DNA of 64,000 bases. It comes from Henricia sp. BOLD:AAB3569. Taxonomy: Eukaryota > Echinodermata > Asteroidea > Spinulosida > Echinasteridae. The notes under the pieces were generated by a model that had not been told where the DNA came from, made no database searches, and was given only the letters and a program-made list of their open reading frames with translations. This document shows positions 1 to 64,000 of this stretch, piece by piece (within the stretch, counting starts at the first letter, position 1; each line of letters starts with the position of its first letter). The position numbers and the translations under genes were made by a program. Location of the stretch: assembly GCA_037783545.1 (NCBI GenBank), contig JBBELK010000525.1, positions 2,666,001 through 2,730,000 of the forward strand. The letters are read 5' to 3'.

Positions 1-650
1 ACAGGGGCGTGTATGATTAGCCCTACAAACAGGGCTGTAAATGGCTCATTTTTGAAATCTGACTTAATACTGTCGCCATTACAGCCCTGGATGTCGAAAC
101 TGCCGAAATCCGAGATAGTTTGACTGCAAAAATCGTCCAAAGTACATCAGACAGCACTTTCACATATACCATTGTAATCCTGACATTTTAGTGTTTCATA
201 ACATAACGGTAAAGCTTATGGAATCGTCAATTTGGCCATCTACGGCGTCTTGAAAAATTGAACAATATTCCTACAACGTCTTCTGCCCGATACCCTGGTC
301 GCCGCCATCTTAGCTAATCTGCTGTGACGATGGTGGCGCTTCTCGATCATGAGAAGTCAAGGAGCCCAGGCATTTCTATCCTGCCTGCCAGCAGGGCTTT
401 ATGGCGACAGTAATAAGTCAGATTTCAAAAGTGAGCCATTTACAGCCCTGTTTGTAGGGCTAATACATGATACCGGTATATACATTGTAGACCTTTTGCG
501 AACAACTACACAGTTTCAAACATTTTCAAACAAAAGCCGTAACTCACACTATTGTTACCTTGCCTCACCCTAAAAAGATACACATTGGGTAGGGTATCGT
601 ACGATGCCTACTTTCCGAGAAAAAATACATCGTGGGGTACTGTAATCATA
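1..650. other. Non-coding stretch, no gene seen
   Basis: No convincing exon was found. A short phrase near 20-60 (ACAGGGCTGTAAATGGCTCA) recurs inverted near 435-460, so this is probably the remains of a small inverted-repeat element. The missing first exon of the receptor gene downstream could lie here or before the window. Confidence 0.4.
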
Positions 651-654
651 GGTG

Positions 655-972
655 AAAACTTGGGGTTGCGGGTTCGAACCTCTCCCCTGGCTGCATTACC
701 TGTGCCCTTGAGCAAGGCACTCAACCACACTTGCTCCCTCCTTCGGAAGGAATGTAACGCTGATGGTCAAGTGTGTTAGGTAACGGTAACGCACTCTAAA
801 GATCCCAGAGCATTCTTTCGTGAAGAGCAAGGGGATTCCCCGGTGTATCTGTCCATTTCTAATTCTAATTCTTCATGGGTTTCCTCACGCTTGCGAGTGA
901 CAGTGCAATGGGCACTATTGAAGAATCCTTTGTATGAATACCAGAAAGAAATAATAATAATAATAATATAAA
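655..972 (+). mobile_element. tRNA-related SINE-like element with ATA tail
   Basis: The stretch begins with a B-box-like GGTTCGAACC (about 670-679), continues with a SINE-like body (CCTTGAGCAAGGCACTCAACC near 710) and ends in an AATAATAATA microsatellite at about 950-969. B box, body and simple A-rich tail are the usual layout of tRNA-derived SINEs. No clear A box was seen, so the head is probably truncated. Calling it a SINE is an inference from layout. Confidence 0.5.
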
Positions 973-1036
973 TTTCTAGGTTAATAAAAGGAATACAAAA
1001 GAAGTCAACTTTTATTTTTGTTTTATTACTTTGCAG

Positions 1037-1147
1037 CTCTGGTCCTTAATCCCAGATGGAAACATATACATGTATGTATAAGCCTACTGTGTCTTATTCT
1101 CCTACAACCTTGCGGCACTGTGGCCAAGTCTGTGCGTGACAATCCAG
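1037..1147 (+). CDS. Receptor exon: signal-peptide segment
   Basis: The acceptor TTTATTACTTTGCAG precedes 1037 and a GTAAAA donor follows 1147. The frame encodes a hydrophobic run (ISLLCLILLQPCGTVA) followed by polar residues, as expected for a signal peptide and cleavage region. There is no in-frame ATG, so at least one more 5' exon is required. Phase 1 at both ends matches the rest of the gene. Confidence 0.55.
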
Positions 1148-4100
1148 GTAAAATCCCAAGCATCGATCAGCTTACAGCAAATTATACCGAGCAACAAAAG
1201 AAATGCAAATTGACAGTTTCAATGATATTTATTTCGCACTCCCTCAAATTTTACGAGACATTTTACAAACAAAGCATTAAATGTACAACTAGTAGAATAA
1301 GTTGGTCAATATCATAAGGGACAAGAGAGAATGAGAGTGGCTGTTCACATAAGCCAGAGCTTGTGATTTGGAACAGCCAGAAAAGAACACTACAATAAGG
1401 AACAAACAGACGGACAAATAGACAAGACAATACAAACGGACAATAATTAGTTAATTTAGCTGATGTGGATTAACTAGATACAATACAATGGCGAATATAT
1501 ACAAACTATGATAATACATGTAGTGGTGGGTAAGCTTGTTACATAATTTGAGAGAAGAAATTCCTGATAAGACGTTTTAAATCGACCCACAGACGGTGAT
1601 GCCCTGATACTGGCTGGAATGGAGTTCCAAAAACGAGGACCATATATAACTTGATAGTACGACTGGAACAGAGGGAGTGAATGGAAGAAACATGTCTTTT
1701 GAAGATCTGGTGGAGTAATGATGGATTTGTGCAACTGGTGTAAAGTACATGTATGTTGAAAAAGCATCAGGAAGAAAATTGTTAGTGTACATGTACATGT
1801 ACATAAATATCCCTATATGAAGTTGGTTAAGGCAAGTAAAAAGATGTGCTGTGTGTTGCCGATAATGTGAAGAAGTGCATACAGGAATGGCTCTTTTCTG
1901 TGCAACAAGCAATGAATGAAATTTGTTAGTGCTTGTTCGCGCCCAAACAAAGTTGCAGTAGTTAAGATAAAGGGAATATGAGAGATTGGTAGAGCATGAT
2001 CATGGCAGAAAATGACTGAGTTTAGAGAGTGTGCCAGTGGTGCGGGAGATGATTTTGGTAAGCGATGAAATGTGTTCACTCCAAGAGAGGTGTTGGTCGA
2101 TAATGATTCCAAGAAATTTAGTAGATGAGACCCTATTGATGTAACTGTTGTCGATCTTGAGAGGTGGGAGTGCAATTACCTGAAGGGAGTGCGGTCGATG
2201 GAAGAGAATGAAATTTGTCTTAGCATGATTTAGGGACAGTTTGTTTGCCCTAAACCAGACTGAAACGTGTTCAAGTTCAGAATTGAGGGTGGCAAATAGT
2301 GCTTGAGTAAAAAATAGTACCGGTACTATCATCAGCTAAAAGAGTGAAGTTCAGTAGAGGAAAAGAATAGGGAATGTCATTGATGCATAGTAGAAAGAGA
2401 AGAGGTCCGAGGATAGATCCTTGTGGAACGCCATGTTGGATAAGAAGAGATCCTGATTCAGTGTTCTTAACTGAAGTATCCCTATTAGATAGATGTAGAT
2501 AGTCAGAAAACCATTGAAGGGGAATGCCATAGGGCGTGTTTGTTTCATGACAGATCTGAATCCACATCCCGGGGTTGTTTTACCGCGCAGAAACAAACGA
2601 AACTGCTCTCAACTACTAGGATCTCAAATCATGTGAATTGTAATCTATTTACCAAATTTGTCAAATTTCTACAGGCCTCGAAAAAACCCACGGCACCACG
2701 GCAAATTGCCGTCGGTGCCCTATGCTTTTGCCGTGATGCCCTTAAAAAGTTATAACACAAATTTTCTATTTCCTCATTCAGGTGCCCTTTACTAAGAGAA
2801 AATTGCTGTGCCCTTTTGCACCTGAATTTCGAGGCCTGTTTCTATTCCAAATTTCTCCCACGACATTCACCGTAAATAAACAAGCATCCTAAATTTGTTT
2901 GTATCGTGTGTTGCCTCTGAAAATTGAAACGACATGGTTTTACTTGCACAAAAATCTTCGCAATGTTTACGTCCCCATTTTGGATCTAGCGCCGAACCAT
3001 CTCCCGAGAAGGATATCACAGATCTCGATTGGGATATGCGCGAAGTGAACGAGTTAACCTTGGATCTGCGCAGATCTGAATCTGTATCCGTCCGAAACAA
3101 ACACGCCCATAGTGATTAAGTTTAGAGAGAAGAGTAGAGTGGTCAATTGTGTCGAAAGCTTTAGTGTTTATTAATAAATTAATTTGTTATTTTGTCAACG
3201 AGGTTGATGAGCGGCATGTCTGTAGAATGTTTTGGTCGAAATCCGTATTATGTTTGAAGAGAATGTGGTGTGATGATACGAACTGAGAAAGACGGTTGAA
3301 AACTAGGCGCTCAAGAATTTTTGAGAAACAAGGGAAATAGGTCTGTAATTACCAGTTTTATTCGTGTCACCAGATTTGAAAATTGTAACATTTCTTTTGT
3401 AATTAAGCTGACATCGGTATAATCACTACATAAAACTTCAGTGTGCTCAAAATTTCCAACTTTTTGGTTTTTTAAATCAAAAATTGGAAAAACATTTTGC
3501 GTTTCTTTTGTTGCTCGGTATAGAAATAAAATTTAGAACCCATAATTCAATTTTGCAAATTTGAAGTTGCAAATGATTTAAAAGCTAATTTACCAAGTTC
3601 AAAGATTGTCATATCAGAAAATGAAGTACTAATTGTCTCCCCTGGGCAAAGATGCCGGTTGGCACTTTGGGAAAATATCACCTAATCTTTGAAATGTCCT
3701 CTTATTGTCTTGACCGAATCCAGTAATTTCAAAGAGCGTGTTTAGATTTTTCAAGATTATGGATTTCGATCTGACTTCAGGACAAGGAAAAAAACAAATT
3801 GCAAGTATTAAAGTTAAAATTTGAGAGTAAGTTAATGACTTGATCTGTAAAAGATCTTAACACAATCGACCGCTGAACACCACTGTTTTGCTTCCATACC
3901 AGATTTCGAGATTGGATCGTATTTTGCATCCACAAGATTCTGCATCTTGCCAAAAATTATTCACATCGAAACCTTAATTAATGCAAATATCCACATTAAT
4001 TGGTTTTTCAAACATAAGTGTTTGTTTGGGGTTTTTGCCAATGTCCTTGAAAATATACGGATTGGAAGCAATTTTTAAATAGTAATAAAACAAATTACAT

Positions 4101-7100
4101 GATATGGTATTAAAAACTGAACACCCATGGGAAAAATGGGGGAGCATGATCAAAAAATGTGATCTGGTCATGCTTCTTTAAATGTCAGTCTAGTGTATTC
4201 TGATACTACATGTAGATTGATGGTCCAGTGCTTTTTAACAGGTGGTTTGCAGCCAAATATTTTTGTTTTTGTCACTCGTGTGACTAGTCGTATTGATCTG
4301 AGAAAGGATCTTTAAAAAGTGTTGGAACATGTATAAGATATTGTTGAAGTTTTGCTATTCATTCTGTGATCTTTGTTCTTTTAATTACTCCGACCACAGT
4401 CAGGCGGTCTGTCGACAGAAAATGTCCAGTGGGCAGCAATCTTGTCCTTGATGAAGGGTCGGGAGTATGTGTTTCATGCGGTTCGTGTAGTGTGTGTGAT
4501 GAACTTACATTTAGTAAAAACCCGCACTGTGTCAAGTGCCGAGGTAAGTGTATTGTGGTTCAATTCCAAATAATTTGGCTCAATTGGGGCGATACAAGTA
4601 AATGTATGGACCGTATCGAGTAGCTGCCATCTTGTAGGGCAACGTTTGACATTTAAAGGAACACACCTTCTTTGTTGGGCTATTTTGGGCTTGAAATAGA
4701 CCCATACATTATTCTGAAGCGCATTCGAGAGTAAATTAGATATATCCTGAAAAGACGCCGTCAAATTTAGCCGTTTTTGAGCACTTTTGAAAAATCCAAG
4801 GTCACGTGACTTTTCGGAACCAAATTCTGGTTCCGAAAAGTCACGTGGTCTTGTGAGTTAGTTGTATTTCCAGCCGTATAAAAGTTTGTTACTGCAGAAC
4901 TGCACCAAATTCAACTCTGATTTCCCCCCAATATTTATAAGTAATTCACAAAAGAGAGACTATTTATACAGGTATGAAACAAAGTTAAACATAAGTATGA
5001 AAATTTGAACATAATTGTTTGTTTTGAGAGTCCGGAGAACGGGAGCGAGCGCGTGCTACGGCAGGCTACCGTGGAGTGTAGAAATTTGCCCCGCGCAGTA
5101 TACGGCAAATAGCCTGAGTGCACACACACACACACGGGCGTGTTGCTTCGGTGCATGTACGTTCGTGAGGAAAAAACATGATTCCAACTCCTCAAAAGAA
5201 AACGGAAATTCCTATTCAGTCGTCCGGGCTGTCCAGTGAAATCGTGAGCAGAAAATTGGAGATATCCTGAGCAGGAAAAGAGCGAATCGTTTGTGACAAA
5301 GTCGTCTGGCTCTCCTGTAGTTGCAACGGCTGGTAAAGCGTATAACCCGTCTTTTGACCGTTTTCGTTATTTTTGCATTATTTTCGTTATTTTGATGAAA
5401 TTTTTTCGCAACGACCATCAAAAAAGTATTGTCAATGCTGCTACATCACTAAATCATGTAAACAGTAGGCAGGTGTGTACCTTTAAATTGATCACCGATG
5501 GTTTAAAGGCACAGGCTCGTCAGCAATGCGCGCCTGCCAAATTCGTGCTCGAAACACGCAGCTCCATGCCTTTGCTATGGAGCTGCGTATTGCGTGGCAC
5601 ACAACAAAATTGTTATTTTAGCAAAATTTTTGAATGAACACCCACTGTTTTGGGGTTTACTTCCTGATGTCATCGCTTCTCTCCATGACATCCTAGCTTT
5701 CTACTCATGACGTCAATTGGTCACTAGAATGGGAGGAGGCGATTTGTGCAATTTTGGGGAAAACAAAAATGGCATTCTGTAAGCATGTATGCACAATTGG
5801 TTTAACTGTTTAATGTACTTTATTCTGATTGTTTTGTTTCAGTTGAAATGAAAGTGAGTACCGGTATCATTGTGCCATTTTCACTGACTTTGTGGTACAT
5901 GTAGCTAGCGTTACAATTTGTTTTCATGTCATTAACATAGCTGATACTTTGGTTGCACCTTGCTTATGATTTGGTAATGCAGTACTAAAATTACTAGTGG
6001 CCTCAAGTTTTAACCCTAGCAGATTCTTCCTCAAAGGTAGACTCCAAAGACGATGTGCTCTTTGTTTATATCTAAAGCGCCCTCTGTTGAAAATTGGTCG
6101 TCGTTATGCGCGCACATTCTGTTTTGCATATTGGTAATGATGCCAAAGGTCTCAAAATTCAAAGACGATGTGGCATGCGACCTTATCCTAAACCAAATTT
6201 ATGTAACACATGTTGCGTGTGCATGTGGTTTGCTGTGACGTCAGAGGGCACATTGTCTATACTGCGTCGTATAGCAATGATGCAACGTGGCATTGTTGTG
6301 ATCAATGCGGTTTGTGAGCCATTTCACAAAACATGTCACAACTTGGGCGATGCGTTCATTTTCAAGATTAGCATAATGAATAGTTGTTGTACGAGGCTAT
6401 TTCAAGAAAAACATGCAAAGATAGAAAACGTCATCTTTGGCCTCATCTAGCTGCTTCTTTCTGCATACGTAGAAATAAATGTTAGTCAAGTGCATGTGTA
6501 GTGAAATGAACTCCTCAATTGTAAAGTCATAGTTTTTTATCTGTTACTGTCACATCACAAACAAATATGGCAAAAATACAGCAATAAAAAAGGAAGAAAA
6601 TTCATCTAGCCTATTTAAATACAAACATTCATTCCTATATTTATTTGGTCAAGTTGACGTATGCAGTTTTCCTTCTTGTTATAGCTTCAACTATATTTTA
6701 CTTCAACTATTCGCTCTAATCCCTAAATCCTTCTCCTTTCTCAAAGTCTGTCTTGCTTCACGGTCTGCAAGGAGCGTAAATGCCATATTCAGTACTGCAA
6801 CAAGTTTCCATGTACTCACACTTGCAACTACTGGTAACTGGAAAAAATCCCAGTTGCCGCGAGTTGCTCTACTTTCTGGCAACTACATGTAGTTGCTGTC
6901 AGTTGTACTCGTGCATCTGATCATCACGTGCGCGCACATCGACAGCAACTGCAAGCAACAGTTGCTTCCAGTTTACACTGCCGATTGCTGCCAACTGTTT
7001 GAAGTTCATACTCCCTTGTCATTAATTAACCTTATGAATGAATATGCTCCACAAAAACATACAACTTGCAGCCCATGGTTGGCACACAGTCTACTACTGA

Positions 7101-10100
7101 ACACCAAATTAAATTATAATTTCTCGCCACCTTATTGGTAGGTTTGTTCCTGACAATTGCCAAATTGCCTCTTTTCAAGCAGCAACCCAATTTCAAAAAT
7201 CAAAACAACTGCCAAAACTGAAGTAAATTACCCTCTTTCCCTGGGAATTCTCTTCAATCCCACAATGCCGCAATCCCAAAATGCACTGCAAAATTATTAA
7301 ATATCGACGTCATGAAGACATAAGTCTTTTTTTCTTGGTCACGACCTCTGTGCGACACGCGACTTGATAACAACTGTAAAACGACGTCATTAAGATGTTG
7401 TGTTTCAAATGTTTTAGGCGGGCGATGATGATAATTCAGAAAGAGAAAAGACGACTTTAAGATGTCGTTTTTTTTGTCACAACCACTTTAACATGTCGTG
7501 TGCCCACTGGGAATAAACACCAGATCAGCTCAAGTTAAATAGGTCCTCTGTTCCAGTAAATTTGCTTGTAGTCGATGGAAGAATCATTAGAAAACGAATC
7601 ATAATGTAAAAGTTAAAGACAATTACATGTAGGCCTATTGTTTCAATCACACAACTTGTCTTGTGTGGGTGCATCTGGAAAATGGCATGTTCATACTAAT
7701 GCATGCGTGATTGCAGTTATTGGCCTTGCGTGACTGGCCAGGAATTGTGTACAGTTTCATTGCTTCGTTGGTTCCTCTCATCCTTAACATGACTCATTTT
7801 ATATCCATTCTTTGTTAGCATGATCTATCAGCATTAGTATTGCTTGACCTTTGTTTTGTTCTTTGCCTGTTTTGGTCTTGGTCTTGGACTCAGCACTTTA
7901 GTTTCGGTCTTGATCTCAAAGGCTTTTTTTGAAATGGCTGGCATTGTCTTCGTCTCAGGCTTGGTACATCCCAGAAATATTGACGTGGGTAAAAAAAAAT
8001 CTGGCTTCAACACCAACTTTAACAGTCGCCCTTCCGGACGTTAGATTCACGACTATAGTAAACTATAGTTTGACTATTTCCAACCGAATGCAGTCTAGTT
8101 AATGATGGTTATAGTCGTGTCTGGTCGACCGACCATTTGGAACCAGCCCACAGGGCACGGGGGCGCTGGTCACTGGTACCCATCAGGTATTGAGTTGATG
8201 CAGCATTTTGCACGGAACCAACTGACTAACCAAGGGCCCTCGTACTTGAACATCAGTGTGCATGTGTGTTGCCAGAATGACGTTTGACCAGTGGCTGACT
8301 CTAGTTGTGAACTGAACTTGCTCCTTCTTAAGTATACCGTGTTAATAATTACATTGGGTAAGAGCAAAACAAACCCCAATTAACATTCAGTCTCCCAGAC
8401 GTAAGCTAAATCAACTTCTCATATTATTTAGAGTCGCCAAGAGGAACTCAAGCAAGTAAACTACAAATAGGGAAGACAGAAAATGGCAAAGACCGAGTCT
8501 GAATCCAAATTTAGTGATTTTGAAAACAGTCTTTGTCTCAGACAAACATTTTTCGCTAAAAAAGATAATAATCCAGCACATATATTTTGAGGCTCACTAG
8601 CAAACTCATTTCACTTTATTTTCTTTCACAGTCTATTACTTTCACCCTTTATTTTTAGCATCACAGTTTGGTTTAGTGTTTTATAAATTCTAAAAATAGC
8701 ACCTATGGTATGGGGACAAATTAAATCACTTTAAAGGCACAGGCTCGTCACCATAGCGCGCGCGCGCCAAATTCGTAAAGATTGGCATTGTTCACATCAT
8801 GCAACCGCTAATGAAGATCAAAACTCATGATGGCTGTTGAATAGCGCAATGCGTATATGCTGGTATGCTGTGTTTTCCTATACCTTCAGCGTTGAAGGTA
8901 TTGTCGATATATGCATGTAGTATTGCGCTATAGACCTTTATCACGGTGCGTCCATCTTTGTCTTGTTCCCCACTGCATGCATAGTACCGGTACAAGTACG
9001 TGTCGGGCATGATCAGTGCAGTGCGTGTGCGTGTACTGTCTGCGTGATAGTGCGTGCAGTCTTCCGTTTTGAGAGAATCACTGTCCGCGCTGCGCATTTT
9101 CTTAATCGCACCGCGCGCATGTCATTGTGATGCACACAATGAACATTTTTAACACGGAGCCAAACTATTTTATTTCGGCAAGCCTCGCTTTCGTTACGTT
9201 CATTTAAATAGGGGAAAAGGGAAGATGGCCACACCGTGATAAAGGTCTATTGAATGCGCCCCTGGTTGCACATCAAGTCATGATTTGAGTTAATTATGAG
9301 CGTCCAAGTTGTTGAGCATCTTTGTTTGTGAAGTAACAAATTTTTCTTGGGTCATTGACCACTGGGCTTTATTTTTTGATGGTTAATGGTTTTCCACGGA
9401 CATGGGTTATTCACTTACTAGGCTTCACTGACTTTACATTAACTTTTACATTTTGTATATGTTATGCTTTAAAATTATTGCAATTAACAGTTGTCAACTC
9501 CATGAACTGGGATGATGAGTTCATTATGAAACCCTAGAGGGCGGGCTTCTTATTTAAAAAATAATGTAACAAAACACGTAGACCCACAAAGTGCTTACTA
9601 GTGCATGATGCACAGTAACATTGTGATTGCCCTCCAAGTTGGCTGCCACTGCAAAGAGTCTATAGGCTTAAGGATCTGCTACCTTGTTCAACGGGAGAAT
9701 TTAGGGATTTTCAAAGGTACAATTAAAGAGTTTTTTCCACAGGGTCCAAGACAAATTAAGGCAAAGTTTTCACAGTTTCTTCACAGATATTTTTACACTG
9801 TCTTTACTGCAAAATGGAATGGGAGCACATAATGGTCTTGGGGGTGCACAGCGTTGCTCATGAACGAGAGGTTGTGGGTTCAATCCTCACTTCTTATAGT
9901 ATATGTTTGCGTCCCTCTTAATCTCAATTGCCTTCTCAGAAAATCAAGTAAAATTTGGGGAACCACATTAATCTAATTGCTGATAGAGTTGTGTTCCTTG
10001 GCCAGGCAGCCACCTAGTTGAAACGAAATTATAGTGATTCCTTCAAATAATAATGGCTGTGGCCTGTGGTGCCTTTGACATGACAGACATGCTAGATACT

Positions 10101-12169
10101 ATACCGTGTGGCTCACATTATTTTATTATTACGATCAATGAAGGATTTTCAAGCGACTGGAAGATACTCTTAAAGTGTAGCTTCTTGTTGCAGAATACGG
10201 CATCATCTGCATCATCACCCCAGCACCAACGGATCAGCCTCAGACCACGACCCAAACTACGACCCAGTCTCCGACCCAGTCTCCGACCCAGTCTCTAAGA
10301 AACACTCTTGCACATTCCACCGAGCGGCCATCTACCAAGGAGCTATCTAACACGAGATGGACAAAATCTAAGGAGGAATACAAACGTGATGGACTGACAA
10401 CAGCTGTAAAGATCATACTGAGCTTTGGTATGAACATACTTTGACATTTTGAAAGAATGAACTTATGCACTGAAATCAAGAAAATAGTGCTCATCAACTC
10501 ATTAACAGAGCGTGACCAGATCAAATGTACCTCATGGGTGATGTGATTTTGATACCATATCATTTGTCATATTTTTCTCATTACCATTCTGAAATTTCGC
10601 GTTCTCAATCAATATATTTTCAAGGATATTGTAAAAAAAACACTGGTGCTTTGTAAACTAATTTATCTGGTTCTATAAAGCAGTGCAGTAATTACACCAA
10701 CTTTTTTGCTTCCACGTACGAATTGGAGATTGCAAATATCTTAATTTCTTCCCACAGATTTTTACGTTAGCGAAGCGCATACCAAGTCAAATTCACTGAT
10801 GAACAATAAACCACATAGGCCATTTCATTAGAGTATACTCCAAACAATCCCTTAAACCCCTGCACAATACATGGTTCTGTTTACATTGTTGAAGTCATAT
10901 CTCATTTGGTCAATTTGTTTTACAGTCATCATTGTCTTGGTGATTGTTGGTACAGTTGGGCTAATTTTCTGCTACAAATACAAGAACAGGATGAGTAAGT
11001 ACAATCGAACCTTGATAATAAGAGCACTTTTAATACAACATACTGCTTATAACAAGGAACATTTTAGGTCCCATATCATGGATCTTCAGTGACTCAAACT
11101 ACTCATCAGCCACAGGACCCCACGGTCGAGTTCAGGTGGTCTGTTCTTAACACGGGTTATTAACTCTTTCTCGCGCCTGACCAACGGGAACACGACCCAA
11201 AAACAATGCACTCGGGACAGGATCACACACCACCTATCCATTCGTGAACAAGTTACCTGTCAATTAGAATAGACCACCCGAACTTGACCCACGTGATGTG
11301 ATCAATTTATAGGGTTGTATCTTGTTAGTCAGGCCAGAACAAATTTGAGACTTAGGAATAACAAAGTTTGTCAAGTAAAGATCCTATTGTGAATAAAACG
11401 TTTTAGATTTTAAATTTGTGTAATGTCTATCCCTCATTTAGAACCACCAGTTCAAGTACATGATCGTTACATACCTGTTCCTGAAAACGAAGGTAATATA
11501 CGTGACCTTATTTGTAAAAACTCAAATTGAAAATGTTTAAAGGGAACATTGCCTTAAATTTCCCTACGATTTTGCCGTTTGAAAATGTTCCTTATACCTT
11601 TGAAGAGTTGTTCATGCATTAAAACACTTAATAAGAAATAATGATTAGAAAAACAACAATTGGCCGCTGACATGATCCACGAGACGTATACGTATTCCAG
11701 CAGAAAATACATCGTCTAAACTGTGTGCAGAACATAGTAGTCAGGCTGGCACCGCAACTGGCAATGGCATCGGGTACCATTCTCTACCACACGACATACG
11801 GTACACTGCCTCCACATGGGAATCGGGTCAACTCGCCCCCTGGCCGATTCGCCCCAGCCCCTTACCTATACTAGCCCCTCGCTAACTCACCCCCTCACTA
11901 ACTCGCCCCCTCACCAACTTGCCCCTGACCGACTCGCCCCCTGACCGTCTCCCTCCCTCGCACATGATTTCTAAATTTCTAACTGTCTTGTGATTAACTT
12001 GATAGCAACACAGTGATAAACTCGTAGATTTGAATGTGTTCCAGCAGTACATTTTGCAACATTACAAAACTGTTTGATTTTTATCTTACATTTATCCCCA
12101 TAAGGTTTTCAAGATACTCAGCCGAATATAAATGTAGCTCCTCACCAACACGAACTTGTTGTAATGTAA
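1037..12169 (+). CDS. TNF-receptor-like type I membrane protein (Fn14-like), six exons, 5' incomplete
   Basis: Six exons (1037-1147, 4400-4543, 10194-10427, 10926-10994, 11442-11492, 12105-12169) join in frame through phase-1 introns with GT/AG sites and end at TAA 12167-12169, giving about 224 visible residues. In order: a hydrophobic signal-like segment, one compact cysteine-rich module, a Thr/Gln/Pro/Ser-rich stalk, one transmembrane helix and a tail of about 40 residues. The cysteine spacing (C-x14-C-x2-C-x2-C-x2-C-x10-C-x2-C) resembles the single short CRD of TNFRSF12A/Fn14-type receptors, which bind a TNF ligand and recruit TRAF adaptors. The tail contains PVQVHD, a match to the minor TRAF motif PxQxxD. 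There is no death domain. The first exon with the ATG was not found. The orthology is an inference; the exon chain is strong. Confidence 0.7.
1310..3450 (-). mobile_element. Antisense non-LTR retrotransposon (CR1/L2/Jockey-like) 3' half, degraded
   Basis: On the - strand, several frames carry reverse transcriptase signatures: an FDTIDHSTLLSKL block (about 3120-3165), GVPQGSILGPLLFLL followed by an IND motif, a LADDST version of the catalytic ADD box (near 2340), and the C-terminal FLGIIID and GPRFWNSIP blocks. These are typical of CR1/L2/Jockey-type LINEs. Frameshifts separate the blocks, so it is dead. It lies antisense in intron 1 of the receptor gene and is interrupted by a DNA transposon at 2533-3107. 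The outer limits are approximate. Confidence 0.85.
2533..3107. mobile_element. Non-autonomous DNA transposon inside the LINE, 5-bp TSD
   Basis: The 14-bp terminal inverted repeats GGCGTGTTTGTTTC (2533-2546) and GAAACAAACACGCC (3094-3107) are flanked by the direct repeat CATAG (2528-2532 and 3108-3112). Removing the element and one CATAG joins the LINE reading frame cleanly (LSKLNH to YGIPLQWF), which confirms the boundaries. No transposase is seen in 575 bp. The superfamily is not certain. Confidence 0.85.
4400..4543 (+). CDS. Receptor exon: cysteine-rich TNFR-like module
   Basis: 48 codons between CCGACCACAG and GTAAGT, phase 1-1. The module contains KCPVGSNL, then GVCVSCGSCSVCDE, then HCVKCR. 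Seven cysteines in a short span with CxxCxxCxxC spacing resemble a single truncated TNFR CRD (Fn14 type) more than a full three-disulfide CRD. The odd cysteine count means one may be free or pair outside the module. Confidence 0.75.
4655..5260 (+). repeat. Dispersed repeat, second copy inverted at about 35990-36420
   Basis: The end near 4655-4720 (AAAGGAACACACC then TTGTTGGGCTATTTTGGGC) and the stretch near 4960-5030 (AACAAAGTTAAACATAA) reappear as reverse complements at about 36365-36420 and 36095-36130. This marks two copies of one interspersed element in opposite orientation. No coding capacity was found. The limits are approximate. Confidence 0.6.
4801..4850. repeat. Near-perfect palindrome with CACGTG-type core
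   Basis: Arms of 22-23 bp (GTCACGTGACTTTTCGGAAC and its complement) surround a loop of about 5 bp. The arms contain CACGTGAC-like E-box words, but location inside a repeat suggests transposon structure rather than a promoter. Confidence 0.7.
5502..5615. mobile_element. GC-rich palindromic MITE, CACAGGCTCGTC family (copy 1)
   Basis: Starts TTTAAAGGCACAGGCTCGTC followed by AGCAATGCGCGC and an inner hairpin around AGCTCCAT. Other copies lie at 8731-8785 (fragment), 12241-12382 and 34198-34352; the last two show both ends. This copy is incomplete on its right side. Confidence 0.65.
5640..6820. other. Intronic DNA with no supported exon
   Basis: Part of intron 2 of the receptor gene. A possible acceptor near 5840 leads to no plausible phase-1 exon. 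Open frames around 6053-6450 show no motif and lack splice sites. Confidence 0.4.
6826..6995. repeat. Foldback repeat built of GCAACT/AGTTGC words (fragment)
   Basis: Dense GCAACT and AGTTGC words in both orientations plus the phrase GCGCACATCGACAGCAACT identify a fragment of the family seen complete at about 57162-57630 and several times inside the LDLa gene. Confidence 0.7.
7000..8725. other. Intronic DNA, no gene seen
   Basis: Rest of the long intron 2. It contains a partial repeat of the word GACGTCAT/AAGATGTCGT between 7300 and 7500 and low-complexity TTGGTCTTGGTCTTGG at 7872-7890. No exon with matching phase and splice sites was found. Confidence 0.35.
8930..9250. mobile_element. MITE with 19-bp TIRs
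   Basis: ATAGACCTTTATCACGGTG at the left end is mirrored by CACCGTGATAAAGGTCTAT at the right end (9232-9250). About 321 bp with no coding capacity. An obvious target duplication was not recognised. Confidence 0.7.
9250..10190. other. Intronic DNA with a tRNA-like B box
   Basis: A GTTGTGGGTTCAATCC word near 9870-9890, preceded by an ATGAACGAGAGG stretch, resembles the TPsiC region of a degraded tRNA-derived repeat. No exon is visible before 10194. Confidence 0.35.
10194..10427 (+). CDS. Receptor exon: Thr/Gln/Pro-rich stalk
   Basis: 78 codons, acceptor CTTCTTGTTGCAG, donor GTATGA, phase 1-1. The middle is TTTQTTTQSPTQSPTQS, a short mucin-like repeat probably O-glycosylated, followed by a basic/acidic stretch (TKSKEEYKRDG) just before the membrane exon. 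The repeated CCGACCCAGTCT unit makes repeat-length variation likely. Confidence 0.7.
10926..10994 (+). CDS. Receptor exon: transmembrane helix
   Basis: 23 codons encoding VIIVLVIVGTVGLIFC followed by YKYKNRM, a textbook single-pass helix with a basic stop-transfer on the cytoplasmic side. Acceptor TTTTACAG, donor GTAAGT, phase 1-1. Confidence 0.85.
11442..11492 (+). CDS. Receptor exon: cytoplasmic tail with PxQxxD
   Basis: 17 codons from acceptor CCCTCATTTAG to donor GTAATA. Encodes PPVQVHDRYIPVPENE; PVQVHD fits the minor TRAF1/2/3-binding consensus PxQxxD. The motif match is visible; binding is an inference. Confidence 0.7.
11820..11960. repeat. Imperfect tandem repeat of (A)CTCGCCCC
   Basis: About nine imperfect repeats of a 14-16 bp unit containing CTCGCCCC(CT). 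The same kind of CGCCCCAAA wording occurs in the element at 19867-20376. Confidence 0.7.
12105..12169 (+). CDS. Receptor terminal exon
   Basis: Acceptor TTATCCCCATAAG, then 21 codons ending HELVVM and TAA at 12167-12169. The phase matches the preceding exon. A good polyA signal was not identified immediately downstream. Confidence 0.65.
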
Positions 12170-12240
12170 GTCCACCCAGAGAAGAAAAGCAAAGAGTGTA
12201 TTAATTAGTTAGTATTTATTAGTATTTGCCAGTAGGAAAC

Positions 12241-12382
12241 TTTGAGGCACAGACTCGTCAGCAATGCGCGCCCGCCAAATGTGTGCCACGCAATACGCAG
12301 CTCCATAGCAAAGGCATGGAGCTGCGTGTTTCGAGCACGAATTTGGCGGGCGCGCATTGCTGCAAGCCTGTGCCTTTTAAGG
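12241..12382. mobile_element. GC-rich palindromic MITE, CACAGGCTCGTC family (copy 3)
   Basis: Almost fully self-complementary: GAGGCACAGACTCG at the left pairs with the right end GCCTGTGCCTTTTAA; the centre holds AGCTCCATAGCAAAGGCATGGAGCT. Same family as 5502, 8731 and 34198. Confidence 0.75.
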
Positions 12383-12384
12383 CA

Positions 12385-14845
12385 TTTTTTTTTTTTAAAT
12401 TTAGTGATAAATGTACGTAGTTTGATTGATTTTATGACAAAAAAAACTGATTTGCAAATGAGTAAAGAAGAAGTTTGATGAATTAGGATTTGAACTCGAG
12501 TACTAACAATAGTTAGTTATTACATGTATATAGCGCATTCTACATGTATGTCTGTGGACAACTCATTACTGCATTTTGCGATTCAGTGACCTAAACTGCT
12601 CGGCCATGGTACATATGTACTCCCACCGTACACAATTAAGTGTACAAGTCATCCACCAACTTAGCCACCAGTCTAAGACCAGTTGTTTACAGCTACATGT
12701 AGCTATATCTTAAATCTCAGCTTAGTGACTGGTTGAGCCCACTGCAATAACTGAAATATGGCTGCAACATTCAGAAAACACACACACCTTTAGTAGAAAG
12801 TGACGCAGCCGGCTGCTACAATCGGCTCTTTCATAATTTCAAACATGAAGGAGGAATTCGTGTTCATGCTACTTGATTGTGCATGCACCATACGTGCTAT
12901 AATACTAGTGTCATAATATGCGTCATAATACGCACCATAATACGCATCATAATACGTGCCAAAATATGTGCTATACATGCTATATGCTTGCATATAGCAC
13001 GACAAATTGTATGATAGTGGTCAAATAACTTTGATGGACATTATAATATTTCATCAATAACTAGAAGAATTGTGCTATGTCTAAAATTTAAGACCAGTCA
13101 TACTTTAAGACCACAATATTGCAAGTAGGGCCTACATGTAGGCTGTTTATAAACCTTTCTTAAATGGGCCCTATGTACGCCGGCTAAGGGTATAGACCAG
13201 TTTTAAACCACCTTTATTTGCAATCTGGGGTCGATTTCACTAACGTTTACGATCCTTCGCAACTCGAGATGTGATGGATGACCGCTCCGTAACCCGTGTT
13301 GCGCCCTAAGAACGATTTCAAGAAACTTGCGATGAGTGTACCGATGCATATATGCCATGGCAATGGGTTATGGTAGCGTACTTCTTGACCAACCAAGGTC
13401 GTTTTTGGCTCCCTAAAAATCTGGTTGCCACTCTTGATAGATTCTATGCTAAGCGATATAAACAACAGAAAAGTGTCACTTCAAAACTGTTAAGTGTCAA
13501 TGTTTTTGCTGCATGCAAAAACACGGAAGCTACGCTGCAGTTGGCCATCCATTGTCTACATCGGCCACAACGTCGTGTAGGCCTACGTGTACCCGGCCGT
13601 GGAATAAACATTTGAATGGTGCTACCGTGTTCTACACGCGTCGTACGCGCGACTTAAAAACGCGAAAAACAAAAACCGCCCACGCGCTTGGTGACTGCAC
13701 AAAATGTGTACGCGTAACAAAGAATGGATTGCCAGCCAAGATCGTAAGTGATGTATATTGAAAGGTATTCTCCAATTTTTTGAACTTGTGACTTAAAAAC
13801 CTAATTCAGCACAGCAAACAGCCTTAGATAAAATATGCAAATATTCCTTGAGATAAAAGCAAAGGGAGCTGCAAAGGGAGCACTAGTTGTATTTTATTTG
13901 CACTTTGCACCTTGCACTATTGCAAATATCCCTAATCGATAATCGAACGCATCACGCTTACAATAGGTTTAGTGAAATTCATCGCAGCACCCATCGCAGC
14001 CCTACAATCCATCGCAAGCCGTATTATGGACCTTAACGTACGAAGAGTTTGGTGAAATCGATCCCTGGCTCTGAATATTTGAGTGAGGTATTAACATGTG
14101 CAATTCATTTTTTGCTGTATTCTCTGTTTAAGGAGTCATATACATGTACATATAGAGTTATTAATAAGAGACGCCCATTACTTTGCTGGCAAAAAGCTAG
14201 CCTTCTTCCAATCTGCATTCACAGAATTGAATAGACACATCTTGTATAGATGCTTTTCGCCAGCAGCCATGCTTGGAGCAGGTTTTCCAATTTAAACAAT
14301 ACCTGAAAGGATCTATCTTTTGCAAGATCAGATTTCAACTTTGTTTAGAGAAGGCTGGTGCAACTCAGGCATTGTAATGGGCCCTGTATTATTCAATACC
14401 ATTGTAAGGCCGATAACGGTGTGTAAATGAGTCATATAATAATTAATGTATGTATTGCCAAATTTCAAAATACTGAGCAACTGTACAAATGTCAATACAT
14501 GGAGAGATAGCCGTACTGCATACTACATAATATAATGAAGACGACGTCCAACCTGAGCTGGCCGGGCTAATAGAGATAGATGTATATAGGATCATATTTG
14601 TATGTTTTTGTGATGATTTTGCAAGTGCCTTACCTCTAAGGTACCGGTACATTATCTGTTCTTGGCACTGATTTCACTTGGAAAAAAATGTCTAAAATGA
14701 ATGATGTTTGTTTGAAAGAGACGACGATCAAAAACATCGATCAAAATTATTGAAAAAGGAAGTTGAAAGAAAATTTATGAAACAAATGCAATGGGTACAT
14801 TTTTGTTAAATACAAAGAACAAGATGTTTGACATGCTAAAAAAGC
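12385..14845. other. Intergenic DNA; short tandem repeat at about 12895-12990
   Basis: No exon supported. The segment around 12895-12990 is a run of CATAATACGC(A)-type 12-bp units. Open frames near 13352-13761 show no motif. Confidence 0.4.
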
Positions 14846-14850
14846 AGATT

Positions 14851-15520
14851 TCATCCTCCAAAGAATGACAATTGAAGCAGTGCCTTAGTATGGGTGCCGC
14901 TATTTTGTCCGAAAACTGGGAGAAATAATGGTTTTTTTGCATACAACTTTTTCGTGCATTCCTATGACAATACATGAAAAAGTTGTATGCAAAAAGTCAT
15001 ATTTGCCCATTTTTCAGACAAAATGGCATCGCCCATACTATACGGCATTGCTGCAATGCAAAGTTCCGACCTGTCGATCAAGCCGAACCCGCGACCAATC
15101 ACAACAGAGCTAGCAGACGGCGCCCACAAAGGTCAAAGTGATGCAATCATCACAAACAATCCGCGATGTTCTGCCCATACAGTTTGTATGTTGTATGCGC
15201 CAGTGACCAGGTTAATTTTGGTTTCAATGTCGGGCGATTCGCTGTTCAAAGGTAGGAAAGAGCATTTTTATGAAAGATATGTCATCCCTGCATTACTAGC
15301 CCTTCGCTCAGTGTGTGCTACGGTAACTGTCGACCTCAAAACATAAATACCTTTGGGTTTTCTCCAATGAATCTGTGCTTTCCATGCCGAGTCCCGTTGC
15401 TTTGTACGTAGTCTCGCCATTTTTTTGCGATGGCTTGTGAGCACATAGCAACAATATCCAAGGGGGCGGGGTTAACTGGGCAATCTCGGAACTATGCATT
15501 GCCACTCTTTGGGAAGTTCA
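14851..15520. mobile_element. Foldback MITE carrying a nested AATT-targeting MITE
   Basis: Left CCAAAGAATGACAATTG and right CAATTGCCACTCTTTGG-type ends (interrupted) belong to the family also seen at 18432-18882. Its centre has TTGCATACAACTTTTTC paired with GAAAAAGTTGTATGCAA. A second element (15058-15497) was inserted into its right arm. Confidence 0.65.
15058..15497 (+). mobile_element. AATT-targeting MITE, copy 1
   Basis: Ends GCAAAGTTCCGACC and TCGGAACTATGC, flanked by AT (15056-57 and 15498-99). Related copies: 23386-23843, 27483-27924, 40548-40987 (inverted). About 440 bp, no open coding capacity. Confidence 0.8.
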
Positions 15521-15524
15521 TATC

Positions 15525-16550
15525 TTGTGCCATATCTTGTTCCTTGTATGGCAATAATGTACATGTTTAGCACAATACACTTGTTTTAGCACAGTGTCAT
15601 TTGTTTCTTGGGTAATATCATCTTTAAATACTGTATTAAAATGAACAATTATCTCAGGTTAAATCCACTGCCTAAACGGATACTACCAGGGTTTTGAATC
15701 AAAATCAATTACCATTTCGTGCCTTTCAATTCAAAATAATAATTTAAAAATGGATGCAAGAACAGTGTATTTTGGCAATAAATGGTGGCTATAAAAAACG
15801 GGAAATGTGTACGCGATGTGTGAAATAGTTTTGTTTTGGCATAAAAAGGTAAAGTTCTCTTTTTCTAAATTTTTTTTTTACAGAAGAATCCTTGACCCTC
15901 CCAAAACACGGCAATGCAATATGCAAATTACTCCAAAAACTTGTACACAATTTTAGCCATAAAAATTGGGCCGGCCAAAAAAATGTGACCATGCATGCAG
16001 CTATAACGCCCGCACACGTATTCACCGATGATGCAAACGGCTCCTCAACCTAAAGTTGAGGTCTGCTGTGACTTATTACAACCCACATTCGTGACGGATA
16101 ATTCTATATATGTTATCTATAATTTAACAAAAACACACCTGACACATGTTGCCAGGTAGATAGATGCCCATTAGCAAATAATTGCCACAAATTACGTTTC
16201 TGGACTTCACATATTTACTCAAGAACAACACATCACTAATAGCTTTGCAAACAAGGTTAAACACGAAAGATCATTACACAAGTTTTTCTAATTGATTGGG
16301 CAAATGTTTTAACAACGATGACAGAGGCACATCTGTTGGAATGCAAGTAATTTGGAGGAAGCTTCTAAAAGTTAGGTACCGAAAATGACAATTGTCTCAC
16401 TTAAAGGTGTGGGAAAATGCCACCTTTTTTAATAAACAGAGGCGTGTATACTTCCATTTATTTTCAAAGGTGCCGTCTGTTGTCTTAATATTAGACGCGT
16501 AAATATTGCGCAAACACCGCGTGTTCTTAATTACTCTGCCGTTGTGAATA
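15525..16550. other. Upstream intergenic region of the LDLa gene
   Basis: No exon or repeat family recognised; AT-rich with short A/T runs. It is the likely regulatory region of the gene starting at 16617, but I see no specific sites beyond the core promoter. Confidence 0.35.
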
Positions 16551-16556
16551 AACCTC

Positions 16557-16590
16557 TATAAAAAGTCGCTTCGAGACACATTCAGCCACA
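16557..16590 (+). promoter_or_regulatory. TATA box and initiator of the LDLa gene
   Basis: TATAAAA at 16557-16563 is followed 26-27 bp later by TTCAGCC (16581-16587), an initiator-like TCA core. The ATG is at 16617, so the 5' UTR would be about 35 nt. Spacing is as expected for a Pol II TATA/Inr promoter. Confidence 0.7.
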
Positions 16591-16616
16591 TTCGTCTCTT
16601 GTCTGCTTTCGAGAAG

Positions 16617-16665
16617 ATGGCAGTTCAGTACAAAGCGTTCCTTCTGTTGGCCATTGCGGCCGTAG
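16617..16665 (+). CDS. LDLa gene exon 1: start of signal peptide
   Basis: ATG at 16617 begins [16 protein letters not shown], a hydrophobic signal core; donor GTAAGT. The first ATG after the predicted transcription start, so the start choice is firm. Confidence 0.85.
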
Positions 16666-19600
16666 GTAAGTCGAAACAACTTTAAACCCCCAATACATCA
16701 TTTGCAGTTGCTTAAAATTTTACTTCACAAGTTGACGAGATAACTCTGACTAAAAGTGTTGATAGCAACGGTATAACAAACACCACATGATGGTATTTGT
16801 GGGAGAAATTTCCAACTGAAGGTGTTTTTTCTTTAAATTGTACACAATTTTTTTACTATTTATTCAACAACAAAAACTTGCATGGATTTTTCATGCTTTC
16901 TGAAGTATTACTGCATCTATGTGGCTGAAATTTCTACACGGCATGTTTATCGACGTTATTCTTTAGTTATGTAATGCTGTTGTTCCTGTTCTTAAATGTT
17001 TTCCAGTCACGTATTTAAATTTATCATGTTTTTCAGTGCTGTGCTTGGTGTTGGGAATCGAAGGCAGACGCCTCCCAAAAGGTAAGTGCTTGTACATTGA
17101 GTATTTTAATTAATCTATAAATGTATTTTCATTCATAATAATTTAGTAGTTTTGGTTTTTTAGGTTTGCAAATAATTTTCTTCGAGATTAAAGTGTTAAA
17201 CATTAATTGTTTCATTGTTTTTTAGCCGTGAAGAGAGGTGCGAAGGCAAAACGTCAAGGTAAGTATATTATTAAAATTTATATTTAATTAGAAAATGCCG
17301 CAATTTCCAATTTTTAATAGTCGCTAAAAGTGATATTTAGCCAATCTCAACCATGCGAAATTATCTATATGAATTATTGGCAATATTTTTTTTAACACTT
17401 AAAAAAAAATCCCATTACAAAAGAGAGTATTTTAAAATTGTTTGTTTTCACTTTTTCTTTTCAAAATACAGGAAAATTGAAATAGATTGTTTTTCACAGT
17501 AATCTGATTAACTTTTTGTTTAAAAGGCTATTTTAAAAGGCTATATCTATTCAAATTCATGGATGTTTCTTGTGACATTGCCTATACCGGTAGTGATGGG
17601 CTATTTTATTCACCTTTTATTTTAAATTAAATTTCTATGGTTGGAATTCACTTTGCATTCATTAGTTGTTGCAAGGTAGGACAAGCTTGTGGTCGTTAAA
17701 GGAGCTTGATTTTGTTTTAACCTAACAATCATATAAAATATCGCCCCAAAATCCACTAGAAGAAAACACGAAATTTGCAATATTCAATTTGGATGTGGAA
17801 GCAAAAAGGTTTTTGTATAGGCCTATAATATCTTTGCACTAGCTGCTTTATGGGACCAGATAAATTAGTTTACAAAACATCGGTGGTTTTTTTGACAATA
17901 TCCTTGAAAATATATGGATTGAGAGCGTGAAATTTCAGAATGGTGATGAGAAAAATATGACATGATTTGGTATTAAAATTTCGAAACCAACCCCCGTGGG
18001 AAAAAGGGGCTTAAAATGTGATGGACACGCTTTTTCAAGAGCAACATTTTGATAATAAAATATGCATGCAATTTGCATGCAATACAAAAATTACCTATTC
18101 CTTAATAAGAAGGTTTCTATTTATTTCTGTTTAGTGTCCAATGGCACCGATGTGCTTTTCCCATGTCAAGACGATTCCTTCCACTGTCTGAACCCCTACG
18201 GCCAGTGTCTGCCACCTGACTGGGTTTGCGATGCAATCCAAGATTGTTTCGAGGGAGAGGATGAGCAAAATTGCAGTAAGAAATTCACATCTGCCCCCCT
18301 CCCCCCATAAAACACATTTACCATTTTGACAATTGTTTTGCTTGGTCAGTTTCCCTTGCCTAAAGGGAAATTACAGTGCACCCAAGAAACAAAGGACTTT
18401 GTGCTGAACAAGTGTAAAGGAATTTTACTCGCTGAAAATCGGATATGAACCTCACAAAGAATGACGATTGCAGCAACATCGTGTAGTATGGACTCTGCCA
18501 TTTTGTCTGGAAACTGGGCAAAGAATGGGGTTTTTGTGGAGAATTCCTTTGTGTACTCCTGTAGCATGCAATACATGAAAAGGTTGTCCGCAAAAACGTC
18601 ATTCCTGACCCAATTTCTGCCATATGCAGCACGATATGTGGCAGAGGGTATCCCCGTACCATTGTTCCCCTTATTGTGTCTCAAACCCATGCTCAAACAT
18701 CCAAGGATTTCCTTTCAGTTTTTAGGGGGGTTATGGTGCGTTAACAAAAAGGAAGAGTGTGTTGAGGAATATGCCGGGGTGTTAGGGGCGATTCCCTTTG
18801 CCACATATCGTGCTGGTATAGTTTCCGCACAATTGGCGGTGCCCATAAGCCATTCTTTGTGAAGTTCGTATTGGATTTTCAGTGGGTCAAATTTCTTTTC
18901 CTTTGTATAAAAATAGTGTATGTGTTACACTTGTTTAGAACAATGTCTTTTATTTCTTGGGTATAATTCTTCTTTAGTATGTCATGTAATAATGCCAAAG
19001 ACTGATTACACGATTGTCATTGGCTATCACCCATACAGCGATGGTCAACTAGAAAGATTAAATAGAACTGTGGTGGGTGTAAACTGAATCCCCACACAAA
19101 ATAGATTGCAGGACTACTATTACAAACGGCGTTACATGTATATGTGTGATTTTAAAAACAAAACTGTGTATAACGTGAGAGCAGAAATGACGTATAGAGC
19201 CTTTGCACGGCGGCCATGACAGCGGGCAGTCACATTGTCACCGTGCGTCATGCATGAGTAGGTGCTTTGTGGTTCTATTGTTACATCATTTACATAACAA
19301 AACCTGCTCCCTGTCATGGCCACCGGTGCAGAAGCTCTATTAGTTAGTTGTACACCCTCATTTCCCTTTCAGATACTGAACCCTCGGATGCATGGGAAAC
19401 ATACCCGTGTCTCGAGGGAGCGTACCACTGCATAAATGCCTACGGGGTGTGTATGCCGCCGGGCTGGGAGTGTGATGGTGTGGAAGATTGCTACAATGGA
19501 CAAGACGAGCGTGAATGCAGTAAGTCACTGCATCCAGATTTCCCAAACTCATGGACATTTGCCCACATTTGTGTCGAATTATTTCACCCTGGCGGTCCCT

Positions 19601-22600
19601 GGGTCATTATCCGTAACAAAAATAGAAACATTTTATAAAAAAGAAACTCAAGGAATTTTTCAACAACGGTTTCAAATGCTAACATTTAAAGGTAGATTTG
19701 TCCATATCAAGCATTCACACGACTTTCCGTGCTGTGCTTGGTGTTGGAAATCGAAGGCAGACGCCTCCCAAAAGGAAGTGCTTGTTAATCTATAAAATGT
19801 ATTTTCATTCATAATAATTTAGTAGTTTTGGTTTTTTAGGTTTGCAAATAATTTTCTTTGAGATTTAAAGGCAGTATACATCATTGGTAATCTCTAAAAT
19901 TAGAAATGTTCACAGACTTACGCCTAATCTAACACAATATAAACATGATGACCGTAGAAAACTTCCCCTGAAATGGTTTTGTCTGAAGTGCTATATAGTC
20001 TTTGAGAAATGAGTAAAACAATTAGTTTTCGTCTCATGAGACGAAAATTCATTTCGCCCCAAAACCATTTCACCCCAAACCACTTCGCCCGAGTGCCATT
20101 TCGCCCCAAATTACTTCGTCCAAACACTACATCGCCCAAATGCCACTTCGCCCCAAAACCACTTCGTGCACAGGCCGTGGTTCAGGGCAAAATGGTTCAG
20201 GGCGAAGTGGTTTTGGGGCGAAATTACTGCAAACCCTTTTTTGACTGTTTTCTCGAAAGTTAGACGAAGTGCGCAGCTGGTTTTTGCTCAGGTTGGTTTT
20301 AATCATGCATATCTTCAATCACACAGGGGGATAAAACTATTTGTAACAGTTTACCAATCATGTATACTATCTTTAAGTGTTAAACATTGTTTCATTTGGT
20401 TTTACTTGTTTTTTTAGCCGTGAAGAGAGGTGCAAAGGCAAAACGTCAGGGTAAGTATATTAAAATTCATATTTAATTAGAAAATGCCACAATTTCCAAT
20501 TTTTAAGTCACTAAAAGTGATCTCAACCACACGAAATTATCTATATGAATTTTTGGCAATATTTTTTTAACACTTACAAAAAAAAGACCAATATAAAAGA
20601 GTATTTTAAATTTGTTTGTTTTCACTTTTTTTTTTTTTAACCGGAAAATTGAATTTTCTTTTTTCACAGTAATCTGCTTAACTTTTTGTTTAAAAGGCTA
20701 TTTTCGCAATCTATTCAAATTCATGGATGTTTCTTGTGACATTATTTGCCTATACCGGTAGTGATGGGCTATTTCATTCACCTTTTATTTTAAATTAAAT
20801 TTCTATGGTTGGAATTCACTTTGCATACATTAATTGTTGCAAGGTAGGACAAGCTTGTGGTCGTTAAAGGAGCTTGTTCAGATTTTTCAAAAAAATTGAT
20901 TTTGTTTTAACCTAACAATCATATAAAATATCGCCCCAAAATCCACTGGAAGAAAACACGAAATTTGCAATATTAAATTTGGATGTGGAAGCAAAAAGGT
21001 TTTTTGTATAGGCCTATAATCTTTGCACTAGCTGCTTTATGGGACCAGATAAACTAGTTTACAAAACATCGGTGGTTTTTTTGACAATATCCTTGAAAAT
21101 ATACGGATTGAGAGCGTGAAATTTCAGAATGGTGATGAGAAAAATATGACATGATTTGGTATTAAAATTTCAACTCGAACCCCCGTGGGAAAAAGGGGGC
21201 TTAAAATATGATGGACACGCTTTTTTAAGAGCAACATTTTGATATTGAGATATGCATGGAATTTGCATGCAATACAAAAATTACCTATTTCTTAATAAGA
21301 CGGTTTCCATTTATTTCTGTTTAGTGTCCAATGGCACCGATGTGCTTTTCCCATGTCACGACGATTCCTTCCACTGTCTGAACCCCTACGGCCAGTGTCT
21401 GCCACCTGACTGGGTTTGCGATGCAATCCAAGATTGTTTCGAGGGAGAGGATGAGCAAGATTGCAGTAAGAAATTCACATCTGCCCCCCTCCCCCCATAA
21501 AACACATTTACCATTTTGACAATTGTTTTGCTTGGTCAGTTTCCCTTGCCTAAAGGGGAATTACAGTGCACCCAAGAAACAAAAGACTTTGTGCTGAACA
21601 AGTGTAAAGGAATTTTACTCGCTGAAAATCGGATATGAACCTCACAAAGAATGACGATTGCAGCAACATCGTGTAGTATGGACTAGCTCTGCCATTTTGT
21701 CTGGAAACTGGGCAAAGAATGGGGTTTTCGTGGAGAATTCCTTTGTGTACTCCTGTAGCATGCAATACATGAAAAGGTTGTCCGCAAAAACGTCATTCCT
21801 GACCCAATTTCTGCCATATGCAGCACGATATGTGGCAGAGGGTATCCCCGTACCATTGTTCCCCTTATTGTGTCTCAAACCTATGCTCAAACATCCAAGG
21901 ATTTCCTTTCAGTTTTTAGGGGGGTTGGTGCGTTAACAAAAAGGAAGAGTGTGTTGAGGAATATGCCGGGGTGTTAGGGGCGATTCCCTTTGCCACATAT
22001 CGTGCTGGTATAGTTTCCGCACAATTGGCGGTGCCCATAAGCCATTCTTTGTGAAGTTCGTATTGGATTTTCAGTGGGTCAAATTTCTTGTCCTTTGTAT
22101 AAAAATAGTGTATATGTTACACTTGTTTAGAACAATGTCTTTTATTTCTTGGGTATAATTCTTCTTTACTATGTCATGTAATAATGCCAAAGACTGATTA
22201 CACGATTGTCATTGGCTTCTAAGCACCCATACAGCGATGGTCAACTAGAAAGATTAAATAGAACTGTGGTGGGTGTAAACTGAATCCCCACACAAAATAG
22301 ATTGCAGGACTACTATTACAAACGGCGTTACATGTATATGTGTGATTTTAAAAACAAAACTGTGTATAACGTGAGAGCAGAAATGACGTATAGAGCCTTT
22401 GCACGGCGGCCATGACAGCGGGCAGTCACATTGTCACCGTGCGTCATGCATGAGTAGGTGCTTTGTGGTTCTATTGTTACATCATTTACATAACAAAACC
22501 TGCTCCCTGTCATGGCCACCGTTGCAGAAGCTCTATTAGTTAGTTGTACACCCTCATTTCCCTTTCAGGTACTGAACCCTCGGAGGCATGGGAAACATAC

Positions 22601-25600
22601 CCGTGTCTCGAGGGAGCGTACCACTGCATAAATGCCTACGGGGTGTGTATGCCGCCGGGCTGGGAGTGTGATGGTGTGGAAGATTGCTACAATGGACAAG
22701 ACGAGCGTGAATGCGGTAAGTCGGTGCACGGAATCTTTACAACTTTGGCAAACCTAAACAATTATAAATATTTTATAGGCCCGGCGTCTAATGTTAAAAT
22801 TGATGCGCATGGCTGAAAATGACTAGAAAAACAAATTTTCCTTGCTAATTAGCTTAACTTCACACCCTTACTGAGGTACAGCAAGACCCCTGTTTAGCTT
22901 CAATTTTATTTTATTCTTTCCCTTGCAGGAGAAGGAAAAAGGAAAATTGCTCGCTCAATGAGTAAGTAATGCCACAACTGAGTAAATTTATTAAGTTCAC
23001 GTGATTGTCAATCCCATCAGTTAGGAGCAACTGCACTACCGTGATTCGAGACCACCAGTTGGCTTCATAGCTCAATTGGCAGAAGGTCCGCGGTTTGAAT
23101 CCCGGTGGAGCCAAGATGTTTTTCACTGCATCCAGATTTCCCAAACTCATGGACATTTGCCCACATTTGTGTCGAATTATTTCACCCCGTCGGTCCCTGG
23201 GTCATTATCCCTAACAAAAATCACTCATTCATAGTAAATTTATAAAGAAGAAACTCAAGGAATTTTTCAACAACGGTTTCAAATGGTAACATTTATAGGT
23301 AGATTTGTCCATATCAAGCATTCACACGACTCTTAAAATTTGAAAATGGGTTAATAGTCAAATCTTATGTGATGTGTATTACAATGCATAGTTCCGACCT
23401 GTCAATCAACCAAACCCGCCGACCAATCACAACAGAGCTAGCAGATGTCACCCACATAGGTCAAAGTGCACTGTACGCTCACAACAACATGATCACGCGA
23501 TATGTTCTGCCGGCCCTGTACAATTTGTAGTGTTGTATGCGACGGTCCGGGTGAATTTTTGGTTTCAAGGCCGGTCGTTTCGTTGTTCAAAGGTACGAAA
23601 GCTATATTTTGTGATGATATGATATCCCTGTATTACTGGCCCTTTACTCAGTGTGTTCTAAGATAACTGTTGACCCTGAAACATGAATACCTTTGAGTTT
23701 TCTTCAATGAATCTGTGCTTTCCGTTGAAAGTCCCATTGCTTTGTGCGTTGTGTGTCGCCATTTTTGACGATAGCGTGTGAGCCATGGCAACAATGTCCA
23801 CGGGGGGGGGGGGGGGGTTAACTGGGCAAAATCAGAACTATGCATTGACTAATGTTCTGCTAAGAACACAAGTTGACTTACAATTTTGACTATTGACCCA
23901 TTTTTATAATGTAAACAATTTGTGAATTAAGCAAAACAATTTCTGAAATTGCATGTCAACTTGTGTTTTTCACAAGAATATCTGCTGTTCTCGCTCAAGA
24001 CACAAGTTGACGTACATGCAATTTTTACTATTAACCCATTTTTATAAAGCAAACAAATTTTTGATTAAGCAAATTTGTTTGCTTAACAGCTTTATGAAAT
24101 TGGCTCCTGATCAGTTGCGCAACTAACGGCAACTGGGAACATCCAGTTTTCAGAGCGCGCACATCGACACGGCAACTCGGTAAAGCCTACAGTACATTGA
24201 CCTTTCAACTGTTTTTTGCAGTTGCTGTCGATGTGCGTGCACGTATTCAGACACATGCGTGCAACTTACAGCAACTAGTTTCAACTATTTGCAACTAACT
24301 ATTAATACACGTACATCGAAGCAACTGACCGCAACTGGGCTAGTTGCCAGAAAGTAGAACATAAGCAACTCGCGGCAACTCGATCCAGTTGCCAGTGGTT
24401 GCGAGTACGCGCACATCTACCTTTTTGTGCAACTGATCAGTCTGTTGCTCCCAGTTGCCGCGAGTTGCTTCCAGTTGCCGGAAACACCATGCAGTTGCCA
24501 CTAAGTCGATGTACGCTAGGCTTTAAATGTGAATATTCCGTGTTTGCAGTCTACGTTTTCATATTTACATATCTCAGAAAGAATGGGGCAGACAAATGTA
24601 CTAAAACGTAATTTTCACAAGTAACCATTTTTTTCTGTTTCGTTCATATTTTCCCAGCGAAACGAAAGCAGCTTTACGTTCGTGAGGGTAAGTATTGCTA
24701 AAACGTAAAGTGCATGTCAGGTTCAATTTTGACATATTTTTGCTGTACACCTCATTTCTAGTTTGTTCCTGATATGTTTGGTACATTGTATTGTGTATTG
24801 TATATTTGGCAGATGAATCGTTCAGTGCGTTTAATGTTTCTTGGGACTTGCTGGACCCATTAACGTGTCGCGAGGATTCCATCCACTGTGCTAATTACTA
24901 TGGGGGTGAATGTATCCCAGGCTACTGGCGATGTGACACTATTGAGGATTGTGAAGACGGACAAGACGAAGCAGAATGCGGTAAGAATTCTTTATCTTTT
25001 GAAAATTTAAGAGATCTCTTTTTTAAATTAATTACTCTAGGTTTTTGGCCAAATCCCCCCTCGCCAAAAAAAACAACAACAAAAAAGTGAGTGCACTTTT
25101 AAGCCCTGGTGAAAGCTTGACCCAGATTTTCCATGGCAAACGTATATTTCCTGGCAGGCCCTCACTGTTTGTGTACAAAACAATCTGTCAGGACTATCAG
25201 GCCCCTGAAAATGAATATCAACAAATTCCATTCACTCCAGGAGAGATTTATCTCTTTTTTTTACACCGTTTATCTCATTTTGCAGAAAGTCTGAGTTCAG
25301 CAAGCCCTAGCATAATCTATGACCGTGCGGGTAAGTAGATATGGTGTATTCACAGCACCTCATTTAAAACAAAAAGACCCTTTGAGTGGGTGGGACTTGA
25401 AGCCACTACTTTCTACATACTGAATGTTGGGTTCAAATAACTTATGGCATGCAACTGTAATTACACGAAATACATGTAAAGCAATTTTGTTCGTGCTTGT
25501 CAGTATACGGAAAACCTTTTTATGAAATAAATAATCAAATTTGTCCATACAGAGTAAAAATGTTCAGAGTAAAGCCTATAGCGTATCGACATTGCAACTG

Positions 25601-28600
25601 GAAGCAACTCAACTGGGGCCAATTTCATAAAGCTTTTTAGCCAAAAAATATTTGCTTAATCAAAAATTTATTTGGTTTATAAAAATGGGTTAATAGTCAA
25701 ATCTTATGTGATGTGTATTACAATTGACTGATGTTCTGCTATTCTTGCTAAGAACACAAGTTGACTTTCAATTTTGACTGTTGACCCATTTTTATAAAGC
25801 AAAACATTTTGAATTAAGCAAAACATTTTCTGCTAAACAGCTTTATGAAATTGGTCCCTGATCAGTTGCTGTCGACAGCAACTGGGGCCAATTTCATAAA
25901 GCTGTTTAGCAAACAAAATGTGCTTAATCAAAAAATGTTTCTCTTATAAAAATGGGTTAATGGTTGAAATTGCATGTCAACTTGTTTTTCACAAGAATAT
26001 CTGCTGTTCTTGCTAAAGACACAAGTTGACATGCAATTTTGACTATTAACTCATTTTTATAAAGCAAACAAATGTTTGATTAAGCAAATTTGTTTGCTTA
26101 ACAGCTTTATGAAATTGGCCCGTAACAGTTGCGCAACTAGCGGCAACTGGGAACATCCAGTTTTCAGATCGCGCACTTCGACACGGCAACTCGGTAAAGC
26201 CTACAGTACATTGACCTTTCAACTGTTGCTTGCAGTTGCTGTCGATGTGCGCGCACGTATTTAGACACATGTATGCAACTATTAAGCAACTACTTGCAAC
26301 AACTTGCAAAGTACTACACGTACATCGACGCAAATGACCGTAACTGGGCTAGTTGCCAGAAAGTAGAACATGAGCAACTCGCGGCATCTCCAGTTGCCAG
26401 TAGTTGCCAGTGGTTGCAAGTACACTTACATCTACCTTTTTGAGCAACTGATCAGTCGCTCCCAGTTGCCGAGAGTTGCTGCCAGTTGTCGGAAACACCA
26501 GTTGCCACTAGTTGCTTCCAGTTGCAATGTCGATGTACACTAGGCTTTAAATGTGAATATTCTGCGTTTGCAGTCTACGTTTTCATATTTACATATCTCA
26601 GAAAGAATGGGGCAGACAAATGTACTAAAACGTAATTTTCACAAAAATTTTTTTGTGTTTCGTTCATATTTTCCCAGCGAAACAAAAGCAGCTTCACGTT
26701 CGCGAGGGTAAGTATTGCTAAAACGTAAAGTGCATGTCGGGTTCAATTTTTACATATTTTTGCTGTACACCTCATTTCTAGTTTTTTCCTGATATGTTTG
26801 GTACATTGTATTGTGTATTGTATATTTGGCAGATGAATCGTTCAGTGCGTTTAATGTTTCTTGGGACTTGCTGGACCCATTAACGTGTCGCGAGGATTCC
26901 ATCCACTGTGCTAATTACTATGGCGGTGAATGTATCCCAGGCTACTGGCGATGTGACACTATTGAGGATTGTGAAGACGGACAAGACGAAGCAGAATGCG
27001 GTAAGAATTCTTTATCTTTTGAAAATTTAAGAGATCTCTTTTTAAAATTAATTACTCTAGGTTTTTGGCCAAATCCCCCCTCGCCAAAAAAAACAACAAC
27101 AAAAAAGTGAGTCCACTTTTATACCCTGGTGAAAGCTTGACCCAGATTTTTCCATGGCAAATGTATATTTCCTGGCAGGCCCTCACTGTTTGTGTACAAA
27201 ACAATCTGTCAGGACTATCAGGCCCCTGAAAATGAATATCAACAAATTCCATTCACTCCAGGAGAGATTTATCTCTTTTTTTTACACCGTTTATCTCATT
27301 TTGCAGAAAGTCTGAGTTCAGCAAGCCCTAGCATAATCTATGACCGTGCGGGTAAGTAGATATGGTGTATTCACAGCACCTCATTTAAAACAAAAAGACC
27401 CTTTGAGTGGGTGGGACTTGAAACCACTACTTTCTACATGCTGAATGTTGGGTTCAAATAACTTATGGCATGCAACTGTAATGCATAGTTCCGACCTGTC
27501 AATCAAGCCGAACCCGCCGACCAATCAGAACAGAGCTAGCAGACGGCGCCCACAAAGGTCAAAGTGATGCAATCATCACAAACAATCACGCGTTTTTCTG
27601 CCCATACAGTTTGTATGTTGTATGCGCCAGTGACCGGGTGAATTTTGGTTTCAATGTCGGGCGATTCGCTGTTCAAAGGTAGGAAAGCGCATTTTTATGA
27701 AATATATGTCATCCCTGCATTACTAGCCCTTCGCTCAGTGTGTGCGACGGTACCTGTCGACCCAAAAACATAAATACTTTTGAGTTTTCTCCAATGAATC
27801 TGTGCTTTCCATGCCGAGTCCCGTTGCTTTGTACGTTAATGTCGCCATTTTTTTGCGATGGCTTGTGAGCACATAGCAACAATATCTAAGGGGCGGGGTT
27901 AACTGGGCAATCTCAGAACTATGCATTACACGAAATACATGTAAAGCAAATTTTTTCGTGCTTGTCAGTATACAGAAAACCTTTTTATGAAATAAATAAT
28001 CACATTTGTCCATACAGAGTAAAAATGTTCAGAGTAAAGCCTATAGCGTATTGACATTGCAACTGGAAGCAACTCAACTAGGGCCAATTTCATGAAGCTG
28101 TTTAGCAAAAAAAAAAATTTGCTTAATCAAAAATTTATTTGGTTTATACAAATGGGTTAATAGTCAAATCTTATGTGATGTGTATTACAATTGACTGATG
28201 TTCTGCTATTCTTGCTAAGAACTCAAGTCGACTTGCAATTTTGACTATTGACCCATTTTTATAAAGCAACAAAATTTTGAATTACATGTAAGCAAAACAA
28301 TTTCTGCTAAACAGCTTTATGAAATTGGTCCCTGATCAGTTGCTGTCGATGTGTGCGTATGACAGCAACTGATCTTTGTGCAACTAGCGGCAACTGGGAA
28401 CATCCAGTTTTCAGAGCGCGCATATCGACACGGCAACTCGGTAAAGTCTACAGTACATTGACCTTTCAACTGTTGCTTGCAGTTGCTGTCGATGTGCAGC
28501 AACTAGTTGCAACTACTTGCAACTACATGCAACTACATGTACACGTATCGACGCAACTGACCGCAACTGGGCTAGTTGCCAGAAAGTAGAACATGAGCAT

Positions 28601-31600
28601 CTCGCGGCAACTCTAGTTGCCAGTGGTTGCAAGTACGTGCACATCTACCTTTTTGAGCAACTGATCAGTCGCTCCCAGTTGCCGCGAGTTGCTTTTAGTT
28701 GCCAGAAACACTAGTTGCCACTAGTTGCTTCCAGTTGCAATGTCGATGTACACTAGGCTTTAAATGTGAATATTCCGCGTTTGCAGTCTACGTTTTCATA
28801 TTTACATATCTCAGAAAGAATGGGGCAGACGAATGTACTAAAACGTAATTTTCACAACCATTTTCTTGTGTTTCGTTCATATTTTCCCAGCGAAACGAAA
28901 GCAGCTTCACGTTCGCAAGGGTAAGTATTGCTAAAACGTAAAGTGCATGTCAGGTTCAATTTTGACGTTTTTGCTGTACACCTCATTTCAAGTTTTTTCC
29001 TGATATGTTTGGTACATTGTATTGTGTACTGTATATTTGGCAGATGAATCGTACAGTGCGTTTAATGCTTCTTGGGACTTGGACCCATTAACGTGTCGCG
29101 AGGATTCCATCTACTGTGCTAATTACTATGGGGGTGAATGTATCACAGTGTTACTGGAACAGCATTGCATATCAGAAGAATGTTCATAAACTAGCTCATA
29201 AAACCTTCAGCCCCCATATATATAGTGGATTTTTAAGAACGAAAATATTGAAAATCCATGCATGGTTTTTGTATTTAAGTAAATGCACAAAAAAAAAAAA
29301 CTCAAAGTTATAACAATTTTGGACAGATAAAAATCATGCAGTGTTTGCCAAATCAACATTGTGTAATTTGTTTTTTTATATTTGGCAGAGGAACAATCCC
29401 TGAGTAATTATAGTCCGTCGTGGGTTCATTTCCAGTGTCAGAACGATTCTTTCAGATGCAACAGTGTTTACGGCGAATGTATACCAATAGCCTGGAAATG
29501 TGACTTTGTGAACGACTGCAAAAAAGGGGAAGATGAAGTAGACTGCGGTAAGAATTCCGGACGGTCCACTATGTAGGCGCCACCAAGAGTTTGACATTAG
29601 AAAGGCTATTTTTTTGCTGTGCATCATGGGAAAAGGTCGACGCGAACACTTCTACTTTATTCTAGATACGTGATTAGCTATATAGTTATTTAATCATTCT
29701 CGAGGAAAAGAGCAGATTGAATTTTTATCTTGGCAACATGGTTGTAATGATCGACTCGAGTCAACTCGAGTCCCGATTTTCACTGACTTGACTTGACTTA
29801 AGACTCGAACCTCAAATGACTTGAGAATCGAACCTCAAATGACTTGACTTGACTTGAGACTCGAACCACAAATGACTTGACTGAAGTCTGCCAAAATATA
29901 ATTTTTTTCATTTTGAGGACCAAAGCTTTGTTTTAACATACACTCGGCAAAAGAAGTTCTTGGACACTTGTAAAAGTTCAAATAATTTTTAAAAATAATT
30001 CATAAAAAGCACATTATTGTATATCAATATGACCACACAATAGTTCTCTACCTGCATGATATGGAGTTAACGCGTGAGCAATCATGCATGGCTGGTTACA
30101 CGCATTAAACAATAGCAAGTACAGTAACAGAAAATTGCAAGAAATGGAGCATTCAAATGCTAATAATCATGTCCATCCTGCAGGCCTAAATTTTGTTAAC
30201 AATTCCAGTGGAATAATGATGCATCCAAGATGGATAATTTCCTCTTCTTTTCAAAATGGCATTTAATTTTGACTTGACAATGTGCACGGGATTTGTTCAA
30301 TAATGAACCCCCAGCAAAGAAACATACTGCTTTTTTCTTTCAATGGATCATTATGCCACATAAACTGTTTCACAATTGAATAACTGAATGCTCCATTTCT
30401 TGCAATTTTCTGTTACTGTACTTGCTATTGTTTAATGCGTGTAACCAGCCATGCATGATTGCTCACGCGTTAACTCCATATCATGCTGGTAGAGAACTAT
30501 TGTGTGGTCATATTGATATACAATAATGTGCTTTTTATGAATTATTACTATATATATAGTAGTAATGTAGTAATATATCTGTGCACTTCCGCATTGAAAC
30601 CGAGGCTCTTCGTGTCAAGTCGGCAGTACGCCTGACTGTGCTACAAGTGCAGTATTGTACAGTGACTGAGTGTGTACATGTGCTGTTCTGCATGGCATTT
30701 AGGAGTGATTGCGCATTCACGTGCATACATTATTAGTTCACTTCAGTTGCTTAACATGAAGAGCCTCATTATCAAACCCGGAAGTGTGCAGACTGGTCTC
30801 AAATTGGTTAAATTGGGATTCGCTATAACAGTCTATGCAAGGCATTATCGTTTCTGGAATAACTAGATGGTGGACAGTAGTTTCATTCAGGGCGTCGCTC
30901 ACCCCGTCCATTGCACTTAATTCAGTGATGTGACCACTAGATAGGCCTAATGATACCATTCGAATAAACCTTATCAACGTTCTCAATACATCATGGGATT
31001 GGATGACAAATATTGCCAGCCAAGTGTGTGTAAACCTATGAGGCAGAGGCTAACTCAGCTACTTTTTGACTAATTTTCACGAAAACCAAAAAGAGTTCAA
31101 GAATCAACCTTTCAGCACTTTCTTTGAAACATATCAAACAATCGCAGTGCAGCACACCCGATCCAACCAGCGGCATGCCTGTACGAGACGCGGGTTGCAT
31201 TGCACATACCGATCGCGAGCGGGTTGCATTGCACATACCGAGCCGCGAGCACGGTATAGACTACTCGGACTCTCGCACTTACTATAAAAGGAATCCTCAA
31301 TAATTTCTCATATTTGCAACATTTCTCTTTTGGGACATGTTTGTCAGTATGTTTGATATGTAAAAATAATTGCTGAAAGGTTGATTCTAGAATTCTTTTT
31401 GGTTTTCGTGAATACATGCATGAGGGAAAGAGTTGGACTCCGTCTCATATATTTACGCACACTACTGGCAATATGTTTCATCCAATTCCATTTTGCATTT
31501 AGAATGTCGATATAACTTAAGGTTTATTAGAACAGTTGCTAACGTATAAACATTTACACCATAATCAGAATCTTCAGAACCTGTACTCGTTCCCCTGCCT

Positions 31601-33976
31601 TCTGTAGAGCAATACGACTGCAGCCTTCCGGGCGCCTTTCACTGCCTGAACCCCTATGGAGAATGTATGGATGGTACTTACGTCTGCAACAATTATGAAG
31701 ATTGCTATGACGGCCGAGATGAATTGAACTGTGGTACGTACGCTATTTTAAGTAAACTCCTCAAAAAAAGTTTGGGAACTCAACTTTGATTGACGATTTC
31801 TCTCTTGTTACCAAATTATTTTCCTTAAATTTGATATCATTGGAAAGCCCCGTTATTCTTCTTTACAATCGGGTCGATCCGAGTCGGCTCTGAAAAAACT
31901 TTGAAAAGGGGTCTGTTCGAACACCAGATACGCATTTTTAATAAACCGATAGCCACCTAAAATCCGATTTTCGTATCCGTCTCTAAAAATAGTTCTTTCC
32001 GGGTAAAATAATGCGGTGTTTCAGCTCTGTGGAAACACGCCGGTACAATAAACCGATACAATCGGTGTTCCAATGCACTGTGATGCATACACTGGGCCAA
32101 CTTTCCGAACTTTCGGTAGCGACCGAACGCTTGTGTAGAATCGGTTACAAACTAATATTCCACCCTCTGTAAAAAAAAAATGTGCCGTGTCAGCATTAGC
32201 CCGGTATTTTATTCCGGTTAGAAAATTCTGGGTTAGAAAATTCTGGGTTTAGTGGACTGGATTGTTCTGTAGAAAAACGCCGAATGATGTGTCATAATGT
32301 TATGATTAAGCAATTGGGGGATGTGTAGCACTGCGGAAAATGGAGGTGGATGTAAAGTGAAATGTTACAAAATGCATTGCTATTGTCAAAAAGTGCACTG
32401 ACACATACCCATCCTCCAAGCAAACGGAGAATGCACTGTATGACAATAGCGGTGCATTTTTTTATGTTTCACTTTACACCCACCCCCATATTCAGCTATG
32501 TTGCACATCCCCCAATTGCTTAATCATAGCAAATGACACATCATTGTGAAGAAGAATAACATGCCTTTCCAATGAGGCCAAATTCAAGGAAAATTATTTA
32601 GATACAAGAGAGAAATCGTCAGTCAAATTAACTTGAGCTTCCAAACTTTGTTGAAGTGTTTAATAAAAATAAAAAAAACCATTAATGATATTAGGGTTTC
32701 TTTTGTTTTGTCCTTACCTGACGTAATTAAGTAATGAAATTAAAGACCATTACATGTATATCATTTCACTTTGAGTTGACTTAAAAAACCTTACTCAAAG
32801 TATCGATAGCAACGAACAAAAACCATTCATGATAAATAGGGTTTGTTTTTTCCTTACCTGACGTAATTAAGAAAAAAACATGAACTGAAATTGAAGGCCA
32901 ATACATGTATATCAAGTTGACTATTAAAAACCTTACTCAAAGTATCAATAGCAACGGTAACTAACGTGATATGAGTTTATTTCTGTCCAAGGTTTTTGTA
33001 AGAAATTACAAACATTTTCAGTTCGACAGAGAGTAATATTTTTCAAGACCCCACTGCAGACCGCCCTTCCCTTCCCTAACTTTACTACATACAATATACC
33101 AACATTTTTTTGTCACTACCATGAAATGTCAACATTTTACAGAGCTTGTAAAGTCCTACACGACCTTTAAGACTGACCAAACCCACTTTTATTCCCATAT
33201 CACGCATCAGTTGAATAAAGCAGTCAAAATTAAAACTAGGAAAATCCGCCAGCATGTGTTGCGATATAACACTTCAAAATGTAAAACCTCGCTTTCAATT
33301 CATTTTACAGGTGATCAAAAAAAGCGTCGCCGCAGTCCATTTGGTAAGTCCTGGTATTTTAATAAGTTTTCCAATCTAATTATGGCACAAAACACTACAA
33401 AAGGGCCAGTAAATAAATCATGTCAAATTAGCAATGCTTATAGTTTATACTGAGCAGCAAAACAAATGCAAACATTTTCTCCAGGTTTTGATTTCTAAAA
33501 CCAGTCAATCTGAGAGCGGGAATTTTCAGCACACAAAAGCTTTGTGCAGTCATGCATTTAATGAACATTTCATGTGAACATTTTTATGTCAACTTAATTA
33601 CAAAAGACATTTTCAAATTTGGATTAAACGGAAAATTTGCATTTCTTTTGCTGCTCATGCAGTATAAAAAAGTTGCAAATATTCTACATTCATTTCTTAA
33701 TTAAAATTCCCAATTTGCACATGCAAATCGGTCACACAGAAATCGTTCACAAACATTATGCACAGAATTCGGTCCAAGACCGGAAAATGCACATTTTGAA
33801 AGGGCTGGAAATGGAAAACTTGTGGTATATTGTAATTTTATAGTGAATGAAATGTTGTGTCCAGCTTTCACATTCCAACTGAAAGGGCAGAATAGGAATA
33901 TGCTTTCATAAAATACCCTTTTAAAATACCTTGGTTTATGATTTGTTTATCATGGTCAGGCCGTTCCAAGAACTGA
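16617..33976 (+). CDS. Secreted multi-LDLa-module precursor with basic linkers (about 20 exons, 539 aa)
   Basis: Twenty exons, every one joined through phase-1 introns, sum to 1620 nt (540 codons with stop). Order: signal peptide; basic linker; LDLa1-LDLa2; basic linker; LDLa3-LDLa4; two basic linkers; LDLa5; Ser-rich spacer; linker; LDLa6; spacer; linker; LDLa8-LDLa9; [13 protein letters not shown] tail and TGA 33974-33976. A further module (LDLa7, 29044-29189) is frameshifted and left out. LDLa modules fold around Ca2+ with three disulfides and bind protein ligands. The linkers carry KR, KAKR, KRK and KKRRR sites, so proprotein-convertase cutting between modules is plausible (inference). 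No membrane segment, EGF or protease domain was seen, so it is secreted rather than an LDLR. I do not recognise a named homologue. TATA promoter at 16557 and AATAAA at 34029 bound the unit. Confidence 0.8.
17037..17081 (+). CDS. LDLa gene exon 2: end of signal peptide
   Basis: Acceptor CATGTTTTTCAG, donor GTAAGT. Encodes [15 protein letters not shown]; cleavage probably near GIEG. A decayed, unspliceable copy lies at 19729-19774. Confidence 0.8.
17226..17258 (+). CDS. LDLa gene exon 3: basic linker
   Basis: 33 nt encoding [13 protein letters not shown] and KAKR are potential dibasic/furin-type sites directly before LDLa1. Donor GTAAGT. A duplicate occurs at 20419-20451. Confidence 0.75.
18135..18275 (+). 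CDS. LDLa gene exon 4: LDLa module 1
   Basis: 47 codons with six cysteines: [26 protein letters not shown]. The Trp, the Asp after Cys4 and the acidic EDE keep the Ca2+-cage pattern of LDLa modules. Acceptor TTTCTGTTTAG, donor GTAAG. Confidence 0.9.
18432..18882. mobile_element. Foldback MITE with 28-bp TIRs, nested element inside
   Basis: CTGAAAATCGGATATGAACC at the left matches the complement of the right end near 18855-18882. Inside, 18627-18815 is bounded by CAGCACGATATGTGGCA and TGCCACATATCGTGCTG, a second MITE also present near 38785 and 39190. The duplicated intron carries both at 21622-22081. Confidence 0.7.
19025..19090 (+). pseudogene. Ty3/gypsy-type integrase remnant
   Basis: A short frame reads [17 protein letters not shown], matching the conserved C-terminal core of retroelement integrases (HPxxDGxxERxNRT). 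It stops soon after. The tandem copy is at 22219-22285 and a related fragment at 38506-38580. Confidence 0.6.
19373..19519 (+). CDS. LDLa gene exon 5: LDLa module 2
   Basis: 49 codons: [27 protein letters not shown]. Six cysteines and Ca2+-site acids are intact. Acceptor TTCCCTTTCAG, donor GTAAG. A deletion has fused the following intron to the tail of a SINE-like sequence, removing the linker exon present in copy 2 (22929-22961). Confidence 0.9.
19729..19774 (+). pseudogene. Fossil copy of LDLa gene exon 2 at duplication junction
   Basis: Nearly identical to exon 2 (CTGTGCTTGGTGTTGG...) but lacks an acceptor and has GGAAGTGC in place of the GGTAAGTGC donor. It marks the left edge of the second tandem unit. 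Confidence 0.85.
19867..20376. mobile_element. TTAA-flanked MITE with CGCCCCAAA repeats
   Basis: TTAA then AGGCAGTATACATCATTGG at the left pairs with CATGTATACTATCT then TTAA at the right. The interior carries repeats of ACTTCGCCCCAAA in both orientations. It is absent from the homologous site in copy 1 (near 17190-17200), so it inserted after the duplication. Confidence 0.8.
20419..20451 (+). CDS. LDLa gene exon 6: basic linker (copy 2)
   Basis: Encodes the same residues as exon 3, with silent changes; acceptor TTTTTTTAG, donor GTAAGT. Phase keeps the frame between LDLa2 and LDLa3. Confidence 0.75.
21325..21465 (+). CDS. LDLa gene exon 7: LDLa module 3
   Basis: Duplicate of module 1; residue differences are few (for example H for Q after the first Cys, DEQDC for DEQNC). 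All cysteines kept. Donor GTAAG. Confidence 0.9.
22569..22715 (+). CDS. LDLa gene exon 8: LDLa module 4
   Basis: Duplicate of module 2 with one or two substitutions (SEAW for SDAW). All cysteines and Ca2+-site acids kept. Confidence 0.9.
22929..22961 (+). CDS. LDLa gene exon 9: basic linker [11 protein letters not shown]
   Basis: 33 nt between TTTCCCTTGCAG and GTAAGT, phase 1-1, encoding a KRK-containing linker. Its counterpart after LDLa2 was deleted. Confidence 0.65.
   Translation, partial: EKEKGKLLAQ
23060..23215 (+). mobile_element. tRNA-derived SINE-like element
   Basis: GGCTTCATAGCTCAATTGGCAG holds an A box (TAGCTCAATTGG) and CGCGGTTTGAATCCCGG a B box; GGCTTC/GGAGCC could be the acceptor stem remnant. 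The following body (CACTGCATCCAGATT...) also occurs at 19526 and, diverged with the B box, at 41680-41760. Confidence 0.7.
23386..23843 (+). mobile_element. AATT-targeting MITE, copy 2
   Basis: GCATAGTTCCGACCTGTC to ATCAGAACTATGC, flanked by AT at 23384-85 and 23844-45. The homologous sequence at 25722-25725 shows the empty AATT site. Contains a run of 16 G at 23802-23817. Confidence 0.8.
24110..24525. repeat. GCAACT/AGTTGC foldback repeat (LDLa unit A)
   Basis: Dozens of GCAACT/AGTTGC words, ending GATGTACGCTAGGCTTTAAA. Truncated at its left end. It begins the roughly 2-kb unit carrying the linker, LDLa5 and spacer exons. Confidence 0.75.
24658..24687 (+). CDS. LDLa gene exon 10: basic linker [10 protein letters not shown]
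   Basis: 30 nt, acceptor ATATTTTCCCAG, donor GTAAGT. Duplicated at 26678 and 28891 with few changes; KRK (or KQK) lies before each following module. Confidence 0.7.
24813..24980 (+). CDS. LDLa gene exon 11: LDLa module 5
   Basis: 56 codons: acidic lead [16 protein letters not shown], then [28 protein letters not shown]. Canonical LDLa with DGxDE. Acceptor TATTTGGCAG, donor GTAAG. Confidence 0.9.
25286..25330 (+). CDS. LDLa gene exon 12: Ser-rich spacer
   Basis: 45 nt encoding [15 protein letters not shown], acceptor CATTTTGCAG, donor GTAAGT. No cysteine. Copy at 27307-27351. Confidence 0.7.
25574..26546. mobile_element. GCAACT foldback element with two nested MITEs
   Basis: Starts AAAGCCTATAGCGTATCGAC and ends GTCGATGTACACTAGGCTTT, so its termini are inverted repeats. 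Two elements with ends GGGGCCAATTTCATAAAGC and GCTTTATGAAATTGG (25616-25858 and 25884-26121) sit inside it. Another complete copy is at 28037-28759. Confidence 0.75.
26678..26707 (+). CDS. LDLa gene exon 13: basic linker [10 protein letters not shown]
   Basis: Copy of exon 10; the KRK site is changed to KQK. Splice sites intact. Confidence 0.7.
26833..27000 (+). CDS. LDLa gene exon 14: LDLa module 6
   Basis: Protein identical or nearly identical to module 5, differing at silent positions. Splice sites intact. Confidence 0.9.
27307..27351 (+). CDS. LDLa gene exon 15: Ser-rich spacer (copy 2)
   Basis: Same 15 residues as exon 12; splice sites intact. Confidence 0.7.
27483..27924 (+). mobile_element. 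AATT-targeting MITE, copy 3
   Basis: GCATAGTTCCGACC to TCAGAACTATGC, flanked by AT at 27481-82 and 27925-26. The paralogous intron at 25459-25462 has the empty AATT site in identical flanks, proving insertion after the 2-kb duplication. Confidence 0.85.
28037..28759. mobile_element. GCAACT foldback element (unit B/C boundary)
   Basis: Third copy within the LDLa gene, with one nested GGGCCAATTTCAT element at 28081-28332. Ends ACTAGGCTTTAAA. Confidence 0.75.
28891..28920 (+). CDS. LDLa gene exon 16: basic linker (copy 3)
   Basis: Encodes KRKQLHVRK; splice sites intact. If LDLa7 is skipped it joins in phase to the module at 29389. It may itself be skipped without frame effect. Confidence 0.55.
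29044..29189 (+). pseudogene. Broken LDLa module 7
   Basis: Copy of modules 5/6 ([22 protein letters not shown]) that loses similarity after GGECI and runs to TAA at 29187-29189 with no donor. Including it would end the protein early, so it is probably skipped or dead. Confidence 0.8.
29389..29547 (+). CDS. LDLa gene exon 17: LDLa module 8
   Basis: 53 codons: [27 protein letters not shown]. Diverged from the duplicated modules, so it is an older unit. Acceptor TATTTGGCAG, donor GTAAG. Confidence 0.9.
29748..29890. repeat. Minisatellite of GACTTGACTTGAGACTCGAAC
   Basis: Imperfect tandem copies of CTCGAACCTCAAATGACTTGA with GACTTGACTT runs. Confidence 0.7.
29994..30546. mobile_element. Inverted-repeat element, 162-bp arms
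   Basis: Arms 29994-30155 and 30385-30546 are equal in length and nearly perfect complements (ATTCATAAAAAGCACATT at the left end, mirrored at the right). The 229-bp centre has no recognised content. Confidence 0.8.
31066..31420. repeat. Imperfect inverted repeat
   Basis: TTTTCACGAAAACCAAAAAG with TTGATTC... at the left matches TTTTTGGTTTTCGTGAA at the right. The centre contains two copies of GGGTTGCATTGCACATACCG. Probably a foldback MITE. Confidence 0.6.
31608..31733 (+). CDS. LDLa gene exon 18: LDLa module 9
   Basis: 42 codons: [28 protein letters not shown]. The usual Trp is Tyr and the Asp after Cys4 is Asn, so Ca2+ binding may be weaker. Two further upstream in-phase acceptors (near 31569 and 31577) could lengthen the exon. 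Donor GTACGT. Confidence 0.85.
31758..32665. mobile_element. Foldback element, family shared with 62733-63190
   Basis: Left end CTCAAAAAAAGTTTGGGAAC and right end TTCCAAACTTTGTTG are inverted; GATTTCTCTCTTGTTAC and CAAGAGAGAAATCG pair inside them. The same ends and body words occur at 62733-63190. Confidence 0.75.
32690..32960 (+). repeat. Direct repeat of about 125 bp, intronic
   Basis: The phrase TTCCTTACCTGACGTAATTAAG with CATTACATGTATATCA, then TTAAAAACCTTACTCAAAGTATC, occurs near 32710 and again near 32850. Two tandem diverged units. No coding capacity. Confidence 0.6.
33311..33343 (+). CDS. LDLa gene exon 19: polybasic linker [11 protein letters not shown]
   Basis: 33 nt, acceptor CATTTTACAG, donor GTAAGT. 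KKRRRS is the strongest convertase-like site in the protein. With the next exon it reads SPFGRSKN, where GR could serve as an amidation signal (speculative). Confidence 0.7.
33960..33976 (+). CDS. LDLa gene exon 20: last codons and stop
   Basis: Acceptor CATGGTCAG, then GRSKN and TGA. Very short, phase-consistent; AATAAA follows 53 nt later. Confidence 0.55.
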
Positions 33977-34028
33977 ACTGAACCAACATCCAGATGAAGA
34001 GGAGAAAAACGTTTGATTTCGCAAGTGC

Positions 34029-34034
34029 AATAAA
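34029..34034 (+). terminator. Polyadenylation signal of the LDLa gene
   Basis: AATAAA, in position for the gene ending at 33976. Confidence 0.55.
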
Positions 34035-34197
34035 TTTAATTTGCTAATTACAGCAGTACGTAATTTTGTTTCCAAATACCCATGTAATGTTCTAAAGACA
34101 GCGACTTATAAGATTCTCAAATATAACTGCTTCATGGTGAAAGCAATACACATACGTTTAACTATTTCAAATTCATATTAATTACAGAAGAAAAGCT

Positions 34198-34352
34198 TAA
34201 AGGCACAGGCTCGTCAGCAATGCGCGCCCGCCAAATTCGTGCCCGCCAAATTTGTGCCACGAAAAACGCAGCTCCATGCATTTGCTATGGAGCTGTGTAT
34301 TCCATTGCACGAATTTGGCGCGCGCGCATTGCTGACGAGCCTGTGCTTTTAA
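34198..34352. mobile_element. GC-rich palindromic MITE, CACAGGCTCGTC family (copy 4)
   Basis: TTAAAGGCACAGGCTCGTCAG at the left and CTGACGAGCCTGTGCTTTTAA at the right, with the AGCTCCAT hairpin at the centre. TTAA-like ends suggest a TTAA target. Confidence 0.8.
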
Positions 34353-34382
34353 CCTATTTTCGTTCACCAGGCATATTACACT

Positions 34383-34450
34383 ATGAACAACTAACAATGG
34401 AGATTTGGCACACACCATTATAGTTTGTGCCCAATTTCCATTGTTAGTTG
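34383..34450. repeat. Short hairpin around AACTAACAATGGA
   Basis: GAACAACTAACAATGGAGAT pairs with CAATTTCCATTGTTAGTTGC, loop about 25 bp. Just after the MITE at 34198. Confidence 0.65.
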
Positions 34451-34875
34451 CTCATAAACCCGTGCACAGTTGAAAAACAAAGAAATAACATTACATTTCA
34501 AACAGTAGCAGTAGTCCACAGATCCACTTCTAACTCCAACAAACTTGTTAGGATTGTTGCAAATGGCATACTAAACAAACTCAGTAAACTGATGCAGTTC
34601 ATGATATCAAGAAGACACTGAAAATGACACCAACATTTGTACACAAGTCTATGGAGAATTCCCATGTTGTCCTGAGATGACATCACAGCTTTGCTCATAT
34701 GGAAATTTCATTAGCATAAAAATATAAAACTTGCAATTACACCAAAACGGAACTATAAAATTCTCTGAAATCGATCGAAATGTGTAAAACAAATAATATT
34801 TCATGTCACCTTTAAGTTTACATTCAACACTGTTCACGACTGAAGGCAAAATTACACAGCACTATGACAAAGCAT

Positions 34876-35136
34876 AGCTCTATTGAGCTCGTGCCAATGA
34901 CGTAATTTTGGGAGTAAAACAATGCCGCGTCGTTGTGGAAGCAATGTGCGTGCGCGTTGTGTGTGTCCATAGCGCGCGTAACGCGCTATGATGAGGCTCC
35001 CATTGGTGAACTAAACCGCGTTACGCCCACCAGAGACACACACAACGCGCACGCACATTGCTTCCACAATGACTCGGCATTATTTGACTCCCAAAATGGC
35101 ATATTCGCACGTGTTCGAAAGGGGTCAATACTCGAT
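34876..35136 (+). mobile_element. GC-rich palindromic MITE, second copy inverted at 52022-52275
   Basis: ATTGAGCTCGTGCCAATGACG, then a palindrome centred on TAACGCGCTATGATGAGG flanked by GGAAGCAATGTGCGTGCGCG and its complement. The whole sequence is repeated in reverse orientation at 52022-52275, which fixes the limits. Confidence 0.8.
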
Positions 35137-35139
35137 GCA

Positions 35140-35570
35140 TTGTAAACTTATCCACAGTATAAACTTGTTGAAAATTCTAAAAATAAACCCTTAGGCTGTT
35201 TTAAGCTAAATTTAATTGTTTTAAAATATTAATGAACAAATAAATTTGTTTTTAAAGAGCATGAATTGATTTGTACTTGTCTCTTGATTTAGTTCTGATT
35301 TTTATATATTAGAAATCACCCGCCCATTTGGTCATGGAGGTTTGGTAAATTATTTACAGCTGAGTACAGCCGACCTCGTCCCCATGGTCTGAGAGCAGTT
35401 AGGAACGAGGATGCTCGACCACCCTGGGGACGAGGTTGGCATACATCGGACACATGTCTCAGAATCAACCAATGAAAAGCCTTGGTTGCATGCTAATGAC
35501 AAAATGTGCTCATTGGTTGAATTAGCCTAATTTCTCCATCATGAAACATTATTCTGGTTATGATGTAAAT
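35140..35570. other. Intergenic, no gene seen
   Basis: Contains a short inverted pair around CCGACCTCGTCCCC (35370) and GGGGACGAGGTTGGC (35427). Nothing else recognised. Confidence 0.35.
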
Positions 35571-35574
35571 TACA

Positions 35575-35870
35575 TTACGGACAATTATCGTAAAACCTCC
35601 ATTCTGCAACGTTTACCCGCCACGAGGCTATCCCAATATGCACCTCAGTTGGTACCCGGCCGTGGTAGAAACCAGCATCCCATTCCAAGAATGCATTAGC
35701 TTGCTCCCCTTTGCCGATTTTGGCCACGCCCCCATCATAGGCCAACCAGAACGGACGGAACTCGTTCGCGTCGATGATGTGCATTTCGTCGTGTTCGGCC
35801 ACTAAGTCGGGGCAGATGTCTGATTGGCAGGCTCGCATGGCGGATTTGGCATAGTTTCAACCACATAGAG
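35575..35870 (-). pseudogene. Methyltransf_FA domain, C-terminal exon with premature stop
   Basis: Acceptor ATTTTTTCAG at 35880-35871 and phase 1 predict a frame that meets TGA at the fifth codon, then stays open for 90 codons to TAA 35577-35575. A downstream acceptor (for example before ACATCTGCCCC) could bypass the stop but would delete the conserved motif. Confidence 0.65.
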
Positions 35871-35989
35871 CTGAAAAAATGTGATGGAACGACATACAAA
35901 TAAAATTCTCCGTTTTCCGTAGAGGAGCTGACATTCATGCACGGTTTGTCTTCACAAACGTACAATTGTAGTTCCACGGCACCGGTACC

Positions 35990-36425
35990 GGTTTTGGGCG
36001 GGCAACGTATGTGTGTGCCGTGAGGCCAAATGTCACATTGTCCGGTAGACTGTTGTCAGTTCACAGTGGAACTCGCTTCGGTCAAAATTTTATGTTTGAT
36101 TTTTCAGAGTTATGTTTAACTTTGTTTCATAACCTGAATAGTCTCTTTTGTCGAATACTCATACATATTTTGAAAAAAATCGGAGCTGAATTTGATGCAG
36201 TACTGCAATAATAAACTTCAGGAATGAACTGTGTATCACTAACTCCAAGGACACGTGATTTATCGGAACCTCGCGTTTTTTGGGAAAATGCAAAATAAAC
36301 GGCAAAATTTGGCGGTTTCTTTTCAGGTTCTCTTCAGTCTATTTCAGAAAGACTTTCATAACCATGTATGGGTCTATTTCGAGCCCAAAATAGCCCAACA
36401 AAGCCGGTGTGTCCCTTTAACCCAA
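35990..36425 (-). repeat. Dispersed repeat, inverted copy of 4655-5260
   Basis: Ends CAACAAAGCCGGTGTGTCCC at 36398-36417; homologous words in the same order as the copy at 4655. No coding capacity. Confidence 0.55.
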
Positions 36426-36750
36426 TTTACCTCGAGCCGCGTGGGATGATCTGACCTCAAGCCGCGTGTCTCAAAAAAGACCTAGAAGTACATGTTCCAA
36501 TGGAACACTTCAGGCAGAGTGGTACACCCTGCCTCAGCGGCTCTTATGGAGGCTGGTGCAGTCAGCCATGCCACAAGAGATTTTCATACACATTACTGAC
36601 CGATAAAGTAAGATACATCTATCAGCCTCCTCGATATATCTGCCAGTGTAACTTGCGAACAATCGCTCTTATCGATGAAAAGGATGGTTTTAAGACTAAA
36701 TAAGATTAACACAACAAAATAAAAAGAAGCAGCACAAAACAGAAACTTAC

Positions 36751-36898
36751 TGATGTCGACAAATATTGACCCATTTTGGGGAGACTCTGCGAAGGCAATT
36801 GTGGCATCATGTCCCGATTTCACGGTGAAATCTACTCGGAATGGCATTGTGGCAGGCTTCAGGTCAAAACGAAACAGTTTTGGCGTGGTAGTCGTGAA
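36751..36898 (-). pseudogene. Methyltransf_FA domain, N-terminal exon
   Basis: Reads FTTTTPKLFRFDLKPA to IFVDIS with donor GTAAGT (36750-36745) and acceptor ATTGCCAG. FRVDFTVKSGHDATIAF matches the conserved FxVxACSDAHIALS-type strand of the family. Confidence 0.6.
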
Positions 36899-37469
36899 CT
36901 GGCAATTCGGATGTAAAAGAAACGAAGTGAATACGAAAGCGTCTTTTAAAATGGCTTTTCAATCTATAATCTTTGGCACAAACTGACGACCAGTCACACT
37001 TCGCCTAAAAGCAAAATACTAACCCGAATCAAACTTCAAAAATTAAATTCGCGACGAATTTGCATAAATAAATAAATAAACTTCGAACCTGGCGCTAAGT
37101 GTGGCACCGACACGTGTTTTGTCGGGGAAAAATTTGTTTGAAATGAATACATGCATTAAACATAAAACTTGCAATATAAGACGATCGACTTACACATATA
37201 ATATGATGATACCAGTTGATATTGAGCAAGTTCTATTCTACTATGGTAGAGAGAGAAAACAAGTTTCTTACATTTGATTTCTTCCGGGGGTTTCATTCTT
37301 GGGCGTCGACATATCATTGAAAGCATCAAAATTAATGTCCTCTTTTGGAGCTCGGCCAAATTCTCCTCAGGTTCCGCCTTGATCAGAACGCCGCATATTT
37401 CTCCTTGTACAACTTGAAACAAACCGACAGCCAAATATAGGACCGGAAAGGCATCAAGTGGCAGCATTT

Positions 37470-38500
37470 TTTAGATCCAAAATGAACAACGATGTCTCGA
37501 TCAACTTTTCGAACTGACAAAATTACCCTCTCAACTTGAATCAATAATTAACCATTATTGGGTAGTTTTATTGCGCCTTCGCGCAACGCTTTACGGTCAT
37601 CGAGGAACAGTATTGGTTAAGGGGGTAAAATACACTCCGATGTTTCTATGGAAACCGGTAATAAAAAATAAAGCATGCAGATACCATGCAGTGACGTCAA
37701 TTTAAAATTTTATTCTGCAAATTTAACAATTAGAGACCTGTTGGAAAGACCTGCATGCTTCAGAGAAAACGGCAGTCCTTTTCTTTCTTTTTTATTGCAA
37801 AAATTAATAAAGATCATGTACTGTTTACCGATGTCCTCATTAATAATAATAATAGTGGATTATTATATTTTAGCGCACATGCCACCCTGCGGGGTGCTCC
37901 TGGCGCTGTTGCCATTATTAACGCTGCCGTTAGGAAATCCTTATTCATTTCTTTTTGCGTCCACTGACCATAAATAATTCAGCTGTATAATTAAAAAGAA
38001 CGATCTCAAGCAATGTAGCAAACTAGTGGATTGGGTGCCCGTTTCCTGTAATTATTTGCGATTGAGTAGTTCTATATATTCCGACAATCATCACGAACCA
38101 AGAATTGCGGAGCCAGGGTGCGGTCAGTCGGTATTGTAGATTTATTGACTGGCGTCTTCATGTCCTCGGACATTAAAGCACAAAGACAAGTTTCAAAATG
38201 TCAGTCTTTAGTTTATTCTTCATTATAATACATGTATTATAAACTATATTTTTATTTCTATTTTAAACAGTATTAAAAAGGTTGTAATGAAAACAACGTT
38301 AGTTACAATACAAAGTACCGCATAACAAGTAAAAACTGGCAGGTGTAAAACGCTAATAGAACCGAAAACGTCACAGGGGATAGAAAAATTAACTAATAGC
38401 ACTAGGAATACAAAAGTTGGCAAAATAAATCTGAAACCTCATTAACAGTGCCACTAAAATCACAAGTCTAGTTACACCACGCACCGTGACTAACTAATGT
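37470..38500. other. Intergenic, no gene seen
   Basis: AT-rich DNA with a TAATAATAATAATAG run at 37841-37855. No exon or repeat boundary could be supported. Confidence 0.35.
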
Positions 38501-38505
38501 ATGAG

Positions 38506-38580
38506 CTTGGTATGCACCCATACAGCAATGGTCTAGTAGAAAGATTAAACGGAACTCTGGTTGCGATGAAGCTCCACTCA
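38506..38580 (+). pseudogene. Ty3/gypsy-type integrase fragment
   Basis: Reads MHPYSNGLVERLNGTLVAM then KYILQD, the conserved integrase stretch HPxxNGLVERxNGTL. Short and isolated; no LTRs seen. Confidence 0.65.
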
Positions 38581-38627
38581 AAATATATATTACAGGATTG
38601 ATAATCCTGTAATCGGCCTTTAAGACC

Positions 38628-38778
38628 TATAGACCGTATCGAATAGCCGCAATTTCGTGGCGCACCTTTTGTTACTTAAACCGTTCAACAGTCGAAGCAC
38701 AATATGTGCAACCATGCATGTCCTCAAGGAACAAAGAAACTGCCCACGAAATGGCGGCTATTGGATACGGTCTATACC
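38628..38778. mobile_element. MITE with TAGACCGTATC ends
   Basis: TAGACCGTATCGAATAGCCG at the left pairs with CGGCTATTGGATACGGTCTA at the right. A partial relative is near 4607 (GGACCGTATCGAGTAGC). Confidence 0.75.
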
Positions 38779-38779
38779 C

Positions 38780-39370
38780 AGCACGATATATGACAGAGGG
38801 ACTCTCCCCACCCACCGCCCCTATTGACTGCCGAAGTGAATATGTACGTTATCTTTTGTTAGTTGCCTATAGGCAATGGCTCTACACTAAAAATCCCAGT
38901 GTCCCTGTGCTTTTGCAATGGTACTTTTTCCGACGGCCATAATGTTTAGAGCCAATTACAATGGCAACACGTAACACTTCCCTTTTGTTATCGCACCACC
39001 TCCCCCTAAAACCTGAAAGGAATTCCTGTAAAATTCCTTGGATGTTTGGGACACAATGGGGAAACAATTAAACAAAGAGTAGGCCTACACTAGTCATCAC
39101 GCATCGTGTTGCAATTTGTAAAGACCCAGGGACGTTTGATTGACCCGACTACAACCCTAGTACGTATTGTCTTCAAACGTCTACATTATGCAGCGTGATA
39201 TGGGGCCGAGGGTAACCCCTACCATTGTTCCCCCATTGTGTCTCAGACATCCAAGGAATTCCTTTTAGTTTTTAGGGGGAGGTTGGTGCGTTAACAAAGG
39301 GGAACAGTGTGTTGAGTCATAGGAGAGTCGGGGAGGATTCCTCATAGGCCCATATCGTGCTGCATGGGTT
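38780..39370. mobile_element. Diverged CAGCACGATATG MITE copies
   Basis: Words CAGCACGATATATGACAGAGG (38780) and GCAGCGTGATATGGGGCC (39189) to CCCATATCGTGCTGCATG (39349) match the element nested at 18627-18815. At least two degraded copies. Confidence 0.6.
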
Positions 39371-39439
39371 TAAACGCCTGTGTTGCTGATTGCCTGCATG
39401 GTTCCTGCTTAAACTCGCTGCTTTTCCGTCGTTAAAGGC

Positions 39440-39720
39440 AGAACCTTACACAGATTGTGTCTGACGAACAAGGGTCCCAAGTCTGTGACCCTGGTTCGAA
39501 TCCCGTCCAGGTCAGCATGGGCATTTGGTTCCCAGTCCCTGCTTGATTCCGTGGCCGTGCTAGAACCTGGTGGCTACAGGACAATGACTTAAGTCGGCTA
39601 ATCTCGGCAACCTCATCACCAACATAGTCGCCATGGTCCGTAAGGTCGCCACCCTATTCATCAGCCATTGTTCATCAATAGGGTGGCGATGTCACGGACC
39701 TGGCGACTATGCCGACATTT
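39440..39720. repeat. tRNA-like B box and a short inverted repeat
   Basis: CTGGTTCGAATCCCGTCCAG at 39492-39511 is a T-arm-like hairpin with a perfect B box. Nearby CATAGTCGCCATGGTCCGTA (39627) pairs with a complement ending at 39711. Confidence 0.55.
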
Positions 39721-39729
39721 ACTTTAATG

Positions 39730-40540
39730 TTCATGCGAAGAGGGGCCCCGCCAGAATTTGCATGGCAGCACTACACTGTTCAGTATAAGTAGGCCTACAG
39801 GTATTAACTCATCGCTATTGTATTGACATGTACAAATATTAATTCTAAAGCAGCATTGATGTCAATACATGTACCCCAACCAAAAGTAGACTTGCTTCCT
39901 CAGTCAAACGTAAGACCAGCCGCGGCCAATTTCTCTCTGCAGGTGGCGCCTATAGCCTCACTCTGAGCTTCGGATAAGTGCGCCTTCGAGTCCCCAACCT
40001 CTCCTATACGGTAAGAATGACAGATGCAACTAATATATTATTTTGACTCTTGGAATTTTAAAAAATTGACATGGGCTTATTCAAAGAAAACGCTTGAAGA
40101 TAAGGTCTTAAAACGGTGAATGATTGGAATTGATGAATAGTTGACCAATTGGACTCGAATTTGCGCCCGTGTTGTCTTGAACGTGACATTAAATCCACGT
40201 TAAAAATATAAATGTGTACCAGCTCTAAATGTGCAAACTTTTCACGACAGAGGAAAAAAACACAATTAAGATTGTCAACGGACTGTAAGTTCCGTCGCTT
40301 TCCAAAGATATTTTACGCTGACTGGTGCTTAGAATTATTTACTTTCTAATGGTTTAGAAAGTCCACAGCTGTTGTTGTTACGTGGTGCACGCTAATGCCT
40401 AGCAACCAACACTCTGGTTGCTCAAATGTATGCCAACTCCGACAGTGAACCCAGTACAGACCGTGTAAGTCTCGTTTCGTGTCACACTTCCGGAGACCAG
40501 CCAGGGAATGGCAATATGGTTTAACGTTGTGACGATCTTC
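39730..40540. other. Intergenic, no gene seen
   Basis: Between repeats; I looked here for a terminal sulfotransferase exon (GDWK-type sequence on the - strand) and did not find one. Confidence 0.35.
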
Positions 40541-40547
40541 TTTGAAT

Positions 40548-40987
40548 GCATAGTTCCGAGATTGCCCAGTTAACCCCGCCCCTTAGATATTGTTGCTATG
40601 TGCTCACAAGCCATCGCAAAAAAATGGCGACACAACGTACAAACCAACGGGACTCGGCATGGAAAGCACAGATTCATTGGAGAAAACTCAAAGGTATTTA
40701 ATATGTTTTAGGGTCGACAGTTACCGTAGCACACATGAGCGAAGGGCTAATAATGCAGGGATGACATATATTCATAAAATTGCGCTTTCCTACCTCTGAA
40801 CAGCGAATCGCCCGACATTGAAACCAAAATTCACCCGGTCACTGGCGCATACAACATACAAACTGTATGGGCAGAAAATCGCGTGATTGCGTGATGATTG
40901 CGTCACTTTGACCTATGTGGGCGCCGTCTGATAGCTCTGTTGTGATTGGTCGGCGGGTTAGGCTTGATTGACAGGTCGGAACTATGC
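40548..40987 (-). mobile_element. AATT-targeting MITE, copy 4 (inverted)
   Basis: GCATAGTTCCGAGATTGCC to GGTCGGAACTATGC, flanked by AT (40546-47 and 40988-89) within GAAT...ATTG. Confidence 0.8.
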
Positions 40988-41191
40988 ATTGTCACTGTAG
41001 TACCGCGTTTGTAAGCGCCCAAACACCAATAAATGGAAAAGGTATACCTTAAAATCTATCAATTCATTAAATACAAAGAAAGAAAATGTTCGAGTTTGTC
41101 ACAAACAAATAAAAATGTTTGACCTTTTGTTTCTGGTTTGCAAGTATACCTTTACGAATGACAGGCTCAAGCTTGGTGCATCTCAGGAATG

Positions 41192-41452
41192 TTAACGTAA
41201 TTTTGACAAATCAGACACAGCCTGAAAAAAAGTCTGCAATGCCGGGGTTAGTTTTCGGCCAGATTTACCTTTTCGCATGAAGGATACTCCGTCAAGCTGC
41301 CCTATTATTTGCTGTATCAAAGCATCGGGGTTGGTCATGGGGTTTTTCTTCATACTGGTAAAGGAATAATGGTCGGTGATGACGTCAATAATATCATCGG
41401 AGAAGGATTTACCCAAGAACTCGCTGATTTTCATTACTGTGCCCCGAAGATC
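41192..41452 (-). CDS. SULT exon 5 (terminal)
   Basis: Acceptor TCTTTTTCAG then DLRGTVMKISEFLGKSF to RKGKSGRKLTPALQTFFQ and stop. Phase 0 start. Lacks the Trp normally found after RKGxxGD. Confidence 0.75.
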   Translation of the reverse strand, partial: DLRGTVMKISEFLGKSFSDDIIDVITDHYSFTSMKKNPMTNPDALIQQIIGQLDGVSFMRKGKSGRKLTPALQTFFQAVSDLSKLR

Positions 41453-44400
41453 CTGAAAAAGAGAAACGCAAAATGTATAATTTAATAACTATTTTTGGCA
41501 TTTGCCGGGAGTATAGCCCATTAGGTTTTTTGAGATATGGCGGACATAACAGGAGGGACCGCTTTGGTTTGGGTACATGTATATTAATTTCGAATTAATT
41601 GCATTAATTGCGGAATTTCCACTTTCACTTATTTCTTGTATTTAGAAGTAGAACTCTGTATCTGTAACATAAGAAGGTCCGTAGTTCGAATCCCGGTGAA
41701 GTTGTTTTTCACTGCATCTAGATTCCCTACCCAAGCTCATGGACATTATCCAATGGCATGCACATTTCTATCTTATGTGAACCAATTTTTTAAAGAAAAA
41801 TTATATTATGCTCAAGATGGGTGAACGCTCAAATTAGCATTGGTCCAAAATGTTTCTTAATCCATTAATATTGCTGGGATACACCAGGCCGGAGCCACAG
41901 ACGAAGACGGTGGTTTTGAAAACGGCCAAGATGTCCGTTGTTTGCATTTTATGGAAGGTAAACTTCGGAAATTTGTCTCTCTGGCAACCGAGGATCAATA
42001 CAATACCTTTTTATTCTCGTGAAATGCGGAGAAATAAACTCCGATTCCCCCTTTAATGTCATAATTTGGTCGCCAAAAAGAATGACAAAATTCATAAGCC
42101 CAACCTATGGAGGTAGGGATTTTCTCGCTTCAATAATTTTGCCACAGGACTGAGGTTTTCGACGAGTATTATGGGATAATATATGGACTGACCTTTTTCA
42201 TATCTTCAAATCGCAGGAGAAGAATATGCTTCTCGTTTCTCCTCTCCCAGAAATAAAGATAGTGCTCCCACCACTTACCATATCCGACTGAAATAAAGGA
42301 ATAATCAGTAAAATTAGCAATCGCATATTAATGTATATTCACTATACGAAATTAGTAAATTTTACTGCTCTCATATATTTGCATTGTATATCTCAATGAA
42401 TTCAATATTGATACCAGACCTGTTTTCGCGAAGTCAACCAGAAGCATGTTTCGTCCGCAACCAGAACTAAATTACCATGGCCTATTTCATAAAACTGTTT
42501 AGCATTTAAAAAAAATGTATTTGCTTGGCAAAAAAAATGGTTAGCATTGAAAATTGTAGGCCTATATAATGTAAACTTGTGTTCTATAGCAAGAGTAGTA
42601 CGCAGTCATTCCGATTTTGACTGCTAAGCAATTTTTTTCTTGTAAACGGATTTATGAAGTTGGCTCCTGGTTTAACCAACAATAGCCCGCAAGCGAAATA
42701 ATCGACGTATTCATGTCCGCGCAAAGCGTGGGATTAAATGGAATAGCCTATACTCGCCGAATTTAAACGTCGAATTTAATGGCTAGTTTTTACCACGCTC
42801 TCTGAGTTGGTTGTAGTTAGCCCCCGGAACTAGAGTCCCCTCCGAAGAGTCTGTCTTTTTGGTAACAACATTTTACGGTAGCGAAGCGGCGCCTACTATT
42901 TCAAAGTCACGGGCCAACAGTATACCCCTTTCAAAATGTTGTACACTAATGCCATATAGCGCGCAGCGCGCTTTGAAAATTAACGGTTATGTGCTTCTAA
43001 AAATAAATGCATGACGTAATGCTTAAAGTGCTATTTTAAACACCACAGTAGCCGGTCCTCATATTCAGTCGTTGTATGTGGAATATGTGGAGCGGGAACC
43101 AGTCTATGTTTACAATTGTTGACGTCATCTCTCATTCGGTGCATTATACGTTATGAACATGTTTCTGGTTGTGATCACGAAAACAAGCCCCAGTGTGGGG
43201 GAAAAACAACGCTGTGTATTATAGGGTTTGGTTCTTACTATTTCCAGAATTGAACCGTTCAAAGAATTCGTCCCACTGCAGGTCCGCTTGCGGCGCCATC
43301 ATGCGACAGTGGTGGAAGAAGGAGGTTGCCACGTCCTTGGGGTTCCTGATGACGTAAACAATCTTGACTTTCTTTTCCCAGATTTGAGGCGGCAGGAGCT
43401 GGCCCGGAAGATGGGTCTTGATCAGGCGAGGGAAACTTTTTGGCATCCACCCGATCAAGAGGTGAGTTCGAATATACTGTTTTTTTGTAAACACAAATTA
43501 GGCCACATGATTGGAAAACTTTTAAAATCAGGATCAACAGCATATTAAAGAGGAAGAATCCCCCTTGACAAAAATCCAGCATTTAGGTTTTTTTTTCGAT
43601 ACTCCAAACATCCCTCTTGCTGACGTGGATTTTTATTATTTTTTTATTGTCCGTTTTAAGTGGATAAATTGCGAGCAAAAGTGCGCTTTTCGAAAATGAG
43701 ATTTTCGCGATTTCTGAAACGCTCATTAGGTATTCATGATATGCGCGTGACCCCGTGACGCAATCCTGAGAAAGAGAAGTCAACACGATTATTAGCTCCA
43801 TACGTTTACACGCGAACAACTTGGAAAACCGTCTCCGTTAGATGGTGTTTTTTGAAGAATTATGTTGGTCCAAAAATACAAAGATATGCCCAGTAGCTGC
43901 GTATAGTTGTATATTTTACCAGACACTATGAAAAAAAAAGAGCAGAAAGATTTTCTTTTCTATTACCAAGAGAGAGAAAAATTAGTCGCTCATTCTAACT
44001 TGTACCGGCCGATGTTCAAACACGTGGGAACTTCCCCCGCAGTGAACCGTCCCATGCTACACAGACCGCTGTGAATGCCGTTCGTTCCGTGACAAAACCA
44101 CCCGTCGCAATGCACCAGTATTTACTTCAAAAGAGCTTCACTGTGAGCCACAATTTCACCGTTTTTTTCACAAAACAGCTAGGTAATAGTAGATTGTTGT
44201 CATATTTTATAAAGTGTTTTTCACGTTTGTATTTTGAATTACAAGGACAAAACAGGCATGATAAACATTCACTTCGTGTATTTTCCATTCAATACTGCAC
44301 AGGCCGTTTTGTATGTTTCTCAGGATGACGTCAAAACCCTGTTGATAAACAAACCAAGTGACCTCGAGCGTTTCAGAATTTCGGGTGAAGAGGGTCGGAA

Positions 44401-45413
44401 CTGCTTTACGTTTTAAGCAAAAGCCTGTCGATTTTTTTTGTGGAAAACAAGTTGTGATGGTGTTGTAGACTCATACACCTCCATGATAAGCAGAAAAACT
44501 TAAAAATGTGGACGGGGGGATTCTAGCTGTTTAAGTTTAACGTTGATAAACTGCCTTTCAGAGATTTCTGAAGACAATTTTTTTAAAACCACATAAATAG
44601 TCTGGCACTTTTCTATTAAGTAGTTTGCATTCAATAGAACTGATTCGGGAACAAGATTGAACTGTCCTTTCATGTGAATAAGATCCATGGTCCAAACCTT
44701 TCGAAGTGAAGTCAAAAAGTACCGGTTATAGATGAGTATTCAGATTATCAACATAAACTCACACGCAAAACTCACATCAGAATGGACAGTGCCTCCAAAA
44801 TTCATCTCCAAGAAGGGAACTCTCTGCATGGTGTGTGTTTTATTGATTATCTCCATGTCTCCATCATGAAGAACACACGACATTATCTCCTGCGTCCATG
44901 TTGTTCCTAGATAGAACCACATTAAAGGAGTTGGTTTTCCCAGAAAATGGATTTCGTTTTAACCGAACAATCATAGAAAATACTAGTAAAATACTGTAAA
45001 TGGAAAGTACACAGGAAATCTGCAATCTCCAATTTGGATGCGTGAAAGCAAAAATCTTGGTGTAACCACTGCGCACTGCTTTATGGAACCGGATAAATTA
45101 TTTAGTTTACAAAACATCCGTGACATCCTTATAAATATACAGATTGAGAACGCGAAATTTCAGAATGGTATGAGAAAAATATGACACAAGATCTCGACAC
45201 CCGTGGGAAAAAGGAGTTCAAGAATGTGATCTGGACACGCCCCTTTAATGCCTTACCAGCCTTGGGGTATGTTACGATGAACACGTCATCATCCCGTATT
45301 TCTAACGTCTTCAGGTCCTCCATGGTGCTCGGCAAGACGTCAAGATTAAGGGCCACGCCTTCGTAGTCATACACATCCAGTATCTTCAAATCTCCAGGCT
45401 TCAACTTTGACAT
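41192..45413 (-). CDS. Cytosolic sulfotransferase (SULT family), five exons, 293 aa
   Basis: Exons on the - strand: 45413-45257, 44906-44776, 43476-43239, 42287-42193, 41452-41192; together 882 nt in frame. The enzyme would transfer sulfate from PAPS to small alcohols or phenols in the cytosol. Motifs: TYPKAGTTWTQEIM (5'-phosphosulfate loop), KTHLPG (catalytic His), VYVIRNPKDVATSFFHH (3'-phosphate Arg/Ser), LLLRFEDMKK, DLRGTVMKISEFLGK, FMRKGKSG. The 95-nt exon equals the size of the matching vertebrate SULT exon. The expected RKGxxGDW is RKGKSGRK, lacking DW, and the C-terminal dimer motif KxxxTVxxxE is not evident. A GTAAAT donor at 41268 could lead to another last exon, but none was found and the read-through length is normal for SULTs. 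Confidence 0.85.
41680..41760 (+). mobile_element. tRNA-derived SINE-like fragment
   Basis: GGTCCGTAGTTCGAATCCCGG is a B box, followed by the same CACTGCATCTAGATTCCC body as at 23120. Confidence 0.6.
42193..42287 (-). CDS. SULT exon 4
   Basis: 95 nt, phase 1 start, phase 0 end: GYGKWWEHYLYFWERRNEKH then ILLLRFEDMKK. Acceptor TTTATTTCAG, donor GTCAGT. Confidence 0.9.
42478..42668. mobile_element. GGCCAATTTCATAAAGC-family MITE (diverged)
   Basis: GGCCTATTTCATAAAACTGT at the left and TTTATGAAGTTGGCTCC at the right, with CTTGTGTTCTATAGCAAGAG in the middle; same family as 25616, 25884 and 28081. Confidence 0.65.
42925..43106 (+). repeat. 182-bp repeat, left member of an inverted pair
   Basis: CCCCTTTCAAAATGTTGTAC to GCGGGAACCAGTCTA is matched by the reverse complement at 45641-45822, equal in length. 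Lies in SULT intron 3. A third partial copy is at about 48181-48212. Confidence 0.8.
43239..43476 (-). CDS. SULT exon 3
   Basis: 238 nt, phase 0 start, phase 1 end: FPRLIKTHLPGQLLPPQIW, IVYVIRNPKDVATSFFHH, WDEFFERFNSGN. It covers what are two exons in vertebrate SULTs, so an intron was lost or never gained here. Confidence 0.85.
44776..44906 (-). CDS. SULT exon 2
   Basis: 131 nt: GTTWTQEIMSCVLHDGD and RVPFLEMNFGG. Acceptor TTCTATCTAG, donor GTGAGT. Completes the P-loop started in exon 1. Confidence 0.85.
45257..45413 (-). CDS. SULT exon 1 (coding)
   Basis: ATG at 45413 begins MSKLKPGDLKIL; ends DDDVFIVTYPKAG, donor GTAAGG. A good acceptor (TTTTTTTTATCAG) lies just upstream, so a 5' UTR exon probably precedes it. 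Confidence 0.8.
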
Positions 45414-45640
45414 ATAACGACTGACTGATAAAAAAAAAAGTGAATCTCGCATATCGAGAATTTGAGTCGGTATAGAACTCGTGACACATGGACCATTTTT
45501 GGTGCAAATTTTTTTTCAAAAACAAGGCAGGCCAAATCATAGCAACTATTAAAGTCCTGATTGTTTCATAAACTTCAGGCAGCTATAGTGTACATTGAAG
45601 CCGCGCCCGTCCGCCATTTCGACACAGGCACAGCAAAGTT

Positions 45641-45822
45641 TAGACTGGTTCCCGCTCCACATATTCCACATACAGCGACTGAATATGAGGACCGGCTACT
45701 GTGGTGTTTAAAATAGCACTTTAAGCATTACGTCATGCATTTATTTTTAGAAGCACATAACCGTTAATTTTCAAAGCGCGCTGCGCGCTATATGGCATGA
45801 GTGTACAACAATTTGAAAGGGG
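45641..45822 (-). repeat. 182-bp repeat, right member of an inverted pair
   Basis: Reverse complement of 42925-43106; lies upstream of SULT exon 1. Confidence 0.8.
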
Positions 45823-45829
45823 TTATTAC

Positions 45830-46780
45830 ATATTTGACCAATACAAATTTAATATATTAACCTTAAAATATTAAATATGCCATTTTAATATACATGTAAG
45901 CTATAGCATCAAAACGAAAATTCAAACCTTGTCTGCATCACCCAGTGATCGAGCTCCATAATGTACTAGTACATTACTTTTAATCTGCTGTTGCAATCCC
46001 GTAACTATAGCGACTGACAGCCACTGCGTAGTTTTAAATCCGTGGCATCACCATAAATACACACGCAGCGGCACGCACGCACGTACGTACGTGCACGCGA
46101 CGTCAATTCAAATTCTCGAAACAATGACGAAGTGTACCCGACGATTAACGGTAACGTCCGGACGACCGGACGTGCATTCGGGTAACTTCGGGAACCTTCG
46201 GAAAAAGGAGGAATTCCTCCTGTTTCAAAATGGCGAAATTGGCGGCTGCCGGACCTTAAATTCAGTCTAGTCAAAAGATTTTTGGTCCGGGTACCAGACT
46301 AAGCAAAGTTTGATCTTGACAAGTCGCGGTCTAAAAGATCGCTGGTATTATACACACTTTAGCTTGATGCTCTCGTGAAAGTAATAACTGCAGCCTATAG
46401 GCAAAGCTAGCCTTTGGACAAGGCCTCGTAAATTTGGGCGATGTAGTGACTAGTTTTTCGAGCTGCGATGAATCATTGTGCATTAGCTCACTGATCTATT
46501 CACGTATTCGCCCGTACCCACCGCCTGTATAAGGGCGCTGGGACGGGCTAATCTTTTTGCGCCCTCATGGCCACAATTGTATACGACACGAGGTCGCGTC
46601 TCTTTGTTGTACTATAAACGGACGTAAAAACAAATATTTTTTTTCCAGCAGACAAGTCGGGTCTCGCAAAAAGTACACTAATTTTATTTGCAAATTTGAT
46701 TTTTGCACTGGATATATAAGCGTTAACGTACTATTTATTAATTTTTCGTCTGGCAGCAAGCAACCCACAATGCTCCGCGC
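45830..46780. other. Intergenic, no gene seen
   Basis: Includes an alternating GCACGCACGCACGTACGTACGT run at 46067-46095. The region may hold the SULT promoter, but no TATA box was placed with confidence. Confidence 0.35.
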
Positions 46781-46786
46781 GTCTGT

Positions 46787-47314
46787 GGGGGCGTTCGAGA
46801 TGCTTACCTCGTGTAACACAGGGTTTACACCGGGGGAAGCCCCCAGAAGATGCAAAACGAACGACACAGGGTCTCGCTTTGAATTCTGGGAACACGTGGT
46901 CAAAGGTTGTTGCCGGGTGGGGCTATATAAACGCCGTTATCGTTTGACTCAGGATGAAAAATGAAGCCGGCGCCACGCAAAAATAGTAGCCCTAAAGTAC
47001 CGAAATAAACTTCGTCAATGCCCACAGACATCTACTGATTCAGCAAAATGTATTTACAGCCCTATTCCCTCCTATTTTGTGTCATAAATAAGTGTTTTTC
47101 TTGGTACTCACGTCGCGATTCCAAACTGTCCGCCATGTTTTATTACTCGCGGTTACTATAGGTGACGTCATTACACCTTGCTTTACACCACAGACCCGCC
47201 CGCGAGCTCGGGTAGTGGTGGCTGCCACCGGGGCAGACTCGTGTAGCACGTGATGGCTAAAAGAACGCTCCGGTGTAAGTTGGTGTTACCCGGTGTCAGC
47301 ATCTCGAACGCCCC
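46787..47314. mobile_element. MITE with GGGGCGTTCGAGATGCT ends
   Basis: GGGGCGTTCGAGATGCT at 46787 and AGCATCTCGAACGCCCC ending at 47314; similarity continues inward (GTGTAACAC). About 528 bp, no transposase. Confidence 0.8.
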
Positions 47315-47381
47315 TATTATGTATGACCTTTGCGTCACGTGTTTCCTTCACATAATTCTGTGAAGGCACATCACAACCATG

Positions 47382-47416
47382 CACGGACGTATATATAATT
47401 TATATATACGTCCGTG
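47382..47416. repeat. AT-rich palindrome flanked by ACGGACG
   Basis: CACGGACGTATATATA and its complement TATATATACGTCCGTG around a 3-bp centre. Able to extrude as a hairpin. Confidence 0.8.
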
Positions 47417-47489
47417 ATCACAACCCGTCCCAGCGTAGTCTGGTACCCGGACTATGGCGTGTGGAACGTTGCAATATTCGATAATGCAC

Positions 47490-47675
47490 AAATATATGTG
47501 CGATGTTAAATATATATGTGCGATGTTTTTTCATATGTGCGATGTTTTTTTCATATGTGTGCGATGTTTTTTCATATGTATGCGATGTTGAAAATATAGT
47601 TGTATGCGATGTTAAAAATATATGTGCAATAATTTGACATATATATGCAATGTTAAAAATATATGTGGGATATTT
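47490..47675. repeat. Minisatellite of ATATGTGCGATGTT
   Basis: About eight imperfect units of 20-28 bp sharing ATATGTGCGATGTT(TTTTTC). Confidence 0.8.
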
Positions 47676-47739
47676 CAATGTGTAGGGTCGCGGTGTTCGT
47701 CCTCGTCGCATGGTGGTGCTCTCTTTCTGGTGCGCGACT

Positions 47740-47905
47740 CACAAGCATAGCATGGCTGCTTTCGAGCGCTCGTCCCTGGTGCTCCCAGGTGGTGGAAACG
47801 ATACGTCACACACGTACACATGCTTACACGCGGTTTCGGGCGAGCACCATGGAGCACCATGGAGCACCTGGTGCCGCGCTCGAAAGCAGCCCTAGCTGTG
47901 AGGCC
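47740..47905. repeat. Foldback sequence with GGCTGCTTTCGAGCGC ends
   Basis: GGCTGCTTTCGAGCGCTCG at 47754 pairs with GCGCTCGAAAGCAGCC ending near 47892. Imperfect arms between. Confidence 0.65.
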
Positions 47906-47909
47906 TTAA

Positions 47910-49265
47910 CAAAGGCTAGTGATATATGGGCGTGATCTTTCATAGATTGGTTCCCGATCCCTATAGATTGGTTCGCTTATTGATCACGTTCAAATGACGT
48001 CACTTCCTACAACACGTGTACAAATTGCCACGTGCATCATGATTTTGAGCGTATTTTTTGGTGACGCGCATCGATTGCGCCGTATTTCGAACAACACGTG
48101 CGCGTACTTTATGGCGTTTAATACGCAGTAGCCTTTTTTCCTACGAAGATGGCGTCTGTGAACGTGATCAATTGCGAAAGTGTGGAATATGTGGACGGGA
48201 ACCAGTCTATTCTCCTGTGGGAACCAGTCATAGAGTTGTAGTGATATTTGGCACAAATACAAAGAAAACCAGCCCCAATAGGCCTGCGCCTGTACCAAAA
48301 ATAAATCAGCATGGCAGATTAAATGACAGAAACTAAAGTGCAATTTCACGCAGCAGTCTATCAAGCTTGCAAACTTCGGTTACGGATTTGACCAAGTTGA
48401 CGTAATTAGTCACACAAATTAATTGCGAAGTTGTATCTAGTGCGCGAATTAAGCCGCCTTCTAGCTTAGAGAAATTATGAAATAAGAAGGGGTCTTAAAA
48501 TGCGATTTATTCAGACAAGAAGGCACTTTTAATTTAGATTTTTCAACTGAAGCATAAGAACAACTCATATAGAATCACAATCAACCAGCTTTATAGTCAA
48601 AGCAATCGATTTAATTAGTCAAACAAATTAATTGCGAAGTTGTATCCAGTGCGCGAAGCCGCCTTAGATATGTTTTGTGCACGCACATAGGTCGCTAGAG
48701 GGCGCTCTTTGCACCTCCTTCAAAATGGCCTCGAAAATGTCGAAATGGCCTTACGAGCATAAACAATGAACAACAAAGACACGTTTTGTGTCAAATTTGG
48801 GGATTCCGTGGCCTGCTTTTTGGAACAAGAGATGTTCGCCTGCTCGTCTGTTCACGCCAAACTGAGGGGCGCCAAAGCCAGTTGGCACGATCGATTTTGC
48901 TTGCATTCGTCATGAATTTTTGCGCCTAGCATGCCTAATGGCAGTGCAGCTTCGCCGCCGAGGTAATGTTTATGCACCTTGTACTGATACTGTATACCTA
49001 TCGGTAAGACTGAGTTGAGAAGCTGACCCTGTTGACTTATTAAGCATCGTTAAAAGGGTTAACCTGTGCAGATTTGATGGGAAAAACCAATATTTTGGGT
49101 GAGAATAGTTTAAGATTTTGTGAGGAAACACTTTAATAGAAATTTTCCAGTCTGTTTGTACACAAGTTCTGAAGCCATAATAAACTTCTCAAAAAAGACT
49201 CAATTCTTTAACTCAATTCTTTGTATTTGTGAATATATACTCTACAATTCTTTAAAGATGCTCGT
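47910..49265. other. Intergenic, no gene seen
   Basis: Contains a fragment of the 182-bp repeat near 48181 and a direct repeat (AATTGCGAAGTTGTATC near 48421 and 48630). No exon supported. Confidence 0.35.
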
Positions 49266-49278
49266 CATACTATAGGGA

Positions 49279-49949
49279 TAGCTAAGATAATCTCAGCTCT
49301 TTTTTTATCATTTTTCATTGGGATGTGGTCTTTTAGCAGTAGAGCTGAGAGAAGTTAAGAACATGAACCCGCCATCGCAAAACAAATATGTCATTTTCTC
49401 ACCGTGACACACTAATTCCCCCTAAAACTCACCCAAACCTTGCCAGGCCTAACCACTACGCAGGTCCTTGAGGGAAATAACCAGCCACGATGATTATTTT
49501 GCCAACAATTCTAGCGAAACAAACCGGTATGCTCACAGCCTAGCCGTTGTCATGTTGTGTTCAAAAAGTCTATCTGCCTAGTCTGTGTACAAAGAAATAG
49601 ATCACGTCTAGTAACCAATGCGCATTGGTATTCCTTTGTACACAGACTAGGCAGATAGACCTTTTGAACACAACATGACAACGGCTAGGCTGTGAGCATA
49701 CCGGTTTGTTTCGCTAGAATTGTTGGCAAAATAATCATCGTGGCTGGTTATTTCCCTCAAGGACCTGCGTAGTGGTTATGCCTGGCAAGGTTTGGGTGAG
49801 TTTTAGGGGGAATTAGTGTGTCACGGTGAGAAAATGACACATTTGTTTTGCGATGGCGGGTTCATGTTCTTAACTTCTCTCAGCTCTACTGCTAAAAGAC
49901 CACATCCCAATGAAAAATGATAAAAAAAGAGCTGAGATTATCTTAGCTA
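49279..49949. mobile_element. Long-TIR foldback element, 9-bp TSD (MULE-like), element A
   Basis: Arms 49279-49594 and 49634-49949, both 316 bp and nearly perfect complements, with a 39-bp centre. Flanked by CTATAGGGA at 49270-49278 and 49950-49958. Long TIRs with 9-bp target duplication are the hallmark of Mutator-like elements; the assignment is an inference because there is no transposase. Confidence 0.85.
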
Positions 49950-49972
49950 CTATAGGGACTGCTAACCCAATC

Positions 49973-50645
49973 TACCCCTAGAACTATGGGGATAATGTAT
50001 CCCCCATAGGTACCGGTAATGTTGTATTTTTCCAATATGGCGGCGCCTGAACTTTAAGATCGGACAGAAACGTTTTCGGCTAGCGCTATAATCCGCTGCC
50101 CAATCGCCACCAAACTCCGTCTGATAGTTCTTGAGACACTCACCTTGTGGTGTCTACGGAATTTCGGTACCATTTGTCCATTAAATTCTCCTAAAAAATG
50201 TTGGGAAATGAACGGAAACATGTGCGATGCATCCACATGTGTGATCCAGGCATTTGGTAAAAGCTGGAGTTGCCAGAACTCCCGGAGTTGCCGGAACAGC
50301 TGGGACCAATAAAAAATCCAAGCAGTTCCGGCAACTTTGGGAGTTCTGGCAACTCCGGCTTTTACCGAATGCCTGGATCACGCATGTGGACGCATCGCAC
50401 ATGTTCCCGTTCATTTCCCAACATTTTTTAGGAGAATTTAATGGACAAATGGTACCGAAATTCCTTAGACACACGCAAGGTGAGTGTCTCAAGAACTATC
50501 AGACGGAGTTTGGTGGCGATTGGGCAGCGGATTATTGCGCTAGCCGAAAACGTTTCTGTCCGATCTTAAAGTTCAGGCGCCGCCATATTGGAAAAAAACA
50601 ACATTACCTATGGGGGATACATTATCCCCCATAGTTCTAGGGGTA
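49973..50645. mobile_element. Long-TIR foldback element, 9-bp TSD (MULE-like), element B
   Basis: Arms 49973-50297 and 50325-50645 (about 321-325 bp), 27-bp centre. Flanked by AACCCAATC at 49964-49972 and 50646-50654. Sequence unrelated to element A; only 5 bp separate the two TSDs. Confidence 0.85.
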
Positions 50646-50659
50646 AACCCAATCCACAT

Positions 50660-51715
50660 ACACGCCCAGGATTCGAAACGGGTACGCCAGAGGAAAGGCG
50701 AGGAAAGAACCACTACGCCAACCGGACCGCCCTTAAGCAAATTAAATTAAAAATGATCAACGGGGGTTTTACTGCAGGTTGTTTCTTTCTTATTTGTTTG
50801 TTTGAAAGAAGAAATACAAATAAAGCAAACTAACAAAACAGACAAAGTGAGAATTTTATCAATATAAATTTCTTTATATTATTTAAAACAATGTAACGGT
50901 ACAATCTGGACGATTCCAAGATTTTGGGTATCAGGCTGTAAATAGTTTCATTATGTAATAATGTACGACTAACTAATTTTTTGACAAAATTAAAACCTCC
51001 CAGATATAGATGTTTAAAAATCATACACCTCAGGCGACAGACAAAAAAAGGAACATAGTTAGTCACACGAATGTGGTCACGTGACGTCTGACTGTCACGT
51101 TCCTACATAATCATGATAATGCCGTATTCCACTCATGCTCGCGGGATAACTAATATTATCTTTAAGCAAAATTGACGCACTTAAACACGCGCACTCTGCA
51201 AGTACTACATGTACTCCGCGCATATGCGTAGGGACACAGTTATCTTGGAATACCATGGTGCATTTACCGGTACGCAGAGTGCAATATGAGAATCGGAAGA
51301 GTATTATGAAACATTATCACACTGTTGGTTGCCATGGATCCACCAATCAAAACGACGGATTCAAGTCTGCTTGAAGATATATTAAGTTATCAACATTTGA
51401 AGTTATAATACAGGGTGTATCAGAAAAAGTAGACACTCATAAAATTGTAGATAAAATGAAAATTGTAGTATTTTTAGAAAATTGGCTCACAAATATTGAA
51501 ATATCGGTAGACATACGTTTCGAGTTTTCATTAACGTCGTCATCATGTTGGGAATTTCACACCTGGCTGAACAGGGGCTAGTTTTGTAAACAAAGCTAAA
51601 ATTAACTTGCGCATAAAAATGGAAGATGCAAAACAGGATCAAGGAGCACGAGAGGTCAATTTGACATGTCCTTTTTTTGCTATCAGCTTATCAGAAAGTA
51701 TAGCTTTACAGAAAG
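50660..51715. other. Intergenic, no gene seen
   Basis: A degraded tRNA-like stretch (GGATTCGAAACGGG at 50670) is the only recognisable item. AT-rich otherwise. Confidence 0.35.
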
Positions 51716-51729
51716 TGTGTACCTTGAAG

Positions 51730-52400
51730 GGGCATCGGGGCCAACTCAGCAGGGCATGAGGCCATTGGCCTTGGAGCCTTGGTTAATGTCAAGGCCTGGG
51801 ATAGGGTATGCTGGCCAAGTTGGCCCCAGAAAGTGTATATCTTGAAGGGGCATCGAGGCCAACTCAGCAGGGCATCGAGGCCAACTCAGCAGGGCATCGA
51901 GGCCAACTCAGCAGGGCATCGAGGCCAACTCAGCAGGACATGAGGCCAACTCAGCAGGGCATGAGGCCAACTCAGCAGGGCATAAGGCCATTGGCTTTAG
52001 TAGCCTTGGTTAATGTCAAAGCCTGGGATTGAACCCTTTCGAACACGTGTGAATATGCCATTTTAGGAGTCAAATAATGCTGAGTCATTGTGGAAGCAAT
52101 GTGCGTGCGCGTTGTGTGTCTCTTGTGGGCGTAACGCGGTTTAGTTCACCAATGGGAGCCTCATCATAGCGCGTTACGCGCGCTATGGACACACACAACG
52201 CGCACGCACATTGCTTCCACATTGACGCAGCATTGTTTTACTCCCAAAATGACGTCATTGGCACGAGCTCAATAGGGCATGATGGCCAAGTTGGCTTCAG
52301 AAAGTGTATCTTAAAGGGGCATCGGGGCCAACTCAGCAGGGCATGAGGCCAACTCAGCAGGGCATGAGGCCATTGGCCTTGGTGACTTTGGTTAATGTCA
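51730..52400 (+). repeat. Minisatellite GGGCATCGAGGCCAACTCAGCA
   Basis: 21-22 bp units at 51848-51985, with related single units at 51730 and 52316-52365. The array is interrupted by the GC-rich MITE at 52022-52275. Confidence 0.85.
52022..52275 (-). mobile_element. GC-rich palindromic MITE, inverted copy of 34876-35136
   Basis: Contains CACATTGCTTCCACA, GCGCGTTACGCGCGC and CGTCATTGGCACGAGCTCAAT, the reverse complement of the first copy. Inserted into the 22-bp minisatellite. Confidence 0.8.
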
Positions 52401-52461
52401 AAGCCTGGATTGGTTGCATTTCTGTCACAGTTGCTAATTTTTGTTCATTATGTATTCACAG

Positions 52462-52550
52462 ATTGGAGATGGAGCCCACAGACTGTGGAGCTTCATATTA
52501 CACACTACAAAAATGGATGTGTTGCCATGGATACTGAAAACACAGGAGAG
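52462..52550 (+). CDS. Unknown gene, exon candidate a
   Basis: Acceptor TATTCACAG, donor GTGAGT, phase 1 to 0; encodes WRWSPQTVELHITHYKNGC then VAMDTENTGE. Residue make-up and clean splice sites favour real coding sequence. Confidence 0.5.
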
Positions 52551-55500
52551 GTGAGTTTTTGGCCATCATTCCAATTTTATTACAGTGGAATTTCGCTATA
52601 ATGAACACCAAAAAGAACATTCAGCTACAGTTAAACGCGTTAAACGCCACCAAAACAAACACTTGTATGGTTCAGATACGATGCCCATTTATGGTGACTT
52701 TCCACTGTATTAAAACTTGTCTAGCTTCCGCTTATAGGCATGCATGGGTAGGACTTCCTCAAAGATGATATAGCAGGAAAAGTGCAAGATAGCCCACCCA
52801 TGCGAAATCAATTCAATAAAGTGAAGTATCTAAAGGCACCATTTTAGTAATAAGCAAACTAGACGCGCCTTGTGTCTGTTTGACATGCCTCTCGTAGTGT
52901 AATCTGTGTCGCGGCGAATAGTTACAGCGGCATCCACATTTGGGATGAGAGAAAACTCGTAAGGGCTTTATCGGGATTCCAACCTGACACATGTGACTCA
53001 CTGGGAAGAAGCTCTACCATCTGAGCTATAAGGCACAGTGGTATACTCCCTCAGATTTTCCCCAAGACCTCTGCCACACCAGGCAGATGCTCTACCAGCT
53101 GAGCCATAAGGCACAGTGGTATACTCCCTCAGGTTTCCCCCAAGACCTATGACACACCAGGCAGATGCTCTACCAGCTGAGCTATAAGGCACAGTGGTAT
53201 ACTCCGTCAGGTTTTCCCCAAGACCTCTGACACACCCGGCAGATGCTCTACCAGCTGAGCTATAAGGCAAAGTGGTATACTCCCTCAGATTTTCCCCAAG
53301 ACCTCTAACTCACCAGACAGACGCTCTACAAGCTGAGCTATAAGGCACTGTAGTACATGTTATACACCCTCAGATTTTCCCCAAGACCTCTGACACACCA
53401 GGCAGATGCTCTACCAGCTGAGCTATAAGGCACAGTGGTATACTCCCTCGGGTTTTCCCCAAGACCTCTGACACACCGGGCAGATGCTCTACCAGCTGAG
53501 CTATAAGGCACAGTGGTATATTCCCTCAGGTTTTCCCTAAGACCTCTGACACACCGGGCAGACGCTCCACCAGCTGAGCTACATGTATAAGGCACAGTAG
53601 TATACTCCCTCAGGTTTTCCCCAAGACCTCTGACACACCGGGCAGATGCTCTACCAGCTGTTCTATAAGGCACAGTGTTATACTCCCTCAGGTTTTCTCC
53701 AAGACCTCTGACACACCAGGCAGATGCTCTACCAGCTGAGCTATAAGGCACAGTGGTATACTCCCTCAGATTTTCCCCAAGACCTCTGACACACCGGGCA
53801 GATGCTCTACCAGCTGAGCTATAAGGCACAGTGGTATACTCCGTCAGGTTTTCCCCAAGACCTCTGATACACCAGGCAGATGCTCTACCAGCTGAGCTAT
53901 AAGGCAAAGTGGTATACTCCCTCGGATTTTCCCCAAGACCTCTAACTCACCAGACAGACGCTCTACAAGCTGAGCTATTTTTTTATAAGGCACTGTAGTA
54001 CATGTTATACACCCTCAGATTTTCCCCAAGACCTCTGACACACCAGGCAGATGCTCTACCAGCTGAGCTATAAGGCACAGTGGTATACTCCCTCGGGTTT
54101 TCCCCAAGACCTCTGACACACCGGGCAGATGCTCTACCAGCTGAGCTATAAGGCACAGTGGTATATTCCCTCAGGTTTTCCCTCAGACCTCTGACACACC
54201 GGGCAGACGCTCCACCAGCTGAGCTACATGTATAAGGCACAGTAGTATACTCCCTCAGGTTTTCCCCAAGACCTCTGACACACCGGGCAGATGCTCTACC
54301 AGCTGTTCTATAAGGCACAGTGTTATACTCCCTCAGGTTTTCTCCAAGACCTCTGACACACCAGGCAGATGCTCTACCAGCTGAGCTATAAGGCACAGTG
54401 GTATACTCCCTCAGATTTTCCCCAAGACCTCTGACACACCGGGCAGATGCTCTACCAGCTGAGCTATAAGGCACAGTGGTATACTCCGTCAGGTTTTCCC
54501 CAAGACCTCTGACACACCAGGCAGATGCTCTACCAGCTGAGCTATAAGGCAAAGTGGTATACTCCCTCAGATTTTCCCCAAGACCTCTAACTCACCAGAC
54601 AGACGCTCTACCAGCTGAGCTATAAGGCACAGTGGTTTACTCCCTCATATTTTCCTTAAGACCTTTTACACACCAGGCAGATGCTCTACCAGCTGAGCTA
54701 TAAGGCACAGTAGTACATGTTATACACCCTCAAATTTTCCCCAAGACCTCTGACACACCAGGCAGATGCTCTACCAGCTGAGCTATAAGGCACAGTGGTA
54801 TACTCCCTCGGGTTTTCCCCAAGACCTCTGACACACCGGGCAGATGCTCTACCAGCTGAGCTATAAGGCACAGTGGTATATTCCCTCAGGTTTTCCTTAT
54901 GACCTCTGACACACCGGGCAGACGCTCCACCAGCTGAGCTACATGTATAAGGCACAGTGGTATACTCCCTCAGGTTTTCCCCAAGACCTCTGACACACCG
55001 GGCAGATGCTCTACCAGCTGAGCTATAAGGCACAGTGGTATACTCCCTCGGGTTTTCCCCAAGACCTCTGACACACCGGGCAGACGCTCCACCAGCTGAG
55101 TTATAAGGCACAGTAGTATACATGTACACCCTCGGATTTTTCCCAAGACCTATGACACACCAGGCAGATGCTCTACCAGCTGAACTATAAGGCAAAGTGG
55201 TATACTCCCTCAGGTTTTCCCCAAGACCTCTGACTCACCAGACAGATGAGCTACAGGGCAGACGCTCTACCATCTGAGCTATAAGGCACAGTGGTATACT
55301 CCCTCAGGTTTTCCCCAAGAACCCAATTGTTCTCTTATTGTTGCATGGGACCGCAACTGAGCAAAGTAACCAACACAATATTTGGTATGGTACCTAATCA
55401 CCATTGAAATGAAACAACCAAACTATGGGATGAGAAAAAAATCAGCAACCGCGAGAGTCATGTCAAACGGACATGAGGCGCATCTACCGGTAGTTTGCTT

Positions 55501-58500
55501 ACTAAAATGGCACCTTGAATTTCTACGGAGGTCAGCCCCTGGTAGAGTAGTCTATTTTGCAGCAGGCATTTAACTTTAATAGTTTGTGTAGTATTCAATT
55601 GTTCGTATTCAAATTTATGCAAATAAATGCTTAATTTACATATTACTGCACCATTAATTAATACTGACATATTGATGTACTGTTCTTGCCTTAATCAAAA
55701 TTATGCAAATCTGGCTACTTATTTACATGTCACTGCAGCATGCTAAATTTACTATTTTGCTCATGTATGGTGTTCCCCTGAAGCGGAGTTCCAGTTTTGT
55801 TTTTTAGAAGTCACATCATGGCCATGGTTTCATCATGATGTTACCCAGAATGCCCCAATATTTTCTCATGTTTATTCTTGCATGGTGTCCCTCTGAAACT
55901 GAGTTCCAGTTTTGTTTTTTGGAAGTCACATCATGGCCATGGTTTTATCATGATGCTACCCAGAATGCCCCAATATTTTCTCATGTTTATTCATGCATGG
56001 TGTCCCTCTGAAACTGAGTTCCAGTTTTGTTTTTTGGAAGTCACATCATGGCCATGGTTTCATCATGATGTTACCCAGAATGCCCCAATATTTTCTCATG
56101 TTTATTCATGCATGGTGTCCCTCTGAAACTGAGTTCCAGTTTTGTTTTTTGGAAGTCACATCATGGCCATGGTTTTATCATGATTCTACCCAGAATGCCC
56201 CAATATTTTCTCATGTTTATTTATGCATGTTGTATACCCCTGAAACTGAGTTCCAGTTTTATTTTTTAGAAGTCACATAGTGGCCATGGTTTCATGATGC
56301 TACCCAGAATGCCCCAATGTATTGAATGAAATGAGTTAATACTGACATCAGGTGTACTATCCTTATCAAAATTTTAATTTTAAAAATTGCTCATTTACAT
56401 ACCATATTTCCCAAATATGTTTGTTTCTACTACGGCATGTTACTCACAGTGGCTCAAGAGTCCAAAAAGCTACAAGAGTTGAATACAGCTTTCAAAGATT
56501 TTTGCAAACTTTGTTTTGTTGATCATCATGTCTCTGTTAGGGGCCGTCCATAAAGGAGGGGGGAGGGGGTTGTTGACATTGCGTACATGGTGGCAGGGGG
56601 GAGGGTCCAAGCCAATGCGTATGTACGCAAACTGAAAATTTGCTTTTACTAAAAACGAGAAAGGAATTGGACAATATTAGACAGGCCACACATTTTTGTC
56701 ACTCATCTCACATTTTTTTCACTCCTCAATTTAGGTTTTTCCCATTAAATCTGCAGTTTGTGTAAACAAAAATGCAAAAACAATCTCATTTATTTCAGAT
56801 TTTGGAGGCGACATGCGAATCGTTAGTAGTATATAGCACTATACATGTACTTACTGAACCATTTACCAATGCTTACTAATGCTGAGGTATATGGAATGCG
56901 TATGCGTACAGGGGTGAAGAGGTTGGAGCCACTGTGTACGCCATGGCGCGTACAGGGGGGGGGGGGAGGGAGGGTCTAAAAAGTTACTGTATTTCTAGCA
57001 TTGTGTGCTATGATATCATTGGAAAGCCTGTTTATTTCTCTAACAGTTTGTCCCGTTCGTTATGAACATAATTTGTGGGATGAGCACCATCAAACAAATT
57101 TGTCAGTATGTTTTCCTCATTTCTGTTACTTAGAAAGTTGGTTTTTCTGTTGAACACTGTTAAGCCTAGCGTCCATCGACATTGCAATTGGAAGCAACTC
57201 GACCATCAGTTGCTGTCGATGTGTGCAGCAACTGGGAACATCCAGTTTTCAAAGCGCACACATCGACACGGCAAATTGGTAAAGCCTACAGTACATTGAC
57301 CTTTCAACTGGAAGCAACTGTTGCTGTCGATGTGCGCGCACGTATTCAGACACACACATGCAACTGACAGCAACTAGTTGCAACTACGTGTGCATGTACA
57401 TTGACGCAACTGACCGCAACTGGGTACAACTACAGTTGCCTGAAGGTAGAACATGAGCAACTCGCGGCAACTCTAGTTGCCAGTAGTTGCAAGTACGAGC
57501 ACATCAACCTTTTTGAGCAACTGATCAGTTGCTCCCAGTTGCCGCGAGTTGCTTCCAGTTGCCGGAAACACCAGTTGCCACTACAGTGTAGTTGCTTCCA
57601 GTTGCAATGTGGATGTACGCTAAGCTTTAAAGACCCACCCACATTCACAACAGAGTAATGTAAACTTTACATACTCATGCATTTCATTTGATTTCCTTTT
57701 AACAGGACCAATTTATGAAGCTCCCTTGTGTTGCTGCCCATGCTTGGCCTCACCTGGACTATTGGACTCCACATACATGTCTCTCTCTTGTTGGAATTCA
57801 TTTGTCATCATGAGCAGCTTTTAGGTATTGTAATCATCAGCTTGTTACTACTTCTCTACATTAGGAATAGCTTGCTCTTTCCCAATATAATCTTACAGCA
57901 CTTTTGCTCAGTGCTTTCCCAAGAACTATCATTATGTTAACAATTTGTGCTTGGGTGGGATTCGAACCCACAACCTTCTGCATTCTGAAGCAGTTGCCTT
58001 AACTACTCAACCTCTCGGTGTGCTGGTGTCAAAGGGCCTGTTTGATTCTTGCAACATTTAGTATCAAAACTAATCCCTTGCTCTTTTCCGACAATTTATA
58101 AGAACAATTAAAAATATCAAAATGTGCTAGGGTGGGACTCGAACCCATATCCTCATTCTCCTACATTCTACTACAACAGTTGACTTGACCACTCGGTGTG
58201 CTGGTTCAAATCATGGAGCAGTTGGGACTGGAACCTAGAACAGTTGCCTCACTCATTCGACCACTGAGTGTACTGGTCTCAAAGAGCCAGTTGGTTTTAC
58301 AATAATCCCCTGCCCTTTTCTGATGCAATTTATCAGCACTTTATGCTCGGAGCTTTTCCAAGAACTCTGTTAAAACCTGTGCTTGGGTGGACTTGAACCC
58401 ACAACCTTCTGAATTCTAGAGCAGTTGTTTTTAACCTTTCAAATAATCATTACGCAGGTGTCAAAGGGCCAATTTGAATCATGGAAGTTGGTATCACAAC

Positions 58501-61016
58501 TAATCTAGAGTAGTTGCCTCAACCACTTGACCACTCAGTGCGCTGGTATCAAAGGGCCAGTCTGAATCATGGAGCAGTTGGTATCACAACTGCCCTTTCT
58601 TGGTCAAATTTATAAGAACTGCTAAAAACATCAAAATGTGGTTGGGTGGGGAACCTAGAGCAGTTGTCTCAAATTATTCAACTACTCAGTGCATTGGTGC
58701 AGAAGGGTCTATTTGAATCGTTGAGCAGTTGGCATCACAACTAATCCCTTGCCCCTTTTTGACGATATTTATTTTTGCTATGTCTCAGCGCTTTCCCAAG
58801 AACTATGTTAGAACCTTGTGCTTGGGTGGGACTCGAACCCACAGCCTTCTGCATTGTAGAGCAGTTGTCTTAACCACTCGCCCACTCAGTGAGCTGGTGT
58901 CGGACTGTCAGTTTGAATCATTAAAAACCAGTGCTTGGGTGGGACTCGAACCCACAGCCGAGCAGATCTTTTAAGCACTTTTGTAAGGCACATTTTTGTA
59001 TTTTCTTTTTTAATTACTAAAACATCTTTGAGCAAATTCCGCTCAAACTCTATAACATTTTCGGGCCTGTTGTCTGTTTTGGCACCGTCATATTTAGTTA
59101 GATGATAGCATTTCTGCGGTTGTACCAGTGTGGATGAACTAGCTAAAATAAACCATCTTTTGTTTGGATCAATTCTGCTTTCATAAAATGCATTAAGTTC
59201 ATTCATACCTCCACACATTTTCCACTTTAGTGTTAGATATTTGGTTTGAAGTCTTACATGTAGCTCTGATTTGTAAGTACCGTAACTTAGTTAACTTATA
59301 TATTTTCTTTCCCTTTTAGTCTGTGGCTACTGTTCATATGCACCACCCATCATGTTGAGATTTGCTGGGAGAAGAAATCTGGCCAGTGTTGACCTACAGT
59401 ATCAGTAAGTCACAGTCCATTGTTCTGTTCATCTTTACTGCAAATCCATTTTGGGTCAATTTTATGACAATAAATTTTTTTTTTAATCACAAGGGGTTAG
59501 TCCAGCAGTTATTTGCACAAATCGGCATAAAAAAATATATGACTTTTTAAAAAATGTCTCGGAAATTATCAGGAAAACAATTTTTGCCCGTTTCCAACCT
59601 GTTTTGGTACGTTTCAAAGTAAAATTTTGAATCTTTTTTGTCTTTGCTGAAAATCCATACTGATGTACCCCGGTAGGGTCGTCTCTACCATCCCAATCAA
59701 CTCTGATTGTGAATGTAGCCTGCAGTTTATACAGTGAACACTCATTGGGGAAGATTCCACTACACATTCAAATATTTGCGGAAATGCCTCTCATCTTGCA
59801 TTTTAATTGCTCTACACTTCAAGTTAATTTCTCCAAAGCAGTTTATTTGTAAACTCCACCATCATCCATGCGTGAGGCAATCCATGATTTTAAACAAATC
59901 AGATGTGAATCTTTGTAAGCAACCTAACGTGTCTTCATTTTTCCAGCCAAATTGAAAAATTCATCAACTTTTAATTTTCTCTAAACTTGCAGCATTTTAT
60001 AACGTAGTCGTTATGTTTTCTTAATTTGTGACAGGTGACAAAGACGTGTGTGCCAAGCGATGTCGACCAGGAGCTGAATATTTTCAAGATCTGTTTTGGC
60101 AGACCTCACTGCATCGTCTTCAGAGTGGCCAAGATTGACCCACGGTGAGCGGGGAATTTTGGCAACACATACCATATTTTCCAGAAAATACCTTTGTCTG
60201 GTCTCAAAATAAAAGTTTCAGTTGTTCTGAAGAGATAACTTGGGCCCAAAAAGGGTTACAAATAGTGTGACAACATGCCTTTCTAAAAACCCTGTATACC
60301 AATTTCCAATATACACTCGTAACTGGGACGGCCTAAAATGTAACACAAGTGTCCGTCCCGGTTACGAGCGTATATTGGAAATTTGATCACAGGGTTTTTA
60401 GAAAGGCATGTTGTCACACTATTTGTAACCCTTTTTGGGCCTAAGTTATCTCTTCAGAACAACTGAAACTTATTTCTTTTATTTTGAGACCAGACAAAGG
60501 TATTTTCTCGAAAATATGGGCTGTATTGCCAAAATGCCCTCTTTACTGTATGAAGTATCTCCAGTTTTCGAAAAATGACCATTGGGCCTTCAGGAGTTGC
60601 AGTTTACAGGCATGCAACTTTTCCTCATCTGCACCATCGAAAATTTAAAAAACACTGTACAAAGTCGGAGATTTGTTTGCATTTCCCTTGTAACACAGTT
60701 GCATGCCTGAGTTTACAGCATAGAAAAACATTATCTGATTCAACAAATATGGAAATGTTGCATTTGTGCCATCTGTAGATTTACTATACTGTTTAAAAAC
60801 TTTTTACTTTTCCCCCGCAGACACAAGTTGAAGAAATCAGGATTATTGAACCTTCTGCCACAGAGATCCCAAAAAACCCCAAAGCAACAACAAGAAGCTC
60901 TGCTGTCCAAGCCTCTCCAAAAACAGTTTGTAAACATTGAATCAACTCAACCTTCCATCTATCAGTCCCTAAGCACACAACTCTTCAGTGTCTCAAAAAT
61001 GACTATCAGTTTGTAA
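52462..61016 (+). CDS. Unrecognised gene, partial exon chain
   Basis: Supported exons: 52462-52550 (TVELHITHYKNGCVAMDTE), 60035-60144 (CVPSDVDQELNIFKICFG, CIVFRVAKIDPR) and 60821-61016 (HKLKKSGLLNLLPQRS to stop). The last two join in phase 2 across a good intron. Weaker candidates are 57706-57810 (DQFMKLPCVAAHAWPHLDYW, in phase after 52550) and 59320-59404; their downstream phases do not close, so at least one exon is missing or wrong. I do not recognise the family; no signal peptide, transmembrane segment or catalytic motif was seen. AATAAA lies at 61514. The N-terminus must be in exons not identified. Confidence 0.5.
53005..55318 (-). repeat. 78-bp tRNA-derived satellite array, about 29 units
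   Basis: On the - strand each unit reads ATAGCTCAGCTGGTAGAGCA, TCTGCCTGGTGTGTCAGAGG, TCTTGGGGAAAACCTGAGGG, AGTATACCACTGTGCCTT. The start is a perfect tRNA A box with D-arm and an anticodon-arm-like stem (TCTG/CAGA); the B box position (GGTCTTGGGGAAAACC) has decayed. A 645-bp block of eight units is repeated (53347 and 53992) with a looser third copy near 54706. Because 78 is a multiple of three, long open frames of a 26-residue repeat run through it; these are by-products. Confidence 0.9.
55330..55760. other. Intronic or intergenic DNA, nothing recognised
   Basis: AT-rich with several ATGCAAAT-like words; no exon supported. Confidence 0.3.
55762..56318 (+). repeat. 115-bp tandem repeat, five units
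   Basis: Units start near 55765, 55880, 55995, 56110 and 56226; each contains TGAAACTGAGTTCCAGTTTT and TCACATCATGGCCATGGTTT. The inner units are nearly identical, the outer ones diverged. Confidence 0.9.
56540..57000. repeat. GGGGCCGTCCATAAA repeat fragment and G-rich tracts
   Basis: GGGGCCGTCCATAAAGGAGG at 56539-56560, then TGCGTACATGGTGG.. with inverted wording near 56936. Probably a MITE with eroded ends; G-runs at 56563 and 56955-56970. Confidence 0.5.
57162..57632. mobile_element. Complete GCAACT/AGTTGC foldback element
   Basis: AAGCCTAGCGTCCATCGACA at the left pairs with TGGATGTACGCTAAGCTTTA at the right; GAAGCAACT/AGTTGCTTCC continue the arms. Same family as the copies in the LDLa gene. 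Confidence 0.8.
57950..58970 (-). repeat. Tandem tRNA-like (Leu/Ser-type) repeats, diverged
   Basis: On the - strand, at least four segments (about 57952-58021, 58132-58200, 58382-58440, 58822-58890; ends of others near 58936) read GAGTGGTTAAG...CAACTGCTCTAGAATGCAGA then GGTTGTGGGTTCGAATCCCACCC. The A box GGTCGAGTGG and B box GGTTCGAATCC fit type II tRNAs; the anticodon loop in one reads TCTAGAA (TAG, Leu-like). No long variable arm, so they are pseudo-tRNA or SINE heads. Confidence 0.75.
60035..60144 (+). CDS. Unknown gene, penultimate exon
   Basis: Acceptor TTTGTGACAG, donor GTGAGC; VTKTCVPSDVDQELNIF, KICFGRPHCIVFRVAKIDP. Ends phase 2 and completes an Arg codon with the next exon. Confidence 0.65.
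60151..60539. mobile_element. Foldback element starting 6 bp after a splice donor
   Basis: ATTTTGGCAACACATACC at the left pairs with the right end TGTATTGCCAAAAT; arms of about 180 bp meet near 60350 (GTAACTGGGACGG / CCGTCCCGGTTACG). It occupies more than half of the intron 60145-60820. Confidence 0.8.
60821..61016 (+). CDS. Unknown gene, terminal exon
   Basis: Acceptor TTCCCCCGCAG. Basic Gln-rich sequence (LPQRSQKTPKQQQEALLSK) then repeat-encoded residues (FVNIESTQPSIYQSLS) to TAA 61014-61016. The stop is the GTAA of the next repeat unit. Confidence 0.6.
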
Positions 61017-61360
61017 ACATTGAATCAACAGAAGAAAAAACCTTCTATCCATCCTACAGTCAGTTCCTAAGCACAACTCTTCAATGTCTCAAAAAAATGA
61101 CTAACAGCTTGTAAACAAACAAGCTGTCCTAAATTTGTTCAAGCCTCTCTCCAAAAATTGATTAACAGTTTGTAAACATTGAATCTTCTATCCATCCCTA
61201 AGCACACAACTCGTCAGTGTCTCAAAAAATGACTATCAGTTTGTAAACAAACCAAAACTTGCTCAAATTATTTTCTCAAAAAATTACTATCAGTTTGTAA
61301 ACAAACCAAAACTTGCTCAAATTATTTTCTCAAAAAATGACTAACAGTTTGTAAACATTG
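60924..61360 (+). repeat. CAGTTTGTAAACATTGAATC minisatellite across the stop codon
   Basis: About five imperfect units of 60-95 bp beginning CAGTTTGTAAACA and ending TCTCAAAAAATGACTA. The first unit is translated; later units form the 3' UTR. Confidence 0.8.
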
Positions 61361-61513
61361 ACTTGTACTTAATTTTCTTGTCTTCATTTAGCAACAACCA
61401 ATTGTATTTATTTCTCTTGTAGCATTGTTAAATGTACTTTAACAAATATAGTAATGTTTGTAAACAATCTTATTTAAATAGTGTTATATAGTTAAAGTAA
61501 CTTCCAAAGTCAA

Positions 61514-61519
61514 AATAAA
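61514..61519 (+). terminator. Polyadenylation signal of the unknown gene
   Basis: AATAAA in GTCAAAATAAAAGTC, about 500 bp after the stop; the closest good hexamer I saw. Confidence 0.4.
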
Positions 61520-61559
61520 AGTCACTGACAACAAAAGTTTCATTTGTAAACAAGTCTCA

Positions 61560-62510
61560 TTTTATTCTGTACTCCAATAAGTAAACCAAGTAATATATTC
61601 AAGTAAAATGTTCATTAACTTAATTTATGCAAGGTCCTAATTGCTATTGTCTTTACAGATAGTCCAGGGCACGGTGGACCAAAATTATAATTTGAAAATC
61701 GAACAGGGGTTGCCCCCTGTCCGATTTTCTAACGTATTGAACTGGAGGTTTCCCTCCTCTAACTGTTAAAGAAAACATTAATAAAAATGGTGTACAAAGA
61801 AATACAATTAAAATGATTTTTTTTTAAACATTCACTGTAAAACAAGAAAATATAATTACAAACGATAACTGCAATTTCAAGAAACAAATCAGTAAAACAC
61901 AACATTTGTAACTTGGTAAATCACAATTAAGTTACATATTGTCAGTAACAACATGACGATAAACTGAAAATTGACTTTCTCAAGTTTTCTGTCTACATAC
62001 CCAATTGACTGAAAATACCATCGGCAATTTGTTCCAGATTACGACGTACCACATCACTCGCGAAAAGATTTAAAAACTAACACGTATTCCGGTTGTAGTC
62101 GAGTACGTCAAACGTCCAGAAGCAAAGGATGAGCATGCACAAACGAATGCCTTTGTTGGAGTTCATTTTAGTAGTCTGTGACTTGAATTAAGACCCAGGG
62201 ACTTGTGGTGGACTTGACTACAACCCTGCTTGCAGCCTCATGAGCTCCCATTTCTGAAAAAGAAAATTACAAAAATTAATTTCAGATCAACACAATTTAC
62301 AATGCATTTCATACCAAAACAAAATGATTTTTTAGTTAAATTTCTCATAACTTATTCCATTTGCCTAAAACAATTTACCAGTCGTACAAAAAAGTAACTT
62401 TTAGCTGGAAATCATGTGTAGAGCCATTCTCTTGTTACATGTGTAGCTTTTTGAACTGTATTATGTTCAATAAATTTCCTGTTGGTGAATACTTTTGCAT
62501 TAATATAGCA
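61560..62510. other. Intergenic, no gene seen
   Basis: AT-rich; a short inverted pair CAGGGGTTGCCCCCTG at 61706-61721. No exon supported. Confidence 0.35.
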
Positions 62511-62513
62511 TGT

Positions 62514-62729
62514 AAGTCATCTACAGGGGGTCACCTTATATAATAATACAGCATTTGTCTCAAATTTACTTGAAAATTTCTTTTTACAGGGAAAAAATGT
62601 CTGTTACGTGTGTGACATTTCTGACGTCACACACGTAACATACATTTCCCCCCTGTAAAAAGGAACTTTCAGATAAATTTGAAACAAATGCTGTACTATA
62701 TTATAAGGTGCGCCCTGTAGATGACTACC
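62514..62729. mobile_element. Palindromic MITE
   Basis: GTCATCTACAGGGGGTCACC at the left and GCGCCCTGTAGATGAC at the right; the centre is GTTACGTGTGTGACATTTCTGACGTCACACACGTAAC-like, an almost continuous hairpin of about 100-bp arms. Confidence 0.85.
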
Positions 62730-62732
62730 ATG

Positions 62733-63190
62733 CTAAACTCCTCAAAAAAAGTTTGGAAAGTCAAGTTTGACTGACGATTTTTCTCTTGTTACTAAATCAT
62801 TTCCCTTGAAATTTGTATCATTGGAAAGCCTGGTTATTCCTCTTTACAGTGATGTGTCATTTGTTATGATTAATCGATTCTGGGAGGTGTAGTATAGCGG
62901 AATACAGGGGTGGGTGGAAAGTGAAATGTCACAAAATTCACTGCTATTGTCGTGCATTCCCCTTTTGCTTTGAGGATGGGAATGTGTCAATGCACTTTTT
63001 GACAATAGCAATGCATTTTGTGACATTACACCCGCCCTTGATTCAGCTGTACTGCACATCCCCCAATTGCTTAATCATAACAAATGACACATCGTAAAGA
63101 GGAATAACAGGGCTTTCCAATTATATAAAATTCAAGGAAAATTATTTTGCAACAAGAGAGAAATCGACAGTCAAACTTGACTTTCCGGAA
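62733..63190. mobile_element. Foldback element, family of 31758-32665
   Basis: CTCAAAAAAAGTTTGGAAAG at the left; right arm with CAAGAGAGAAATCGACAGTC, pairing with GACTGACGATTTTTCTCTTG. About 50-bp centre near 62960-63000. The copy at 31758 is longer and more diverged. Confidence 0.8.
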
Positions 63191-63444
63191 ATGCTTCAAA
63201 ATGTCACACACATAGGTTTATTTAAACATGTCCAGTTTACGTGATCACTAAATGGGTTGACAGGAAAATTTCCACATGTTTAGTTTTATTAGAATGTAAA
63301 ATGTTACAGCAACAAAATTGCAGATTTGATCAGGAAAAACCCAAAATTTACCCGAAAAAATGTGACTTATTCTAAAATGAGTTGGATGTTGCACAGCCCG
63401 AGTCAAGTTTTTGCAAGTATAACTGGAAATCAGTGACGGTTCTA

Positions 63445-63645
63445 GGCTTATGGACATTTCAAGCACTACCCAGATAGTGCCTGGATCCACTGCCAATTTC
63501 TAGTCATGATCACAAAAACCTGGCCCAGGCTCATGGACATTTCAAGCACTACCCAGATAGTGCCTGGATCCACTGCCAATTTCTAGTCATGATCACAAAA
63601 ACCTGGCCCAGGCTCATGGACATTTCAAGCACTACATTTAAGAAT
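63445..63645 (+). repeat. 83-bp tandem repeat, 2.3 units
   Basis: TGGACATTTCAAGCACTACC recurs at 63451, 63534 and 63617 with identical intervening sequence; the nearly perfect identity implies a recent duplication. Confidence 0.9.
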
Positions 63646-63649
63646 TTGC

Positions 63650-64000
63650 TTAGAAACAATTTTTAGCCATTCTCGTGTTTTGAGCACAAACTGCATGTTA
63701 CACATTTCATTTTCTACAAAAAAGAAAAGGTCAATTCATGTGGCGTGGATTGCATTTGAGACAATAGAGAGGTTTCGCAAGGTGACGAATACGGATAACG
63801 GTAACCGTTCACGTTGATGCGCTCACTGAACTGGGTTTCGCACTGTGTGACTACGTGCATACATTCATCTGCTAAATATGCTCTGCGCTTGGCTTTGTTT
63901 GCAGCAGATTTTCCTCACTTTCACGTGGGAATGATTCATTAAATTCGATCGGTATTCATGGAAGATACATCACAAAGAAACAATGCATAAAACTTATTAA
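63650..64000. other. End of window, nothing recognised
   Basis: No exon or complete repeat could be supported; CGAATACGGATAACGGTAACCG at 63787 may be a repeat end cut by the window. Confidence 0.3.

Follow-up and report, generated by a model that had tools for sequence, protein, structure and literature searches.

LDLa modules are known mainly from receptors and from large matrix or protease proteins. A gene, very probably from a starfish, in the 64,000-nt window studied here (the whole stretch of DNA that was analysed) appears to string eight of them together and to set short basic linkers between them, which raises the question of whether its product stays in one piece or is a precursor from which modules are released by proteolysis. 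The first-pass annotation of this DNA had proposed a polyprotein rather than a receptor. The answer developed below, which I regard as probable on balance, is that the gene encodes a LEKTI-like secreted polyprotein from which a dibasic-type convertase would release acidic pairs of LDLa modules.

The gene, represented by a splice model, occupies positions 16617–33976 of the forward strand, where 20 exons join into a single open frame of 1650 nt that closes with a TGA stop and encodes 549 amino acids. All internal exons are phase 1-1, and the donor sequence is GTAAG throughout, except at exon E, where it is GTACG. A TATA box (TATAAAAA, 16557–16564) lies 60 nt 5' of the ATG and an AATAAA polyadenylation signal (34029–34034) lies 53 nt 3' of the stop, both on the forward strand and recognized by consensus only; Rfam gave no match anywhere in the 64,000-nt window. 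The exon order is SP-linker 1-A1-B1-linker 2-A2-B2-linker 3-linker 4-C1-S1-linker 5-C2-S2-linker 6-dead C3-D-E-linker 7-end, and splicing in vivo would be expected to follow it. Exon SP1 (16617–16665) carries the ATG and the first half of the signal peptide, and SP2 (17037–17081) the remainder and the start of the propeptide. The LDLa modules, on which the splice model and Pfam agree, are A1 (18135–18275), B1 (19373–19519), A2 (21325–21465), B2 (22569–22715), C1 (24813–24980), C2 (26833–27000), D (29389–29547) and E (31578–31733). Seven exons of 30–33 nt encode the linkers: linker 1 (17226–17258), 2 (20418–20450), 3 (22929–22961), 4 (24658–24687), 5 (26678–26707), 6 (28891–28920) and 7 (33311–33343). 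Two further small exons of 45 nt, S1 (25286–25330) and S2 (27307–27351), are non-basic spacers of identical sequence, and the final exon (33960–33976) encodes GRSKN and the stop. A third C module (29044–29187) is dead: its acceptor is present, but it is truncated and runs into a stop. One frame over 20 exons, with internal exons in uniform phase, a leader, a short last exon and the AATAAA signal all speak for the proposed cleaved precursor.

The eight intact phase 1-1 LDLa exons of the first-pass annotation are thus all in place with the frame unbroken. The four basic exons of 30–33 nt that it quoted are likewise present, among seven. Its description of these exons as little but basic residues was overstated, K and R accounting for 3–5 of 9–10 whole codons. 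Linkers do stand between modules, as it said, but there is no strict alternation, the modules being mostly paired. It did not mention the two non-basic 45-nt exons or the dead third C, nor that linker 5 has lost its dibasic pair.

In the 549-aa protein, a Pfam hmmscan found eight LDLa (PF00057) stretches (E = 6.1e-61 for the whole protein), and LDLa was the sole domain above the curated cut-off, as expected of a chain of modules to be cut apart. Matches to PF00184 (neurohypophysial hormone) and to two DUFs scored under their cut-offs and were dismissed. The modules make up 299 of the 549 residues, and the precursor contains six N-glycosylation sequons. By eye, a hydrophobic leader at the N-terminus is followed by a short propeptide and linker 1, and no further hydrophobic stretch or membrane anchor was seen after the leader; such a precursor would be secreted.

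Two positions in the modules bear on what they might bind. The first is the calcium site, whose ligands in LDLa modules are the acids at CD, DC and DE. Four acidic calcium side chains and the tryptophan are retained in seven of the eight modules (A1, A2, B1, B2, C1, C2 and D), while the alignment of module E has N in place of one ligand D and Y in place of the tryptophan. The second belongs to the lysine clamp of LDL receptors, D-x-D-x-D, in which the middle position is acidic: in all eight modules this position is I, V or Y (from the alignments, C2 by reading). The modules also share a feature of their own. YG precedes Cys3 in all eight, with a Cys2-Cys3 gap of six or seven residues, and a cysteine-pattern scan of other loci of this genome (L001–L038 minus the window's own L009–L017), which detects only modules that fit the pattern, found this YG loop in none of 43 distinct LDLa modules. 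An AlphaFold2 prediction for module C, run with seven window modules, was poor (mean pLDDT 51) and was left out of the reasoning.

The LDL-receptor family (LDLR, VLDLR, LRP2) shares the LDLa module with this protein. When the joined modules were compared with PDB sequences, LRP2 came first and VLDLR next, both scoring high because they are many-module chains. Unlike in the ligand-binding modules of that family, the acid triad of the clamp is broken in 8 of 8 modules here; of the other LDL-receptor traits, EGF and the YWTD propeller had no Pfam match, and a membrane span was not seen by eye. Since no anchor was seen and the middle acid of the clamp is missing, an LDL-receptor-type function is disfavoured. 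The proposal 'a polyprotein rather than a receptor' is still a matter of inference. The products are more likely to be soluble effectors that would bind a partner through the hydrophobic calcium-loop position than lipoprotein-type receptors.

Basic residues lie largely between the modules. Outside the cysteine modules are 39 of the 50 K/R residues and 16 of the 17 dibasic positions, the exception being KK in D, a distribution that favours cleavage of the linkers. The motifs present are KR, KRK, KAKR and KKRRR. Against cleavage counts the absence of furin sites, there being no match to R-x-[KR]-R or to R-x-x-R in the 549-aa protein, so that of the KR and RxKR-like sites that the first-pass annotation names as cut by proprotein convertases, the KR type is present outside the modules but RxKR is not. 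Linker 5 has no dibasic pair, and it joins C1 and C2, two copies of the same module, as would suit a precursor cut between pairs. Because of this linker, two-module products fit the sites best; single modules, which had been proposed alongside them, fit less well, with C1-C2 unsplit.

On the preferred reading, the signal peptide would be removed from the secreted 549-aa precursor, and a dibasic-type proprotein convertase would cut at KAKR|Q, once behind the propeptide and once where the first A-B pair meets the second, at KR/KRK on either side of the C pair (B2/C1 and C2/D), and at KKRRR ahead of the C-terminal tail. With the KR-type sites cut and linker 5 uncut, four two-module products are predicted, A1-B1, A2-B2, C1-C2 and D-E, with a calculated pI of 4.05–4.21; they would probably be loaded with calcium and partly N-glycosylated. 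The masses calculated for the disulfide-bonded products, under the cut points and end trimming assumed and counting pyroglutamate but no glycans, are about 11,072 for A1-B1, 11,112 for A2-B2, 17,962 for C1-C2 and 13,022 for D-E. Three of the possible N-termini, QVSN, QLYV and QLHV, begin with Gln, which could be capped as pyroglutamate. Convertase cleavage after KRK is less usual, and the QLYV and QLHV starts would need it. Cleavage and products alike are predicted from the encoded protein.

Short open stretches flanked by splice-like signals arise by chance, and the linker exons were compared with that background. The strict scan called at least 10 pyrimidines in 15, AG, 27–48 nt open in phase 1, then GTAAG[TA], with thresholds fixed only after the exons had been seen. 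Within the gene it returned 11 rows, corresponding to 10 distinct exons (SP2, the seven linkers and the two spacers) with linker 3 counted twice; when the gene span was dinucleotide-shuffled 200 times, the mean was 0.26 and the maximum 3. Demanding a dibasic pair as well left 8 rows from 7 exons, where the shuffles averaged 0.035 and reached 2 at most. The whole window gave 14 rows on the forward strand, 11 of them in the gene, and 2 on the minus strand; the 5 rows outside the gene on both strands included no dibasic pair. Applied to 44 other LDLa loci of the genome, which total 137,667 bases with overlaps and haplotype pairs left in, the same scan found a single candidate, which was not dibasic. 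Under looser thresholds the gene gave 12 rows; outside it the forward strand also gave 12, with no dibasic pair among them, and the minus strand 14, of which 2 were dibasic. The linker micro-exons are therefore more than chance, far above shuffles and with no dibasic counterpart at the control loci, which speaks for the cleaved precursor, although because of duplications they represent only four independent linker types.

Those duplications account for the repetition of the modules, which to judge from the copies arose in tandem. A 3.2 kb unit is duplicated (17188–19532 versus 20372–22728, 94% identity), and SP2 was carried along (17031–17192 versus 19724–19868, 86%). The copied SP2 (19730–19774, forward strand, close to the duplication junction) has no acceptor, and its donor is one base short (GTAAGT to GAAGT). 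A piece of about 400 nt containing linker 3 follows B2 and is absent after B1 (19525–19724 versus 23123–23331); by eye, a tRNA-like stretch lies beside linker 3 within this piece (23060–23118). The cassette of linker, C module and spacer occurs a second time at 93% identity, and a further copy, which is damaged, matches at 83%. Introns of the duplicate units diverge by 3–9%. Among the module cores, identities are 54% for D-A, 51% for D-C, 54% for E-B and 48–51% for E-A, making D closest to A, and E closest to B and then A, a weak hint that an older A-B pair was the ancestor of D-E.

The copies allow exon and intron divergence to be compared. A exons differ at 2 of 141 sites against 82 of 964 in introns (p 0.001) and C exons at 1 of 168 against 33 of 733 (p 0.012). 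The constraint supports purifying selection on A and C and speaks for the cleaved precursor. Counting against this reading, B exons diverge no less than their intron (3 of 147 versus 30 of 1136, p 1.0), and nor do the linkers: pairs 1/2 and 4/5, pooled into a small sample, differ at 5 of 63 sites versus 115 of 1697 in introns (p 0.61). By this comparison no purifying selection was detected on B or on the linkers. Linkers 1 and 2 differ by two changes, both synonymous. Linkers 4–6 show the replacements Y/H, R/Q and E/K, which weigh against the cleaved precursor, and the Q in linker 5 is what abolishes the dibasic pair.

These comparisons give some footing to the strongest alternative, which I nevertheless consider doubtful: that linkers 1 and 7 are ordinary propeptide and C-terminal sites and trimming is confined to the ends. 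The internal linkers would then be left over from tandem duplication and for the most part stay uncut, and a single secreted protein of eight modules would result. Linker 2 is a copy of the propeptide exon brought in by the 3.2 kb duplication, and the lack of constraint between linker copies, with replacements among linkers 4–6 and a dibasic pair gone from one, is what such by-products would show. But linkers 3, 4 and 6 are internal and basic, and they are not copied from the end linkers. Moreover, the two exons copied together fared differently: neither splice site of the signal exon survived in its copy, yet linker 2 retains both and has changed only synonymously. That nothing matches linker 3 in the sister copy of its unit tells in turn against the cleaved precursor.

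It is unlikely, in my estimation, that the basic linkers stay uncut and fold onto the acidic LDLa modules, in the way that ligands with lysine bind LDL receptors, serving charge balance, storage or the assembly of a secreted scaffold. The cut-out pairs have a calculated charge of about −15 to −27, which linkers of this kind could offset, and surfaces bearing lysine or arginine are described as typical ligands of LDLa modules (PMC8286064). The modules of this protein, though, have I, V or Y at the clamp position that such a ligand would engage, as set out above for all eight.

A markedly less probable alternative is that splicing passes over the linker exons, or that these are cryptic, and that the mRNA joins the LDLa exons directly. 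With phase 1-1 any internal exon can drop out without loss of frame, and single-exon skipping is reported for LDLa modules and leucine-rich repeats in ambulacrarian RNA-seq (PMC8286064); against it stand the ten micro-exons, including all seven linkers, that have a pyrimidine tract and a GTAAG donor, where shuffles average 0.26.

One further alternative depends on the place of the locus in the genome. In searches of its own assembly (740.7 Mb, 2104 contigs, best candidates scored), the joined module set hit nine places in the window first, at 57–98% identity, namely the eight LDLa exons and the dead C copy. Outside the window the best of the scored candidates reached E = 3.9e-7, with identity of at most 56%. 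Searches with module E or module D alone led to a similar result among the best candidates scored, D reaching 59% over about 35 residues and a best E-value of 9.0e-6 outside the window. Many other LDLa loci of the genome occur as contig pairs. Here, the unique parts of the leader region, the 3' end and the downstream sequence matched only their own contig among 40 candidates scored for each, so that no second haplotype appeared; the remaining matches of these three queries were interspersed repeats. Least probable of all, and hardly credible, is that the gene is decaying or is an artefact of two alleles assembled in tandem, for although one copy each of the C module and of exon SP2 is dead and no second haplotype was among the scored matches, eight modules and the full frame are intact, the units differ by the ~400-nt piece and by 3–9% in introns, and the A and C exons are less divergent than the introns.

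How does a cleaved LDLa precursor compare with known systems? Progranulin and prosaposin are precursors from which repeated cysteine modules are freed by proteolysis; they have other folds, and their linkers are not known to be of the dibasic-convertase type. LEKTI/SPINK5, in which linkers between many small domains are cut in a furin-driven cascade to give multiple products (PMC10218509), resembles the starfish protein in how its chain of domains would operate. It differs in its Kazal fold and its role as a protease inhibitor; the starfish precursor consists of LDLa modules, has no furin consensus and shows no Kazal domain above cut-off. Secreted LDLa proteins are described from remipede venom; their modules number one, four, five or six and are followed by a C-terminal S1 peptidase domain (PMC5577568). 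Such arthropod venom proteins are secreted as well, but here LDLa stands alone, in an echinoderm, with dibasic linkers. The echinoderm LDLa GPCRs (gonadulin, dilp7-type and GRL101 receptors, with one LDLa recently duplicated in Patiria and Acanthaster; PMC8286064) are membrane receptors, whereas Pfam finds no leucine-rich or seven-helix part in this protein. In the crown-of-thorns starfish, an LDLa domain is described in some DMBT1-like proteins (PMC10448888), whose layout is unlike that of the LDLa precursor.

No dibasic-linked LDLa precursor was among the matches listed, which were mostly open-access literature on LDLa precursors and echinoderm LDLa. The layout is known from other module folds (LEKTI), and for LDLa no description was found among those matches. 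The first-pass statement that no standard family has this layout agrees with the LDLa matches listed, but passes over these analogues in other folds. If the preferred reading is true, LDLa joins the folds that are delivered as cut polyproteins, with pairs freed as proteins; the duplications would show a cassette gene caught growing, its signal-exon copy silenced and its linker copy retained; and concrete starfish products with calculated masses can be sought. It is a tentative possibility that the gene represents a starfish family of dibasic-released LDLa pairs, soluble hormone-like or defence effectors that grew by cassette duplication and share a private YG loop.

The surroundings of the gene are rich in repeats. 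The first intron contains an interspersed repeat (16681–17014), about 40 scored matches of which, drawn from 4548 first-look candidates, are mostly 77–88% identical; another lies in the last intron (33444–33657; 39 scored matches elsewhere, 82–90%). Downstream, a high-copy element extends over 45641–46300 and perhaps further. It is probably young, since its scored copies are mostly 91–98% identical. A long minisatellite (52994–55320) has periods of 78, 156 and 240, and by eye its unit carries tRNA-like letters on the minus strand; it is possibly an array grown from a piece of a tRNA-derived SINE. The minus strand also has a weak reverse transcriptase match (2000–2335; PF00078, E = 0.0057, under the cut-off) and an open stretch (45129–45515, DDDVFIVTYPKAG) that by eye resembles a sulfotransferase exon, for which Pfam gave no such match. 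The mitochondrial COX1 of this assembly contains 11 in-frame TGA codons when read with the standard code. Of four codes compared, tables 5, 9 and 13 keep one and the same stretch of 518 codons open, and table 9 (AAA = Asn, ATA = Ile) brings back conserved residues such as STNHKDIG; AAA = Asn is described as a change specific to echinoderms (PMC2697986). Upstream of COX1, tRNAs for Leu, Gly, Tyr, Leu and Asn were found on the minus strand and one for Gln on the plus strand, in agreement with the inversion of sea stars. The DNA is accordingly that of an echinoderm, very probably a starfish. Elsewhere in the assembly, contig C955 contains three COX1 matches (L039–L041) spaced 16,221 bases apart, and the mitochondrial genome looks to have been assembled there as a tandem chain.
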